DNA from: Carallia brachiata
Taxonomy: Eukaryota; Streptophyta; Magnoliopsida; Malpighiales; Rhizophoraceae
Length of the DNA: 64,000 nt
Reading direction: 5' to 3'
Assembly (NCBI GenBank): GCA_021464245.1
Contig: JADCRB010000068.1
Coordinates: 251,427 to 315,426 of the forward strand
The translations under genes were made by a program, and so were the position numbers. Of this stretch, positions 1 to 64,000 are shown piece by piece; the first letter of the stretch is position 1; every line of letters begins with the position of its first letter. The notes beneath the pieces were generated by a model. That model was not told where the DNA came from and did no database searches. It saw nothing but the letters and a program-made list of their open reading frames with translations.

Positions 1-1848
1 GCATCCGCCACTACTAGCACGGCCGCCACAACTGAAATTAGCAATGTGGGCAGCAGTGAGTTTGATCATGAAAGCCACGAGTGGCTCCGAAGTCAATTGA
101 AGACGCTGGAGAAGGATCTTGCCGATGTCACCAAAGGCGTTAGTAGCATCAGCGTTGTAACGGGAGATGTCAGCTGTTTGCTCACGTCGCTTAAAAACCA
201 AGCTAACATCCTGCAGTCCATTTTGTGGGATGTACTTCTGGCTCCTGGTGGCGATACTATCCTCCCTGCTGGCCAAGTTAACGCCGGCGTCCAGAGGGTT
301 GCTGATGTAGTTTTAATGTTGAAGTCCCAAATTCCTAGTACAGGAATTTTAAGAGTGCAAAGTGTCTCCGATTTAATAAACCATTTGGTTAAGATGCCGC
401 CTTCTCAAGAGTATCCAGGTTGTTCACATTTGCAAGAATTTGAGAAGAACTATGAGCGTCTCGAGGAAAGATTACGGCAGTGTTTGTTTTGCTTCTCCGC
501 TTTCCCAGAGAGTTATGTTGCCGATAAGACACTGTTGATGTACTGGTGGATTGGAGAGGGCCTGATAGATACTCAAGAAAACCCTGGGAAAATTGTCGAG
601 GAAATTACCAACGAAATTGTGAAGCGGTTCATGGAGTTTCATTTCATCGAGCCTGTTACCAAGAATGGGAAATTGATCGGGCTTCGGATGCCTCCGTTTA
701 TTCGTTATGTAGTTGCGTATCTTGCAGAGCGCGCCAATTTCTTTGATTTTGATTTCGAATGGAATCCCACGTCAAACTTCCGATTGTGCCAGAGGGCGTG
801 CTTGATAGAAACTGCAGATGGTTCTTCTCAACAACAGCTGATTGAAGGCGCTCGATTGCATCCAGAGAAACTAAGAACCCTGTTCAATTGCAATGAACGC
901 ATGGTTGATATTACAGGGGAATGGTTCCGGAAAATAAGAAATGTTAATGTTCTCTATTTGGGAGTGTGGGATGAACAAGATGAGTGGAAATTTGAGCTAA
1001 GAGGCAGCAAATCCTTGAAGTGGTTGAGACGTATGAAGCATTTGAGATTTCTTGGCCTCCAAGGATTTGAAACAAGTTGGGAGATCCTAGAGGCTATTGA
1101 GGAGGTCGAAAACTTGAGGATTTTGATTCTCAAGAAGTGGAGGGGATTTTTTAAATTATCAAACAGTGAGTCGCTGCAAAGTTTATCACACTTGGAGTTA
1201 GGCCGTGGGGAGTACCCGCCCGAGGTGACAAGACAATTCACAGAACTCCAAGTTTTGAAGGGATTTGAAATTTCTGGGCATCAATACTACGATGGTACCT
1301 TTTTGAATGATTTAGCACGATTGACGAAGTTGAGGAAATTGAGCATCACTTCCACTTTTTTCTCCCAGTTTGGTGATTTAGACATGAGAGCACTAGAAAG
1401 TCTCAAGTCTCTTCGAAAACTTACTATTAAGTGGTACCCCCCCGAGCACCAATATGGGGGCACACACTTTCCGACACTGCCAGGTTTGCAGAAACTGGCT
1501 CTCCGGTTTTATCCCTATGCCACTGGAGGTGTCTTGAAGGCGGCATTCCCGAACCTCCAGAAGCTCCACATCAGAGGGGGAAAGGTAAGTGACCTGCCAG
1601 ACTTAAGCGTAAAAATACTACGTCTCATAGATTTGCGTTATTTGTACTTGGACTGGGATAGACTAAGGCATAAGTTCCCGGGCTTGATTTATCTAGAAAC
1701 AGATAAATGCCCCCATCTACAATCTTTCCCCTGCGATGCAAATGGAGTGTGGATCAACAACGAAGAGCTGACAGAGAAGTTGTTGGAAGAATTGGGATTC
1801 AGTTGGTCATTCCTTGCCACTTATCCTTCACTTGAGCAACGTGTGTGA
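1..1848 (+). CDS. NLR-like CC/winged-helix/LRR protein (RPP13-like 4 type), copy NLR1, 5' partial
   Basis: The frame is open from base 1, so the true start lies upstream; paralogues in the window suggest about 40 further N-terminal residues. Visible parts: a Thr/Ala/Ser-rich leader, a predicted helical coiled-coil-like stretch (about 80-250), then at 478-567 a winged-helix region resembling the RNBS-D part of NB-ARC (QCLFCFSAFPE, then WWIGEGLI). At about 686-733 RMPPFIRYVVAYLAER sits where an MHD motif is expected, with MPP in place of MHD. Leucine-rich repeats fill about 940-1800. No P-loop, kinase-2 or GLPL motif is present, so the nucleotide-binding core is missing although the frame is uninterrupted. 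By family it would be an intracellular immune receptor relative; without a P-loop it probably cannot act as a canonical ATP switch and may be a partner or decoy. Family assignment is good, function is inferred. The stop is TGA at 1846-1848. Confidence 0.85.
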   Translation, partial: ASATTSTAATTEISNVGSSEFDHESHEWLRSQLKTLEKDLADVTKGVSSISVVTGDVSCLLTSLKNQANILQSILWDVLLAPGGDTILPAGQVNAGVQRVADVVLMLKSQIPSTGILRVQSVSDLINHLVKMPPSQEYPGCSHLQEFEKNYERLEERLRQCLFCFSAFPESYVADKTLLMYWWIGEGLIDTQENPGKIVEEITNEIVKRFMEFHFIEPVTKNGKLIGLRMPPFIRYVVAYLAERANFFDFDFEWNPTSNFRLCQRACLIETADGSSQQQLIEGARLHPEKLRTLFNCNERMVDITGEWFRKIRNVNVLYLGVWDEQDEWKFELRGSKSLKWLRRMKHLRFLGLQGFETSWEILEAIEEVENLRILILKKWRGFFKLSNSESLQSLSHLELGRGEYPPEVTRQFTELQVLKGFEISGHQYYDGTFLNDLARLTKLRKLSITSTFFSQFGDLDMRALESLKSLRKLTIKWYPPEHQYGGTHFPTLPGLQKLALRFYPYATGGVLKAAFPNLQKLHIRGGKVSDLPDLSVKILRLIDLRYLYLDWDRLRHKFPGLIYLETDKCPHLQSFPCDANGVWINNEELTEKLLEELGFSWSFLATYPSLEQRV

Positions 1849-2034
1849 CCCGTCCAATCATGCAAACCACATTGCATCCCATCACGTCTGCATACTTTGT
1901 TTCGTTATTTATTAGCTGCTGAGTTTTCCTTGTGGATTTTGTTTTCCCTCTCCACGTCCCACACATGTATTCATCGATTTGGTGGGGATATTTATCTTTC
2001 TCCTTGATATATTTCTGCTATTATGTAGAGACTT
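1849..2034 (+). other. 3' flank of NLR1
   Basis: Non-coding sequence that aligns by eye with the region just after NLR2 (27440-27560). It contains the shared motif with GCTGCTGA and TTTTCCTTGTG. It ends in GACTT (2030-2034), the left target-site duplication of the next element. Confidence 0.6.
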
Positions 2035-2464
2035 TGTTGGACAATGACACTATGACAGCTGTCATAGTTCAACCTTTAAAGCTTGGAACACTTAGTTCAA
2101 ATGAAATATTTTTAGTTAGAATGTAATTTATGATTTGTATAAAATGACAATTGTTATGGCCTTTTGTAAAGCTGAATTTTCTGCTAAACTTACTGTTAGT
2201 AGAAGTAAGTGGAAAGTTTGATGTGTAAATAAGTTTGAGTTCATCATTTCTCTTGTATCATATTTAGTGTGCTAAACTCCTATATAATGGAGTGTTAAAT
2301 CAATAAAATTTAAGTCATTTGGCTTTACTTTTTGTTGTGATTTTCCACTTTTTCATTTCTTTCTCTGCTGCAATTTTTGCAGCAATGCTTCCACTGTTTT
2401 TCTTTCTTACTCTGCTGTAATTTTTCAGTTTCAATCTAAAGTCATAAACTCATCTTTTCCTTCA
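2035..2464 (+). repeat. Left LTR of the degenerate copia-type element
   Basis: Begins TGTTGG and ends CA two bases before the PBS. It contains a possible polyadenylation signal (AATAAA near 2300) and a TATA-like TATATAATGG near 2281. Confidence 0.6.
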
Positions 2465-2466
2465 AA

Positions 2467-2478
2467 TGGTATCAGAGC
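2467..2478 (+). other. Primer binding site, tRNA-iMet type
   Basis: TGGTATCAGAGC is the classical plant Ty1/copia primer binding site complementary to initiator methionine tRNA. It lies two bases after the LTR end. Confidence 0.85.
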
Positions 2479-3250
2479 ATCTAATGATCTTTGGGGAACT
2501 CTCAAATTCTGTTTTTCGCGTCCAAACTCAGTTTTTCATCATCATCTTGCTACTCTTTCATTTTCTGCAGCAGTTCATTATCTTTGATGCTCTTTTGCAG
2601 CCTCATCTCTGCTGCAACTCTCAATTTCTGCATTTTGCTGCACTCATTTTGTAAAAAAAACTCCTCTGCTGCACTTCATACATTTCTGCAGCTATTTCCA
2701 GCTTCTGAACTGGTTTGAAACTCTTCCTTTAGGCCAAAATCTGGTTTTAAAATGCTCATTTTCTGCATCTCTCAATATTCTACTGCATCATCATTTCTGC
2801 AGCTCTCATTTTCTACTGCACTTAACTTTGTGCTATATTATCAACTGATTTTCTGCTCCATTTTCAAAAATTTGTTATGCATTTTGAAATTTCTGCACTC
2901 TCAAATGCTGCAATCTGCATCTCTGCAGTTCTTTATACTGCACTTTTAGACCTTCTACTGCAACTTCTGCAGTGTTGCTACTTCAACTGTTACTGCAATG
3001 TTGCTGTTTAGCAGTTCTACATTTCTGCTTTGTGGTTCTGCATTTCTACTGCACTACTAAAATTTATTGCAATCTTTTTGCTTTTACAAATTCTAGTTTC
3101 TGGACTGGTTTTCTGCAGTATCATTGCTTCAAACTGCATATTTCTGGTTTAGAACTCTTGACATCAAAAAACAGTTTCAAATCTTGGTTTACAAACCACT
3201 CAAGTTGCACATGCAACACTCATCATCAACAATGTTCTCTCATCAAGTTG

Positions 3251-3445
3251 AAGACCTCCATCATGAGTTTGGGAGAAAAAAAAATGAACTCAATCTTTGA
3301 AGACCTCCATCATGATTTCAGGAGGAGAAAAAATGAACTCAATTCTTCAATAACCTGCATCATGACTTCGGGAGGAGAAAAATAATGGAGTCACCTTTTA
3401 AAGACCCTCCATCATGACTTCAGGAGGAGAAAAATTGAAGTCAAG
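3251..3445 (+). repeat. Tandem repeat, about 52-bp period, four copies
   Basis: Four head-to-tail copies of a unit built on CCTCCATCATGACTTC followed by AGGAGGAGAAAAA. The copies are diverged from each other. They lie inside the copia-type element and have no coding meaning I can see. Confidence 0.8.
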
Positions 3446-3637
3446 TCAATTTGAATGAGAAATAATTTTCCAGCAATAGTGTCAAGGAGGTGAAAATTTC
3501 AGTAAAGAAAGAAAGTTGCAGCAGTAGAAACAATGCTGCAGAAATTGCAGAAGAGAAGGAAAGTGCAGAAGTGGGATATTGCAGCAAGAAATTGAAGCTA
3601 AAAGGCTTATCATTCAGTCTTATTTTCCTTCAGACTT

Positions 3638-4060
3638 GTCGCTGATCAGAATTTGAATTTAAAGTTCTTGAAATAAATGTTTCACCTTTTAACTTCTTAA
3701 ATGTCCTCCGAGAAACATTATGAATACCCTTGTATATGCAGAAACGGGAAAAAAATATTGTCAAGTTTTTCAATGAGATAAACATCCAAGTGATCATGGT
3801 TCAATAGATGATTTACAATACATTAAGTAGCATTTAAAATTCTGCCAACATTTTTTTATCATAGAAACATTGAAATGAAGAGTTTGGGAATGGTTACAAC
3901 TTCCAATTACCACCATTCATCCACCAACGTCCAAACGGGCTCTATGATCACATCATCAACCGCCGAATAAAGCTGCAAACCAAGACATGATACATATCTA
4001 AAGTTCCATTCCAATTATAAGGCCTTTACAAGTTGACAGCTCTGCTAGCTTTCGCTGCCC
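3638..4060 (+). other. NLR 3' flank, paralogous to 27880-28420
   Basis: Resumes the NLR1 3' flank after the copia-type insertion. It aligns by eye with 27870-28420, including AAATGTTTCAC, TTCCAATTACCACCAT and GATCACATCATC. On the minus strand both copies keep a short open stretch resembling D-D-V-I-I-x-P-x-W-x-L-V-D-x-W-W, which I do not recognise. Confidence 0.55.
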
Positions 4061-4441
4061 CTCAGCTCTGCCAGCTTTCTCTGCTAGCTCTCGGTGAAAG
4101 GTATCGTCAAGTCATTATCGAAACTGACTCACTCTTTGCACACCAGGTTATTTGCAAGGGACACCCTCTACACATCCACATGCTCACTTGATCCTAAACT
4201 GTCGAGAGCTCTTAAAAAGAAGTTGGAAAATTCAACTTGTTCATATTTATTGATAAGACAATCGAGCAGCAGATTGACTTACTTCTTAAGTCATTACTTA
4301 GAGACCTGAACTTAAAATTCTTCGATACCCCTAATGGGTTACATAGCATTTTATTTAAGGATACTGTTGGAGTTTATCTCCTTAGAGTTGTAACTTCTTA
4401 ATTTTGGGTACTGCCCTCTATATTTAAAAAAAAAAAAAAAT
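4060..4441 (+). mobile_element. 5'-truncated L1-type LINE, 3' end with poly(A)
   Basis: Broken plus-strand reading frames give an RNase H-like segment (QVIIETDS) near 4097-4130 and a LINE C-terminus-like segment (FFDTPNGLHSI) near 4320-4360. A pure A15 tract follows at 4427-4441. This is the usual organisation of a 5'-truncated plant L1 insertion. The 5' boundary is approximate and no TSD was identified. Confidence 0.5.
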
Positions 4442-5312
4442 CATAACTGCAGATAATTTAAGTCCACATATTTCTGTTCAAGGTAGGCGGCTATGGACTT
4501 ATCAAAGAAAAATTATTGCATGATTTTTCAAAAGTCCAAAAGTCCACAGCATAGCAACTATGTGTTCCTGAATCTGACAATTCTATGTGCATTATTGTTC
4601 TTTTTTCTGCCCCAAATTTGTCAATTTGTCATTCACAAAAGTGACAGCATCCAAATATTAAAAAGAAAATCCGCTTTTATACAAGCATTTATTCAATAGG
4701 GGGAGCTAAGTTGCTCATTCGACTTACAGCTTACTAAAAATTCTTTCTTTGTAATTGAAAAGGAAAAAAGGACTTTGAAAAAGATTTTATTGTTTGTCTA
4801 AATCGAAATGTATATTAAAAGAAAGGAGAAAAAAAAGAAAAAGAGAGAAAACTTTCGATTCTTGAAACACTTTGTTTTTTTTGTTTGCTTAAATGTCAAA
4901 TTTAAAGAAAGACATTGTAGTTTGTTATTTCTTATTTAAAGATAGAGAAAAATTTTCAAGACAAAAGAAACGAAGAGGATAGCAGGAAACCGAAGAAAAT
5001 GAGAACCAGATGAGAAAGGAAATCAACATTCAAAACTAGCATTTCTTATAAAAAAAGGATTAATATAAAAAAAATCACTAATTTTACGTAAAGTAATAAA
5101 TTTAATACTAATTCTAAAAAGTAATGAATCTAACATAATTAAATTTTTTTGTAATAAATCTAACATTGTCAATTTCTCCTAATAGAAATCATTAGCATGT
5201 ATACACGGCATGCTTATGTATGAAAAATTGACCACATAATTAGTCATGCTTCATTTAATTTATAATTCATAAAAATAAAAAGAAAGCTAAATAAAACACC
5301 AAAAAAAATATT
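4442..5312. other. AT-rich intergenic DNA, nothing recognised
   Basis: No credible coding region. It contains only A/T-rich low-complexity sequence and short purine-rich stretches. Confidence 0.6.
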
Positions 5313-5990
5313 TAAAGACATTTTTCATCTCTCTCCTCTCTTCTTCTCTCTCCTCTTCTACCAACGCAATGTAAAAAAACAATTGTTAATCTTTCTCCCG
5401 CCGCCCACTTTTTTTCTTTTCTTACAAATAAAAATATTAAAATAAAATAAAATTGATGTGGAGTCGATCTTCATATAAATCATTCGATTAGTATTTCTTT
5501 GTGATTTTGTCAAGGACTGTATAAGCTTGATCTTGACAAAAATAAATTCACAATTTTAACTTAAACTGAATAAAGACATTTTTCATCTCTCTCCTCTCTC
5601 CTTCTCTCGCCTCTTCTACCAACCCAATGTAAAAAAAACAATTGTTAATCTTTCTCCTGCCACCCACTTTTTTTCTTTTCTTCAAAAAAAAAATCAATAT
5701 TAAAAATTTTGTAATTAAAATTTGTTTATTTAATCTATAATTATATTTGATTCTTGACATAAAAATTTTTGTACTACATAATTGTAGGGACTGTAAATTT
5801 TGAACTTACAACAGTTAGACTCGAAAATGTAAATGTAAATTACAAATAAAAATTTTAAAATAAAATAAAATTGATGTGAGGTCGATCTTCATATGAATCA
5901 TTTGATTAGTATTCTTTTGTGATTTTGTCAAGAACTGTATGAGCTTGATCTTTACAGAAATGAATTCCATAATTTTATCTTAAATTGAAT
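5313..5990 (+). repeat. Interleaved duplication A-B-A'-C-B'
   Basis: Block A (about 5313-5420, starting CATTTTTCATCTCTCTCC) recurs at about 5573-5680. Block B (about 5424-5572, with GTCGATCTTCATAT and TTTTGTCAAG) recurs at about 5838-5990. The second set has an extra 150-bp block C between A' and B'. This is a tandem duplication followed by a C insertion or loss. Confidence 0.7.
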
Positions 5991-6586
5991 AGACTTTGCT
6001 AAGGACTGAGACTGGACTTTGGGCATATGCCTGTACTACAGTGAAAACCATAGAGGTTTAATCTGGCTCGAACTGATTTAATTTCACCGAAAGTCGTAAA
6101 GACTTGTTCTCGAATGGGCTAACTGGACTTTGCTGAGGGACGCAAGAGATTTAATTTTAGATAAATGTTTAATATTTTAGATTATTACTCTCGTAAATTC
6201 TAATCTAAGGTAACTGGAGAGTATAAACTTAGAATATACTTAAAAATAAGTATTAAATATTTTAGGTTATATATCTGAAATATCTCTTTTAATAGAGTTT
6301 GAAGAGTATACGCTAATATACAAAATGAAGCGAATGGAGAGAATATTTTAAATGTTTTTGTCAGTGTTTGTTTTTGCGAAAATTTTCTGATGCCTTGAGA
6401 ATAGGAGAGAATGGCCTTTTATAGGTCATCCTCCCCTTACTGTGCCACCAACCCTTGACCAACCTTGATTTTGAAGGTTGGCAGTCGCCGACCCTTGACC
6501 AATCAAATATATATATATATTTTTGTGTGCTGCAAGGGTATAACCGGAGTAGTCTATCATAAACACTGTTTAAATTATTAATAAAT
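5991..6586 (+). other. Leader-like non-coding DNA upstream of a short ORF
   Basis: No ORF or clear repeat. It contains several short imperfect repeats around GACTTTGCTGAGG and TTTAATATTTTAG. It precedes the candidate pararetroviral or retroelement ORF that starts at 6587. Confidence 0.35.
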
Positions 6587-6817
6587 ATGGATTCTAATTT
6601 ATATAGATCTACTTCTTTTTCTAACTCTTCTACTTCTGATTCCTCAGAAATCAGGAATGTTATAAACCGTGAAGAATTAACATATGAAAATTTTAAACAA
6701 ATAGATAATTGGGAAATACCTCATGTTAAACCAAATCAAGTATACCATCTGTCTAAATTCATCTTTTCTAAACTCTCTAAATCAGATCTTCATATTAAAA
6801 CTGAGCATAGGGACATC
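6587..6817 (+). pseudogene. Truncated ORF start, possible endogenous pararetrovirus or retroelement protein
   Basis: An ATG is followed by about 77 codons of normal-looking protein: a Ser/Thr-rich N-terminus, then a charged part with NWEIPHVKP and a KTEH segment. The frame then runs abruptly into the pyrimidine-rich transposon sequence, so the gene is cut at about 6818. Composition and position after a long leader remind me of the start of a caulimovirid movement-protein-type polyprotein, but no diagnostic catalytic motif survives. It could equally be an unrelated retroelement or host exon. Low confidence. Confidence 0.3.
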
Positions 6818-8285
6818 CCTCTCTCTTTTCTCTTTCTACTCATTCTTTCTCTATCTCTATCTCCTTTTTCTCTTTCTACTATTCTCTCTACTAATTCTTC
6901 CCCTTCCCACTCTCTCTCTCTCCTTTTTCTCCCTCAACCATTTTCTGTACTCATTTTCTCTATACCCGATCTCTTTTTCATTTTTCTCTCTCTACCATTC
7001 TCTCTTCTTTTTCTTGCTCTATCATTCTCTCTACTCGTTCTCTCTCTGCACTCTCTCTTTTTTCTCTCTATCATTCTCTGTCTACCCAAATTCTCTTTGC
7101 TTTTTATCTACCCACATTCTCTCTCCTTTTTCTCGCTCTACTATTATCTCTCTACTCTCTCTTTCTCCTTTTTCTCTCTCTATCATTCTCTTTACTCGTT
7201 CTTTATTTACCCTCTCTCTCTGTCATTTTCTCTACTCATTCGCTCTCTGCCCTCTCTCTCTCATTTTTCTCTCTCTACTGTTCTGTTTAGTGTTGTCAAA
7301 CCCGGACCGGACCTGCCTGTTCAACCGGTCGGATCGGTGACCGGTCAGAAGTCCGGTCTGAGTTGTAGCTTAAATTCAAGTTAGATCAGACCGGTCAAAA
7401 TCCGGTCAACGGACCGGTTCAACCGGCCCTAGGTTGACCGAGTTGGTCACCTTTAATAGCTAGAAAAAATTTCACACAACTTTATAGAATTTGGGTTTTA
7501 AACCCCTGACCTCCAACATGAAAGGTAAGTTTCATACCACTAGACCAACTTATAACTTGTTGTGATCTTTTTTTTTTTTTTTACTTATTATTTTCTCAAA
7601 TGTCTCATAGAATACATACACCGTCATATGTATCTAATAAATTAATACTTACTATTTTCTTTTTTTGTTAAGACAATTATTAATTTTTTAAATTGTTAAT
7701 TATACCTTATAATAAATTCTAAATCATATATTTTAAATTTACAAATGTAAGTAGTCTAATACATGCATATGTATTATAATATTATATTTTACATATAAAT
7801 TTGATGTATAATATATATAAATATTTATATATATATTTAATATTAAATACCAGCTTTACCGGCTCAATTTTCGGTTAAACCGGTTGAACAGGTTAGACCT
7901 TAAACCACTAAACTTTCCAGTTCAATGTCCGGCCCGGTTCTTACAATATTGATTCTGTTTACTCATTCTTTCTCTCTACTCTTTCTCTTTCTGTCATTCT
8001 CTCTACTCATTCTCTTTCTTCTCTCTCTTTTTTCTCTCTTTACTATTCTCTCTACTCATTATCTCTCTACCCTCTTTCTCTCTCTCTCCCTCTCTCCCAT
8101 TTTTCTCTCTATATTTGTACTCTTTTTACCATTTCTCTCACTATCCTTTTCCTATCTATTTTTTATTCTTATAGGAAAAAATAAAAATTGACAGCAATAA
8201 ATACAAAAATTCAATAAACAGCAAAAACAAAATACAGAAAATGAAAAACAGAAACAAAAAACTGACGGCATCTCCAAACGGGCCC
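6818..8285 (+). mobile_element. Tourist-like (TTA target) element T1 with pyrimidine tract, left-truncated
   Basis: The right end CTCCAAACGGGCCC is followed by TTA (8286-8288), as in the complete copies at 38968-40853 and 42700-43853. The body is a long CT-rich tract. Reading frames through it (Leu/Ser/Phe-rich) are artefacts of the repeat. Confidence 0.7.
7290..7952 (+). mobile_element. U1: Mutator-type MITE with CCGG-rich ends
   Basis: Imperfect terminal inverted repeats (TIRs): GTGTTGTCAAACCCGGACCGG at the left against CCGGTTCTTACAATATTG at the right. The flanking 9-bp duplication is TTCTGTTTA (7281-7289 and 7953-7961). The empty site is preserved at 43529-43537. A 9-bp TSD suggests the Mutator superfamily. 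There is no coding capacity. Confidence 0.75.
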
Positions 8286-9191
8286 TTAGAAAGCTGATTT
8301 TGTATGTTTGCTATAATAAAACGTATGGGCAACCCATTTTTTTTATCCTTCTCACAGTCGATCAATATATTTTGTGTATTGATTTGTAGTGATTTTTTTA
8401 TGTTTTTACATTTTTAAATTTAAAGTAATATAAAAATATTTTATAAGTATGAAAATTTTATTGTAATTAAAATTAAGATTCTATAAATCAATTAATATAA
8501 ATTTAATTGTCATTAAATAAGAATTCTATTAATTTATATAGTCTTATTTTGGCTATAATTAAATTTTTATAGCTATACATTTGCTACTAAAATGAAATAA
8601 TGAAAAAAGTTATTCTGAAATCCTTTTTTAAGAAAAAAATATTTTAAAAAATTTTAGATTTATCTATCTTTTCTAAAAAATGAAAAAAGAATTGCGTATT
8701 ATGGCAAATTAAGGCAAATTCAGCAAAAAAAAAAAAAATTAGGACATGGAAGCCCTTGTATACGGCGACAAAGCTAGCTTACAAATGGGAAATAGATGTG
8801 TAACAATTTGTTTCACTTACTTGAACCGTGAAGATATCTTCAATTTGATGTATTATAGGCAAGTCAACTACCCATTTGGTAAAAATATAATTCCCAAAAA
8901 TAAATAAAATGATAGATAAAAATAATTTTTTAGCACATAACTAACAAAATGTATAATTTAACTATTCATTTATTTGGTTCAAGGGTATGATAGTCATTTT
9001 AAACTAAAAAATTTTATTTCTCTCCACTTTCTCCTCATATCCAAACAAATCATTATTTTCTCTCTACTTTCTTTCCTCTCATTTCTCTTGTCACTCCAAA
9101 TAACACAAAAAAAAAAAAAATTAAATTCTCTTCTTTCACTTTCTTTCTCTCTACTTTCTCTTTCCAACCCTTCTGCACTCTAAACACAGTG

Positions 9192-9585
9192 TAAGTATTC
9201 CTGATAGTACCACCCTACCACGCAACATTTTCTGGGGTTCTAATATCTCCCATTCTAACCACATTATGTGCGCAATTCCCATCTCCCTGTAAGCTCAACC
9301 CTTTTCACAACTTTGTTCACAATGAAGGGCGATGATATGTGCACCATTTTACGTATCATTTCCATGGCCCAACACATTACAAGGCCACCACATAATGTGT
9401 CTTTGCTCAGCACATCCACCACTACTAGCACGGCCTCCACAAGTGAAATTAGCAATGTGGGCAGCAGTGAGTTTGATCATGAAAGCCATGAGTGGCTCCG
9501 AAATCAATTGAAGATGCTGGAGAAGGATCTTGCCGATGTCACCAAAGGCGTTAGTAGCGTCAGCGATGTAAAGGAAGATGTCAGC
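9192..9585 (+). pseudogene. NLR 5' fragment F1
   Basis: From AGTATTCCTGATAG to GATGTCAGC this copies the NLR 5' leader and the first roughly 90 codons; the main ATG is at about 9321 and the N-terminus reads MKGDDMCTILRIISMAQ. Homology stops at the same codon as in the other fragments and is followed by TTTAATTAATCTGAAAT. There is no Mutator-type MITE here. Its leader is cut on the left by element P1. Confidence 0.85.
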
Positions 9586-12500
9586 TTTAATTAATCTGAA
9601 ATCAGGCATATTTAAAAAGTAATGAGCTGAAAATAAGCTGTCTTAAAAAATGAAAAAAAAAAAATTTACTATTAATCCCATGGTCTTGGGTCTTACTGTT
9701 ATATAAGTCAACTGAACTGTATATTCTTATATGACTCGTGACCGAATAAACTTTATGGTTGTGAGTTTTGTCATTAGAGTACTAATTAATTGATTTGTTT
9801 GTAGAAACAAAATATTCAGTTCTTTGGCACTTTCTATTTATAAAATACTTTTCATCATGTTGTTAATAACAACAATTTTTTATAAATATAAGACTTAATC
9901 CTTTATTTTATTTCTATGTTAATGGTGTAACTTCTCTTTCTCAATGCTTAAATTAGTAATAGTATCCAACTTATAAACCAGTATAACAAGTTAAGTCAAG
10001 ATTTGTAATTATTAAGTGAAAATAAACTTATTCACGTCATTCAGAGAAGTTCAACTCATTAAATATAAAAAAAGAATTAAGTGAATCATAAAAGTTACAA
10101 ATTGTAATTACTTACTGATTCAATCAATTAGAGTACATTTTGTAGTTTTCCTTTGGGAAATCCTACGACACACTATTACAAGTCAATACTACATTTAACT
10201 TTAATATATATATTAAATATTTTTTAATTAAATACATTTGACATCTTTGGAAAAATAAATATATTTAACCAAAAATATTAATATATCCTAATTATCGCAA
10301 CTAATTATAGAATAATAATTTACCTTTGTTTAAATCCTATAATTCTAATAATTAGTAATGTCAAATTATCCAATCATTTTCTTTTTATCATCAATATTTC
10401 ATTAAAATCATGGATAAATGACTATTGATGTCTATCATTAAACATACCAATTTATTACTTTGATGACTAACAAACTGTAACAATAATGATTATTCGAACA
10501 TTTTAATTTGGTCACTTTAATAACAATCAAACTATAAATATAATATTGCATATAAAAATACAGTCCAATATTATTTATAGTGCTAGAAATAATATTCAAG
10601 TCCAAAAGTTATTAGATACATAGATCAAAATTCACCAATGGTCACGGCCTATACGTACATGGACTGAAACTGTAATTATGCAGCATAGACACATAACATA
10701 CTGCATTAATTTTTTTTTTTGCATATCTCGGTGTTCATTGTGACTTCTTCATACAAGGAATATTAGAAATTTCTTTGTGCTCTTAAGGAACAGCCGGGAG
10801 TTTATTTATGGATGTAAACAACAAAAAATGGTAAAAAGTTTATTTCCATTTGGTTGGTGAAAAAAATTAACCACTAAAAAATAGTAAAAAGTCCATTCCA
10901 TTTGGTCGATGAAAGTAACTAATCACCAAAAAATGATAAAAGGTCTAGTTCTATTTGGTTGGTAAAAATAACTAACCACCTTACCATTTTGACTTTATTT
11001 CTCTCACAAAATTCTATAAATAGGCATCATTTCAAACCTTTCAATCCATCTCATGCAAAGTAAAAATTTTTTCTTATAAAACTTTGCATCTCTTCCTTTT
11101 TCTCTCTGAATATTTTGGGTGTATACTCTCTAATTGTCACTAAGTTGGATCTGTTAGATCAAAAACTTAAAATATTAAATATCCGAGTGGGATTAAACCT
11201 CTTACGGCTTTCACCGGAGTCTATCCAGTCCGAGTGGGATTAAACCCATACAGCCCTCACCAGAACCAGTCCATTCCAAATGAGATCAAACTTCTATGGC
11301 TCTAATCGGAGTTCCAACACCTCCTGAGATCAAGCCTCAGCCTTCAATGGAATCCATTTCCTACAGTTCAAAATCACGCTGTGGAAATTCAACCTTTTTT
11401 GGTCAAGATCAAGTCATCGCGGCCCTGCACGACAGCACATAGAAGCATTAATCGGAAGATCTACTGGAAATCGAACCCATATAAATTTTAAATTTTTATT
11501 TATAATTTGTATTTATATTTTCGCAACCTAAGAATTACATGCTCGAGATTTTCTTCCGTTACAATAGAATTAAGTAAGTTATTTGTCCTTTAATTCAATC
11601 ATAAATTCGCGGGCCGTTTAATGAGCAAGTTCGAGTTACATACGCCGCTTTGTTCATAATTGAACAAATCAATAAATGTAGCTGGCGGCGGCAAGACATT
11701 ATCTTCGAACATCCAGTTTGGTGGCTGCAACTTATATTTTTACAATTAAGATTTTTGGTTTAAAATCCTTCGACCACACGACATTCTTTTTACACTAAAG
11801 AAATTAATTATTCCTCAAGGTTGCACTGCCATTGTCCTATCGTCAAGGGATTTTATTCCCAAATTGGGATTGTAAATCGTAACTTACAACTTCGAGCACC
11901 TCAATAAAGGAATAATCACAACATCCGTGTTGCTTCTCTAGATTAAGACTCATGTAGAAAATCTTGCAAGGAATTATATATTTCCTTTTGAACGTTAATA
12001 GTCAAACTAATGGCCAACAACCTGAACTCTTAAAGCACACTTTATGTATGTTCTATCAATTATCATAATGCCCGGAACCATTACTATATATTAAATCCCA
12101 ATTCTCAATTACTATGGCCCCAAACGTAAATAAGCAATTGATATTTCTTTAAGGCCATCTTATTTTCGGTTATTGAACGATCATAAATCGGGTATGTAGT
12201 TCTTAATCACACATAAAAGATATTCATTTCTAAATTGCAAGTTCTAATACAATTTGTTAGATTGATAAATAAATCTATTATCATAAAATAGAAGTCTTTT
12301 GTGTCTTGAAACTAAATTTTGCATCTTGAAACTGAATACAATCATCTAATTATTTTATAAATAATATATTTCTAAAATTGTTAATTCGTCTATACCGTTT
12401 GCCTTATTCAATTTCTCTCTCCCTACCTTTATTAGAATCACGCACTTTTAAATAAAGTGTTGTGTGTGTTAGAAAAGAGATGATTAGTTATATATATATA

Positions 12501-12900
12501 TAAATTTAAAACTAATTCAATATGTGCATCAATAATGAGATCAATAGTCGTGATTGATTCAATTAATTGATTATTTACTTATTTATTATGAATATTTTTT
12601 CATATACGTATTTTTTAAGTATATTTTAAATGAGAAAATATTAGTGTCTTGAAATTTATTATCTTAGTTGTTGTTTTCATTAAAATTGAAATTAATATTT
12701 CTAAAACAAAACGGATAATTGTTTAAACTTTAAACACATAATATTTTATATTTTCAAAAACTATTAATTTTATTTAAAAATATTAATTTTTATTTTAATT
12801 AATATATCAATTAAAATATTAAATTTTATAATATTTAATTTTAAAATATATATTAGTGTTTATATTAAAAATAATATTTTAAAATACTAATTAAAAATAT
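9586..12900 (+). repeat. Duplicated non-coding block D, copy D1 (with solo LTR)
   Basis: AT-rich block present downstream of the NLR 5' breakpoint in several places (17386-24090 with an insertion, 34126-36640, 42671-46900, and short versions). It starts TTTAATTAATCTGAAAT and contains a better-conserved, less AT-rich island (about 11586-11990, with CGGGCCGTTTAATGAGCAAG and GGCGGCGGCAAGACATTATC). No ORF is shared convincingly among copies and its function is unknown. Confidence 0.75.
10813..11563 (+). mobile_element. Solo LTR (same insertion as 45045-45844)
   Basis: Begins TGTAAAC and ends TTACA. It is flanked by ATGGA (10808-10812) and ATAGA (11564-11568). The uninterrupted sequence is seen in the D copies near 22710 and 35350. 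The 3' half matches the LTRs at 17783 and 21015, while the U3 has its own tandem repeats of about 54 bp (TTTGGTTGGT, AACTAACCACC). Confidence 0.85.
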
Positions 12901-14160
12901 TTTATAGTATTAATGGTCGCTTCTCCATCCGTGTCGATTAATAGTGCTTCGTGCCTGTCTTTTCCATCAATGTGGATGACCTGTCCCCCCCCCCCCCCAA
13001 AAAAAGGAAAATGAAAAGAATAGGACAGAGGAAGTTCTATCATGCAAAATAATTGCGTTTGAATTTAGAAAAAACAAACAGATAACAAAAAGGGAAAAAG
13101 AAAAAGAAGAAATGAATATTGATTATTCTTAATTAGTATCTTAAAATTTATTATTTCTATTATTATTTTTATTAAAATTAAAATTAATATTTTTAAAATA
13201 AGAGTAATAATTTTTTTAAACATTTGATATTTGATAATTTTAAAAAATATTAATTTTATTTAAAAAAATATTAATTTTAATTTTACTTAAAATATTAACT
13301 AAAATATTAGATTTTAAAACATTTAATTTTAAAATATATATTAACGTTCATTTTAAAAATATTATTTTAAAATACTAATTAAGAATATTTTATAATATTA
13401 ATGGTCGCTTTTCGTCGATTAATAAATGCTTCGTGTCTTTTACATCAATGTGGATGACCTGTGCCCCCAAAAAAGGAAAATGAAAATAATAGGACAAAGG
13501 AAGTTCTATAAAATAATTACGTTTGAATTTAAAAAAAATAAATAGATAACAAGGGAAAAAGAAAAAAAAGAAATGAATATTGATTATTCTTAATTAGTGT
13601 CTTAAAATTTATTATTTGGGTTAATATTTTGATTAAAATTAATATTAATATTTTTAAAATAAGATTAATAATTTTTTAACACATGATATTTTCTATTTTT
13701 AAAAAATATCAATTTTATTTAAAAAATATTAATTTTAATTTTAATTAAAATACCAACTAAAATATTAAATTTTAAAATATTTAATTTTAAAATATATATT
13801 AATATTCATTTTAAAAATATTATTTTAAAATAATAATTAAGAATATTTTAAAATATTAATTGTCGCTTTTCCATCCATGTCGATTGATAAGTGCTTCGTG
13901 CCTGTCTTTTACATCAATGTGGATGACTTGTGCCCCCAAAAAAGGAAAATGAAAAGAATCGGACAAAGGAAGTTCTATCATGGAAAATAATTGCGTTCGA
14001 ATTTAGAAAAGACAAACAGATAACAAAAAAGGAAAAGGAAAAGAAAAAGAAGAAATGAAAGGCTACCACACTCACAGCTTTCCACTAAAAAAAAATCTTC
14101 TTACTTATAAAAGTCCCCTTTAATTATTAGCCCTTTATTTTTCACTTTTTTTTGAAAAAA
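12900..14160 (+). repeat. Promoter-module array 1, three copies of about 460-490 bp
   Basis: Each unit has a conserved block starting near 12915, 13403 and 13861 (GGTCGCTT, then CAATGTGGATGACC, then a C-run and AAAAAAGGAAAATGAAAA). This is followed by about 290 bp of self-complementary AT-rich DNA. The last unit leads into the TATA box and leader of NLR fragment F2. The first unit has a run of 15 C. Confidence 0.85.
14106..14113 (+). promoter_or_regulatory. TATA box of the NLR 5' fragment F2
   Basis: TATAAAAG lies 63 bp upstream of the first ATG (14169). The same box is kept at NLR2 (25250-25257) and in the other fragments, in the context CTTCTTACTTATAAAAG. Confidence 0.65.
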
Positions 14161-14168
14161 AAAATTGT

Positions 14169-14375
14169 ATGGCTTTAGACTTTCGAAAAAGAGATAAGGT
14201 CCATAAAATCACAATTTCTCTCACAATTCCTCAAGTATTCCTGATAGTACCATCCTACCAAGCAACATTTTCTGGGGTTCTAATATCTCCCATTCTAACC
14301 ACATTATGTGCCCAATTCCCATCTCCCTGTAAGCTCAATCATTTTCACAACTATGTTCACAATGAAGGGCGATGA
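14169..14375 (+). CDS. 68-codon upstream ORF overlapping the NLR start
   Basis: MALDFRKRDKVHKI... is the first ATG after the TATA box. Its stop (TGA 14373-14375) lies beyond the presumed NLR ATG (14353), in another frame. It is open and the same length in F2, F3, F5, F6, F7 and F8 (starts 14169, 16345, 47986, 50124, 59980 with GTG replacing ATG, and 62177). It is broken in NLR2, where a stop occurs after a few codons. It may be an inhibitory uORF or simply leader sequence in recent duplicates. No known domain. Confidence 0.35.
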   Translation: MALDFRKRDKVHKITISLTIPQVFLIVPSYQATFSGVLISPILTTLCAQFPSPCKLNHFHNYVHNEGR

Positions 14376-14415
14376 TATGTTTACCATTTTACGTATCATT
14401 TTCATGGCCCAACAC

Positions 14416-14668
14416 CTAAGATACACGGACACAGAAATGAGACACAAATAAAACACGATATGGATACAGAGACAAGAAAATTCTAAGAAAATTAAGACAC
14501 AGACACGGCCTAAACAGGACTATAAAATATATTAAATATTATTTAGGTATGTATGTAATTTAAATTTTTTGTGTACATATAATGCTTAATGATAATTATT
14601 ATATTATTTTATGATATAACTTGTATTTTTTTTATAATTCTTTTAAAAAATATTATATGTTTGTGTGC

Positions 14669-14705
<37 letters not shown>

Positions 14706-14991
14706 GTATGTGTGTGTATATATATATATATAATAAAATATTTAAGTAAATAATATATAGGTGTATAAAGTATACTAATTAAAATATCAAATACGTATAA
14801 AAGTATATGACACATAGATTAAAATATTTGATATGTGAATTAGAAGTGTTTGACACATATGTTCAATTTTTTTTTTATTTGATACGTTTCAAATTATCCG
14901 ACACGTGTCCAAAAACAGTCACATAAATATTATTTTTGATAAATATATCTGACACAGACACACATTATTTTAAAAGTTTTTATGCTTCCTA
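14416..14991 (+). mobile_element. Mutator-type MITE (M1) in the NLR N-terminus
   Basis: TIRs: CTAAGATACACGGACAC at the left and GTTTTTATGCTTCCTA at the right. The 9-bp TSD is GCCCAACAC (14407-14415 and 14992-15000). The interior is AT-rich with many GACAC/GTGTC half-sites and a TA microsatellite. No transposase. Confidence 0.85.
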
Positions 14992-15208
14992 GCCCAACAC
15001 ATTACACGGCCACCACATAATGTGTCTTTGCCCAGCACATCCGCCACTACTAGCACGGCCGCCACAAGTGAAATTAGCAATGTGGGCAGCAGTGAGTTTG
15101 ATCATGAAAGCCATGAGTGGCTCGAAGTCAATTGAAGATGCAGGAGAAGGATTTTGCCGATGTCACCAAAGGCGTCAGTAGAGTCAGCGATGTAAAGGAA
15201 GATGACAT

Positions 15209-16344
15209 CTTAATTAATCTGAAATGCCGCATATTTAGAAAGTAATGAGTTTAAGATAAACTACCTTAAAAAAGGATTTCTAGTATTAATCCTATATTCT
15301 TGAGTCTTATTATTATATTAATCAACTCAATTATGTACTCTTATAAGACTCGTGACCGAATAAATTTTATAGTTGTAAGTTTTGTCAAAATAGAGTACTA
15401 AATAATTGATTTGTTTATAGAAAGAAGATATTATTTAAATATATTAATATTAATTTTAATTAAAATATCAACTAAAATATTAAACTTTAAAACATTTAAT
15501 TTTATAATATATATTAGTGTTTATTTTAAAAGTATTGTTTTAAAATACTAATTAAAAATATTTTATAGCATTAATGGTCGCTTCTCCATCCGTGTCGATT
15601 AATAGTGCTTCGAGCCTGTCTTTTCCATCAAAGTGGATGACCTGTTCCCCCAAAAAAGGAAAATGAAAATGATAGGACAAAGGAAGTTCTATGATAGAAA
15701 ATAATTGCGTTTGAGTTTAAAAAAAATAAATAGATAACAAGAAGGGAAAAAGAAAAAAAAGAAATGAATATTGATTATTCTTAATTAGTGTCTTAAAATT
15801 TATTATTTGGGTTAATATTTTGATTAAAATTAATATTAATATTTTTAAAATAAGATTGATAATTTTTTAACACATGATATTTTATATTTTTAAAAAATAT
15901 TAATTTTATTTAAAAAATATTAATTTTAATTTTAATTAAAATACGAACTAAAATATTAAATTTTAAAATATATGTTAATATTTATTTTAAAAATATTATT
16001 TAAAAATAATTAAGAATATTTTAAAATATTAGTGATCGTTTTCCATCCATGTCGATTGATAAGTGCTTCGTGCCTGTCTTTTACATCAATGTGGATGACC
16101 TGTCCCCCCCCAAAAAAGGAAAATTAAAAGAATCAGACATAGGAAGTTCTATCATGGAAAATAATTGCGTTCGAATTTAGAAAAGACAAACAGCTAACAA
16201 AAAAGGAAATGGAAAAGAAAAAGAAGAAATGAAAGGCTATCACACTCACAGCTTTCCACTAAAAAAAAATCTTCTTACTTATAAAAGTCCCCCTTTAATT
16301 ATTAGCCCTTTATTTTTCACTTTTTTTTTGAAAAAAAAAATTGT
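15209..16344 (+). repeat. Short D remnant and promoter-module array 2
   Basis: About 230 bp of D (starting AATTAATCTGAAATGCCGC) jump directly into AT-rich module sequence near 15440. Two promoter modules follow, with conserved blocks at 15576 and 16034. The leader and TATA box of F3 are at the end (about 16280). Confidence 0.75.
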
Positions 16345-16828
16345 ATGGCTTTAGACTTTCGAAAAAGAGATAAGGTCCATAAAATCACAATTTCTCTCGC
16401 AATTCCTCAAGTATTCCTGATAGTACCATCCTACCAAGCAACATTTTCTGGGGTTCTAATATCACCCATTCTAACCACATTATGTGCGCAATTCCCATCT
16501 CCCTGTAAGCTCTATCCTTTTCACAACTATGTTCACAATGAAGGGCGATGATATGTGCACCATTTTACGTACCATTTTCATGGCTCAATACCTAAGATGC
16601 ATGGACACGGACATAAAATACAGATAGGACACGATATGGATATAGAGACACAAAAATTCTAAAAAAAATTAAGATACGGGCACACAGCGTAGACACGATT
16701 ATAAAATATATTAAATATATTTATGTATGTAATTTACATTTTTTTTACATATAGTGCATAATGATAATTATTATATTATTTTATGATGAAACTTGCATTT
16801 TATTTATAATTCTTTTAAAAAAATATTA

Positions 16829-16864
<36 letters not shown>

Positions 16865-17385
16865 CGTGTGTTTATATATATAATAAAATTATTAAGCAAA
16901 TAATATATATGTGTATATAATATACTAATTAAAATGTCAAATACATATAAAAGTATCTGACACGTATATTATAAATGTTTGACATGTGAATTAGAAGTGT
17001 TTAACACATGTGTTCGACACACGTGTTCGAATTTTTTTATTTCTATGTTTTTGTTGGACACGTTTCGGAATGTTCGACACGTGTTTGAAACTGTTAGACA
17101 AATATCGTTTTTAATACATATGTTTGACAGAGACAAACACTATTTTAAAAGTTTTTGTGCTTCCTAGCCCAACACATTACACGGCCACCACATAATGTGT
17201 CTTTGCCCAGCACATCCGCCACTACTAGCACGGCCGCCACAAGTGAAATTAGCAATGTGGGCAGCAGCGAGTTTGATCATGAAAGCCATGAGTGGCTCCG
17301 AAGTCAATTGAAGATGCTGGAGAAGGATCTTGTCGATGTCACCAAAGGCGTTAGTAGCGTCAGCGATGTAAAGGAAGATGACAGC
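16345..17385 (+). pseudogene. NLR 5' fragment F3, interrupted by a MITE
   Basis: Same structure as F2: uORF 16345-16551, main ATG near 16529, MITE at 16592-17166, coding part 17167-17385 with no indel at CTCCGAAG. It belongs to the same subtype as F8. Translation would end soon after the breakpoint. Confidence 0.85.
16592..17166 (+). mobile_element. Mutator-type MITE (M2)
   Basis: Same family and same insertion position as M1. The TSD has decayed on the left (GCTCAATAC) and is intact on the right (GCCCAACAC, 17167-17175). Confidence 0.8.
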
Positions 17386-17782
17386 TTTAATCTGAAATGA
17401 AATCGTATATTTAGGAAGTAATGAGTTTAAAATAAATTGCCTTAAAAAAATTTTTTTTAGTATTAATCCTATAGTCTTGAGTCTTACTATTATATTAGTC
17501 AACTTAATTATATACTCTTATATGACTCATGACTGAATAAATTTCATACTTGTGAGTTTTGTCGTTAGAGTACTAAATAATTGATTTGTTTGTAAAAAGA
17601 AGATATTATGTTTTTTTGCACTTTTTATTTATAAAATACTTTTCATAATGTTGTTAATAACAACAATCTTTTATAAATATAAGACTTAATCCGTTATTTC
17701 ATTTCTACGTTAATGGGGTAACTTATCTTTCTCAATGCTTAAATTAGTAATAGCATCGAACTTATAAACTAGTATAACCAGT
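17386..17782 (+). repeat. Block D, copy D3, part before the LTR element
   Basis: Matches 9586-9990. It is interrupted at CCAGT (17778-17782) by an LTR element and continues at 21876. Confidence 0.8.
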
Positions 17783-18593
17783 TGTAAACATATAAAAAAA
17801 GGAAAAGTCAAAGGTAAAAAAAAAAGTTAATGGTCGGCTTATTTCTTTCGCATGCGTGCTTTCACACAAAAAAGGAACGTTATTCCTTTCGCACGCATGT
17901 TTTCACACAGAAAGGGACTTTATTCCTTTCACAATCGTGCTTTCACACGGAAAAGGATTTTATTCATTTCGCACGCATGTTTTCACACAGAAAGGGACGT
18001 TATTCCTTTTGCATACATATTTTCACAAAGGAAGGGAAACCCTATAAATAGGCACCCCCTCAAACCTTTCAATTCATCCTAGGCAAAGTAAAAATCTCAT
18101 CTTCTAAAATTTTGCATCTCTTCCTTTCTCTCTCTAAATATTTTGGGTGTATACTCTCTATCTACCATTAAGTTGGATCCGCTAGATCAAAAGCCCAAGA
18201 TATTAAATATCTGAGTGGGATCAAGCCTCCTACAGCTCTCACCGGAGTCTATCCAGTCTGAGTGGGATTAAGCCTCCTACAGCCCTCACCGGAGTCCATC
18301 TAGTCCGAATGAAATCAAACCCATACGGCGCTCACCGGAGTTCTAGCACCCCCTGAGATCAAGCCTCGGTCCTCAGTGAAAATTATTTCCTACAGTTCAA
18401 GAGCTTACTGTAGAAATTCAACCTCTTTCGGTCAAGATCAAGTCTTTGCGACCCTTGACTAAATCACACTGGAGCATTAATCGGAAGATCTACCTAGAGA
18501 TCGAACCAGCATAAATTTTAAACTTTTATCTGTAATTTGTATTTATATTTTCGTAGCCTAACTGTTGTAGGCTCTGAATTTACATCGCTCACA
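17783..18593 (+). repeat. 5' LTR of the gag-only element
   Basis: 811 bp, TG...CA. Its U3 carries about five tandem copies of a 38-40-bp unit (CCTTTCGCACGCATG, then TTTTCACACAGAAAGGGAC) at about 17845-18045. A TATA-like CCTATAAATAGGC lies near 18040. U5 has repeated GAGTGGGATCAAGCC modules. Confidence 0.88.
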
Positions 18594-18959
18594 AATTTTG
18601 GCACGCCCAGTGGGACATATCTGCCTCCCATCTTTTATTCCTTTTTAAAAAGAAAAATTTAGCAGGAATCCAAAATCAATGTTGTCGCAGTCATGATGAC
18701 AAGTGCAAACAACACGGAAGATAGGATCGCAGAATTGGAAAGCAAAATTTTCCAACTGCTCAAGGCTGTGGAAGAAAAAGATCAATAGAACGCTCGCCTC
18801 AAAGGAAAGGTCCCAATCCAAGCTGATCGCGAGACCCGAAGAGCCGTATCCACCTGGTTTTACCCCAGAAGCAACGCCAGCTGATCTCTTCACTACGGAA
18901 AAGTAACAAGGTAGTTCCACACAGCTGCTGCCTGCAAATTCTGCCACTTCGCTATTTGT

Positions 18960-19959
18960 CCAACAATTATAGGATATGATAGCAAATACAATCCATTTGC
19001 AACAAAGTGCACTATTTCAAGGTTCACAAATATACGTCAAATCGTACACTAAGCGGATTGAAAATCTCAACATGCCTTTGGGCTACCAACCGCCCAAATT
19101 TCAACAATTCAACGGACGAGGTGATCCCAGACAGTACATCGTCCACTTCGTTGAAACCTGTAACAACGCAGAAACTTACGAAGATCTTTTGGTAAAGCAG
19201 TTCGTTCGTTCACTTAGAGATACTGCCTTCACCTAATTTATAAACCTTGAACCAAAATCAATTGAAAGTTGGGAGCAACTGTAACGCAAGTTTCTCAACA
19301 AAATTTTCAGCACTCATCGAATAGTAAGCATGATGGAGCTTACTAGCACTAGACAAAAGAAAGGAGAGCCTGTCATCGAATACATAAACAGATGGCGTGC
19401 TCTCAGTTTGGATTGCAAAGATCGTCTGACGGAGACTTTCGGTAGTAGAAATAATGCACTGGGAACTACTATACATCTTGCAGGACATCAAACCTCGAAC
19501 TTTCGAGGAATTGGCTACTCGCGCACATGATATAAAAATAAGCATCAAAACCTCTAGAGGTACGATTCCCATCCAACTAGGCCAACATGGGGCAAGAAAG
19601 TGATGGCCATTGATGCTTCACTAATAAAAGTTGGAGTTAAAGCAAAAATGAGTCCTCCAACACTGTCAAATCAATCGAAACAACAAGAAAATGGGAGGAC
19701 GACCTTGCGAGAGTTGGAACAGAAGAAGTATCCATTCCCCGACTCCGACGTTCCAGACATTCTCGATCAACTTTTAGAAGCTAAGTTGATCAAGCTCTCA
19801 GAGTGTAAGCAACCCAATCACAAGGATCGGGTCAATGTTCTGAAATTCTGCAGGTATCACTGCACAGTCAACCATCCAACCGAGAAGTGCTTCGTCTTAA
19901 AGGAGCTGATCTTGAACTCATGGACCAAAATAAAATCATTTTGGACCAAGAAGACGTAG
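18960..19959 (+). pseudogene. gag: Decayed retrotransposon gag
   Basis: Fragments in more than one frame match the gag at 52360-53450 of the larger element. They include MPLGYQPPKFQQF, EYINRWRALSLDCKDR and, near 19850-19915, a knuckle-like CRYHCTVNHPTEKC. In-frame stops (for example after TAFT at 19236 and in EQL* near 19281) and frameshifts make it non-functional. Its role would have been capsid formation. The PF03732-type assignment is by eye. Confidence 0.8.
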
Positions 19960-20529
19960 TCTCAGCCAACCAGACTACCGTCCCTTCAAATCTGTCAGAA
20001 GAAAGTTAATATGAATTTACGCTTGCATGTTATCAATGCATCCCGACCTGGTTCGATCAAGTGGTAAACTTCTAAAATTTTACTGCGTAAAAAAAAAAAA
20101 GAAAAAAAAAAAAAAAAAGAAAAAGCAAAAAAAAGAAAAAAAAAAAAAAAAAAAAAAAAAATTGAAATGCATATGCAAGTTCAAAACCCAGCCCAAAGTC
20201 TAAATTCAGATTTAGGGGCATATCACAATCCCCAACTCAAATCCCAAAACCACCAAGCCCAAACTTTGGGTTCGAAGTGCAAATTCAAATTCCAGTTCTA
20301 AATCCAAATCCAAATTCGAGCCCAAAAGCCTAAACTCGAACTCCAACTCAAAGCCCAAATTCACCAAATCTAAACCCGAACTCAAATTCCAAATCCAAAT
20401 TCCAACCATAGCCCAAATCCAGATTCGGGGGCAAAGCTTAAACCCTGAATCAGAATCCAGGTTAACAACTCAGCAGCTTAACAGCTCAATAGCTCATCAA
20501 CCCACAGCTCCACAAATTAACACTCCTGT

Positions 20530-20890
20530 CTCGCACGAGTATAAAAGGCGAACAGTCAAACCAGACTCTTGTCTCACATGAGTATAAAATATGACAACAC
20601 AGTTCAACACAGTTCAGCATAGTTTAGCACTCCTCTCGCACGAGTATAAAATGTGACAGCACAATTCAACACTTCTGTCTCGCACAAGTATAAAAGGCGA
20701 CATCACAGTTCATCACTCCTGCCTCGCACGAGTATAAAAGGTGACATTGTAGTTTAACACTCTTGCCTCACACGAGTATAAAAAGCGACACCACAGTTCA
20801 GCACTTTTGTCTCGCATGAGTATAAAAGGCGAATAATCTAGCAAACCAGACTCCTAACTGGCACGAGTATAAAAGGCGAAACGGCAACAA
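20530..20890 (+). repeat. Eight tandem modules each with GAGTATAAAAGGCGA
   Basis: Eight units of roughly 43-62 bp (TATA motifs near 20537, 20580, 20642, 20686, 20730, 20774, 20819 and 20865), each with CTCGCACGAGTATAAAAGG or close variants. They sit upstream of the polypurine tract, where the larger element carries the homeobox ORF. Confidence 0.85.
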
Positions 20891-21014
20891 CAACAGTAGG
20901 CCTAGTCGGAGTTAGAAGACTTCAACATTCAAGGTTTATCAATACATCTCAAGTTGCAAACTAAATTTCAAGACTCAGTTCGAAGTCCTCACCGACTCTT
21001 AAAGTGGGGGCATT

Positions 21015-21870
21015 TGTAAACATATAAAAAAACAGGAAAGTCAAAGGTTAAAAAAAAAGTCAATAGTCGGCTTGTTCCTTTCGCATGCGTGCTTTCACAG
21101 AAGAAAGGAACATTATTCCTTTCGCACGCATGTTTTCGCACAGAAAGGGACTTTATTCCTTTCGCACACATGCTTTCACATAAAAGGATTTTATTCCTTT
21201 CGCACGCATGTTTTCACACATAAAAAGGGACTTTATTCTTTTCGCACGCATTTTTACACAGGAAGGGAAACCTTATAAATAGGTACTCCTTCAAATCTTT
21301 CAATCCATCCCAAGCAAAGCAAAAATCTCATCTTCTAAAATTTTGCATATCTTCCTTTCTCTCTCTAAATATTTTGGGTGTATGCTCTCTAACTGTCACT
21401 AAGTTGAATCAGCTCGATCAAAAACCCAATATATTAGATATCCGAGTGGGATCAAGCCTCTTACAACCCTTACCAAAGTCTATCCAGTCTAAGTGAGATC
21501 AAGCCTGCTACGGCCCTCACTGGAATCCATCTAGTCCGAGTGGGATCAAACTCATACGGCCCTCACCGGAACTAGACCATTCCAAATGAGATCAAGCCTT
21601 TACGGCCCTCATCGGAGTTCCAGCACCCCCTGAGATCAAACCTCGGCCCTCAGTGAAAATTATTTCCTACAGTTCAAGAGCTTACTGTGGAAATTCAATC
21701 TCTTTTGGTCAAGATCAAGTCTTTGCGACCCTTAACTAAATCACACAGGAGTATTAATCGGAAGATCTACCCAGAAATCGAATCCGCATAAATTTTAAAT
21801 TTTTATCTGTAATTTGTATTTGTATTTTCGTAGCGTAATTGTTGTAGGCTCGGAATTTATACCGCTCACA
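21015..21870 (+). repeat. 3' LTR of the gag-only element
   Basis: Matches the 5' LTR throughout by eye, including the U3 tandem repeats (about 21075-21260) and the U5 modules. It ends GCTCACA before TSD CCAGT. Confidence 0.88.
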
Positions 21871-21875
21871 CCAGT

Positions 21876-23185
21876 CAAGTCAAGATTTATAATTAATAAG
21901 TGGAAATAGACTTATTCATGTCATTGAGATAAGTTCAACTCATTAAATAAAAATAACAAATTAAATATGCAAGTGAATCATAAAAGTTACAAAACTATAA
22001 TTACTTATAATTCAGATTCAATCAATTATAGTACATTGTAGTTTTCTTTTAGGAAATCCTACAACACACTATCATAAGTCAATACTACTTTTAAATTTAA
22101 TATATATATATATATTAAATATTTTTCAATTAAATACATTTGACATCTTTGGATAAACAAATATATTTAACTAAAAATATTAATATATCCTAAGTATTGC
22201 TACTAATTACAGAATAATAATTTACCTTTGTGTAAATTTTATAATTCTAATAATTAGTAATGCCAAATTATCCAATCATTTTTTTATCATCAATATTTCA
22301 TTAAAATCATGGATAAATGGCTATTGATGCCTATCAAAAGACATACCAGTTTATTACTTTGGTGACAAATAAACTGTAACAATAATGATTATTCGAACAT
22401 TTTAATTTGGTCACTTTAGTAACAATCAAATTAAATATAATATTGCATATAAATATACAGTCCAATATTATTTATAGTGCTAGACATAATATTCAAGTCC
22501 AAAAGTTATTAGATACATACTTCATAATTCACAAATGGTCACGGCCTATACGTACATGGACTGAAACTGTAATTATGCAGCATAGACACATTACATACTG
22601 CATTATTTTTTTTTTCTTACGTATCCCGTTGTTCATTGTGACTTCTTCATACAAGGAATATTAGAAATTTCTTTGTGCTCTTAAGGAACAGCCGGGAGTT
22701 TATTTATGGAATTTAGTAATTTCTTTGTCCTTTAATTCAATCATAAAATGGTGGGCCGTTTAATAAGCAAGTTCGAGTTACATACGCCGCTTTGTTCATA
22801 ATTGAACAAATCAATAAATGTAGCTGGCGGCGGCAAGACATTATCTTCGAACATCCAGTTTGGTGGCTGCAACTTATGTTTTTGCAATTAAGATTTTGGG
22901 TTAAAATCCTTCGACCACACGACATTCTTTTTACACTTAAGAAATTAATTATTCCTCAAGGTTGCACTGCCATCGTCCTATCGTCAAGGGATTTTATTCC
23001 CAAATTGGGATTGTAAATTGTAGCTTACAACTTCGAGCACCATAATAAAGGAATAATCACAACATCCGTGTTGCTTTCTCTAGATTAAGGCTCATGTAGA
23101 AAATCTTGCAAGGAATTATATATTTCCTTTTGAACGTTAATAGTCAAACTAATGGCCAAACAACCCAAACTCTTGAAGCACACTT

Positions 23186-23236
<51 letters not shown>

Positions 23237-23830
23237 TCTATCAATTATCATAAACCCCGGAAGCATCAGTATACATTAAATCACAATTCTCAATTACTAT
23301 GGCCCCAAACGTAAATAAGCAATTGATATTTCTTTATGGCCATCTTTATTTTCGGTTATTGAACGATCATAAATCGGGTATGTAGTTCTTAATCGTACAT
23401 AAAAAATATTCATTTTTAAATTACAAGTTCTAATACAATTTGTTAGATTAAAAAATAAATCTATCATTATAAAATATAAGTCTTTTGTGTCTTGAAACTG
23501 ACTTTTATATTTTGAAACTGAATATAATCACCTAATTATTTTATAAATAATATATTTATGAAATTGTTAATTCGTCTATACAGTTCGCCTTAATCTATTT
23601 CTCTCTCCCGACCTTTATTGGAATCACATGCTTTTAAATAGAGTTTTCGTGTGTGTTAGAAAAAGAAATGATCAATTATATATATACAAATTTAGATCTA
23701 ATTCAGTATATGCATCAATAATAAGATCAACGGTCGGGATTAATTTAATTAATTAACTATTTCTTTATTAATTGAAGTTTATTATGAATATTTTTTAATA
23801 TACGTATTCTTTAAGTATATTTTAAAAGAG
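21876..23830 (+). repeat. Block D, copy D3, part after the LTR element
   Basis: Continues D after the insertion; corresponds to 9990-12620. It lacks the solo LTR, so the site near 22710 is the empty target. It holds the conserved island at 22735-23160 and a long TA microsatellite (about 23192-23231). Confidence 0.8.
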
Positions 23831-25249
23831 AAAATATTAGTGTCTTAAAATTTATTCGGTTGGTATTTTGATTGAAATTAAAATTAATATTTTTAAAATA
23901 ATGCTGATAATTTTTTAAATAAATGATATTTTATATTTTCAAAAACTATCAAATTTGTTTAAAAATATTAATTTTAATTTTAATTAAAATATCAACTAAA
24001 ATATTAAATTTTTAAAAATTTAATTTTAAAATATCTATTAGTGTTCACTTTAAAATATTATTTTAAAATACTAATTAAAATATATTTTAAAGTATTAATG
24101 GTCGCTTCTCCATCCATATCGATTAATAAGTGCTTCGTGCCTGTCTTTTCCATCAATGTGGATGATCGGTCCCCCCCCCCCCCCACACCCAAAAAAGGAA
24201 AATGAAAACAATAGGAGAAAGGAAGTTTTATCATGGAAAATAATTACGTTTGAATTTAGAAAAGACAAACAGATAAAAATAAAGGAAAAGAAAACAAAGA
24301 AACGAATATTGATTATTCTTAATTATTGCCTTGAAATTTATTATCTTAATTGGTGTTTTAATTAAATTTTAAAATAATATTGATAATTTTTTAAATATTT
24401 AATATTTTGAATTTTAAAAAAATATTAATTCTGTTTAAAAAATATTAATATTAATTTTAATTAAAATATCAACTAAAATATTAAATTTTAAAATATTTAA
24501 TTTTAAAATATATATTAATATTTACTTTAAAAATATTTTAAAGCATTAATGGTCACTTCTCCATCCATGTCGATTAATAAGTGCTTCGTGCCTGGCTTTT
24601 CCATTAATGTGGATGACCGGTCCCCAAAAAAAGGAAAATGAAAAGAATAGGACAAAGGAAGTTCTGTCATAAAAAATAATTACGTTTGAAGTTAGAAAAG
24701 ACAAACAGATAAAAAAAAAAAAAAAGAATATTGATTATTCTTAATTACTATCTTGAAATTTATTGTATTAATTGTTGTTTTAATTGAAATTAAAATTAAT
24801 ATTTTAAAATAAAACTTTTAATTTTTTAAATACCTGATATTTTGTATTTTTAAAAAATATTAATTCTGTTTAAAAATATTAATTTCAATTTTCATTAAAA
24901 TATCAACAAAAATATTATATTTTAAAACATTTAATTTTAAAATATATATTAATATTTATTTTAAAAATATTATTTTAAAATACCAATTAAAAATATTTTA
25001 AAATATTAACGGTCGCTTCTCCATCCATGTCGATTAATAAGTTCTTTGTGCTTGTCTTTTCCACCAATGGGGATGACCTGTCCGCCCAAAAAAGGAAAAT
25101 GAAAAGAATAGGACAAAGGAAGTTCTATCATGAAAAATAATTGCATTTGAATTTAGGAAAAACGAACAAATAACAAAAAAGGAAAAGAAAAAGAAGAAAT
25201 GAAAGGCTATCACGCTCACAGCTTTCCACTAAAAAAAAATCTTCTTACT
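23830..25249 (+). repeat. Promoter-module array 3 upstream of NLR2, three copies
   Basis: Conserved blocks start near 24099, 24551 and 25011 (spacings 452 and 460). The first has a C-run of about 14. AT-rich hairpin sequence lies between them. The array leads into the NLR2 TATA box. Confidence 0.85.
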
Positions 25250-25257
25250 TATAAAAG
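25250..25257 (+). promoter_or_regulatory. TATA box of NLR2
   Basis: TATAAAAG in the context CTTCTTACTTATAAAAGGCC, about 250 bp upstream of the presumed ATG. Confidence 0.65.
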
Positions 25258-25498
25258 GCCCCCTTTAATTATTAGCCCTTTATTTTTCACTTTATATATT
25301 TTTTAAAAAAACTTGTATGGTTAGACTTTTGAAAAAGAGATAAGGTCCATAAATCACAATTTCTCTCACCATTCGTCAAGTATTCCTGATAGTACCATCC
25401 TACCAAGCAACATTTTCTGGGGTTCTAATCTCTCGCATTCTAATCCACGTTATGTGCGCAATTCCCATCTCCCTGTAAGCTCCATCCTTTTCACAACT

Positions 25499-27439
25499 AT
25501 GTTCACAATGAAGGGCGATGATATCTCCACCATTTTACGTATCATTTCCATGGCCCAACACATTGCAAGGCCACCACATAATGTGTCTTTGCCCAGCACA
25601 TCGGCCACCACTAGCACGGCCGCCACAAGTGAAATTAGCAATGTGGGCAGCAGTGAGTTTGATCATGAAAGCCATGAGAGGCTCCGAAGTCAATTGAAGA
25701 TGCTGGAAAAGGATCTTGCCGATGTCACCAAAGGCGTTAGTAGCGTCAGCGATGTAACGGAAGATGTCAGCTTGCTCACGTCGCTTAAAGACCAAGCTAA
25801 CAGCCTGCAGTGCATTTTCAGGGATGTACTTTGGGCTCCTGGTGGCGACATTATCTTCTCTGCTGACCAAGTTAACGCCAGCGTCCAGGGGTTGCTGATG
25901 TAGTCTTAAAGTTGAAGTCCCAAACTCCAGTTTTGAGAGTGGAAAGTGTCTCCGATTTGATAAACCATTTGGTTAAAATGCCGACTGATCAAAAGTATCA
26001 AGGTTGCTCAGCTTTGCAAGATTTTGATAAGAATTACAAGAGTCTCGGTCAGAGATTACAGCAGTGTTTGTTTTGCTTCTCCGCTTTCCCAGAGGGTACT
26101 GTTGTGGATAAGACACTGTTGATGTACTGGTGGGTTGGAGAGGGCCTGATAGACCCTGAAGTAAACGCTGACAAAATTATTGAGGATATTGCTAACGAGA
26201 TTGTGAAGAACTTCATAGAGTTTCAGTTCGCTGAGCCTGTTACCAAGAATGGGAAATTGGTTGGGCTTCGGATGCCTCCGCTTATTCGTTATGTAGTTGC
26301 GTACCTTGCAGAGCGAGCCAATTTCTTTGATTTGATTTCAAATGGAATCCGACATCAGACATCCATTTGTGCCATGGGGCATTCTTGATGGAAACGGCAG
26401 ATGGTTCTTCTCAAAAACAGCTGATTCAAGGCGCTCGGTTGCATCTACAGGAACTGACAACCCTGTTCAATTTCAATGGAGCCATGGTTGATATTAGAGG
26501 GAAATGGTTCCAGAAACTAAGGGATGTTAAAGTTCTCTTTTTGGGAGTGTGGGATGAACATTTTGATAGGGGATTTCAACTAAGAGGCAGCAAATCCTTA
26601 AAATGGTTGAAACGTATGAAGCATTTGAGATTTCTTGGTCTCCAAGATTTTGTAACAACTTCGGAGTTCCTAAAGGCTATTGGGAAGCTCGAAAACTTGA
26701 GGATTTTAACTCTCAGGGACTGGAGAGGATTTTTTGAATTAAAAAACAGTAAGTCACTGCAAAGGTTATCGCACTTGGAGTTCGGTGACCTAGACCGTGG
26801 GAGTCCCTTGCCCAAGGTGATAAGACAACTCCCAGAACTCCAAGTTTTGAAGGGAATTGGAATTTCACCGATTCAAGACTTTAATGGTACACTTTTTGAT
26901 GATTTAGCACGATTGAAGAAGTTGAGGAAATTGAGCATCAATGTTAGTTCGCATAGAACTTCTTTAGACATTACAGTACTGAACCATATTAAGTCTCTTC
27001 GAAAACTTACCATTCTGTGGGACGGTCGCCCAGAAAATGTGCACATACAATTTCCGATACTGCAGGGTTTGCAGAAACTGGCTCTCCGGTTTTGTCCCCA
27101 AGCCAGCTGTGGTGCCTTGCAGCAGTCATTCCCAAACCTCCAGAAGCTCTACATTATAGAGGGGGAGGTACGTGAACTACCAGAACTTCATTTGAGTGTA
27201 AAGATACTACGTCTCACAGACTTGCCTTTTTTGAACTTGGATTGGGAAAGTGTAACGCGTCAATTCTCGAGCTTGATTTATTTGCAAACAAATAGATGCC
27301 CCAATCTGACATCGTTCCCCTGTGAGCCAATGGAGTGTGGCTCAACGAGGAAAAGCTGACAGAGAAGAAGTCGTTAGAAGAATTGGGATTCAGTTGGTCA
27401 TTCCTTGCTTCTTATCCTTCATATGAACAACGTGTATGA
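25499..27439 (+). pseudogene. Full-length NLR-like copy NLR2 with three single-base deletions
   Basis: Co-linear with NLR1 from the leader to the stop (TGA 27437-27439). The start is taken at ATG 25499 (MFTMKGDD) or the in-frame ATG at 25508. Segments: N-terminal coiled-coil-like part (25499 to about 25888), winged-helix part with QCLFCFSAFPE and WWVGEGLI (about 26060-26150), RMPPLIRYVVAYLAER (about 26270), and LRRs (about 26530-27330). Relative to NLR1 a base is missing at about 25886, 26332 and 27328, each in or beside a short homopolymer. I see no nonsense substitution in the rest of the compared frame, although the LRRs differ considerably from NLR1. It lacks the P-loop region, as NLR1 does. 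It is a recent pseudogene, or intact with assembly errors. Confidence 0.85.
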
Positions 27440-28500
27440 ACTTCTTCTAATCAGGCATACCACTGCTGCATTCCATCGCATCTTCGTCTTTGTTCATTTA
27501 TAAGCTGCTGAATTTTCCTTGTGCGCTTTGATTTTTTCCTTTCCACCCTGTTCAGATTTATCATTTTGTGTTGGGTTTTCCTGAATGGGATTCATTACAT
27601 GGCCAGATAATTTTTCTCTATTATGTCCACATGCAATTTTTTTGTGCAACTATAAATATTTTTTGTGCAATCACATAAGAAAAATGTGCAACGAAAAAAT
27701 AATAATATTTTTTGAATTATTTTTTATCGATTTAGTTGCACAAAACACGTTCCTGATTACACAAAAAAATTTTGTGTAGAGATACTACTAAAAAAAAAAT
27801 CATTTGGGCATAAACTTTTTCCCTTGCTGAATAGTTATCTTGCTTCTTTATGTGTTTGTGTAATTCTGTTCAGACTTGACTCTCAGAATTTGAAATAAAA
27901 ATCTTTGACATAAATGTTTCACGTCTTAACTCTTGGAGAATCCTCCGAAAAATATTATGAATATATTTGTATATAAAGAAATGGCAAACAAAAATATATT
28001 GTCAAATATTTGAGTGAGATCAATTCATTCAAGTGATAGTATAATAGATGATACACCTTTAAAAGTTAGTAAATTAAGTCGCAGCTAAAATTTTGTTAAC
28101 AATATATATATATATATATATATATATTTTGACTTTGTAGGAGGCCAAAGACCGAACATAAATAGGTATGGAGCTGACTGAGAAACCCTACGAATGTCAT
28201 TAAAATGTAGAGTTTCAGAATAATTCCAACTTCCAATTACCACCATCCATCTACCAACGCCCAAAGAGGCCCAATGATCACATCATCGATGGCCGAAGAA
28301 AGCTGGAAACCAAGAGTCCCCACTTCAAAACATGATCCAGATCTAATGTTCCATCCCAATGCAAAAGCCTTTACAGTCGGTAGCTCTATTAACTTCACTG
28401 CCTCTAGTAAAAGTCTACCTAGTTCACTCCTGGTATTCAATTTCCTGCTTAAACATGTAGCAATGCTGAGAATTAGTTACTATTCCACATGGTAATTGTG
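27440..28500 (+). other. 3' flank of NLR2, with a possible foldback element
   Basis: Paralogous to the NLR1 3' flank. Between about 27630 and 27790 it contains an inverted repeat (TTTTTGTGCAATCA and TGTGCAAC, against TGATTACACAAAAA and GTTGCACA). This may be a small foldback MITE, since it is absent from the NLR1 flank. A TA microsatellite lies at about 28103-28128. Confidence 0.5.
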
Positions 28501-29884
28501 CTAGCCTTGCAATTGGTTCTCATAATGCTCTGTTAAAAAAAGCGCATCATCAGGCTTAACTTGTATTATATAGCATGTTTGAACCAGCTTGGTTTCAATA
28601 GAGCGTAAGCAAGTCAACAAGGTCCGCAGGAACAAGAAAAATGATGGGTTCGTGTACCGACAGAATAAAATAATAATATGATTTCAATAAAAAAAATTTT
28701 TACAAAAGAAATTTTCAGGATTTATGATTTAGGATTTATATCGTAAAAATGGGAATTTAGATTTTAAAATTTGGAATAACACAAATGGGTGCTCACTGGG
28801 TCACAATCTAGAGTTTAGTTTTTGAAAAAAAAAAAAATTTTAACACAGTGGCGGGCTCAAAGCAAGTAGACCTTTCCGCGAACAACTCCTACGTCCTTAA
28901 ATAGGCCTTCATTATTTTTAGTATGTTTATTATTTATTATTCCTTAAATCGACATTCATTATGTTGGATAATAATTATGACATATCTACTTTATTTAAGT
29001 ATTATACTCAAATTATTTCGGGTCAATGAGATATTAAAATAAAACATTGATAGTGTCATGAAACAGGTTCATTTTTTTATTTCCCTCACTACTCACTAGC
29101 AATGTATTTATTAAAATTATTTTCATTTATTTTTAAAAGTGTCTCAATGAATATTTTTTATATTTATATTAGCATTCTTTGTTTGAAATATTTTATCTTT
29201 TAATGAAAAAAAATATTAGTTTTAATTGTTATTAAAAAGAAAAAAAATTTAAAAAAACACAATGTATATACATTCAAACATGTATTTGTTTATAAATTAA
29301 CTTTAAAGAATTTAAAGAATTTATTGAAAATCACATGAGAGATAAATGACTAAAAAATTAAATAATTACTTATATAAAAATGTATTTAATTGTATAAAAA
29401 ATTAAAAAAACAGAATATTAGAACTCACAAATATATTATAATATTTAGTATTCAGCATAATTAATAAAACTTTTTAAATTTCATCGGATATGTTTACTTC
29501 CCTTTTATATATTATTATTACTTGCCCTTCGCTCTCACCTTGAATGCAGGATTCCTTAACCATAACATTTGAGATTTTAGCTGTGTAATACTGATATTAG
29601 ATTATTGCCATATTGGCCTTGGGACGCAGACATCTGTTGAAGTTTTTTTCCATACAGAAAGAGATGACTAGCATTAAACTGAGGAGGAAAATGGTACATA
29701 GACGGAAACATCCAGCACAGTACCAACGCAGGTGATATTAAGATGTTATCACTTCATTTGCAATAAAATAATTTTTTTAAAAATTTGAATGCTTTTGGCA
29801 AAAATTAGAAGATGAACTAACAAAATGTGTAAGAAACGGAACTAAATGAGTATATAAGGTGGAGAAAATTGCGAGAATAGTGTT
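28500..29884. other. AT-rich intergenic DNA, nothing recognised
   Basis: No credible ORF, LTR or terminal repeat found by eye. Confidence 0.55.
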
Positions 29885-30115
29885 ATTTCATTGTAGGACA
29901 CTAATACATATTCTAAAATTTGATGTCTTGATTGATATCTCGATTAAAATTAATATTAATATTTTTAAAATAAAATTGATAATTTTTAAAAATATAAAAA
30001 TAAAAGATATTTAAAAAATTATCAATATTATTTTAAAAATATTAATTTAATTTTAATCGAAACAGTGACTATAAAACTAAATTTCCAAATACCAACATTT
30101 ACTCTTCATTGGCTT
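29885..30115. mobile_element. Palindromic AT-rich MITE
   Basis: A near-perfect hairpin: arm CGATTAAAATTAATATTAAT... pairs with a downstream arm ending AATTTAATTTTAATCG. The stem is about 47 bp with a loop of about 24 bp, and weaker outer inverted repeats. The same hairpin forms the AT-rich half of the roughly 460-bp promoter modules. Confidence 0.7.
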
Positions 30116-30779
30116 GTACTTTTCACAAATTTTCCCGCACATTCGTTCAATTGCTTGCATATTTTCTTAACTCTTGTGATTTTTAATAAAAAATTTAACC
30201 TCAACCGTATCGGTCCATAGCAGACTGATTTATTTATTTTTTTTAATAAAAAATCCTATTAAACATATAAGAGATGAAAAAAATAAAATAAAAATTAAAT
30301 CTCCATCTCATAATTAAAAAATACTCTTCTCAACTATTAAAATAAATATTCAAGCTGACAGCAGGCTGATTTATGATTGCTAGTAACGGTACTCTTCTTT
30401 TATTTTTAGTTCCACTTTGTATCTTTTTATTAGCGGTACTGCCTACTTTATGAGAGAGGTATTTCTCTCTCCTCTTAATCATGAAAAAAAAAAAAACAAG
30501 GAGTGGAGCGTGTGTCCTTATTTAAATAAAAAAAAGAGGGGTGGTCCCCTATTTAGTATCAGATACATTATATTAGGCTCTACGTAGCTGTGTCTTGGGC
30601 TAACTTCAAAATTCTTTTGCATTGATCATTGATCAGTTTATAGTTTTGCTAGATGCGTCGATCCCAGAGTTACATCGGACATTTATATGTTGTGTCATAT
30701 AATTCCAAGAAAAGTGAATTATTTTTCTTACAAAAAAAGAACAAATACTAAACAAAAAACAAAAACATGCATGCAATTT
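30116..30779. other. AT-rich intergenic DNA, nothing recognised
   Basis: No credible coding sequence or repeat structure seen. Confidence 0.5.
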
Positions 30780-31202
30780 GTGCATTGGGTGTCCAAATCT
30801 CCATCATCAACTCACAATAAGCGTGTAATTCTTTATTCTTTGCAAGTACCTCATCCACTATCCTTGCAAATTTTCAATGATCCATTTCAATATTACTTTG
30901 ATATTTGCCTAATATTCCTACCATGAAGTTGATATCCGATCTAGTGTAAGTTTGCAGATACATTAGGCTATCAACAAAAAAATACATATGGGATTGATTT
31001 TATTGTCTTGCATTCCACATCCTTTTTGGGACATTGCATGAGACTACATTTTTTGCCCTTTTATACAGGAGTAATCTTAGGTAAACATTTATCCATGTTG
31101 AATCTTTCTAAATTTTCTCGATATGTCCTTTTTGAGATAATCCTAGCATTCATTGTGATCTATCATGGAATATCTCTATTCCAATCACATAAGATGCCTC
31201 TT

Positions 31203-31870
31203 TCATATATTTCGTTTCAAAATTCTTTGAGAGAAAATCTTTAGTTTCAAAAATATACTTAAGTCACTAGCAGGAAGCAAAATGTCGCCAACATATAGGA
31301 CTAGAAGAATGAACTTACACCTATTAATCTTTTGGTATACACAACGATCAACGTTATTTTCCTTAAAATCGAAAGATGTAAAGATATCATTGAATTTAAT
31401 ATACCATTGTCGAGAAGCTTGTTTTTGTCCATATATTGACTTCTTTAATTTACACACCAACTATTCTTTACCTTCTATAGAAAAACCTGATAGTTGATTC
31501 ATATAAACTTCCTTTTTAAGATCTCCATTAAGAGGCAGTTTTCACATTCATTTGATAATGCTCCAAATCATACTAAGCCATCAATTTCATAATTATTCTA
31601 AACAAATCTTTTTCTGAGACTGAAAAAAAATTCTCTGTATAGTTAATGTCACCCCTTTAAGTATAGCCCTTAGCAACAAGTCTGACTTTATATCATTTGA
31701 TACTATCATTTGAGTTTCGATTGGCCTTAAAGACCATTTCCAAGCAACTCTTCTACAACCTTTTAGCAATTCGACGAGATCCTAGACTTTGTTCTTTTCT
31801 ATAGATTTCAACTCATTTTTCATGGCATCAACCATTTTCAGGTTCAGTACTTATATAACCTATAGAAATG
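31203..31870 (-). pseudogene. pol: Copia reverse transcriptase remnant
   Basis: The minus-strand frame 31460-31203 reads VCKLKKSIYGQKQASRQWY followed by a YVGD-type catalytic box where functional enzymes have YVDD. Upstream (31870-31500) MKNELKSIEKNKVWDLVEL matches the N-terminal part of copia RT with stops. The second motif Asp has become Gly-Asp, so it is inactive. Confidence 0.85.
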
Positions 31871-32237
31871 AAATTGAATCCTATTGAAATATTGAAATCT
31901 TGACTCTTGCAAATAAATCATATAATCATCCGAAAAACTAATCTCCTTTCTCTTGGAGATCTTCTTAATCCTACTTCTTGTGATTTAGTGCATTCATTTT
32001 TAGTGGGTTAGTTTTTTCAGGGAGCACTTCTTTATCTAAATGTTCTTCCATTTCTGAAACAACATTTGGTGTCGTAGTAGATCAAGTAACTATTATGGGT
32101 AAAGGAACATTGACCATAATTTCCATTATTTCCACAACTTAACATTCATTACTCCCACCAACCTCGTCATTCTCAATGAATATTGTATTTTCAGTTTTTA
32201 CAATTCTTGGATTATAGTTAGGACAATAAAATATATA

Positions 32238-32546
32238 CTAGGATGCATGGACACGGACACAAGTTACAGACACGACATGACACGAATATAGACACAAGAA
32301 AATTCTAAAAAAATTAGGATACGGACATGGCGTAGACACGGTTATAAAACACATTAAATATTATATATATGTATATGTAATTTAAATGTTTTTAATAAAT
32401 TTAAAATTTTTTTCTACATGTAGTTCATAATAATAATTATTATGATATTTTATGATATAACTTATATTTCGTTCATAATTTTTTTAAAAAAATATTATAT
32501 GTGTGTGTGTATATTATATATGTATGTGTGTGTGTGTGCACATATC

Positions 32547-32581
<35 letters not shown>

Positions 32582-32837
32582 AACAAAATATTTAAGCAAA
32601 TAATATATATGTGTATATAACATACAAATTAAAATATTAAATACGTATAAAAGTGTCTGACACGTTTATTTGAGGTGTGACACATAAATTAAAAGTGTCT
32701 GACACGCGTGTCCGAATTTTTTTAGTTTTATTTTTTGTTGGACACATTTTAAGTGTCTGACACGTGTCCGAAGAGCGTCGAGCGAGTGTTGGATCCGGCA
32801 CGGATACTTATCATTTTAGAAGTGTCTGTGCTTCCTA
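32238..32837. mobile_element. Mutator-type MITE (M3) inside the copia element
   Basis: Ends CTAGGATGCATGGACACGG and GTGTCTGTGCTTCCTA. The 9-bp TSD AAATATATA is perfect (32229-32237 and 32838-32846). This independent insertion fixes the exact ends of the family found in the NLR fragments. Confidence 0.88.
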
Positions 32838-32995
32838 AAATATATACCCTTTAAACTTTTTTTAGTAATTAATAAAGTAACTACTGATCATTCGAGAGTT
32901 TCATTTCTTTTCATGTGGATTATAAAACCTCATTTCCTCTAGGTAATCCCAAAACATATAAGTGCCTCAAACTATGTTTCCTTTTTGTCCACAGT

Positions 32996-33655
32996 TCAAT
33001 AAGAATATTTTGAACTGCCTTGCAGTTTTGGGTACATACATCCACAAAAATTTGGGTTGAGAGGATTATTCATTATACTCCTAATTATATCCATTAATGT
33101 CTGACTATGCCTTTCTGCCACACCATTTTGTTGAAGTGTGTCTGGTATAGTAGACCATGTACATATGTCATGACTTTTGAGGAATTTCATGAATGGACAT
33201 GAACACTACCTTACAATTTTTATATTTTTGTCTAATTGTCTTTCAACCTCCTTTATGAATACATCGAGGGCATTTAATGATTGAGATTTTTTATGAAGCA
33301 GATAGACGTAATCATAATGTAAAAGATCATCTATAAAGGTTATGAAATATTTTTTTCCATTAAAGGTTGGAGTGTTAAAGGGTCCACATATATCAGTGTG
33401 TATAATTTTAAAAAGCTGAGTACTTTTTGTGACTTCCTTCTTACTGTACTTTGTTTGCTTTTCCTTAACACAATCCACAAACATTCCAAGATTAGTGGAA
33501 TCTAGACTCATAAGAATATCAGTGTGTATAATTTTAAAAAGCTGAGTACTTTTTGTGACTTCCTTCTTACTGTACTTTGTTTGCTTTTCCTTAACACAAT
33601 CCACAAACATTCCAAGATTAGTGGAATCTAGACTCATAAGAATCTCATTACTCAT
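32996..33655 (-). pseudogene. pol: Copia integrase remnant with in-frame duplication
   Basis: Segments HTDICGPFNTPTFNGKKYF and, in another frame, PDTLQQNGVAERHSQTLMD match the catalytic core of copia integrases (first Asp and the Glu region). A 126-bp segment is duplicated at its start. Frameshifts separate the parts. Confidence 0.82.
33391..33642 (-). repeat. 126-bp direct duplication
   Basis: 33391-33516 is repeated at 33517-33642 with no difference that I can see. The unit is 42 codons, so it stays in frame within the integrase remnant. Confidence 0.9.
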
Positions 33656-34125
33656 TAGTCTCTCTTTTCTTTAGATACATAATCCAAAAATTCATACCAC
33701 AAGAAAATAAAACTTTCATTCATCATACGATTCTTAATTCCAATATGATGTACAATAAGTAAGGATTCCTTCTGTTCATAATGAATCCTTATATCATCTT
33801 GGATACATAAGTAGTAGCACGAATCAAGCCACAAAGTATTATAAGGAAATTCAACTTTATTTGATTCGAAATATTCTCAGGCATGAGTCAAACTTATGGG
33901 TAATCTTCTTGATATTGTGTAACCTTCTTTGGAGAACTGACACTTGTCTCCATTTCATTCCTTCTTTCAATTCCAAGGATCATAATCAGACTGTTTTATT
34001 TATTGAATTGGTTGGCTCTTATTTTTCATTCATTTCCCAGCTTTCTTTTCCATAAGTTTAATGGAGCTCATTTGCTCCTGAACAAGCATACTAACCAATT
34101 CAATGATATTGCACTTTATCCTTAA

Positions 34126-36640
34126 TTTGCTTTAATGAATCTGAAATGGCCTATATTAGGAAGTAGTGAGTTTAAAAAAGTTGCACTAGAAAAAAGAAAA
34201 AAGAATTCTACTGTTAGTCTCATGGTCTTGAGTCTTACTGCTACATTAGTCAACTCAATTATAACTCTTATTGGTTGCGACCGAATAAACTTCATAGTTG
34301 TGAGTTTTGTTATTGGAGTACTAAGTGATTGATTTATTTGTAAAAAGAAAACATTCTGTTCTTTTGCATTTTTATTTATAAAATACTTTTCATAATTGTT
34401 GTAACAACAATTTTTCATAAATATAAGACTTAATCCGTTATTTCATTTCTACGTTAATGGTGTAACTTCTCTTTCTCAACGCTTAAATTAGTAATAGCAT
34501 CGAACTTATAAACCAGTTAACCAATCAAGTCAAGATTATAAGTATTAAGTGAAAATAGACTTATTCACATCATCAGAGAAGTTCAACTCATTAAATAAAA
34601 TAACAAATTAAGTATGCAAGTAAATCATAAAAGTTACAAAACTGTAATTGCTTATAATTCAGATTCAATCAATTAGAGTACATTGAGTTTTCCTTTGGGA
34701 AATCCCACAACACACTATCAAGTCAATACTACAATTAACTTCATATATATTAAATATTTTTCAATTAAATACATTTGACATCTTTGGATAAACAAATATA
34801 TGTAACCAAAAATATTAATATATGCTAATTATCGCTACTAATTACAGAATAATAATTTACTTTTGTGTAAATCCTGTAATTCTAATAATTAATAAAGCCA
34901 AATTATCCAATCATTTTCTTTTTATCATTAGTATTTCATTAAAATCATAGATAACTGACTATTGATGCCTATTGTTAAACATACCAGTTTGGCATTTTAG
35001 TGATTAACAAATTATAACAATAATGATTATTCAAACATTTTAATTTGGTCACTTTAGTAACAATCAAACTATAAATATAATATTGTATATAAACATACAG
35101 TTCAATATTATTTATAGTGCTAGACATAATATTCAAGTCCAAAAGTTATTAGATACATAGTTCAAAATTCACAAATGGTCACGGCCTATATACGTACATG
35201 GACTGAAACTGTAATTATGCAGCATAGACACATAACATTCTGCATTATTTTTTTTTCTTACATATCCCGTTGATCTTTGTGACTTCTTCATACAATGAAT
35301 ACTAGAAATTTCTTTGTGCTCTTAAGGAACAGCCGGGAGTTGATTTATGGAATTAAGTAAGTTCTTTGTCCTTTAATTCAATCATATATTTGTGGGCCGT
35401 TTAATAAGCAAGTTCGAGTTGCATACGCCGCTTTGTTCATAATTGAACAAATCAATAGATGTAGCTGACGGCGGCAAGACATTATCTTCGAACATCCAGT
35501 TTAGTGGCTGCAACTTATGTTTTTACAATTAAGATTTTTGGTTTAAAATCCTTCGACCACACGACATTCTTTTTACACTTAAGAAATTAATTATTCCTCA
35601 AGGTTGCACTGCCATCGTTCTATCGTTAAGGGATTTTATTCCCAAATTAGGATTGTAAATCGTAACTTACAACTTCGAGCACCTCAATAAAGGAATAATC
35701 ACAACATCCGTGTTGCTTTCTCTAGATTAAGGCTCATGTAGAAAATCTTGCAAGGAATTATATATTTCCTTTTGAACGTTAATAGTCAAACTAATGGCGA
35801 AACAACCCAAACTCTTAAAGCACACTTTATGTAATATATATATATGGGAAAATTTTAATGGCTGAAGGGAAAATTTCTAAAAAGTTGTCTGGAACTGTAA
35901 CTGACTGTATTAATTGTGCAATCAGTTTCATTTATTGGCAACGAAATGATAAGTGATTTTTTTTCTTTCATTTAGTTGCACTTGTAATTAAGGTGGTTGA
36001 ACAATAAATCTAATCAGTTGCATACTAGCAAATTCTCGAGCAAATTCCTCCGGCCATGTAATTGTGCCCTATATGTTCTATCACTTATCATAAAGCCCGG
36101 AAGCATTAGTATATATTAAATCACAATTCTCAATTACTATGGCCCCAAACGTAAATAAGCAATTGATATTTCTTTAAGGCCATCTTATTTTCGGTTATTG
36201 AACGATTAGAAATCGGGTATGTAGTTCTTAATCATACATAAAAAGTATTCATTTTTAAATTACAAGTTCTAATACAATTTGTTAGATTGAAAAATAAATC
36301 TATCATCATAAAATATAAGCTTTTTTGTGTCTTGAAACTGACTTTTACATCTTGAAACTGAATATAATCATCTAATTATTTTATAAATAACATATTTTTG
36401 AAATCGTTAATTCGTCTATATAGTTAGCCTTAATCAATTTCTCTCTCTCGACTTTTATTGGAATTACACGCTTTCAAATAGAGTTTTCGTGTGTGTTAGA
36501 AAAAGAAATGATCAGTTATATATATACAAATTTACACTTAATTTAGTATATATATTAATAATGAGATTAACAGTCTGGATTAATTTAATTAATTGATTAT
36601 TTCTTTATTAATTAAATTTTATTATGAATATTTTTTAATA
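34126..36640 (+). repeat. Block D, copy D4, without an NLR fragment in front
   Basis: Starts GCTTTAATGAATCTGAAAT, the same junction as in other copies, but the preceding sequence is copia-like rather than NLR. No solo LTR and no gag-only element are present, so it serves as an empty-site reference. The conserved island is at about 35370-35800. Confidence 0.75.
35846..36069. mobile_element. Small MITE in block D4
   Basis: Unique to this D copy. TIRs GGGAAAATTTTAATGGC and (reverse complement of the right end) GGGCACAATTACATGGCC. Flanked by TATAT/TA-rich sequence, so the TSD is uncertain. Confidence 0.5.
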
Positions 36641-38615
36641 TACGTATTCTTTAAGTATATTTTAAAAAAGAAAATATTAATGTTTTGAAATTTATTATTT
36701 CGGTTAGTGTTTTGATTGAAATTAAAATTAATATTTTTAAAATAAGAATGATATTTTTTAAACACCTAATATTTTGTATTTTTAAAAACTATCAATTCTG
36801 TTTAAAAATATTAATTTTAATTTTAATTAAAATATTAACTAAAATATTAAATTTTAAAATATTTAATTTCAAAATATATATTAGTGTTCACTTTGAAAAT
36901 ATTACTTTAAAATACAAATTAAAAATATTTTAAAGTATTAATGGTCGCTTCTCCATCCATGTCGATTAATAAGTGCTTCCTGTCTATCTTTTCCATCAAT
37001 GTGGATGCCCGGTTCCCCCAAAAAAGGAAAATGAAAATAATAGGACAAAGGATGTTCTATCATGGAAAATAATTGCGTTTGAATTTAGAAAAGACAAACA
37101 GGTAATAAAAATTGAATAACAAAAAGAAATGAATATTCATTATTCTTAATCACTGTCTTGAAATTTATTATCTTAGTTAGTATTTTGATTAACTTTTAAA
37201 ATAAGACTAATATGTTTTGAACACCTGATATTTTGTATTTTTAATAATTATCAATTCTGTTTAAAAATATTAATTTTAATTTTAATTAAAACATCAAAAA
37301 AAATATTTAATTTTGAAATATTTAATTTTAAAATATATATTAGTTTTTATTTTAAAAATATTATTTTAAAATACTAATTAAAAATATTTTCAAGTATTAA
37401 TGGCCGCTTCACCATCCATGTCGATTAATAAGTGCTTCATGTCTGTCTTTTCCATCAACGTGGATGACTAGTCCCCCCAAAAAAGGAAAATGAAAAGAAT
37501 AGGACAAAGGAAGTTCTATCATGGAAAATAATTACGTTTGAATTTAGAAAAGACATATAGAAAAAAAAAAAAATAGCCGAGGGAAAAAGAAGAAATGAAT
37601 ATTGATTATTTTTAATTACTGTCTTAAAATTTATTATATTAGTTGACATTTTAATTGAAATTAAGATTAATATTTTTAAAATAAAATTCTTAATTTTTTA
37701 AATACATGATATTTTATATTTTTAAAAATATCAATTTTGTTTAAAAAATATTAATATTACTATTAATTTTAATTAAAATATTAATTAAAATTTTAAATTT
37801 TAAAATATATATTAATGTTTATTTTAAAAATATTATTTTAAAATATTATTTTAAAATATTAATGGTCGCTTCTCCATCCATGCCGTTTAATAAGTGCTTC
37901 GTGCTTGTCTTTTCCATCAATGAGGATGACCTGTCCCCCCAAAAAAGGAAAATGAAAAGTGTAGGACAAAGGAAGTTCTATCATGGAAAATAATTGCGTT
38001 TGAACTTAGAAAAGACAAACAGGTAGTAAAAAAATGAATATACATTATTCTTATTCACTGTTTTAAAATTATTATCTTACTTCATGTTTTGATTAAATTT
38101 TAAAATAAGATTGATAAATTTTTAAACACTTAATATTTTATATTTTTAAAAAATATCAATTATATTTAAAAAATATTAATTTTAATTTTAATTAAAATAT
38201 CAACTAAAATATTAAATTTTAAAATATTTAATTTTAAAATATGTTTTAGTATTCACTTTAAAAGTATCATTTTAAAATATTAATTAAAAATATTTTAAAG
38301 TGTTAATTGTCGCCTTTCTAACCATATCGATTAATAAGTACTTCGTGCCTGTCTTTTCCATCAATGTGGATGACCTGTCCCCCCAAAAAAGGAAAATGAA
38401 AAGAATAGGACAAAGGAAGTTCTATCATGGAAAATAATTGCGTTCGAATTTAGAAAAGACAAACAGATAACAAAAAAGGAAAAGAAAAAAAAGAAATGAA
38501 AGGCTATCACACTCACAGCTTTCCACTAAAAAAAAAATCATCTTACTTATAAAAGGCCCCCTTTAATTATTAGCCCTTTATTTTTCACTATTTGTTTGTT
38601 TTTGCAACAAAAAAA
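36640..38615 (+). repeat. Promoter-module array 4, four copies
   Basis: Conserved blocks at 36943, 37402, 37864 and 38309 (spacings 459, 462, 445), the longest array in the window. It leads into the TATA box and leader of F4. Confidence 0.85.
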
Positions 38616-38967
38616 AAAAATGTATGGCTTTAGACTTTCGAAAAAGTGATCAGGTCCATAAAATCACAGTATCTCTCACAATTCCTTAATAGTGTATTTG
38701 GAGTGCAGTGATTAGAGGTGAAATATTCAGAGAAGCAAGAAAATTAGAAAAGAAATGAATAATCAGTTGTTTGGTGTGCAGGTGAAAATAGAAGGGAGTG
38801 AAAAGGAAGCGAAAGGTAGGCGAAAATTAGTGTGGGACCCACGTCAAAAATTTTATCCCCAAATTGGAGAGAAAGCTATCAGGAGGCAGACGGTTGTATA
38901 GTAAATTTACGAAATTGGCCTCAACAAAAAGGCATGAAACTAGGCAATGGAGAAAACAGTAAATTTA

Positions 38968-40853
38968 GGCCCTGTTTGGAATGAATTTTATTTTCTATTT
39001 TCTGTTTATTTTTCACAAAAAAACAAAAAATATGTTTGGTATTAATTTTGTTTTCTGTTTTATGTTGAAAAGTTAAAAATGTTTTTCAAAGAAAAAACAA
39101 AATTGGGAAAACAATAAAAACTAACTTTCCGATTTTATTTTTCACTTTTTTTTTCTATACTTTCTCTCACAACCTTTTCTCTCTCTATCCATCCTCTTTA
39201 CCATATCTCTTTTTACTCATCCTCTCTTCTATCCCTCTATATTTTTCCTCTCTTTACCCTCTCTCTCCTTTTTTTCTCTCTACCCTCTCTCTATTTCTCT
39301 CTCTACTCATTCTCTCTCTACCCTCTCACTCCTTTTTTATCTCTACCATTCTTTCTCTACCCTCTCTACCCTTTTTCTATCTCTACTATTCTCTCTCTAC
39401 CCTCTCTCTCTTTTCTCTCTCTACTCATTCTTTCTCTATCCTTTGTCTCCTTTTTCTCTTTTTACTATTTTCTCTACTAATTCTCCTTCTTCCCACTCTC
39501 TCTCTCTTCTTTTTCTCCCTCAACCATTCTCTCTACTTATTCTCTCTATACCTGCTCTCTCTCTCATTTTTCTCTCTCTACCATTCTCTCTTCTTTTTCT
39601 TGCTCTATCATTCTCTACTCGTTCTCTCTCTGCACACTCTCTCTCTCTCTCTTTTTTCTCTTTACCATTCTTTGTCTACCCAAATTTTCTCTACTTTCTA
39701 TCTACCCACATTCTCTCTCCTTTTTCTCGCTCTACTCTTATCTCTCTACCCTATATTTCTCCTTTTTCTCTCTCTATCATTATCTTTACTTGTTCTTTCT
39801 TCACCCTCCTCTCTCTGTCATTTTCTCTACTCATTCACTCTCTGCCCTCTCTCTCTCTCTTTTTTCTCTCTCTACTATTCTGTTCAGTGTTGTCAAACTC
39901 GAACCGGATCGGTGACCGGTTAGAAGTCCGGTCTGGGTTGTAGCTTAAATTCAAGTTGGATCAGGCCGGTCAAAATCCAGTCAACGGACCGGTTCAACCG
40001 GTCCCAGGTTGACCAGGTTGGTCACCTTTAATAGTTAGAAAAAATTTCACACAACTTTGTAGAATTTGGGTTTCAAACCCCTGACCTCCAACATGAAAGG
40101 TAAGCCTCATACTACTAGACTAACTTATAACTTATTGTGATTTTTTTTTTTTTTACTTATTATTTTCTCAAATGTCTCATATAATACACACACCATCATA
40201 TGTATCTAATAAATTAACACTTACAATTTTTTTTTTTGTTAAGACAACTATTAATTTTTTTAAATTGTTAATTCTACCTTATAATAAATTCTAAATCATA
40301 TATTTTAAATTTACAAATGTAAGTATTCTAATACATGCATATGTATTATAATATTCTATTTTACATATAAATTTTGATGTATAATATATATAAATATTTT
40401 TATATATATGTAATATTAAATACCGGTTTTACCGGTTCAATTTTCGGTTAAACCGGTTGAACAGGCTAGACCTTGAACCACTAAACTTTCCAGTTCAATG
40501 TCCGGTCCGGTTCTTACAATATTGATTCTGTTTACTCATTTTTTTCTCTACTCTTTCTCTTCTACCATTCTCTCTACTCACTCTCTTTCTTCTCTCTCTT
40601 TTTTCTCTCTCTACTATTCTCTCTACTCATTATCTCTCTACCATCTTTCTCTCTCTCTCTCTCCCCCATTTTTCTCTATATTTATACTATTTTTACCATT
40701 TCTCTCACTATCCTTTTCCTATCTATTTTTTATTCTTATAGGAAAAAAATAAAAATTGACGATAATAAATACAAAAATTCATCAAACAGCAAAAACAAAA
40801 AACAGAAAATGAAAAACAGAAATAAAAAACTGACAGCGTCTCCAAATGGGCCC
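38968..40853 (+). mobile_element. Tourist-like element T2 with pyrimidine tract
   Basis: Left end GGCCCTGTTTGGAATG, right end TCTCCAAATGGGCCC, flanked by TTA (38965-38967 and 40854-40856). About 1 kb of CT-rich repeat forms the interior, interrupted by U2. Confidence 0.8.
39887..40525 (+). mobile_element. U2: second copy of the CCGG-ended Mutator-type MITE
   Basis: TSD TTCTGTTCA (39878-39886) and TTCTGTTTA (40526-40534). Same position as U1, so duplicated with its host rather than inserted independently. Confidence 0.75.
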
Positions 40854-40966
40854 TTAGAAAGCTGACTTTGTACATTTGCTATAATAAAACACATGGGCAA
40901 CCCAATTTTTTTTATCCTTCTCACAGTCGATCAATATATTTGTGTATTGATTTGTGATGATTTTTT

Positions 40967-41470
40967 TTGGGATATAAATATTTTTAGTCCTAAAATTTTA
41001 AGTTTTTTTACGTTTGAGTAATAAACCTTTTTGACATTTCATTTGAGCCTAAACCTTTTGATTTCATATTATATCAGTCCTTTAAGTTACAAAAAGTGGT
41101 CAATCCATTAATAAATGAGTTTAACTTAATAAAAATCATTTAAAAAAGGTTAAATACATAAATTAAATATTTTTTTCATCAACAAAATATGCACATTAAA
41201 TATTTTTTAATCAACAAATATACGAATTAAATAGGTAATATGCATATTTTTGATAGAAAATAAATTCAATTCATATATTTAATCTTTTTTTAAATAATTT
41301 TTTGTAAAGTTAAAATCATTTATTAATGGATTGACCACTTTTTGTAACTTAAAGGACTGATATAGAATGAAATCAAAAGGTTTAGGATTCAAATAAAATG
41401 TCAAAAAATTTTAGGACTCAAACATAAAAAAAAAACTTAAAGATTTAGGAATAAAAATATTGATATCGCG
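40967..41470. mobile_element. Foldback MITE with arms of about 150 bp
   Basis: The left arm (GGGATATAAATATTTTTAG...) is the inverted complement of the right arm (ending AAAATATTGATATCGC). Both arms carry AAAAAGTGGTCAATCCATTA or its complement. It is absent from the equivalent place near 8391. A T-rich TSD of about 9 bp is possible but unclear. Confidence 0.8.
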
Positions 41471-42699
41471 ATCTTTTTTACATTTTTAAATTGAAAGTAA
41501 TATAAAAATATTTTATAAGTATGAAAATTTTATTATAATTAAAATTAAGATTCTATAAATCAATTAATATAAATTTAATTGTCATTAAATAAGAATTCTA
41601 TTAATTTATATATTCTTATTTTGGCTATAATTAAATTTTTATAGCTATACATTTGCTACTAAAATAAAATAATGAAAAAAAGTTGTTCTCAAATCCTTTT
41701 TTAAGGAAAAAATATTTTAAAAAATTTCAGATTTATCTATCTTTTCTTAAAAAAAAAAAAAAATTGCGTATTAAGGCAAATTAAGGCAAATTAAGCAAAA
41801 AAAAAAAAATTTAGGACATGGAAGCCCTTGTATACGGCGACAAAGCTAGCATACAAATGGGAAATAGATGTGTAACAATTTGTTTCACTTACCTGAACCC
41901 TGAAGATATCTTCAATTTGATGTGTTATAGGCAAGTCAACTACCCATTTGGTAAAAATATAATTCCCAAAAATAAATAAAATTATAGAAAAAAATAATTT
42001 TTTAGTACATAACTAACAAAATGTATAATTTAACTATTCATTTATTTGGTTCAAGGTTATGATAGTCATTTTAAATTAAAAAATTTTCTTTCTCTCTACT
42101 TTCTCCTCATATCCAAACAAATCATTATTTTCTTTCTACTTTCTTTCCTCTCATTTCTCTTGTCACTCCAAACAACACAAACAAAAAATAAATAAATTTT
42201 CTCCTTCCGCTTTCTTTCTCACTAATTTTTTTCTCTTTACTTTCTCTTTCCAACCCTTCTGCTCTCTAAACACACTGTAAGTATTCCTGATAGTACCACC
42301 CTACCAAGCAACATTTTCTGGGGTTCTAATATCTCCCATTCTAACCACATTATGTGCGCAATTCCCATCTCCCTGTAAGCTCAATCCTTTTCACAACTAT
42401 GTTCACAATGAAGGGCGATGACATGTGCACCATTTTACGTATCATTTCCATGGCCCAACACATTACAAGGCCACCACATAATGTGTCTTTGCCCAGCACA
42501 TCCACCACTACTAGCACGGCCGCCACAAGTGAAATTAGCAATCTGGGCAGCAGTGAGTTTGATCATTAAGCCATGAGTGGCTCCGAAGTCAATTGAAGAT
42601 GCTGGAGAAGGACCTTGCCGATGTCACCAAAGGCGTTAGTAGCGTCAGCGATGTAAAGGAGGATGTCAGCTTTAATTAATCTGAAATCAGGCATATTTA

Positions 42700-43853
42700 G
42701 GGCCCGTTTGGAGTGGTTTAAGTTTTCTGTTTTCTGTTTTCTGTTTTTTTTCACAAAAAAAACAGGAAACATGTTTGTTATTGATTCTGTTTTCTGTTTT
42801 TTGTTGAAAAGTTAAAAGTGTTTTTCAAAGGAAAAAATCAAATTGGGAAAACAATAAAAATAGCTTTCCGATTTTGTTTTTCACTTTTTTTTCTATACTT
42901 TCTCTCACAACATTTTCTTTCTCTATCCACCCCTTTACCATATCTCTCTTTACTCATCCTTTCTCTATCCCTCTATATTTTTTCTCTCACTACTCTTTCT
43001 CTCTCTCTCACTCATTCTCTCGCTACCACTCTCGCTCCCTTTTCTAGCTCTATCTCTACCATTCTCTCTACTACCCTCTCTCTCTCTATTTTCTCTCTCT
43101 ACTCATTATCTCTCTACCCTCTCTCTCCTTTTTCTATCTTTATCATTCTCTCTCTCCTCTCTCCCTTTTTTTCTATCTCTAACATTCTCTCTCTACCCTC
43201 TCTCTCTCTACTCATTCTCTCTCTACTCTCTCTCTCCTTTTTCTATCTCTATCATTCTCTCTCTCCTCTCTCCCTTTTTTTCTATTTATACCATTCTCTC
43301 TCTAACCTCTCTCTCTATATTTTCTCTCTCTACTCATTCTGTCTCTACCCATTCTCTTTCACTTGCTTCTTGTTTTACCATTCTCTCTACTCATTCTCTT
43401 TCTACCCTCTCTCTCTCTCATTTTTCTCTCTCTATCATTCTCTTTACTCGTTCTTTCTCTACCCTCTCTCTCTTTCTCTCTTTGTCATTTTCTATACTCA
43501 TTCTCTCTCTCATTTTCTCTCTCTACTATTCTGTTTACTCATTCTTTCTCAACCCTTTCTCTTTATGTCATTATCTCTACTCATTCTCTTTCTTCTCTCT
43601 TTCTCTCTCCTTTTTCTCTCTCTACTCATTCTCTCTCTACCCTCTCTCTCTCTCTCTCTCTCCCATTTTTCTCTCTATATTTATACTCTTTTTACCATTT
43701 CTCTCACTATCCTTTTTCTACTTATTTTTTTATTCTTATAGAAAAAAAACAAAAATTGACAACAATAAACACAAAAATTCAGCAAACAGCAAAAACAAAA
43801 AACAGAAATTGAAAAGCAGAAATAAAAAACTAACAACATCTCCAAACGGACCC
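42700..43853 (+). mobile_element. Tourist-like element T3, lacking the U insertion
   Basis: Ends GGGCCCGTTTGGAG and CTCCAAACGGACCC, with TSD TTA (42697-42699 and 43854-43856). The uninterrupted target is visible at 15228 (CATATTTAGAAAGTAATG). Its interior holds the empty U target TTCTGTTTA at 43529-43537. Confidence 0.88.
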
Positions 43854-45044
43854 TTAGAAAGTAATGAGTTGAAAACAAGCTGTCTTAAAAAATGAAAAAA
43901 AAAAATTTTTACTATTAATCCCATGGTCTGGGGTCTTAGTGTTATATTAGTCAACTCAAGTGTATATTCTTATATGACTCGTGACCTGAATAAATTTTAT
44001 GGTTGTGAGTTTTGTCATTAGAGTACTGAGTAATTGATTTGTTTGTAGAAACAAAATATTCGGTTCTTTTGCACTTTCTATTTATAAAATACTTTTCATC
44101 ATGTTGTTAATAACAACAATTTTTTGTAAATATAAGACTTAATCCGTTATTTTATTTCTATGTTAATAGTGTAACTTCTCTTTCTCAATGCTCAAATTAG
44201 CAATAGTATCCAACTTATAAACCAGTATAACAAGTTAAGTCAAGATTTATAATTATTAAGTGGAAATAAACTTATTCACATCATTAGAGAAATTCAACTC
44301 ATTAAATAAAAAAAATAAATTAAGTATGCAAGTGAATCATAAAAGTTACAAAACTGTAATTACTTATAATTCTAATTCAATCAATTAGAGTACATTGTAG
44401 TTTTCCTTTGGGAAATCCTACAACACACTATTATAAGTCAATACTACATTTAACTTTAATATATATATTAAATATATTTGACATCTTTGGACAAATAAAT
44501 ATATTTAACTAAAAATATTAATATATCCTAATTATCGCTACTAATTACAAAATAATAATTTACCTTTGTTTAAATCCTATAATTCCAATAATTAGTAATG
44601 TCAAATTATCCAATCATTTTCTTTTTATCATCAGTATTTCATTAAAATCATGGATAAATGACTATTGATGTCTATCATTAAACATACTAGTTTATTACTT
44701 TGCTGATTGACAAACTATAACAATAATGATTATTCGAACATTTTAATTTGGTCACTTTAGTAACAATTAAACTATAAATATAATATTGCATATAAAAATA
44801 CAGTCCAATATTATTTATAGTGCTAGAAATAATGTTCAAGTCCAAAAGTTATTAGATACATAGATCAAAATTCACCAGTGGTCACGGCCTATACGTGCAT
44901 GGACTGAAACTGTAATTATGCAGCATAGACACATAACATACTGCATTATTATTATTATTATTTTTGCATATCCCGGTGTTCATTACAAGGAATATTAGAA
45001 ATTTCTTTGTGCTCTTAAGGAACAGCCGGGAGTTTATTTATGGA

Positions 45045-45844
45045 TGTAAACAACAAAAAATGGTAAAAAATTTATTTTCATTTAATTGATGAAAATAACT
45101 AACCACCAAAAATGGTAAAAAGTTTATTTCCATTTGGTTGGTAAAAAAAATTAACCAAAAAAAAAAGTAAAAAGTCCATTTCCATTTGGTTGATGAAAAT
45201 AAATAATCACCAAAAAATGATAAAAAGTCTAATTCTATTTGGTTGGTAAAAATAACTAACCACCTTACCATTTTGACTTCATTTCTCCCACAAAATCCTA
45301 TAAATAGCATCATTTCAAATCTTTCAATCCATCTCATGCAAAGTAAAAATTTCATTTTATAAAACTTTGCATTTCTTCCTTTCTCTCTCTGAATATTTTG
45401 GGTGTATACTCTCTAATTGCCACTAAGTTAGATCTGTTAGATCAAAAACTTAAAATATTAAATATCTGAGTGGGATTAAGCCTCCTATAACGATCATCAG
45501 AGTCCATCCAGTCCGAGTGAGATCAAGCTCATACAGCCCTCACCAGAACCAGTCCGTTCCAAATGAGATCAAACTTCTATAGCCCTAATCGGAGTTCCAA
45601 CACCCCCTGAAATCAAGTCTCGGCCTTCAGTGGAATCCATTTCCTACAGTTTAAAATCACGCTGTGAAAATTCAACTTTTTTTATTAAAATCAAGTCATC
45701 GCAGCCCTGAACGACAGCACACAAGAACATTAATTGGAAGATCCACTGGAAATCGAACCATATAAATTTTAAATTTTTATTTATAATTTGTATTTATATT
45801 TTCGAAATCTAACAATTACAGGTTCGAGATTTTCTTCTGTTGCA
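45045..45844 (+). mobile_element. Solo LTR (same insertion as 10813-11563)
   Basis: TGTAAAC...TTGCA, with flanks ATGGA (45040-45044) and ATAAA (45845-45849). Same D position and same U3 repeats as the other solo LTR, so it predates the block duplication. Confidence 0.85.
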
Positions 45845-46899
45845 ATAAAATTAAGTTATTTGTCCTTTAATTCAATCATAAATTCGCGGGCCGTTTAATG
45901 AGCAAGTTCGAGTTACATACGCCGCTTTGTTCATAATTGAACAAATCAATAAATGTAGCTGGCGGCGGCAAGACATTATCTTCGAAACATCCAGTTTGGT
46001 GGCTGCAACTTGTGTTTTTACAATTAAGATTTTTGGTTTAAAATCCTTCGACCGCACGACATTCTTTTCACACTTAAGAAATTAATTATTCCTCAAGGTT
46101 GCACTGCCATCGTCCTATCGTCAAGGGATTTTATTCCCAAATTGGGATTGTAAATCGTAACTTACAACTTCGAGCACCTCAATAAAGGAATAATCACAAC
46201 ATCCGTGTTGCTTTCTCTAGATTAAGACTCATGTAGAAAATCTTGCAAGGAATTATATATTTCCTTTTTTTTTTAGTATGGATTATATATTTCCTTTTGA
46301 ACGTTAATAGTCAAACTAATGGCCAACAACCCGAACTCTTAAAGCACACTTTATGTATGTTCTATCAATTGTCATAAAGCCCGGAAGCATTACTATATAT
46401 TAAATCACAATTCTCAATTACTATGGCCCCAAACGTAAATAAGCAATTGATATTTCTTTAAGGCCATCTTATTTTCGGTTATTGAACGATCATAAATCGG
46501 GTATGTAGTTCTTAATCACACATAAAAAATATTCATTTCTAAATTACAAGTTCTAATACAATTTGTTAGATTGATAAATAAATCTATTATCATAAAATAG
46601 AAGTCTTTTGTGTCTTGAAACTAAATTTTGCATCTTCAAACTGAATACAATCATCTAATTATTTTATAAGTAATATATTTTTGAAATCGTTAATTCGTCT
46701 ATACCGTTCGCCTTAGTCAATTTCTCTCTCCCTACCTTTATTAGAATCACGCGCTTTTAAAAAGAGTTTTTCGTATGTGTTAGAAAAGAGATGATTAGTT
46801 ATATATATAAAAATTTAAAACTAATTCAGTATGTGCATCAATAATGAAATCAATAGTCAAGATTGATTTAATTAATTTATTATTTCTTTATTAATTAAA

Positions 46900-47975
46900 T
46901 TTTATTATGAATATTTTTTAATATACGTATTTTTTAAGTATATCTTAAAAGAGAAAATATTAGTGTCTTGAAATTTATTATCTCAGTTGGTGTTTTAATT
47001 AAAATTAAAATTAATATTTTTAAAACAAAACTGATAATTTTTTAAACACATAATATTTTGTATTTTCAAAAATTATCAATTTTATATAAAAATATTAATA
47101 TTAATTTTAATTAAAATATCAACTAAAATATTAAATTTTATAATATTAAATTTTAAATATATATTAGTGTTTATATTAAAAATAATATTTTAAAATATTA
47201 ATTTTTATATTAATTGTCGGTTCTCCATCCGTGTCGATTAATAGTGCTTCGTGCCTGTCTTTTCCATCAATCTGGATGACCTGTCCCCCCAAAAAAGGAA
47301 AATGAAAAGAATAGGACAGAGGAAGTTCTATCATGCAAAATAATTACGTTTGAATTTAGAAAAAACAAACAGATAACAAAAAGAGAAAAAGAAAACGAAG
47401 AAATGAATATTGATTATTCTTAATTAGTATCTTAAATTTTATTATTTTAATTAATATTTTAATTATAATTAAAATTAATATTTTTAAAATACGAGGGATA
47501 ATTTTTAAACATTTGATATTTTGTATTTTTAAAAAATATTAATTTTATTTAAAAAATATTAATTTTAATTTTAATTAAAATATTAACTAAAATATTAGAT
47601 TTTAAAATATTTAATTTTAAAATATATATTAATGTTTATTTTAAAAATATTATTTTAAAATATTAATTAGGAATATTTTAAAATATTAATGGTCGCTTTC
47701 CGTCGATTAATAAATGCTTCGTGTCTTTTATATCAATGTGTATGACCTGTCCCTCAGAAAAGGAAAATGAAAAGAAAAGGACAAAAGATGTTTCGTCATG
47801 AAAAATAATTGCGTTCAAATTTAGAAAAGACAAACAGATAACAAAAAAGGAACAGAAAACGAAGAAATGAAAGGCACCACACTCACAGCTTACCACTAAA
47901 AAAAAATCTTCTTACTTATGAAAGGCCCCCTTTAATTATTAGCCCTTTATTTTTCACTTTTTTTTTTTTCGCACA
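46900..47975 (+). repeat. Promoter-module array 5, two copies
   Basis: Conserved blocks near 47214 and 47691, then the TATA region and leader of F5 (about 47910-47980). Confidence 0.8.
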
Positions 47976-47985
47976 AAAAAATTGT

Positions 47986-48972
47986 ATGGCTTTAGACTTT
48001 CGAAAAAGAGATAAGGTCCATAAAATCACAATTTCTCTGACAATTCCTCAAGTATTCCTGATAGTACCATCCTACCAAGCAACATTTTCTGGGGTTCTAA
48101 TATCTCCCATTCTAACCACATTATGTGCGCAATTCCCATCTCCCTGTAAGCTCAATCATTTTCACAACTATGTTCACAATGAAGGGCGATGATATGTTTA
48201 CCATTTTACGTATCATTTCCATGGCCCAACACTTAAGATGCACGAACACGAAAATGAGACACAGATAAAACACAACATGGATACAGAGACATGATAATTC
48301 TAAAAAAATTAAGACACAAACACCTGCTAAACACAATTATAAAATATATTAAATATTATTTAGGTATGTATGTAATTTAAATTTTTTTTGTACATATAGT
48401 GCTTAATGACAATTATTACATTATTTTATGTTGTAACTTGTATTTTATTTATAATTCCTTTAAAAAATATTATATGTTTGTGTGTATATATATATAATAA
48501 AATATTTAAGTAAATAATATATAGGGTATAAAATATCCAAATTTAAATATCAAATACATATAAAAGTATCTGATGCGTATATTAAAATGTTTGATACGTG
48601 AATTAGAAGTGTTTAACATACATGTTCAATTTTTTTTTTATTTGATACGTTTCAAAATATCTCACACGTGTCTAATAACAATAAAAAAAATATTATTTCT
48701 GACAAATATTTCTGACACAACTACACATTATTTTAAAAGTTTCTATCCTTCCTAGCCCAACACATTACACGGCCACCACATAACGTGTCTTTGCCCAGCA
48801 CATCCGCCACTACTAGCACGGCCGCCACAAGTGAAATTAGCACTGTGGGCAGCAGTGAGTATGATCATGAAAGCCATGAGTGGCTCGAAGTCAATTGAAG
48901 ATGCTGGAGAAGGATCTTGCCGATGTCACCAAAGGCGTCAGTAGAGTCAGCGATGTAAAGGAAGATGACAGC
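47986..48972 (+). pseudogene. NLR 5' fragment F5, interrupted by a MITE
   Basis: uORF 47986-48192, main ATG about 48170, MITE 48233-48754, coding part 48755-48972. It shares the one-base deletion CTC-GAAG with F2 and F7. Confidence 0.85.
48233..48754 (+). mobile_element. Mutator-type MITE (M4)
   Basis: Same position as M1. TSD GCCCAACAC at 48224-48232 and 48755-48763. Shorter than M1 because the TA microsatellite is contracted. Confidence 0.85.
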
Positions 48973-50120
48973 TTTAATTAATCTGAAATGCCGCATATTT
49001 AGAAAGTAATGAGTTTAAGATAAACTGCCTTAAAAAAAAAATTCTTTAGTATTAATCCTATATTCTTGAGTCTTATTATTATATTAATCAACTGAATTAT
49101 GTGCTCTTATATGACTCACGACCGAATAAATTTCATAATTGTAAGTTTTGTCAATAGAGTATTAAATAATTGATTTATTTGTAGAAAGAAGATATTATTT
49201 AAAAATATTAATAATAATTTTAATTAAAATATTAACTAAAATATTTAATTTTAAAATATTTAATTTTAAAATATATATTAGTGTTTATTTTAATATATTA
49301 TTTTAAAATACTAATTAAAAATATTTTATAGTATTAATGGTCGCTTCTCCATCGGTGTTGATTAACAGTGCTTCGTGCCTGTCTTTTCCATCAATGTGGA
49401 TGACCTGTCCTGTCCCCCCCCAAAAAAGGAAAATGAAAAGAATAGGACAAAGGAAGTTCTATTATGAAAATAATTGCGTTCGAATTTAGAAAAACAAATA
49501 GATAACAAGAAGGGGAAAAGAAAGAAAAGAAATGAATATTGATTATTCTTAATTAGTGTCTTAAAATTTATTATTTGGGTTAATATTTTGATTAAAATTA
49601 ATATTAATATTTTTAAAATAAGATTGATAATTTTTTTAACACATGATATTTTATATTTTTAAATCAATTTTATTTAAAAAATATTAATTTTAATTTTAAT
49701 TAAAATACCAACTAAAATATTAGATTTTAAAATATTTAATTTTAATATATATATTAATGTTTATTTTAAAAATATTATCTTAAAATACTAATTAAGAATA
49801 TTTTAAAATATTAATGGTCGCTTTTCCATCCATGTCGATTGATAAGTGCTTGGTACCTGTCTTTTACATCAATGTGGATGACCTCTCCCCCCAAAAAAGG
49901 AAAATGAAAAGAATCGGACAATAGAAGTTCTATCATGAAAAGTAATTGTGTTCGAATTTAGAAAAGACAAACAGATAACAAAAAAAGAAAAGGAAAAGAA
50001 AAAGAAGAAATGAAAGGCAATCACACTCACAGCTTTCCACTAAAAAAAAATCTTCTTACTTATAAAAGTCCCCCTTTAATTATTAGCCCTTTATTTTTCA
50101 CTTTTTTTATAAAAAAAAAT
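48973..50120 (+). repeat. Short D remnant and promoter-module array 6
   Basis: Same structure as 15209-16344. Conserved blocks at 49339 and 49816. Confidence 0.75.
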
Positions 50121-50123
50121 TGT

Positions 50124-50716
50124 ATGGCTTTAGACTTTCGAAAAAGAGATAAGGTCCATAAAATCATAATTTCTCTCGCAATTCCTCAACTATTCCTGAT
50201 AGTACTATCCTACCAAGCAACATTTTCTGGAGTTCTAATATCTCCCATTCTAACCGCATTATGTGCGCAATTCCCATCTCCCTGTAAGCTCAATCATTTT
50301 CACAACTATGTTCACAACGAAGGGCGATGATATGTTTACCATTTTACGTATCATTTTCATGGCCCAACACCTAAGATGCACGGACACGAAAATTAGGCAC
50401 AGATAGAACACGACATGGATACAGAAACACGAAAATTCTAAAAAAATCAAGACACAAACACAGGTTAAACACGATTATAAAATATATTAAATATTATCTA
50501 GGTATGTATGTAATTTAAATTTTTTTTGTACATATAGTGCTTAATGATAATTATTACATTATTTTATGATGTAACTTGTATTTTATTTATAATTCTTTTA
50601 AAAAATATTATATGTTTTTGTGTATATATATATATATATATATATATTATGTATGTGTGTGTATATATATATAATAAAATATTTAAGTAAATAATATATA
50701 GGTGTATAAAATATAC
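50124..50716 (+). pseudogene. NLR 5' fragment F6, cut by a gypsy element
   Basis: Leader and uORF (50124-50330), then the Mutator-type MITE from 50371 (after TSD GCCCAACAC) to 50716, where the gypsy LTR begins. The rest of the MITE and the coding part are missing. Confidence 0.85.
50371..50716 (+). mobile_element. Mutator-type MITE (M5), left part only
   Basis: Matches M6 (60227 onward) up to AAAATATACT, then joins the gypsy LTR. Confidence 0.85.
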
Positions 50717-51515
50717 TGTAAACAAAGAAAAAAAAATGAATTCAATGGCCGACGTTGCCAATTTTGAATTGGCAACGCCGGCCAAAGAAAATTTTGAAAA
50801 AAAAAAAGATTTCTTTCCTATGTGATGTTCACATGAGAAAGGAACCCTATAAATAGGCCCCTGCCCCTCAGTTCAAAACAGATTCAGCAAATATGTAAAC
50901 AGAAAAATTCAGAGAATTTGAGAGAAAAAGAAAATTTTGAAAATCTCTTAAGAAAATTTCTCCTTTTCTTAGGTGCTTTTACTCTGCAGTATACTCTCTT
51001 AACTCCTTTTTGGGAGATATTTCAGGGGTAAGGCTTAAAAAATTTGCTGTTTCCATTTCTAAAATTATTTTTAGATTTATATTCTCCGATCGCCCTTAAT
51101 CTGAATTTATGAGAATATAGATCTGAAAATATCAAATTACTTCAAATCCAACTGGGATTAAGCCTCAAACGGCTCTCAACAAAATTCGAGCAGCTCATCC
51201 GAGAACAAGTCCCTTCAACCCTCGGTGAAATTAAGCCAGATCGGCTCAGATCAGGTCTCTGCGGTTCTTAACCGTAGTCAAAACGTCCAAATCAGATCCG
51301 GTTTCAGTCTACCCAGTTCAAGAAAAACCTGTGGAAATTATTTCTGTCAAGATCAAGCTCGTGCAGCCCTTGACGGAGTCAAAAAAGGAACACTAATCGG
51401 AGGATCTACGGAGATCGACCCCACGTAAATTTTCTTTTATTTTACAATTTTTATTTGTAATTTATTTTTGTATTTTCGAGTTTAATTGTTTTAGGCTCGA
51501 AATTTACGCTTTACA
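50717..51515 (+). repeat. 5' LTR of the Tat-type element
   Basis: TGTAAA...TTTACA, 799 bp. A GC-rich palindrome in U3 (50747-50783) and a TATA-like CCTATAAATAGGC near 50848. U5 shares the GGGATTAAGCCTC-type module with the other LTR family. The PBS-like TTTTTGGCACGCTCGGTGGG follows. Confidence 0.85.
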
Positions 51516-52360
51516 AATTTTTGGCACGCTCGGTGGGACATCTTCACCTCCCATCTCTTGTTCCTTAAAAAAAAAAAAAAGTAAAAGGGGAGCCGAGAGA
51601 GAAAAAAAAAAGACAAAAAAAAGAAAAAAAAAAAAGACAAAAAAAAAGTAAAAAGTAAAAAAAAGTAAAAAGTAAAAAGTAAAAAAAAAAAATAAAAAGT
51701 AAAAAAAAGTTAAAAAAAAAAAAAATTTTACAGGTTTCAGCACATCAAATGGCACCGAAAAAATACAGCTGCCGTACAACAAGAAGGCAACGGCTCCATT
51801 GCCTGCATCAACTACCCTACCTGGGTACGCAGGTCCAGAAACCCGGGGACGGACACAATTTCTTGCCGTCCAAACCCGACAAAATATCGAAACGGAGAGT
51901 CCACAGCTTGCACAACAGGATCTCTCCCCTGACTCTCTTGCCGCATGGAGGAGTCGATCACCCACCCCGATCGAAGTCGGGGGCAACACGACGAAGCCTG
52001 CTCAACAAATCCAACTCATTCTGTAGAGATCCACAGAGAATCAGAAGAGTTCTCCCCCAGTCTTTCCGGAGCCTCATCTGTTGCCGTCATGATGACCAAC
52101 ACAACCAGCACAGAAAAGATTTCAGAATTGGAGAACAAATTTTGCAGCTGATCAGAGTCGTGGAGGAAAAAGATCAACAGATCGCCGCTCTCAAAGGAAA
52201 GCCCGATCCAAGTTGATCCCGAAATCCGCGAGGAGCAACCATATCCACCCGGTTTCACTCCAGAAGCCACACCAGCCGACGTCTTCCTGCAGAAAAGCGA
52301 CCAGGTAGTTCTACACAGCTGCCACCCTCAAATTCTGTAGCTTCGCTATCTGTTCAACAA
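51516..52360 (+). other. Leader of the Tat-type element
   Basis: PBS-like site, an A-rich tract with GTAAAAAGTAAAA repeats (about 51567-51730), then low-complexity coding-like sequence that matches the 18600-18960 leader of the gag-only element near the gag start. Confidence 0.65.
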
Positions 52361-53453
52361 TTGCAGGAAATGATAGCCAATACGATCCGACTGCAACAAG
52401 CTACATCCTTCCAAGGATCACAGATGTACGTCAAACCGTACACCAGACGGATCGAAAGTCTCAACATGCCTTTGGGCTACCAGCCGCCCAAATTTCAACA
52501 ATTCGACGGACGAGGCGATCCCAAACAGCACATCGCCCACTTCGTTGAAACCTGCAACAACGCAGGGACTTACGGAGATCTCTTGGTGAAGCAGTTTGTT
52601 CGTTCACTCAGGGAGACCGCTTTCACCTGGTTCATAAATCTTGAACCAGAATCGATCGACAGTTGGGAACAGCTACAACGAGAGTTCCTCAACAGATTTT
52701 TCAGCACTCGAAGGACGGTAAGTATGATGGAGCTTACCAGCACCAAACAAAGGAAAGGAGAGCTCGTTGTCGAATACATCAACAGATGGCGTGCCCTCAG
52801 CTTGGACTGCAAAGATCGCCTGACGGAGACTTCTGCCGTGAGATGTGCATCCAGGGAATGCATTGGGAGCTGTTATACATCCTGCAGGGTGTCAAACCCC
52901 GAACTTTCGAAGAACTGGCGACCCGCGCACATGATATGGAGATAAGCATCCAGACTTCCGGAGGCACGGTTCCCATCCAGTTGGACCAGCAAGGGGGCAG
53001 AAGGGAGATTAAGAAACCCAACAGCTCCGGAAAAGGAAAAGAAGTGATGACTGTTGAAGCCGCACCAGTAAAAGTGGGCGCCAAAGCTAAGGTAAATCCT
53101 CCGACCCAAATAACTCAGCCAAAACAACAGGAAAGGCGGAAGGTGACATTGCGAGAGTTTGGAGCAGAAGCAGATATCCATACCCCGACTCAGACGTCCC
53201 CGACATTCTTGAACAACTCTTGGAGGCGAAGCTGATCGAACTCCCAGAGTGCAAGCGGCCGAATGAAAAGGATCGAGTCAGCGATCCGAGATTCTGCAAA
53301 TATCACCGGATAGTAAGTCATCCAACCGAGAAGTGTTTCGTCCTGAAGGAGCTAATCATGAAGCTCAAAAGCCAGAATAAAATCATTCTGGACCAGGAAG
53401 GCATAACTCTGCAAACCAGACCACCATCACTTCAAAACCATCAGAAGAGGTGA
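52361..53453 (+). pseudogene. gag: Retrotransposon gag of the Tat-type element
   Basis: The first frame (52361 to about 52830) gives MPLGYQPPKFQQFDGRGDP, LVKQFVRSLRETAFTWF and EYINRWRALSLDCKDR, the core of retrotransposon gag (PF03732-type). A frameshift near 52835 moves the frame to the [20 protein letters not shown] part (to 53235). A further shift leads to a knuckle-like CKYHRIVSHPTEKC at about 53296-53340. Structural capsid protein, inactive as written. Confidence 0.85.
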
Positions 53454-53689
53454 CACACCGTAAGGAGGAGCCGCTCGACAACAAAAAGTCGACAACGGAG
53501 AAGGTATATGAAGCTCTCCAAACCCTTCTCGCTAACCCTCAGCTGTTTTAGCTTTGCAACAACAGAAGTGTGGCAAAATCAAGTCGGCAATACTCTCCAG
53601 ACCTCAGCTGAACCTCAGCCATCAAAATCCACTCGGAGCAACAGCGGACCAAAATCACGTCGGATGTTACTCTGCTATCTCATTTTCAG

Positions 53690-54259
53690 ATGAGGATCTC
53701 CTGCTGGGGTCCAAACCCCACAATCGGCCGCTGTATGTATCAGGCTATGTGAGAGAAGGTCCGACGTATTCTGATCGACGATGGCTCAGCAGTCAATATT
53801 ATCCCAAAATCCACCATAAAGGAGCTCGGCATCGGCATTGATGAATTATCAGACAGCCGCTTGATGATTCATGGCTTTAATCAAGGAGGACAGAAAGCAA
53901 TTGGGATGATTCGCTTGGAGCTAACTATCGGTAATCTCACTTCTAGCACTCTATTTCACGTGATTGATGCACGTACCACATATAAGATGTTGCTAGGACG
54001 ACCGTGGATTCATGGAAATGGAGTTGTGCTCTCAAGCCTGCATCAGTGCTTCAAGTACTACAATGGTGGCGTTCAAAAGGTCAATGCTGACTTAAAGCCG
54101 TTCGATGATGCTGAATCACATTTGGCGGATGCAGTCTTCTACACCGACACAGACAATCCGGAGATCATTCCATCAAAAGCTACTTGGACTGGGGGCATCC
54201 ACAAAAAGGGAAAAGCTGTCGAAGAACCTGCCAATGCCAACCCAGGCTCCAACAAATGA
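53690..54259 (+). pseudogene. pol: Retropepsin-like aspartic protease
   Basis: The active-site stretch ILIDDGSAVNIIP (Asp at about 53777) is in one frame. The C-terminal half MIHGFNQGGQKAIGMIRLEL and YKMLLGRPWIH (53861-54010) is in another frame, with a frameshift between them at about 53840-53860. The usual DTG/DSG is DDG here. Processes the polyprotein in active relatives. Confidence 0.8.
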
Positions 54260-54593
54260 AAAGCTGCCACAGCCTGCTGAACTTCGTCCGAAGGATGTTG
54301 CATCTTCAAGCTCCACTCCAGTCCTACGCTATGTGCCGAAGTCACGACGCTCAGAAGGTCAACCCCCTTTCTCTTATTGTATTGATCTTAAACAGGAGCA
54401 AGGCATAGCCAACCCAAACAAAGGAGCTGCACAACCTGAAGGAGACTTACACTCTGCCGATACCAAAGATTGAGCCGGTTTTGTCTCAAAACCATTAAAA
54501 GGCTTCGTCAAACCACACACGGGGGCAGTCGAAGGCGGCTCACTTCCAGAAAGAAGAACACATGAAGGATTTGATCCTAATGCATACAAGCTT

Positions 54594-56896
54594 TTGGCAA
54601 AGGCGGGCTATGACTTCTCAAACCCGAGCACAATGGGTACGCTGCCGTCCACACATGGCGCCGCTTCTCAAACATCACAGTCCCGACCTGGCTTAGGCTA
54701 TCAGGAGAAGTCACCTGTGCGGATCACGCTAAAGAGCCGAAGCCGAGCAGCTGATGCACGTGCCATCACCACCACCACCAAACAAGACAGGCTTATCCAG
54801 TCAAACAAAGAAGGTGAAGTCAGAGGTTCTGCATTTCATGTCACAATTAGCGAGGAAGCTGAGTCTGACTCATCAGATGGTGAAGTGAAGGAGGCTCCCC
54901 CGGAACTTGAAGATGGTGGCCAAGCAACTGTTGATGAACTCAAGGAGGTCAATCTTGGCTCTCCGGAAGATCCTCGACCTACATTTGTAAGTGCTTTACT
55001 TACTGCAGAAGAAGAGCAAGAATATGTTCAGGTATTAAGTCAATACAGGGACGTGTTCGCATGGAGTTACAAAGAAATGCCTGGACTTGACCCAAAAATT
55101 GCGGTGCATCGTCTAGCAGTAAAGAAGGGTGTCGTTCTGTCAAGCAGCCACAACGACGGTTCCGCCCGGAACTCATTCCACAAATCGAGGAGGAGGTGAA
55201 CAAGCTGATCAATGCGGCTTCATCCGAGAGGTCACCTACCCAACGTGGATTGCCAACATTGTCCCGGTAAGAAAGAAGAATGGACAGTTGAGGGTATGTG
55301 TTGATTTTCGAGATCTTAACAAGGCCTGCCCGAAAGATGACTTTCCGTTGCCCATAACGGAGATCACAGTCGATGCAACAACGGGTCACGAAGCATTGTC
55401 TTCATGGATGGTTCTTCAGGCTATAACCAAATCAGAATGGCACCAGAAGACGAGGAGTTGACAGCATTCCGCACCCCAAAAGGTATATACTGCTACAAAG
55501 TTATGCCGTTTGGATTAAAAATGCTGGCGCCACTTATCAACGTGCTATGCAAAAAATTTTTGATGACATGCTGCACAAGATTGTAGAATGTTATGTTGAT
55601 GACTTAGTTGTAAAGACTAAGAAGCGCAAAGACCACCTCGAGGATCTCAAGACAGTGTTCGAAAGACTTCGGAGGCATCAGCTCAAAATGAACCCTCTCA
55701 AGTGCGCATTCGGTGTCACATCAGGAAAGTTTCTTGGGTTCGTGGTGCGCCATCGTGGAATCGAAGTTGATCAGTCAAAGGTTGAGGCAATTCAAAAGAT
55801 GCCTGAACCTAAAAACCTGCACGAGCTGCGAAGTCTACAAGGAAAGCTGGCCTACATTCGCCGTTTCATCTCCAATTTAGCTGGGAGATGTCAACCTTTC
55901 CATCGGTTGATGAAGAAGGATGTCAACTTCGAGTGGGACGAAGCTTGCAGCAAAGCCTTTGAGAGCATAAAGAAGTACCTTTCCAATCCACCGGTCCTAG
56001 GTGCTCCAATTCAAGGAAAGTCGTTGATTCTCTACATTGCAGCGCAGGAAAGATCTTTGGGAGCCTTGCTTGCACAGGAAAACGAGCAGGGAAAGGAAGT
56101 TGCCCTGTACTACTTGAGCAGAACACTAAACGGTCCGGAGCTGAGTTATTCGCCCATTGAAAAGACATGTCTAGCACTGTTCTTTGCCATTGACAAGCTG
56201 AGGCACTACATGCAAGCTCACACGGTACGTCTCATTGCCAGAGCTGATCCTGTCAAATATATCTTATCCAGACCAATCTTGTCAGGACGACTTGCCAAGT
56301 GGGCAGTAATCCTACAAAGCTACGACATTGTCTACGTGCCTCAAAAAGCAGTCAAAGGACAAGCTCTAGCAGACTTCCTTGCAGATCACCCTGTTCCGTC
56401 AGATTGGGAGTTCACAGATGATCTTCCAGATGAAGAGGTCTTTTACATTGAGACACTGCCACCATGGACGATGTTCTTTGATGGTGCAGCAAGGCGTGAT
56501 GGTGCTGGTGCCGGCATAGTGTTTGTCACTCCTCAACGACAAATACTACCATATGCTATCATTCTCGGTGAGTTATGTTCAAATAATGTTGCTGAATACC
56601 AGGCTTTGATCATTGGTCTTCAAATGGCTGTCGATATGAAGATTCCAACTATAGAAGTCCATGGAGATTCCCAGCTCGTCATCAACCAACTTACAGGATT
56701 GTATGATGTGAAGAAAGAGGACCTTGCGCCTTACCATCAACGTGCTCGACAGCTAATGGATGAATTTGAAAGCATCACCTTGGAGCATGTGCCTCGACGA
56801 GAAAACACTCAGGCAGACGCGTTGGCTAACCTGGCCACTCTCTTGCAAAGTCAGAAATCCAGGCTACAGTTGTTGCCGTATGCCAGAAATGGATAG
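54594..56896 (+). pseudogene. pol: Reverse transcriptase, RNase H and second RNase H of the Tat-type element
   Basis: RT start (about 55000) EEEQEYVQVLSQYRDVFAWSY, then VRKKNGQLRVCVDFRDLNKA (about 55269), YVDD catalytic box (55592-55603) and the thumb region. Frameshifts lie near 55130, 55220, 55400 and 55525; 55547-56896 is open. The first RNase H (about 56029-56280) has LYIAAQERSLGALLAQE, with Ala where the first catalytic Asp is expected. The second RNase H (about 56467-56845) keeps Asp (FFDGAA), Glu (NNVAEYQA), Asp (HGDSQ) and Asp (QADALAN). This decayed-plus-intact pair is the Tat-lineage signature. Confidence 0.88.
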
Positions 56897-57099
56897 TGCC
56901 ACAGAAGGATGATGAAGAAACTACAGCAGCCAACGCTGTATCTGTACGTCTCGCGGAGGACGAGGATTGGCGCCAACCAATCATTGACTACTACAGCACG
57001 GGAAGCTGCCCGAAGATCGTCGTCATAAGACAGAAATTCAACGACGAGCTCCCCGTTCATATATCTCAAGGATGCTCTGTATCGAAGGTCTTTTGATGG

Positions 57100-58203
57100 A
57101 GTTTACTTCGCTGCCTAGCAATGAAGAGGCAAAACAGGCTCTCACTGAAGCACATTCTGGTGTTTGTGGCGGACATCAATCGGGCCTAAGTTGCACTTCC
57201 AACTCAGAAGGATGGGATACTACTGGCCAACCATGGTACGTGATTCATTGAGTTTGCTAAAACTTGTCAAGCTTGTCAATTTCATGCAATTACATACATC
57301 AACCACCGGAGCCACTGCATCCAACTGTCTCATCCTGGCCCTTTGAAGCTTGGGGTCTCGACTTAGTGGGGCCCTTGCCAAAGTCATCCCTGGGTCACCT
57401 GTACATCCTCGCAGCAACCGACTACTTCTCAAAATGGGCTGAAGCCATTCCACTTAGAGAGGTAAAGAAGGAGCATGTTGCCAATTTCATCCGGACTCAG
57501 CTGATCTATCGCTATGGAGTCCCTCGATTCATCATCACTGATAATGGTAAGCAGTTCTACAACAGCTTAATCGACAAGCTCTGCGAGAAGTTCAAGTTCA
57601 AGCAGTACAAGTCATCCATGTACAATGCCCCAGCAAATGGCTTGGCTGAAGCATTCAACAAGACCTTATGCAACCTGTTGCGGAAGGTAGTCTCTAAATC
57701 CAAAAGAGATTGGCATGACAGAATTCCGGAGGCATTATGGGCGTATCGTACAACTTACCGGACTCCAACACAGGCGACGCCATACTCACTTGTCTACGGT
57801 GTCGAAGCAATACTGCCGTTGGAAACACAGATTCCATCCCTGCGCATGGCTGTTCTGGAAGGACTCACACAGGAGGAGAATGCTCGCCTACGTCTGGATG
57901 AGTTAGAAGCCTCGATGAAAGGAGGCTCGAAGCACAACAGCAACTTGAGTGCTACCAAGCCCGGCTCACCAACACGTTCAACCGCAGGGTCCGCCTCGAT
58001 CTTTTCAAGTTGGAGACCTTGTTCTTGCAGTGCGACGGCCCATCAACATGAAGCATCGGCCTGGTGACAAGCTTACTTCCAAATGGGACGGGCCATACTT
58101 AGTGCAGGAGGCCTACACTCACAACGCTTACATGCTGTCAGACCAAGAAGGCGTCCGAATCGGCCCAATCAATGGTAAATTTCTGAAACAGTATTATGTG
58201 TAA
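57100..58203 (+). pseudogene. pol: Integrase of the Tat-type element
   Basis: Zinc-binding N-terminus scattered over frames (AHSGVCGGHQ and CQACQFH regions, 57140-57290). The catalytic core is open at 57264-58067: Asp in GLDLVGPLP (57360), Asp in FIITDNGKQF (57540), Glu in NGLAEAFNKT (57648), giving DD35E spacing. The C-terminal part continues in another frame (57949-58203, WDGPYLVQEAY). Inserts cDNA in active relatives; frameshifted here. Confidence 0.88.
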
Positions 58204-58207
58204 ATAT

Positions 58208-58304
<97 letters not shown>

Positions 58305-58609
58305 CGAAGTCCCGATCTGAAAGACCAAGCGAAAATCCAAACCCAAACACTTGAGCCCAATTCAGAGTCAACTCAAAGCCACCAAAAGTCAGACTCAAAA
58401 TCAAACACTCACCCAAATCCAAAAGTCCAAGTCCAAAGCCCAAACACTCGACCCAAATCCAAAAATCCAAGTCTAGAAGCCCAAACACTCGACCCAAATT
58501 CAATCAAAAACCCAAAACCCAAAAATTCCAAGTTCCAGACACAGTCCAAAACCCAAGTTCAAAATCCAATCCAACTCCTGGCCCGCATGAGTATAAACTG
58601 TGAACGGCC
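58204..58609 (+). repeat. A-tract and CCAAA-rich spacer
   Basis: About 90 bp of nearly pure A (58210-58301) followed by repeats of CCCAAACACTCGACCC and AAATCCAAAA. The gag-only element has the same order (A-tract 20088-20160, then CCAAA-rich DNA), so this spacer belongs to the retrotransposon family. Lysine-rich translations are meaningless. Confidence 0.8.
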
Positions 58610-58615
58610 CAAAAA

Positions 58616-58623
58616 TATAAAAG
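58616..58623 (+). promoter_or_regulatory. TATA-like motif upstream of the homeobox ORF
   Basis: TATAAAAG in AAAATATAAAAGCGACGG, about 90 bp before the ATG at 58710. A related GCATGAGTATAAACTG is at 58585. Both resemble the TATA modules repeated eight times at the equivalent place in the gag-only element. Confidence 0.45.
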
Positions 58624-58709
58624 CGACGGAGGGTTTGAGTCTGAAACTCAGCATCAGTCTCAACCGATCTTCACCACATACCAAGACCTTTGCTCCTCTG
58701 CCACAAGAA

Positions 58710-59330
58710 ATGGAACCAGTTGCAGAACCTCAAGACAAGGGAGAAGAAAGGTCACCCCGCACAAGGTGGCAACCGACCATGGCACAACTGCAAATTTTGG
58801 AGGAAGTCTTCCACAACAATGGAGGTATTATTCCTAATGCATCTCAAATTTACCAACTTGTCTCACGATTGCGCCCGCTCGGGGCAATCGAAGGAAAAAA
58901 TGTGTTTATTGGTTCCAGAATCGGAGAAGCAGAAAAACCAGCACTGAGAACTGCTTCTTCCAAAGAACAGTCTGTCGTTCCGATAGTAAATCCCACTGGT
59001 ACAGCTTCGCCCTCAAATGAAGCAGGTCCGAGTTCTTCCACTGCAATGGTCTCTCCACGGTATGTTCATCAAAGCCGTAGCCCATGGGAAAATGCATGCT
59101 GGTCCTGGTGGTCTTACGGAGTCAGCCAAGGGTTCATCCCTCCTAGATACTTAAGTCTAGGAGGAATTTTTCTAGCAGAAAGGAGTTATTCCGGTGAAAC
59201 TTTGCCTCTCTTTCCAGAATATTCCGACAGCATCAACCAGCTGGAAAGCGACGTCGACGTCGACGTCCACATCATCGGCCCACCAGACGAGGTCGAGCTT
59301 GACTTGGAATTGCACCTCGGGCCCCGCTAG
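58710..59330 (+). pseudogene. WUSCHEL-type homeobox (WOX) ORF captured in a retrotransposon
   Basis: 206 codons from ATG 58710 to TAG 59328-59330. Residues 17 to about 66 read RTRWQPTMAQLQILEEVF... and IEGKNVF, the WOX homeodomain up to the start of helix 3. The helix-3 signature YWFQNRRSRK follows in the neighbouring frame (58907-58936), because one T is missing and one base is gained soon after. The main frame then continues to a WUS-box TLPLFP (59199-59216), an acidic stretch, and an EAR-like ELDLELHL (59295-59318) near the C-terminus. HD, WUS-box and EAR in this order define the WUS/modern WOX clade: nuclear repressors controlling stem cells. No intron is apparent, as expected for mRNA capture. 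The gap-free N-terminal domain and intact motifs argue for a real gene copy. The scrambled helix 3 probably abolishes DNA binding unless it is an assembly error. Confidence 0.85.
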
Positions 59331-59798
59331 GACGGCCGACAAGATAAGGTGCAACGACTTTGGCAGCACAGAGGGATGAGACGCTGCAATCATCCTAATC
59401 TTTCTTTGGATGCGGCGACGTACAGGGAAGTTCCAACTACTCTCCTTACGTCGAAGCAGACTTGGAAATCATCACTACAGTCAGTCTCTCTGTGTGCCGG
59501 TCTTGAAGTTCCAAGGTCCTGGGCCTTCCTCTTGGGGAGGTTCAAGTTCTTTGCCTACCGGATCATCCTCACCAGAGCTTTGGAACTTCAAATAACCTTT
59601 GCCAGCCTTTGCGAGCCATGGAAGCTCGAACGCACCTGGAGCCAAGACTTCAATTTTTATATTGGCTGGGCTGCTAACTTCCTCAAGATCATATCGGTTT
59701 CCATTGCGATCCAACAACAGTTGTATTAGTCGGAGATAGAAGATTTCAACATTCAATGTTCGTCAGAACATCTCAAGTTTCAACCTGGACTTCAAAAA
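59331..59798 (+). other. Tail between the homeobox ORF and the broken element end
   Basis: 59331 to about 59720 is not recognised and may be 3' UTR of the captured gene. It contains an inverted repeat (TTGAAGTTCCAAGG near 59503 and CTTTGGAACTTCAA near 59577). 59722-59795 matches the retrotransposon tail at 20898-20975. The junction with host repeat lies in an A-run at 59793-59800. Confidence 0.55.
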
Positions 59799-60475
59799 AA
59801 GTAATTGCGTTCGAATTTAGAAAAGACAAACAGATAACAAAAAGAAAAGGAAAAGAAAAAGAAGAAATGAAAGGCTATCACACTCACAACTTTCCACTAA
59901 AAAAAAATCTTCTTACTTATAAAAGTCCGCCTTTAATTATTAGCCCTTTATTTTTCACTTTTAAAAAAAAAAAAATTGTGTGGCTTTAAACTTTCGAAAA
60001 AGAGATAAGGTCCATAAAATCATAATTTCTCTCGCAACTCCTCAACTATTCCTGATAGTACTATCCTACCAAGCAACATTTTCTGGGGTTCTAATATCTC
60101 GCATTCTAACCGCATTATGTGCGCAATTCCCATCTCCCTGTAAGCTCAATCATTTTCACAACTATGTTCACAATGAAGGGCGATGATATATTTACCATTT
60201 TACGTATCATTTCTATGGCCCAACACCTAAGATGCACGGACACGAAAATTAAACACAGATAGAACACGACATGATTACAGAGACACGAAAATTCTAAAAA
60301 AAATTAAGACACAAAAACAGGCTAAACACGATTATAAAATATATTAAATATTATCTAGGTATGTATGTAATTTAAATTTTTTTTGTACATATAGTGCTTA
60401 ATGATAATTATTACATTATTTTATGATGTAACTTGTATTTTATTTATAATTCTTTTAAAAAATATTATATGTTTT

Positions 60476-60518
<43 letters not shown>

Positions 60519-61022
60519 TATGTATGTGTGTGTATATATATATAATAAAATATTTAGGTAAATAATATATAAGTGTATAAAATATACTAATTAAAATATC
60601 AAATACATATAAAAGTATTTGATATGTATATTAAAATATTTGATACGTGAATTAGAAGTGTTTGACATACGTGTCCAAATTTTTTTTTTATTTGATACGT
60701 TTCGAAATATCCGACATATGTCTAACAACAATCAGATAAATATTATTTCTAACAAATATTTCTAACACAGCTACATATTATTTTAAAAGTTTTTATGCTT
60801 CCTAGCCCAACAGATTACACGGCCACCACATAACGTGTCTTTGCCCAGCACATCCGCCACTACTAGCACGGCCGCCACAAGTGAAATTAGCAATGTGGGC
60901 AGCAGTGAGTTTGATCATGAAAGCCATGAGTGGCTCGAAGTCAATTGAAGATGCTGGAGAAGGATCTTGCCGATGTCACCAAAGGCGTCAGTAGAGTCAG
61001 CGATGTAAAGGAAGATGACAGC
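59799..61022 (+). pseudogene. NLR 5' fragment F7, interrupted by a MITE
   Basis: Begins within the last promoter module (GTAATTGCGTTCGAATTTAG), then TATA region, uORF frame from 59980 (GTG instead of ATG), main ATG about 60164, MITE 60227-60804, coding part 60805-61022 with the CTC-GAAG deletion shared with F2 and F5. Confidence 0.85.
60227..60804 (+). mobile_element. Mutator-type MITE (M6)
   Basis: Same position and ends as M1. TSD GCCCAACAC on the left, GCCCAACAG on the right. Long TA microsatellite inside. Confidence 0.85.
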
Positions 61023-62170
61023 TTTAATTAATCTGAAATGCCGCATATTTAGAAAGTAATGAGTTTAAGATAAACTGCCTTAAAAAAAAATTCTATAGTA
61101 TTAATCCTATATTCTTGAGTCTTATTATTATATTAATCAACTGAATTATGTACTCTTATATGACTCATGACCGAATAAATTTCATAGTTATAAGTTTTGT
61201 CAATAGAGTACTAAATAATTGATTTGTTTGTAGAAAGAAGATATTATTTAAAAATATTAATATTAATTTTAATTAAAATATCAACTAAAATATTAAATTT
61301 TAAAATATTTAATTTTAAAATATATATTAGTGTTTATTTTAATATATTATTTTAAAATACTAATTAAAAATATTTTATAGTATTAATGGTTGCTTCTCCA
61401 TCCGTGTTGATTAATAGTGCTTCGTGCCTGTCTTTTCCATCAATGTGGATGACCTGTCCTGTCCCCCCCTCCAAAAAGGAAAATGAAAAGAATAGGACAA
61501 AGGAAGTTCTATTATGGAAAATAATTGCGTTTGAATTTAGAAAAAACAAATAGATAACAAGAAGGGAAAAAGAAATAAAAGAAATGAATATTGATTATTC
61601 TTAATTAGTGTCCTAAAATTTATTATTTGGGTTAATATTTTGATTAAAATTAATATTAATATTTTTAAAATAAAATTGATAATTTTTTTAACACATGATA
61701 TTTTATATTTTTAAATCAATTTTATTTAAAAAATATTAATTTTAATTTTAATTAAAATACCAACTAAAATATTAGATTTTAAAATATTTAATTTTAATAT
61801 ATATATTAATGTTTATTTTAAAAATATTATCTTAAAATACTAATTAAGAATATTTTAAAATATTAATGGTCGCTTTTCCATCCATGTCGATTGATAAGTG
61901 CTTGGTGTGTGTCTTTTACATCAATGTGGATGACCTCTCCCCCCAAAACAGGAAAATGAAAAGAATCGGACAAAGGAAGTTCTATCGTGGAAAGTAATTG
62001 CGTTCGAATTTGGAAAAGACAAACAGATAACAAAAAAAGAAAAGAAAAAGAAAAAGAAGAAATGAAAGGCTATCACACTGACAGCTTTCCACTAAAAAAA
62101 AATCTTCTTACTTATAAAAGTCCCCCTTTAATTATTAGCCCTTTATTTTTCACTTTTTTTTTAAAAAAAA
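61023..62170 (+). repeat. Short D remnant and promoter-module array 8
   Basis: Same structure as 15209-16344 and 48973-50120. Conserved blocks at 61388 and 61868. Confidence 0.75.
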
Positions 62171-62176
62171 AATTGT

Positions 62177-62660
62177 ATGGCTTTAGACTTTCGAAAAAGA
62201 GATAAGGTCCATAAAATCATATTTTCTCTCGCAATTCCTCAACTATTCCTTATAGTACTATCCTACCAAGCAACATTTTCTGGGGTTCTAATATCTCCCA
62301 TTCTAACCACATTGTGTGCGCAATTCCTATCTCCCTGTAAGCTCTATCCTTTTCACAACTATGTTCACAATGAAGGGCGATGATATGTGCACCATTTTAC
62401 GCACCATTTCCATGGCCTAACGCTTAAGATGCACGGACACGGACAGGAAATACAGATAGGACACGATATGGTTATAGAGACACAAAAATTTTAAAAAAAA
62501 TTAAGATACGGGCACACAGCGTAGACATGATTATAAAATATATTAAATATTATTTAGGTATGTATGTAATTTATACTTTTTTTGTACATATAGTGCATAA
62601 TAATAATTATTATATTATTTTATGATGTAACTTGTATTTTATTTATAATTTTTTAAAAAA

Positions 62661-62700
<40 letters not shown>

Positions 62701-63215
62701 GTATGTGTGTGTATATATATAAATAATAAAATTATTAAGCAAATAATATATATGTCTATATAATATCCTAATTAAAATATCAAATACATATAAAAGTGTC
62801 TGACACATATATTATAAATATTCGACATTTGAGTTATAAGTGTTTGATACACGTGTTCGAATTTTTTTTTTTTTTTTTTTTGTTAAACATGTTTCGAAAT
62901 ATTCGACACATGTTTGGAAGTTGTCAGACAAATATCGCTTCTAATACACATGTCTGACATAGACCAACATTATTTTAAAAGTTTTTGTGCTTCGTAGCCC
63001 AACACATTACACGGCTGCCACATAATGTGTCTTTGCCCAGCACATCCGCCGCTGCTAGCACGGCCGCCACAAGTGAAAATTAGCAATGTGGGCAGCAGTG
63101 ACTTTGATCATGAAGCCATGGGTGGCTCCGAAGTCAATTGAAGATGCTGGAGAAGGATCTTGCCGATGTCACCAAAGGCTTTAGTAGCGTCAGCGATGTA
63201 AAGGAAGATGACAGC
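62177..63215 (+). pseudogene. NLR 5' fragment F8, interrupted by a MITE
   Basis: uORF 62177-62383, main ATG about 62361, MITE 62424-62996, coding part to 63215 with its own small indels (GTGAAAATTAGC, GATCATGAAGCC). Same subtype as F3. Confidence 0.85.
62424..62996 (+). mobile_element. Mutator-type MITE (M7)
   Basis: Same position as M1. The left TSD has decayed to GCCTAACGC and the right is GCCCAACAC. Confidence 0.8.
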
Positions 63216-63602
63216 TTTAATTAACCTTAAATAAAATGACGTATATTTAGAAAGTAATGAGTTTAAAATAAATTACCTTAAAAAAAATTCTCTAGTATTA
63301 ATCTTATAGTCTTGAGTCTTACTATTATATTAGTCAACTTAATTATATATTCTTATATGACTGATGACCTTATGAGTTTTGTTAGTAGAGTACTAAATAA
63401 TTGATTTGTTTGTAGAAAGAAGATATTCTGTTCTTTTTCACTTTTTATTTATAAAATACTTTTCATAATGTTGTTAATAATAACAATTTTTTATAAATAT
63501 AAGACTTAATCCGTTATTTTATTTCTACGTTAATAGGGTAAGTTATCTTTCTCAATGCTTAAATTAGTAATAGCATCGAACTTATAAACTAGTATAACCA
63601 GT
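63216..63602 (+). repeat. Block D, copy D8
   Basis: Matches 17386-17782 and ends with the same CCAGT before the LTR. Confidence 0.8.
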
Positions 63603-64000
63603 TGTAAACATATAAAAAAAAAGGAAAAGTCAAAAGTAAAAAAAAAAAGTTAATAGTCGGCTTATTTTTTTCGCAAGCGTGCTTTCACACAAGAAAGGAA
63701 CGTTATTCCTTTCGCACACATGTTTTCACATAGAAAGGGACTTTATTCCTTTTGCAATCGTGCTTTCACACGGAAAAGGATTTTATTCCTTTCGCACGCA
63801 TGTTTTCACACAGAAAGGGACTTTATTCCTTTTGCATGCATATTTTCACATAGGAAAGGAAACTATATAAATAGACATCCCTCAAGCCTTTCAATCCATC
63901 CTAGGCAAAGCAAAAATCTCATCTTCTAAAATTTTGCATCTCTTCCTTTCTCTCTCTAAATACTTTGGGTGTATACTCTCTAACTACTATTAAGTTAGAT
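63603..64000 (+). mobile_element. Start of a second gag-only LTR element (5' LTR, cut by the window)
   Basis: Aligns by eye with 17783-18180, including the roughly 40-bp U3 tandem repeats, and sits at the identical D position after CCAGT. It is therefore a duplicate of the same insertion. It continues beyond the window. Confidence 0.88.

Follow-up and report, generated by a model that had tools for sequence, protein, structure and literature searches.

In the genome of Carallia brachiata, hundreds of copies of a retrotransposon carry a WUSCHEL-type homeobox (WOX) gene as a standard component. By the order of its domains, the element belongs to a Tat-like Ty3/gypsy lineage, and codon changes across its copies indicate that the homeodomain of the WOX gene is very likely retained by purifying selection. 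The copy described here lies in the window, by which we mean the whole 64,000-nt stretch that was analysed (G000:C132:251427-315426; G+C content 32.5%), in a genome of 337.5 Mb on 164 contigs.

Anatomy of the WOX-carrying element

The window copy retains the 5' long terminal repeat (LTR), a primer-binding-site-like sequence and recognisable gag-pol domains, with the WOX open reading frame (ORF) placed after the integrase:

50717–51515, + strand: 5' LTR of the WOX-carrying element, TGTAAAC...TTTACA, 799 bp (start and end motifs; match to the sequence following the polypurine tract in other copies)
51522–51539, + strand: primer binding site-like sequence TGGCACGCTCGGTGGGAC, directly 3' of the LTR
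52217–52945, + strand: gag (Pfam PF03732, E=6e-12)
53753–54259, + strand: aspartic protease-like region (Pfam PF13975, E=0.0011, under the curated cut-off)
55427–56896, + strand: reverse transcriptase, RNase H and second RNase H-like domain (Pfam RVT_1, RT_RNaseH, RVT_3), in that order
57261–58067, + strand: integrase (Pfam rve PF00665, E=7e-11), C-terminal frame broken in the window copy
58212–58301, + strand: A-tract opening the spacer between pol and the 3' LTR (sequence)
58560–58709, + strand: conserved –150..0 stretch, putative WOX promoter plus 5' UTR, with TATA box ATATAAAAG at 58615–58623 (sequence; conservation across copies)
58710–59330, + strand: WUSCHEL-type ORF, 206 aa (ORF, Pfam, phmmer)
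59334–59796, + strand: 3' tail of the element, ending before the polypurine tract (comparison with other copies)
59797–62769, + strand: flanking tandem-array sequence outside the element, 92% to 47801–50717 (repeat comparison)

RVT_1, RT_RNaseH and RVT_3 share one frame in the window copy and rve comes next, which is the Tat domain order; a dual RNase H is described as a Tat feature in PMC9289625. Downstream of the integrase follow the A-tract, a CCAAA-rich spacer, the WOX ORF and the tail. A sequence-only reading of this DNA had claimed retrotransposon sequence on both sides of the ORF, which holds with rve upstream and the element tail downstream, although the tail matches 20888–20971 (at 81%) and not 20898–20975.

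We then surveyed the genome for further copies, which the sequence-only reading had raised as a possibility, and found hundreds. A self-search with the protein gave 2273 first-look candidates, and all 150 that were scored had at least 81% identity. A 41-nt WOX motif was found at 755 sites when up to 3 mismatches were allowed, and a degenerate NVFYWFQN-coding pattern at 556 exact sites, with 0 in the reversed control of each; the 100 NVFYWFQN sites listed were mostly element codons, with a few host genes among them. An integrase-end motif, again with up to 3 mismatches, occurred at 634 sites (control 0). Two samples were drawn from these searches. The similarity sample comprises 68 of the 150 scored copies (eight as loci including the window copy, plus 60) and, being ranked by protein similarity, favours conserved copies. 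The position-order sample comprises the first 30 NVFYWFQN sites; one copy is represented by two of its loci, and five loci are shared with the similarity sample.

The spacer and tail surround the ORF, at least in part, in 68/68 copies of the similarity sample (window copy included), which lie on many contigs, and the integrase end stands upstream in 61/68, being absent within the fetched flank of the other 7/68. The earlier proposal that the ORF lies inside a Tat-type element, and is not a neighbouring host gene, is thereby supported. Seen from the integrase side, 26/48 exact integrase ends on contigs C1–C42 have a WOX site 625–828 bp downstream on the same strand, a count that includes one WOX copy known only from the protein self-search, and 22/48 have none at the expected place. 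We regard this anatomy and the copy number as practically certain. Pattern searches also gave 17 matches in viral contigs, none of them confirmed, and no match in plasmids.

A full-length ORF is present in 54/68 copies of the similarity sample and in 6/30 of the position-order sample. Within each of four groups of copies the ORFs are identical, a sign that the element moved recently. Several side observations concern individual copies. The last 95 integrase residues are uninterrupted in 22/55 copies with a readable integrase end (our own count), and copies with identical WOX ORFs (L022/L023/L024 and L061/L062/L065) have differing integrase indels. A divergent WOX copy, L068 (G000:C10:261984-264604; 90% DNA identity), has the helix-3 end NRRHRETV and perhaps represents an older subfamily. 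At G000:C1:424766-425653 (L069/L070), two WOX copies stand in tandem 862 bp apart, one of them without an ORF start.

The 3' end of the window copy is incomplete: it breaks at 59796, where it adjoins the tandem array that also sits left of the 5' LTR, and lacks about 440 nt that other copies have after the stop, together with the polypurine tract and 3' LTR. A search for the polypurine-tract motif found no match anywhere in the window. We had considered 59797 as an LTR start and rejected it, as other copies continue through the tail up to the polypurine tract. The tract and LTR start lie within the fetched flank of 58/68 copies, 903–934 nt past the stop in the four measured (L002, L003, L004, L008). 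LTR starts diverge strongly between copies; the sequence after the polypurine tract matches window positions 50828–51417 at 83–94% in L002–L005 and L008, and the window 5' LTR at 74% in L007. The 3' flank of L006 has no match to the window 5' LTR and matches repeats at 18037–18280 and 21268–21512, from which WOX-carrying copies may have more than one LTR type.

AT-rich arrays with nested repeats, which range from several hundred bases up to some 2.1 kb, recur in the window and surround the element (46959–50717, 59797–62769, 10817–17000, 22717–25561 and 36072–38689). Related units that carry only gag, about 78% similar in gag amino acids, occur at window positions 18598–21032 (gag at 18.9–19.5 kb) and in L103 (window coordinates 64248–66000). 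They have a leader or primer binding site similar to that of the WOX element, and the tail of the 18.6-kb unit resembles the WOX element tail; neither unit showed a match to pol, integrase or WOX. They are probable non-autonomous derivatives.

The WOX protein and the evidence for selection on it

In the window copy, the ORF runs in a single 206-aa frame from an ATG at 58710 to a stop at 59328–59330, exactly as the sequence-only reading had it, and its WOX character was confirmed by phmmer matches to the WUSCHEL homeodomain structure (PDB 6ry3; E=2e-11, hence not chance) and to STENOFOLIA (5.6e-9). The same reading had seen a homeodomain, WUS-box and EAR-like motif. The latter two are in place, TLPLFP at 59199–59216 and LDLELHL at 59298–59318, but the homeodomain of this copy is not intact: it begins at about 58755 and loses the frame in helix 3 at about 58908, just past IEGKNVF, where the sequence-only reading had ended. 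Compared with other copies, it carries two small deletions that scramble this helix, the WFQNRR codons of the recognition helix lying in another frame until the second deletion restores it. Because these codons are out of frame, the Pfam Homeodomain score of the window ORF (18.4 bits) stays below the cut-off of 22.9. A homologous-protein search with this frame-broken ORF gave 152 candidates, none at E<=0.01. A separate observation bears on frame breaks in this assembly: a plastocyanin gene, the sole genome match (L106, G000:C132:8794700-8795180), has its transit peptide and mature part in different frames; either the assembly contains an indel here or the gene is broken. Since plastocyanin also shifts frame, single-base frame breaks in the assembly need caution, and some may be assembly errors.

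The intact copy L003 passes the Pfam Homeodomain model (PF00046, 47 bits) and has a WOX-type homeodomain, matching WUS (PDB) at E=4e-18 without gaps and STENOFOLIA at 4e-16 with one gap, which substantiates the homology to WOX proteins. In these alignments the extra homeodomain residue of WUS is common to the element protein. The AlphaFold model of the intact copy has three confident helices (residues 24–36, 44–57 and 62–76), with block pLDDT of 83–88 over residues 21–70 and below 50 outside the homeodomain (mean 50), where a low-confidence helix is predicted at 126–140. Its top PDB matches are WUS homeodomains, including the WUS homeodomain on DNA (TMt 0.92, 54% identity). Among full-length ORFs, the exact WUS-box TLPLFP is present in 43/54 of the similarity sample and 3/6 of the position-order sample, and the EAR-type LxLxL motif in 53/54 and 6/6, respectively. 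The Pfam EAR model was not significant in L003 (E=0.65), had no match in L016, and matched L068 weakly at a different location.

Selection was estimated from tree-based counts of changes that take the observed mutation spectrum into account; no correction was applied to the p-values, and the trees may be distorted by recombination. In the similarity sample, homeodomain omega was 0.34 on internal branches (p=0.0027) and 0.62 on terminal branches (p=0.0097), and the position-order sample, analysed without the searched motif, gave 0.35 (p=0.036) and 0.48 (p=0.0011). The middle part of the protein had internal values of 0.57 (p=0.048) and 0.67 (p=0.14) in the two samples, and the C-terminus, containing the WUS-box and EAR motif, showed no purifying signal in either (internal omega 1.30 and 1.34, not significant). 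The +1 frame control of the similarity sample is not neutral and deviates the opposite way (1.69 internal, p=0.013; 1.18 terminal, p=0.15). Internal branches of the similarity sample carry 0 stops against 7.8 expected (p=6e-4), but the position-order sample showed no significant depletion (4 stops, 6.7 expected). When pooled, 567/963 changes are C-to-T or G-to-A transitions, the pattern that methylation and silencing of the copies would lead one to expect.

Conservation extends upstream of the coding region. The TATA-box sequence ATATAAAAG occurs within –200..–1 of the ATG in 83/99 fetched entries; this total includes five loci twice, and L069 and L070 represent a single copy. The motif TATAAAAG stands mostly at –94..–96 and is found in 0.6% of base-shuffled sequences. 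Among 85 distinct copies, mean pairwise identity is 0.954 over –150..0, 0.952 in the homeodomain and 0.783 over –400..–200, and falls from 0.919 to 0.867 and 0.854 over three successive stretches after the stop (the last being +450..+850). That the TATA-containing region is as conserved as the homeodomain suggests a dedicated promoter and leader at –150..0.

Probable origin of the WOX gene by capture

A search with the WUS homeodomain separated host genes from element copies: nine host loci had 64–84% identity, and the other 141/150 scored matches had 51–56%, the level of element copies. Two of the host loci, L104 (C90:2365921) and L105 (C65:261060), are WUS paralogues by homeodomain and WUS-box; both bear introns, and the presence of two paralogues suggests a past genome duplication. 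L101, another of the nine, looks WOX1-like, and L099 looks WOX11/12-like.

The sequence-only reading had proposed the reverse-transcribed capture of a WOX mRNA. In host WUS L104, helix 3 and the WUS-box are 1173 nt apart with 13 in-frame stops between them, whereas the element ORF is continuous, and capture of a spliced mRNA fits this difference; intron loss in later RNA cycles would give the same picture. The reading had also suggested a search for the intron-bearing donor. Host WUS and WOX1-like genes with introns lie elsewhere in the genome, and the motifs and a weak tree differ on which WOX served as donor.

The homeodomain of L003 has 26 to 34 identical residues of 66–68 positions (39–51%) against every WOX compared, including 31–32/68 identical amino acids against the host WUS homeodomains. 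With identity this low, the capture looks old, and we rejected a recent capture from a host WOX gene. In a homeodomain tree resting on 66–69 residues, the element genes formed one clade (99.5/100) on a long branch that joined WOX9, L099 and WOX13 (87/80), not WUS, which speaks against a place inside the WUS/modern clade. With so few residues, long-branch attraction is likely. Motifs indicating a WUS donor are IEGKNVFYWFQN, the extra residue and the WUS-box; the RRSR end of the element's helix 3 also resembles the WOX11-like L099. On these motifs we lean slightly towards WUS as the donor, with the tree position an effect of long-branch attraction.

Explanations and known systems

The explanation that we favour, with some reserve, is an old uptake of a WOX gene by a Tat-like lineage, which kept it as an accessory gene bringing a benefit in the meristem. 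A Tat-like Ty3/gypsy lineage would long ago have taken up a WOX transcript, WUS-type by its motifs, which, intronless and in the sense direction, came to lie after the integrase and ahead of the 3' LTR. Transcription of the gene would start at a promoter of its own and not at the LTR, and the protein would enter the nucleus, bind WUS-type (TAAT/TGAA) sites and repress them through the WUS-box and LxLxL motif. The element might profit from this action in shoot-meristem cells, whose descendants make gametes, either because the stem-cell state is maintained or because transcription of the element and of host genes is tuned in the meristem. Such action would pay since the descendants of shoot stem cells are germ-cell progenitors, in which transposon insertions must be avoided according to PMC7560203. 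The meristem mechanism itself we hold to be less likely than not.

The gene could instead be a piece of WOX picked up by chance and functionless, its open frames being those of young copies. The four groups with identical ORFs do indicate that open frames partly reflect youth, omega in the C-terminus is near 1, and the LTR-amplified WOX of Vigna is reported without a known function in PMC10714607. Against this stand the homeodomain omega of about 0.35 on internal branches of two samples, the greater conservation of the promoter region than of distal non-coding sequence, and a homeodomain that, at 39–51% identity to WOX homeodomains, has still kept WFQN and its fold, which would need long selection; we therefore think a functionless passenger unlikely. 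WUS helps to keep stem cells virus-free, an example of a host function that the element could gain from dampening, were its WOX protein, with a decaying co-repressor tail, to occupy WUS sites, or were WOX-matching small RNAs to act on host WUS. The WUS-box part, being without constraint, leaves room for a decoy that binds and represses poorly, selection being seen in the homeodomain and none in the C-terminus, and hundreds of copies could supply many small RNAs. Yet LxLxL is kept in 53/54 and 6/6 full-length ORFs, and with 31–32/68 amino acids identical to host WUS in the homeodomain, small RNAs would hardly match; interference of either kind seems quite unlikely to us. A last pair of possibilities is a normal host WOX gene with introns that the element entered, or an assembly chimera. 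The frame breaks seen in the window copy are all that speaks for them; the same surroundings recur in 68/68 copies on many contigs, and the host WUS and WOX1-like genes are separate, intron-bearing and elsewhere. The inserted-host-gene reading was rejected on these grounds, and the chance of either is vanishingly small.

Old uptake with retention as an accessory gene has a further-reaching form, in which a retrotransposon lineage would own a WUS-type stem-cell factor with a dedicated promoter, comparable to a retrovirus-like accessory regulator, whose action in the meristem would lead into the germ line, and in which the Vigna elements would be independent or share an old WOX-carrying ancestor. 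We consider this form doubtful. An element-borne relative of a stem-cell master regulator, present in hundreds of copies with its DNA-binding part apparently under selection, allows a direct test of the route by which transposons enter the plant germ line. WOX genes counted in annotated genomes may in part be element-borne.

Compared with WUSCHEL (PDB 6ry3, 6ryd), the element protein has the common homeodomain fold, extra homeodomain residue, WUS-box and LxLxL motif, with 33/68 homeodomain residues identical in L003. Unlike WUSCHEL, the element gene is short (207 aa) and intronless, and helix 3 ends in RRSRKKP in place of HKARERQ.

Amplification of WOX by LTR elements is already known from Vigna. 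PMC10714607, a meeting report that describes a preprint by Naito et al. (2022), states that V. marina and V. riukiuensis contain many copies of WOX (over 1000 in V. riukiuensis), most of them flanked by identical LTRs and with target site duplications. The present genome is probably not that of a Vigna: its plastocyanin shares 77 of 92–93 residues with each of the chains 9pcy (French bean), 4dp0 (poplar) and 1ag6 (spinach), and by inference from this and from 76% identity to poplar plastocyanin, Vigna and Salicaceae were both rejected as its source. Both systems have a WOX gene in very many copies with an LTR element; here it follows the integrase of a gag-pol element, with a conserved TATA region and selection in the homeodomain, on which the account in PMC10714607 is silent. 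A literature search for WUSCHEL with transduplication or gene capture gave no match, and among the open-access journal papers listed by further searches we found no report of selection on, or a dedicated promoter of, an element-borne WOX, or of WOX in a gag-pol Tat element.

Uptake of accessory genes by Tat-type elements is documented in orchids (PMC9289625) and in Retand elements (PMC11963269). Retand elements, also of the Tat type, are described as carrying extra ORFs downstream of pol and ahead of the 3' LTR; these are antisense and mostly TRP28, whereas the ORF here is sense and WUS-type, and the main text of PMC11963269 has no words starting with homeo, WUS or WOX. The orchid Tat/Ogre-like Gypsy elements, which like the element described here belong to the Tat family and have a dual RNase H, are reported to have fixed a functional host-like gene, an AlkB m6A demethylase, as an additional ORF. 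The orchid elements, as described there, encode an RNA demethylase within 25 kb and have large LTRs, whereas the Carallia element encodes a transcription factor and has a 0.8-kb LTR.
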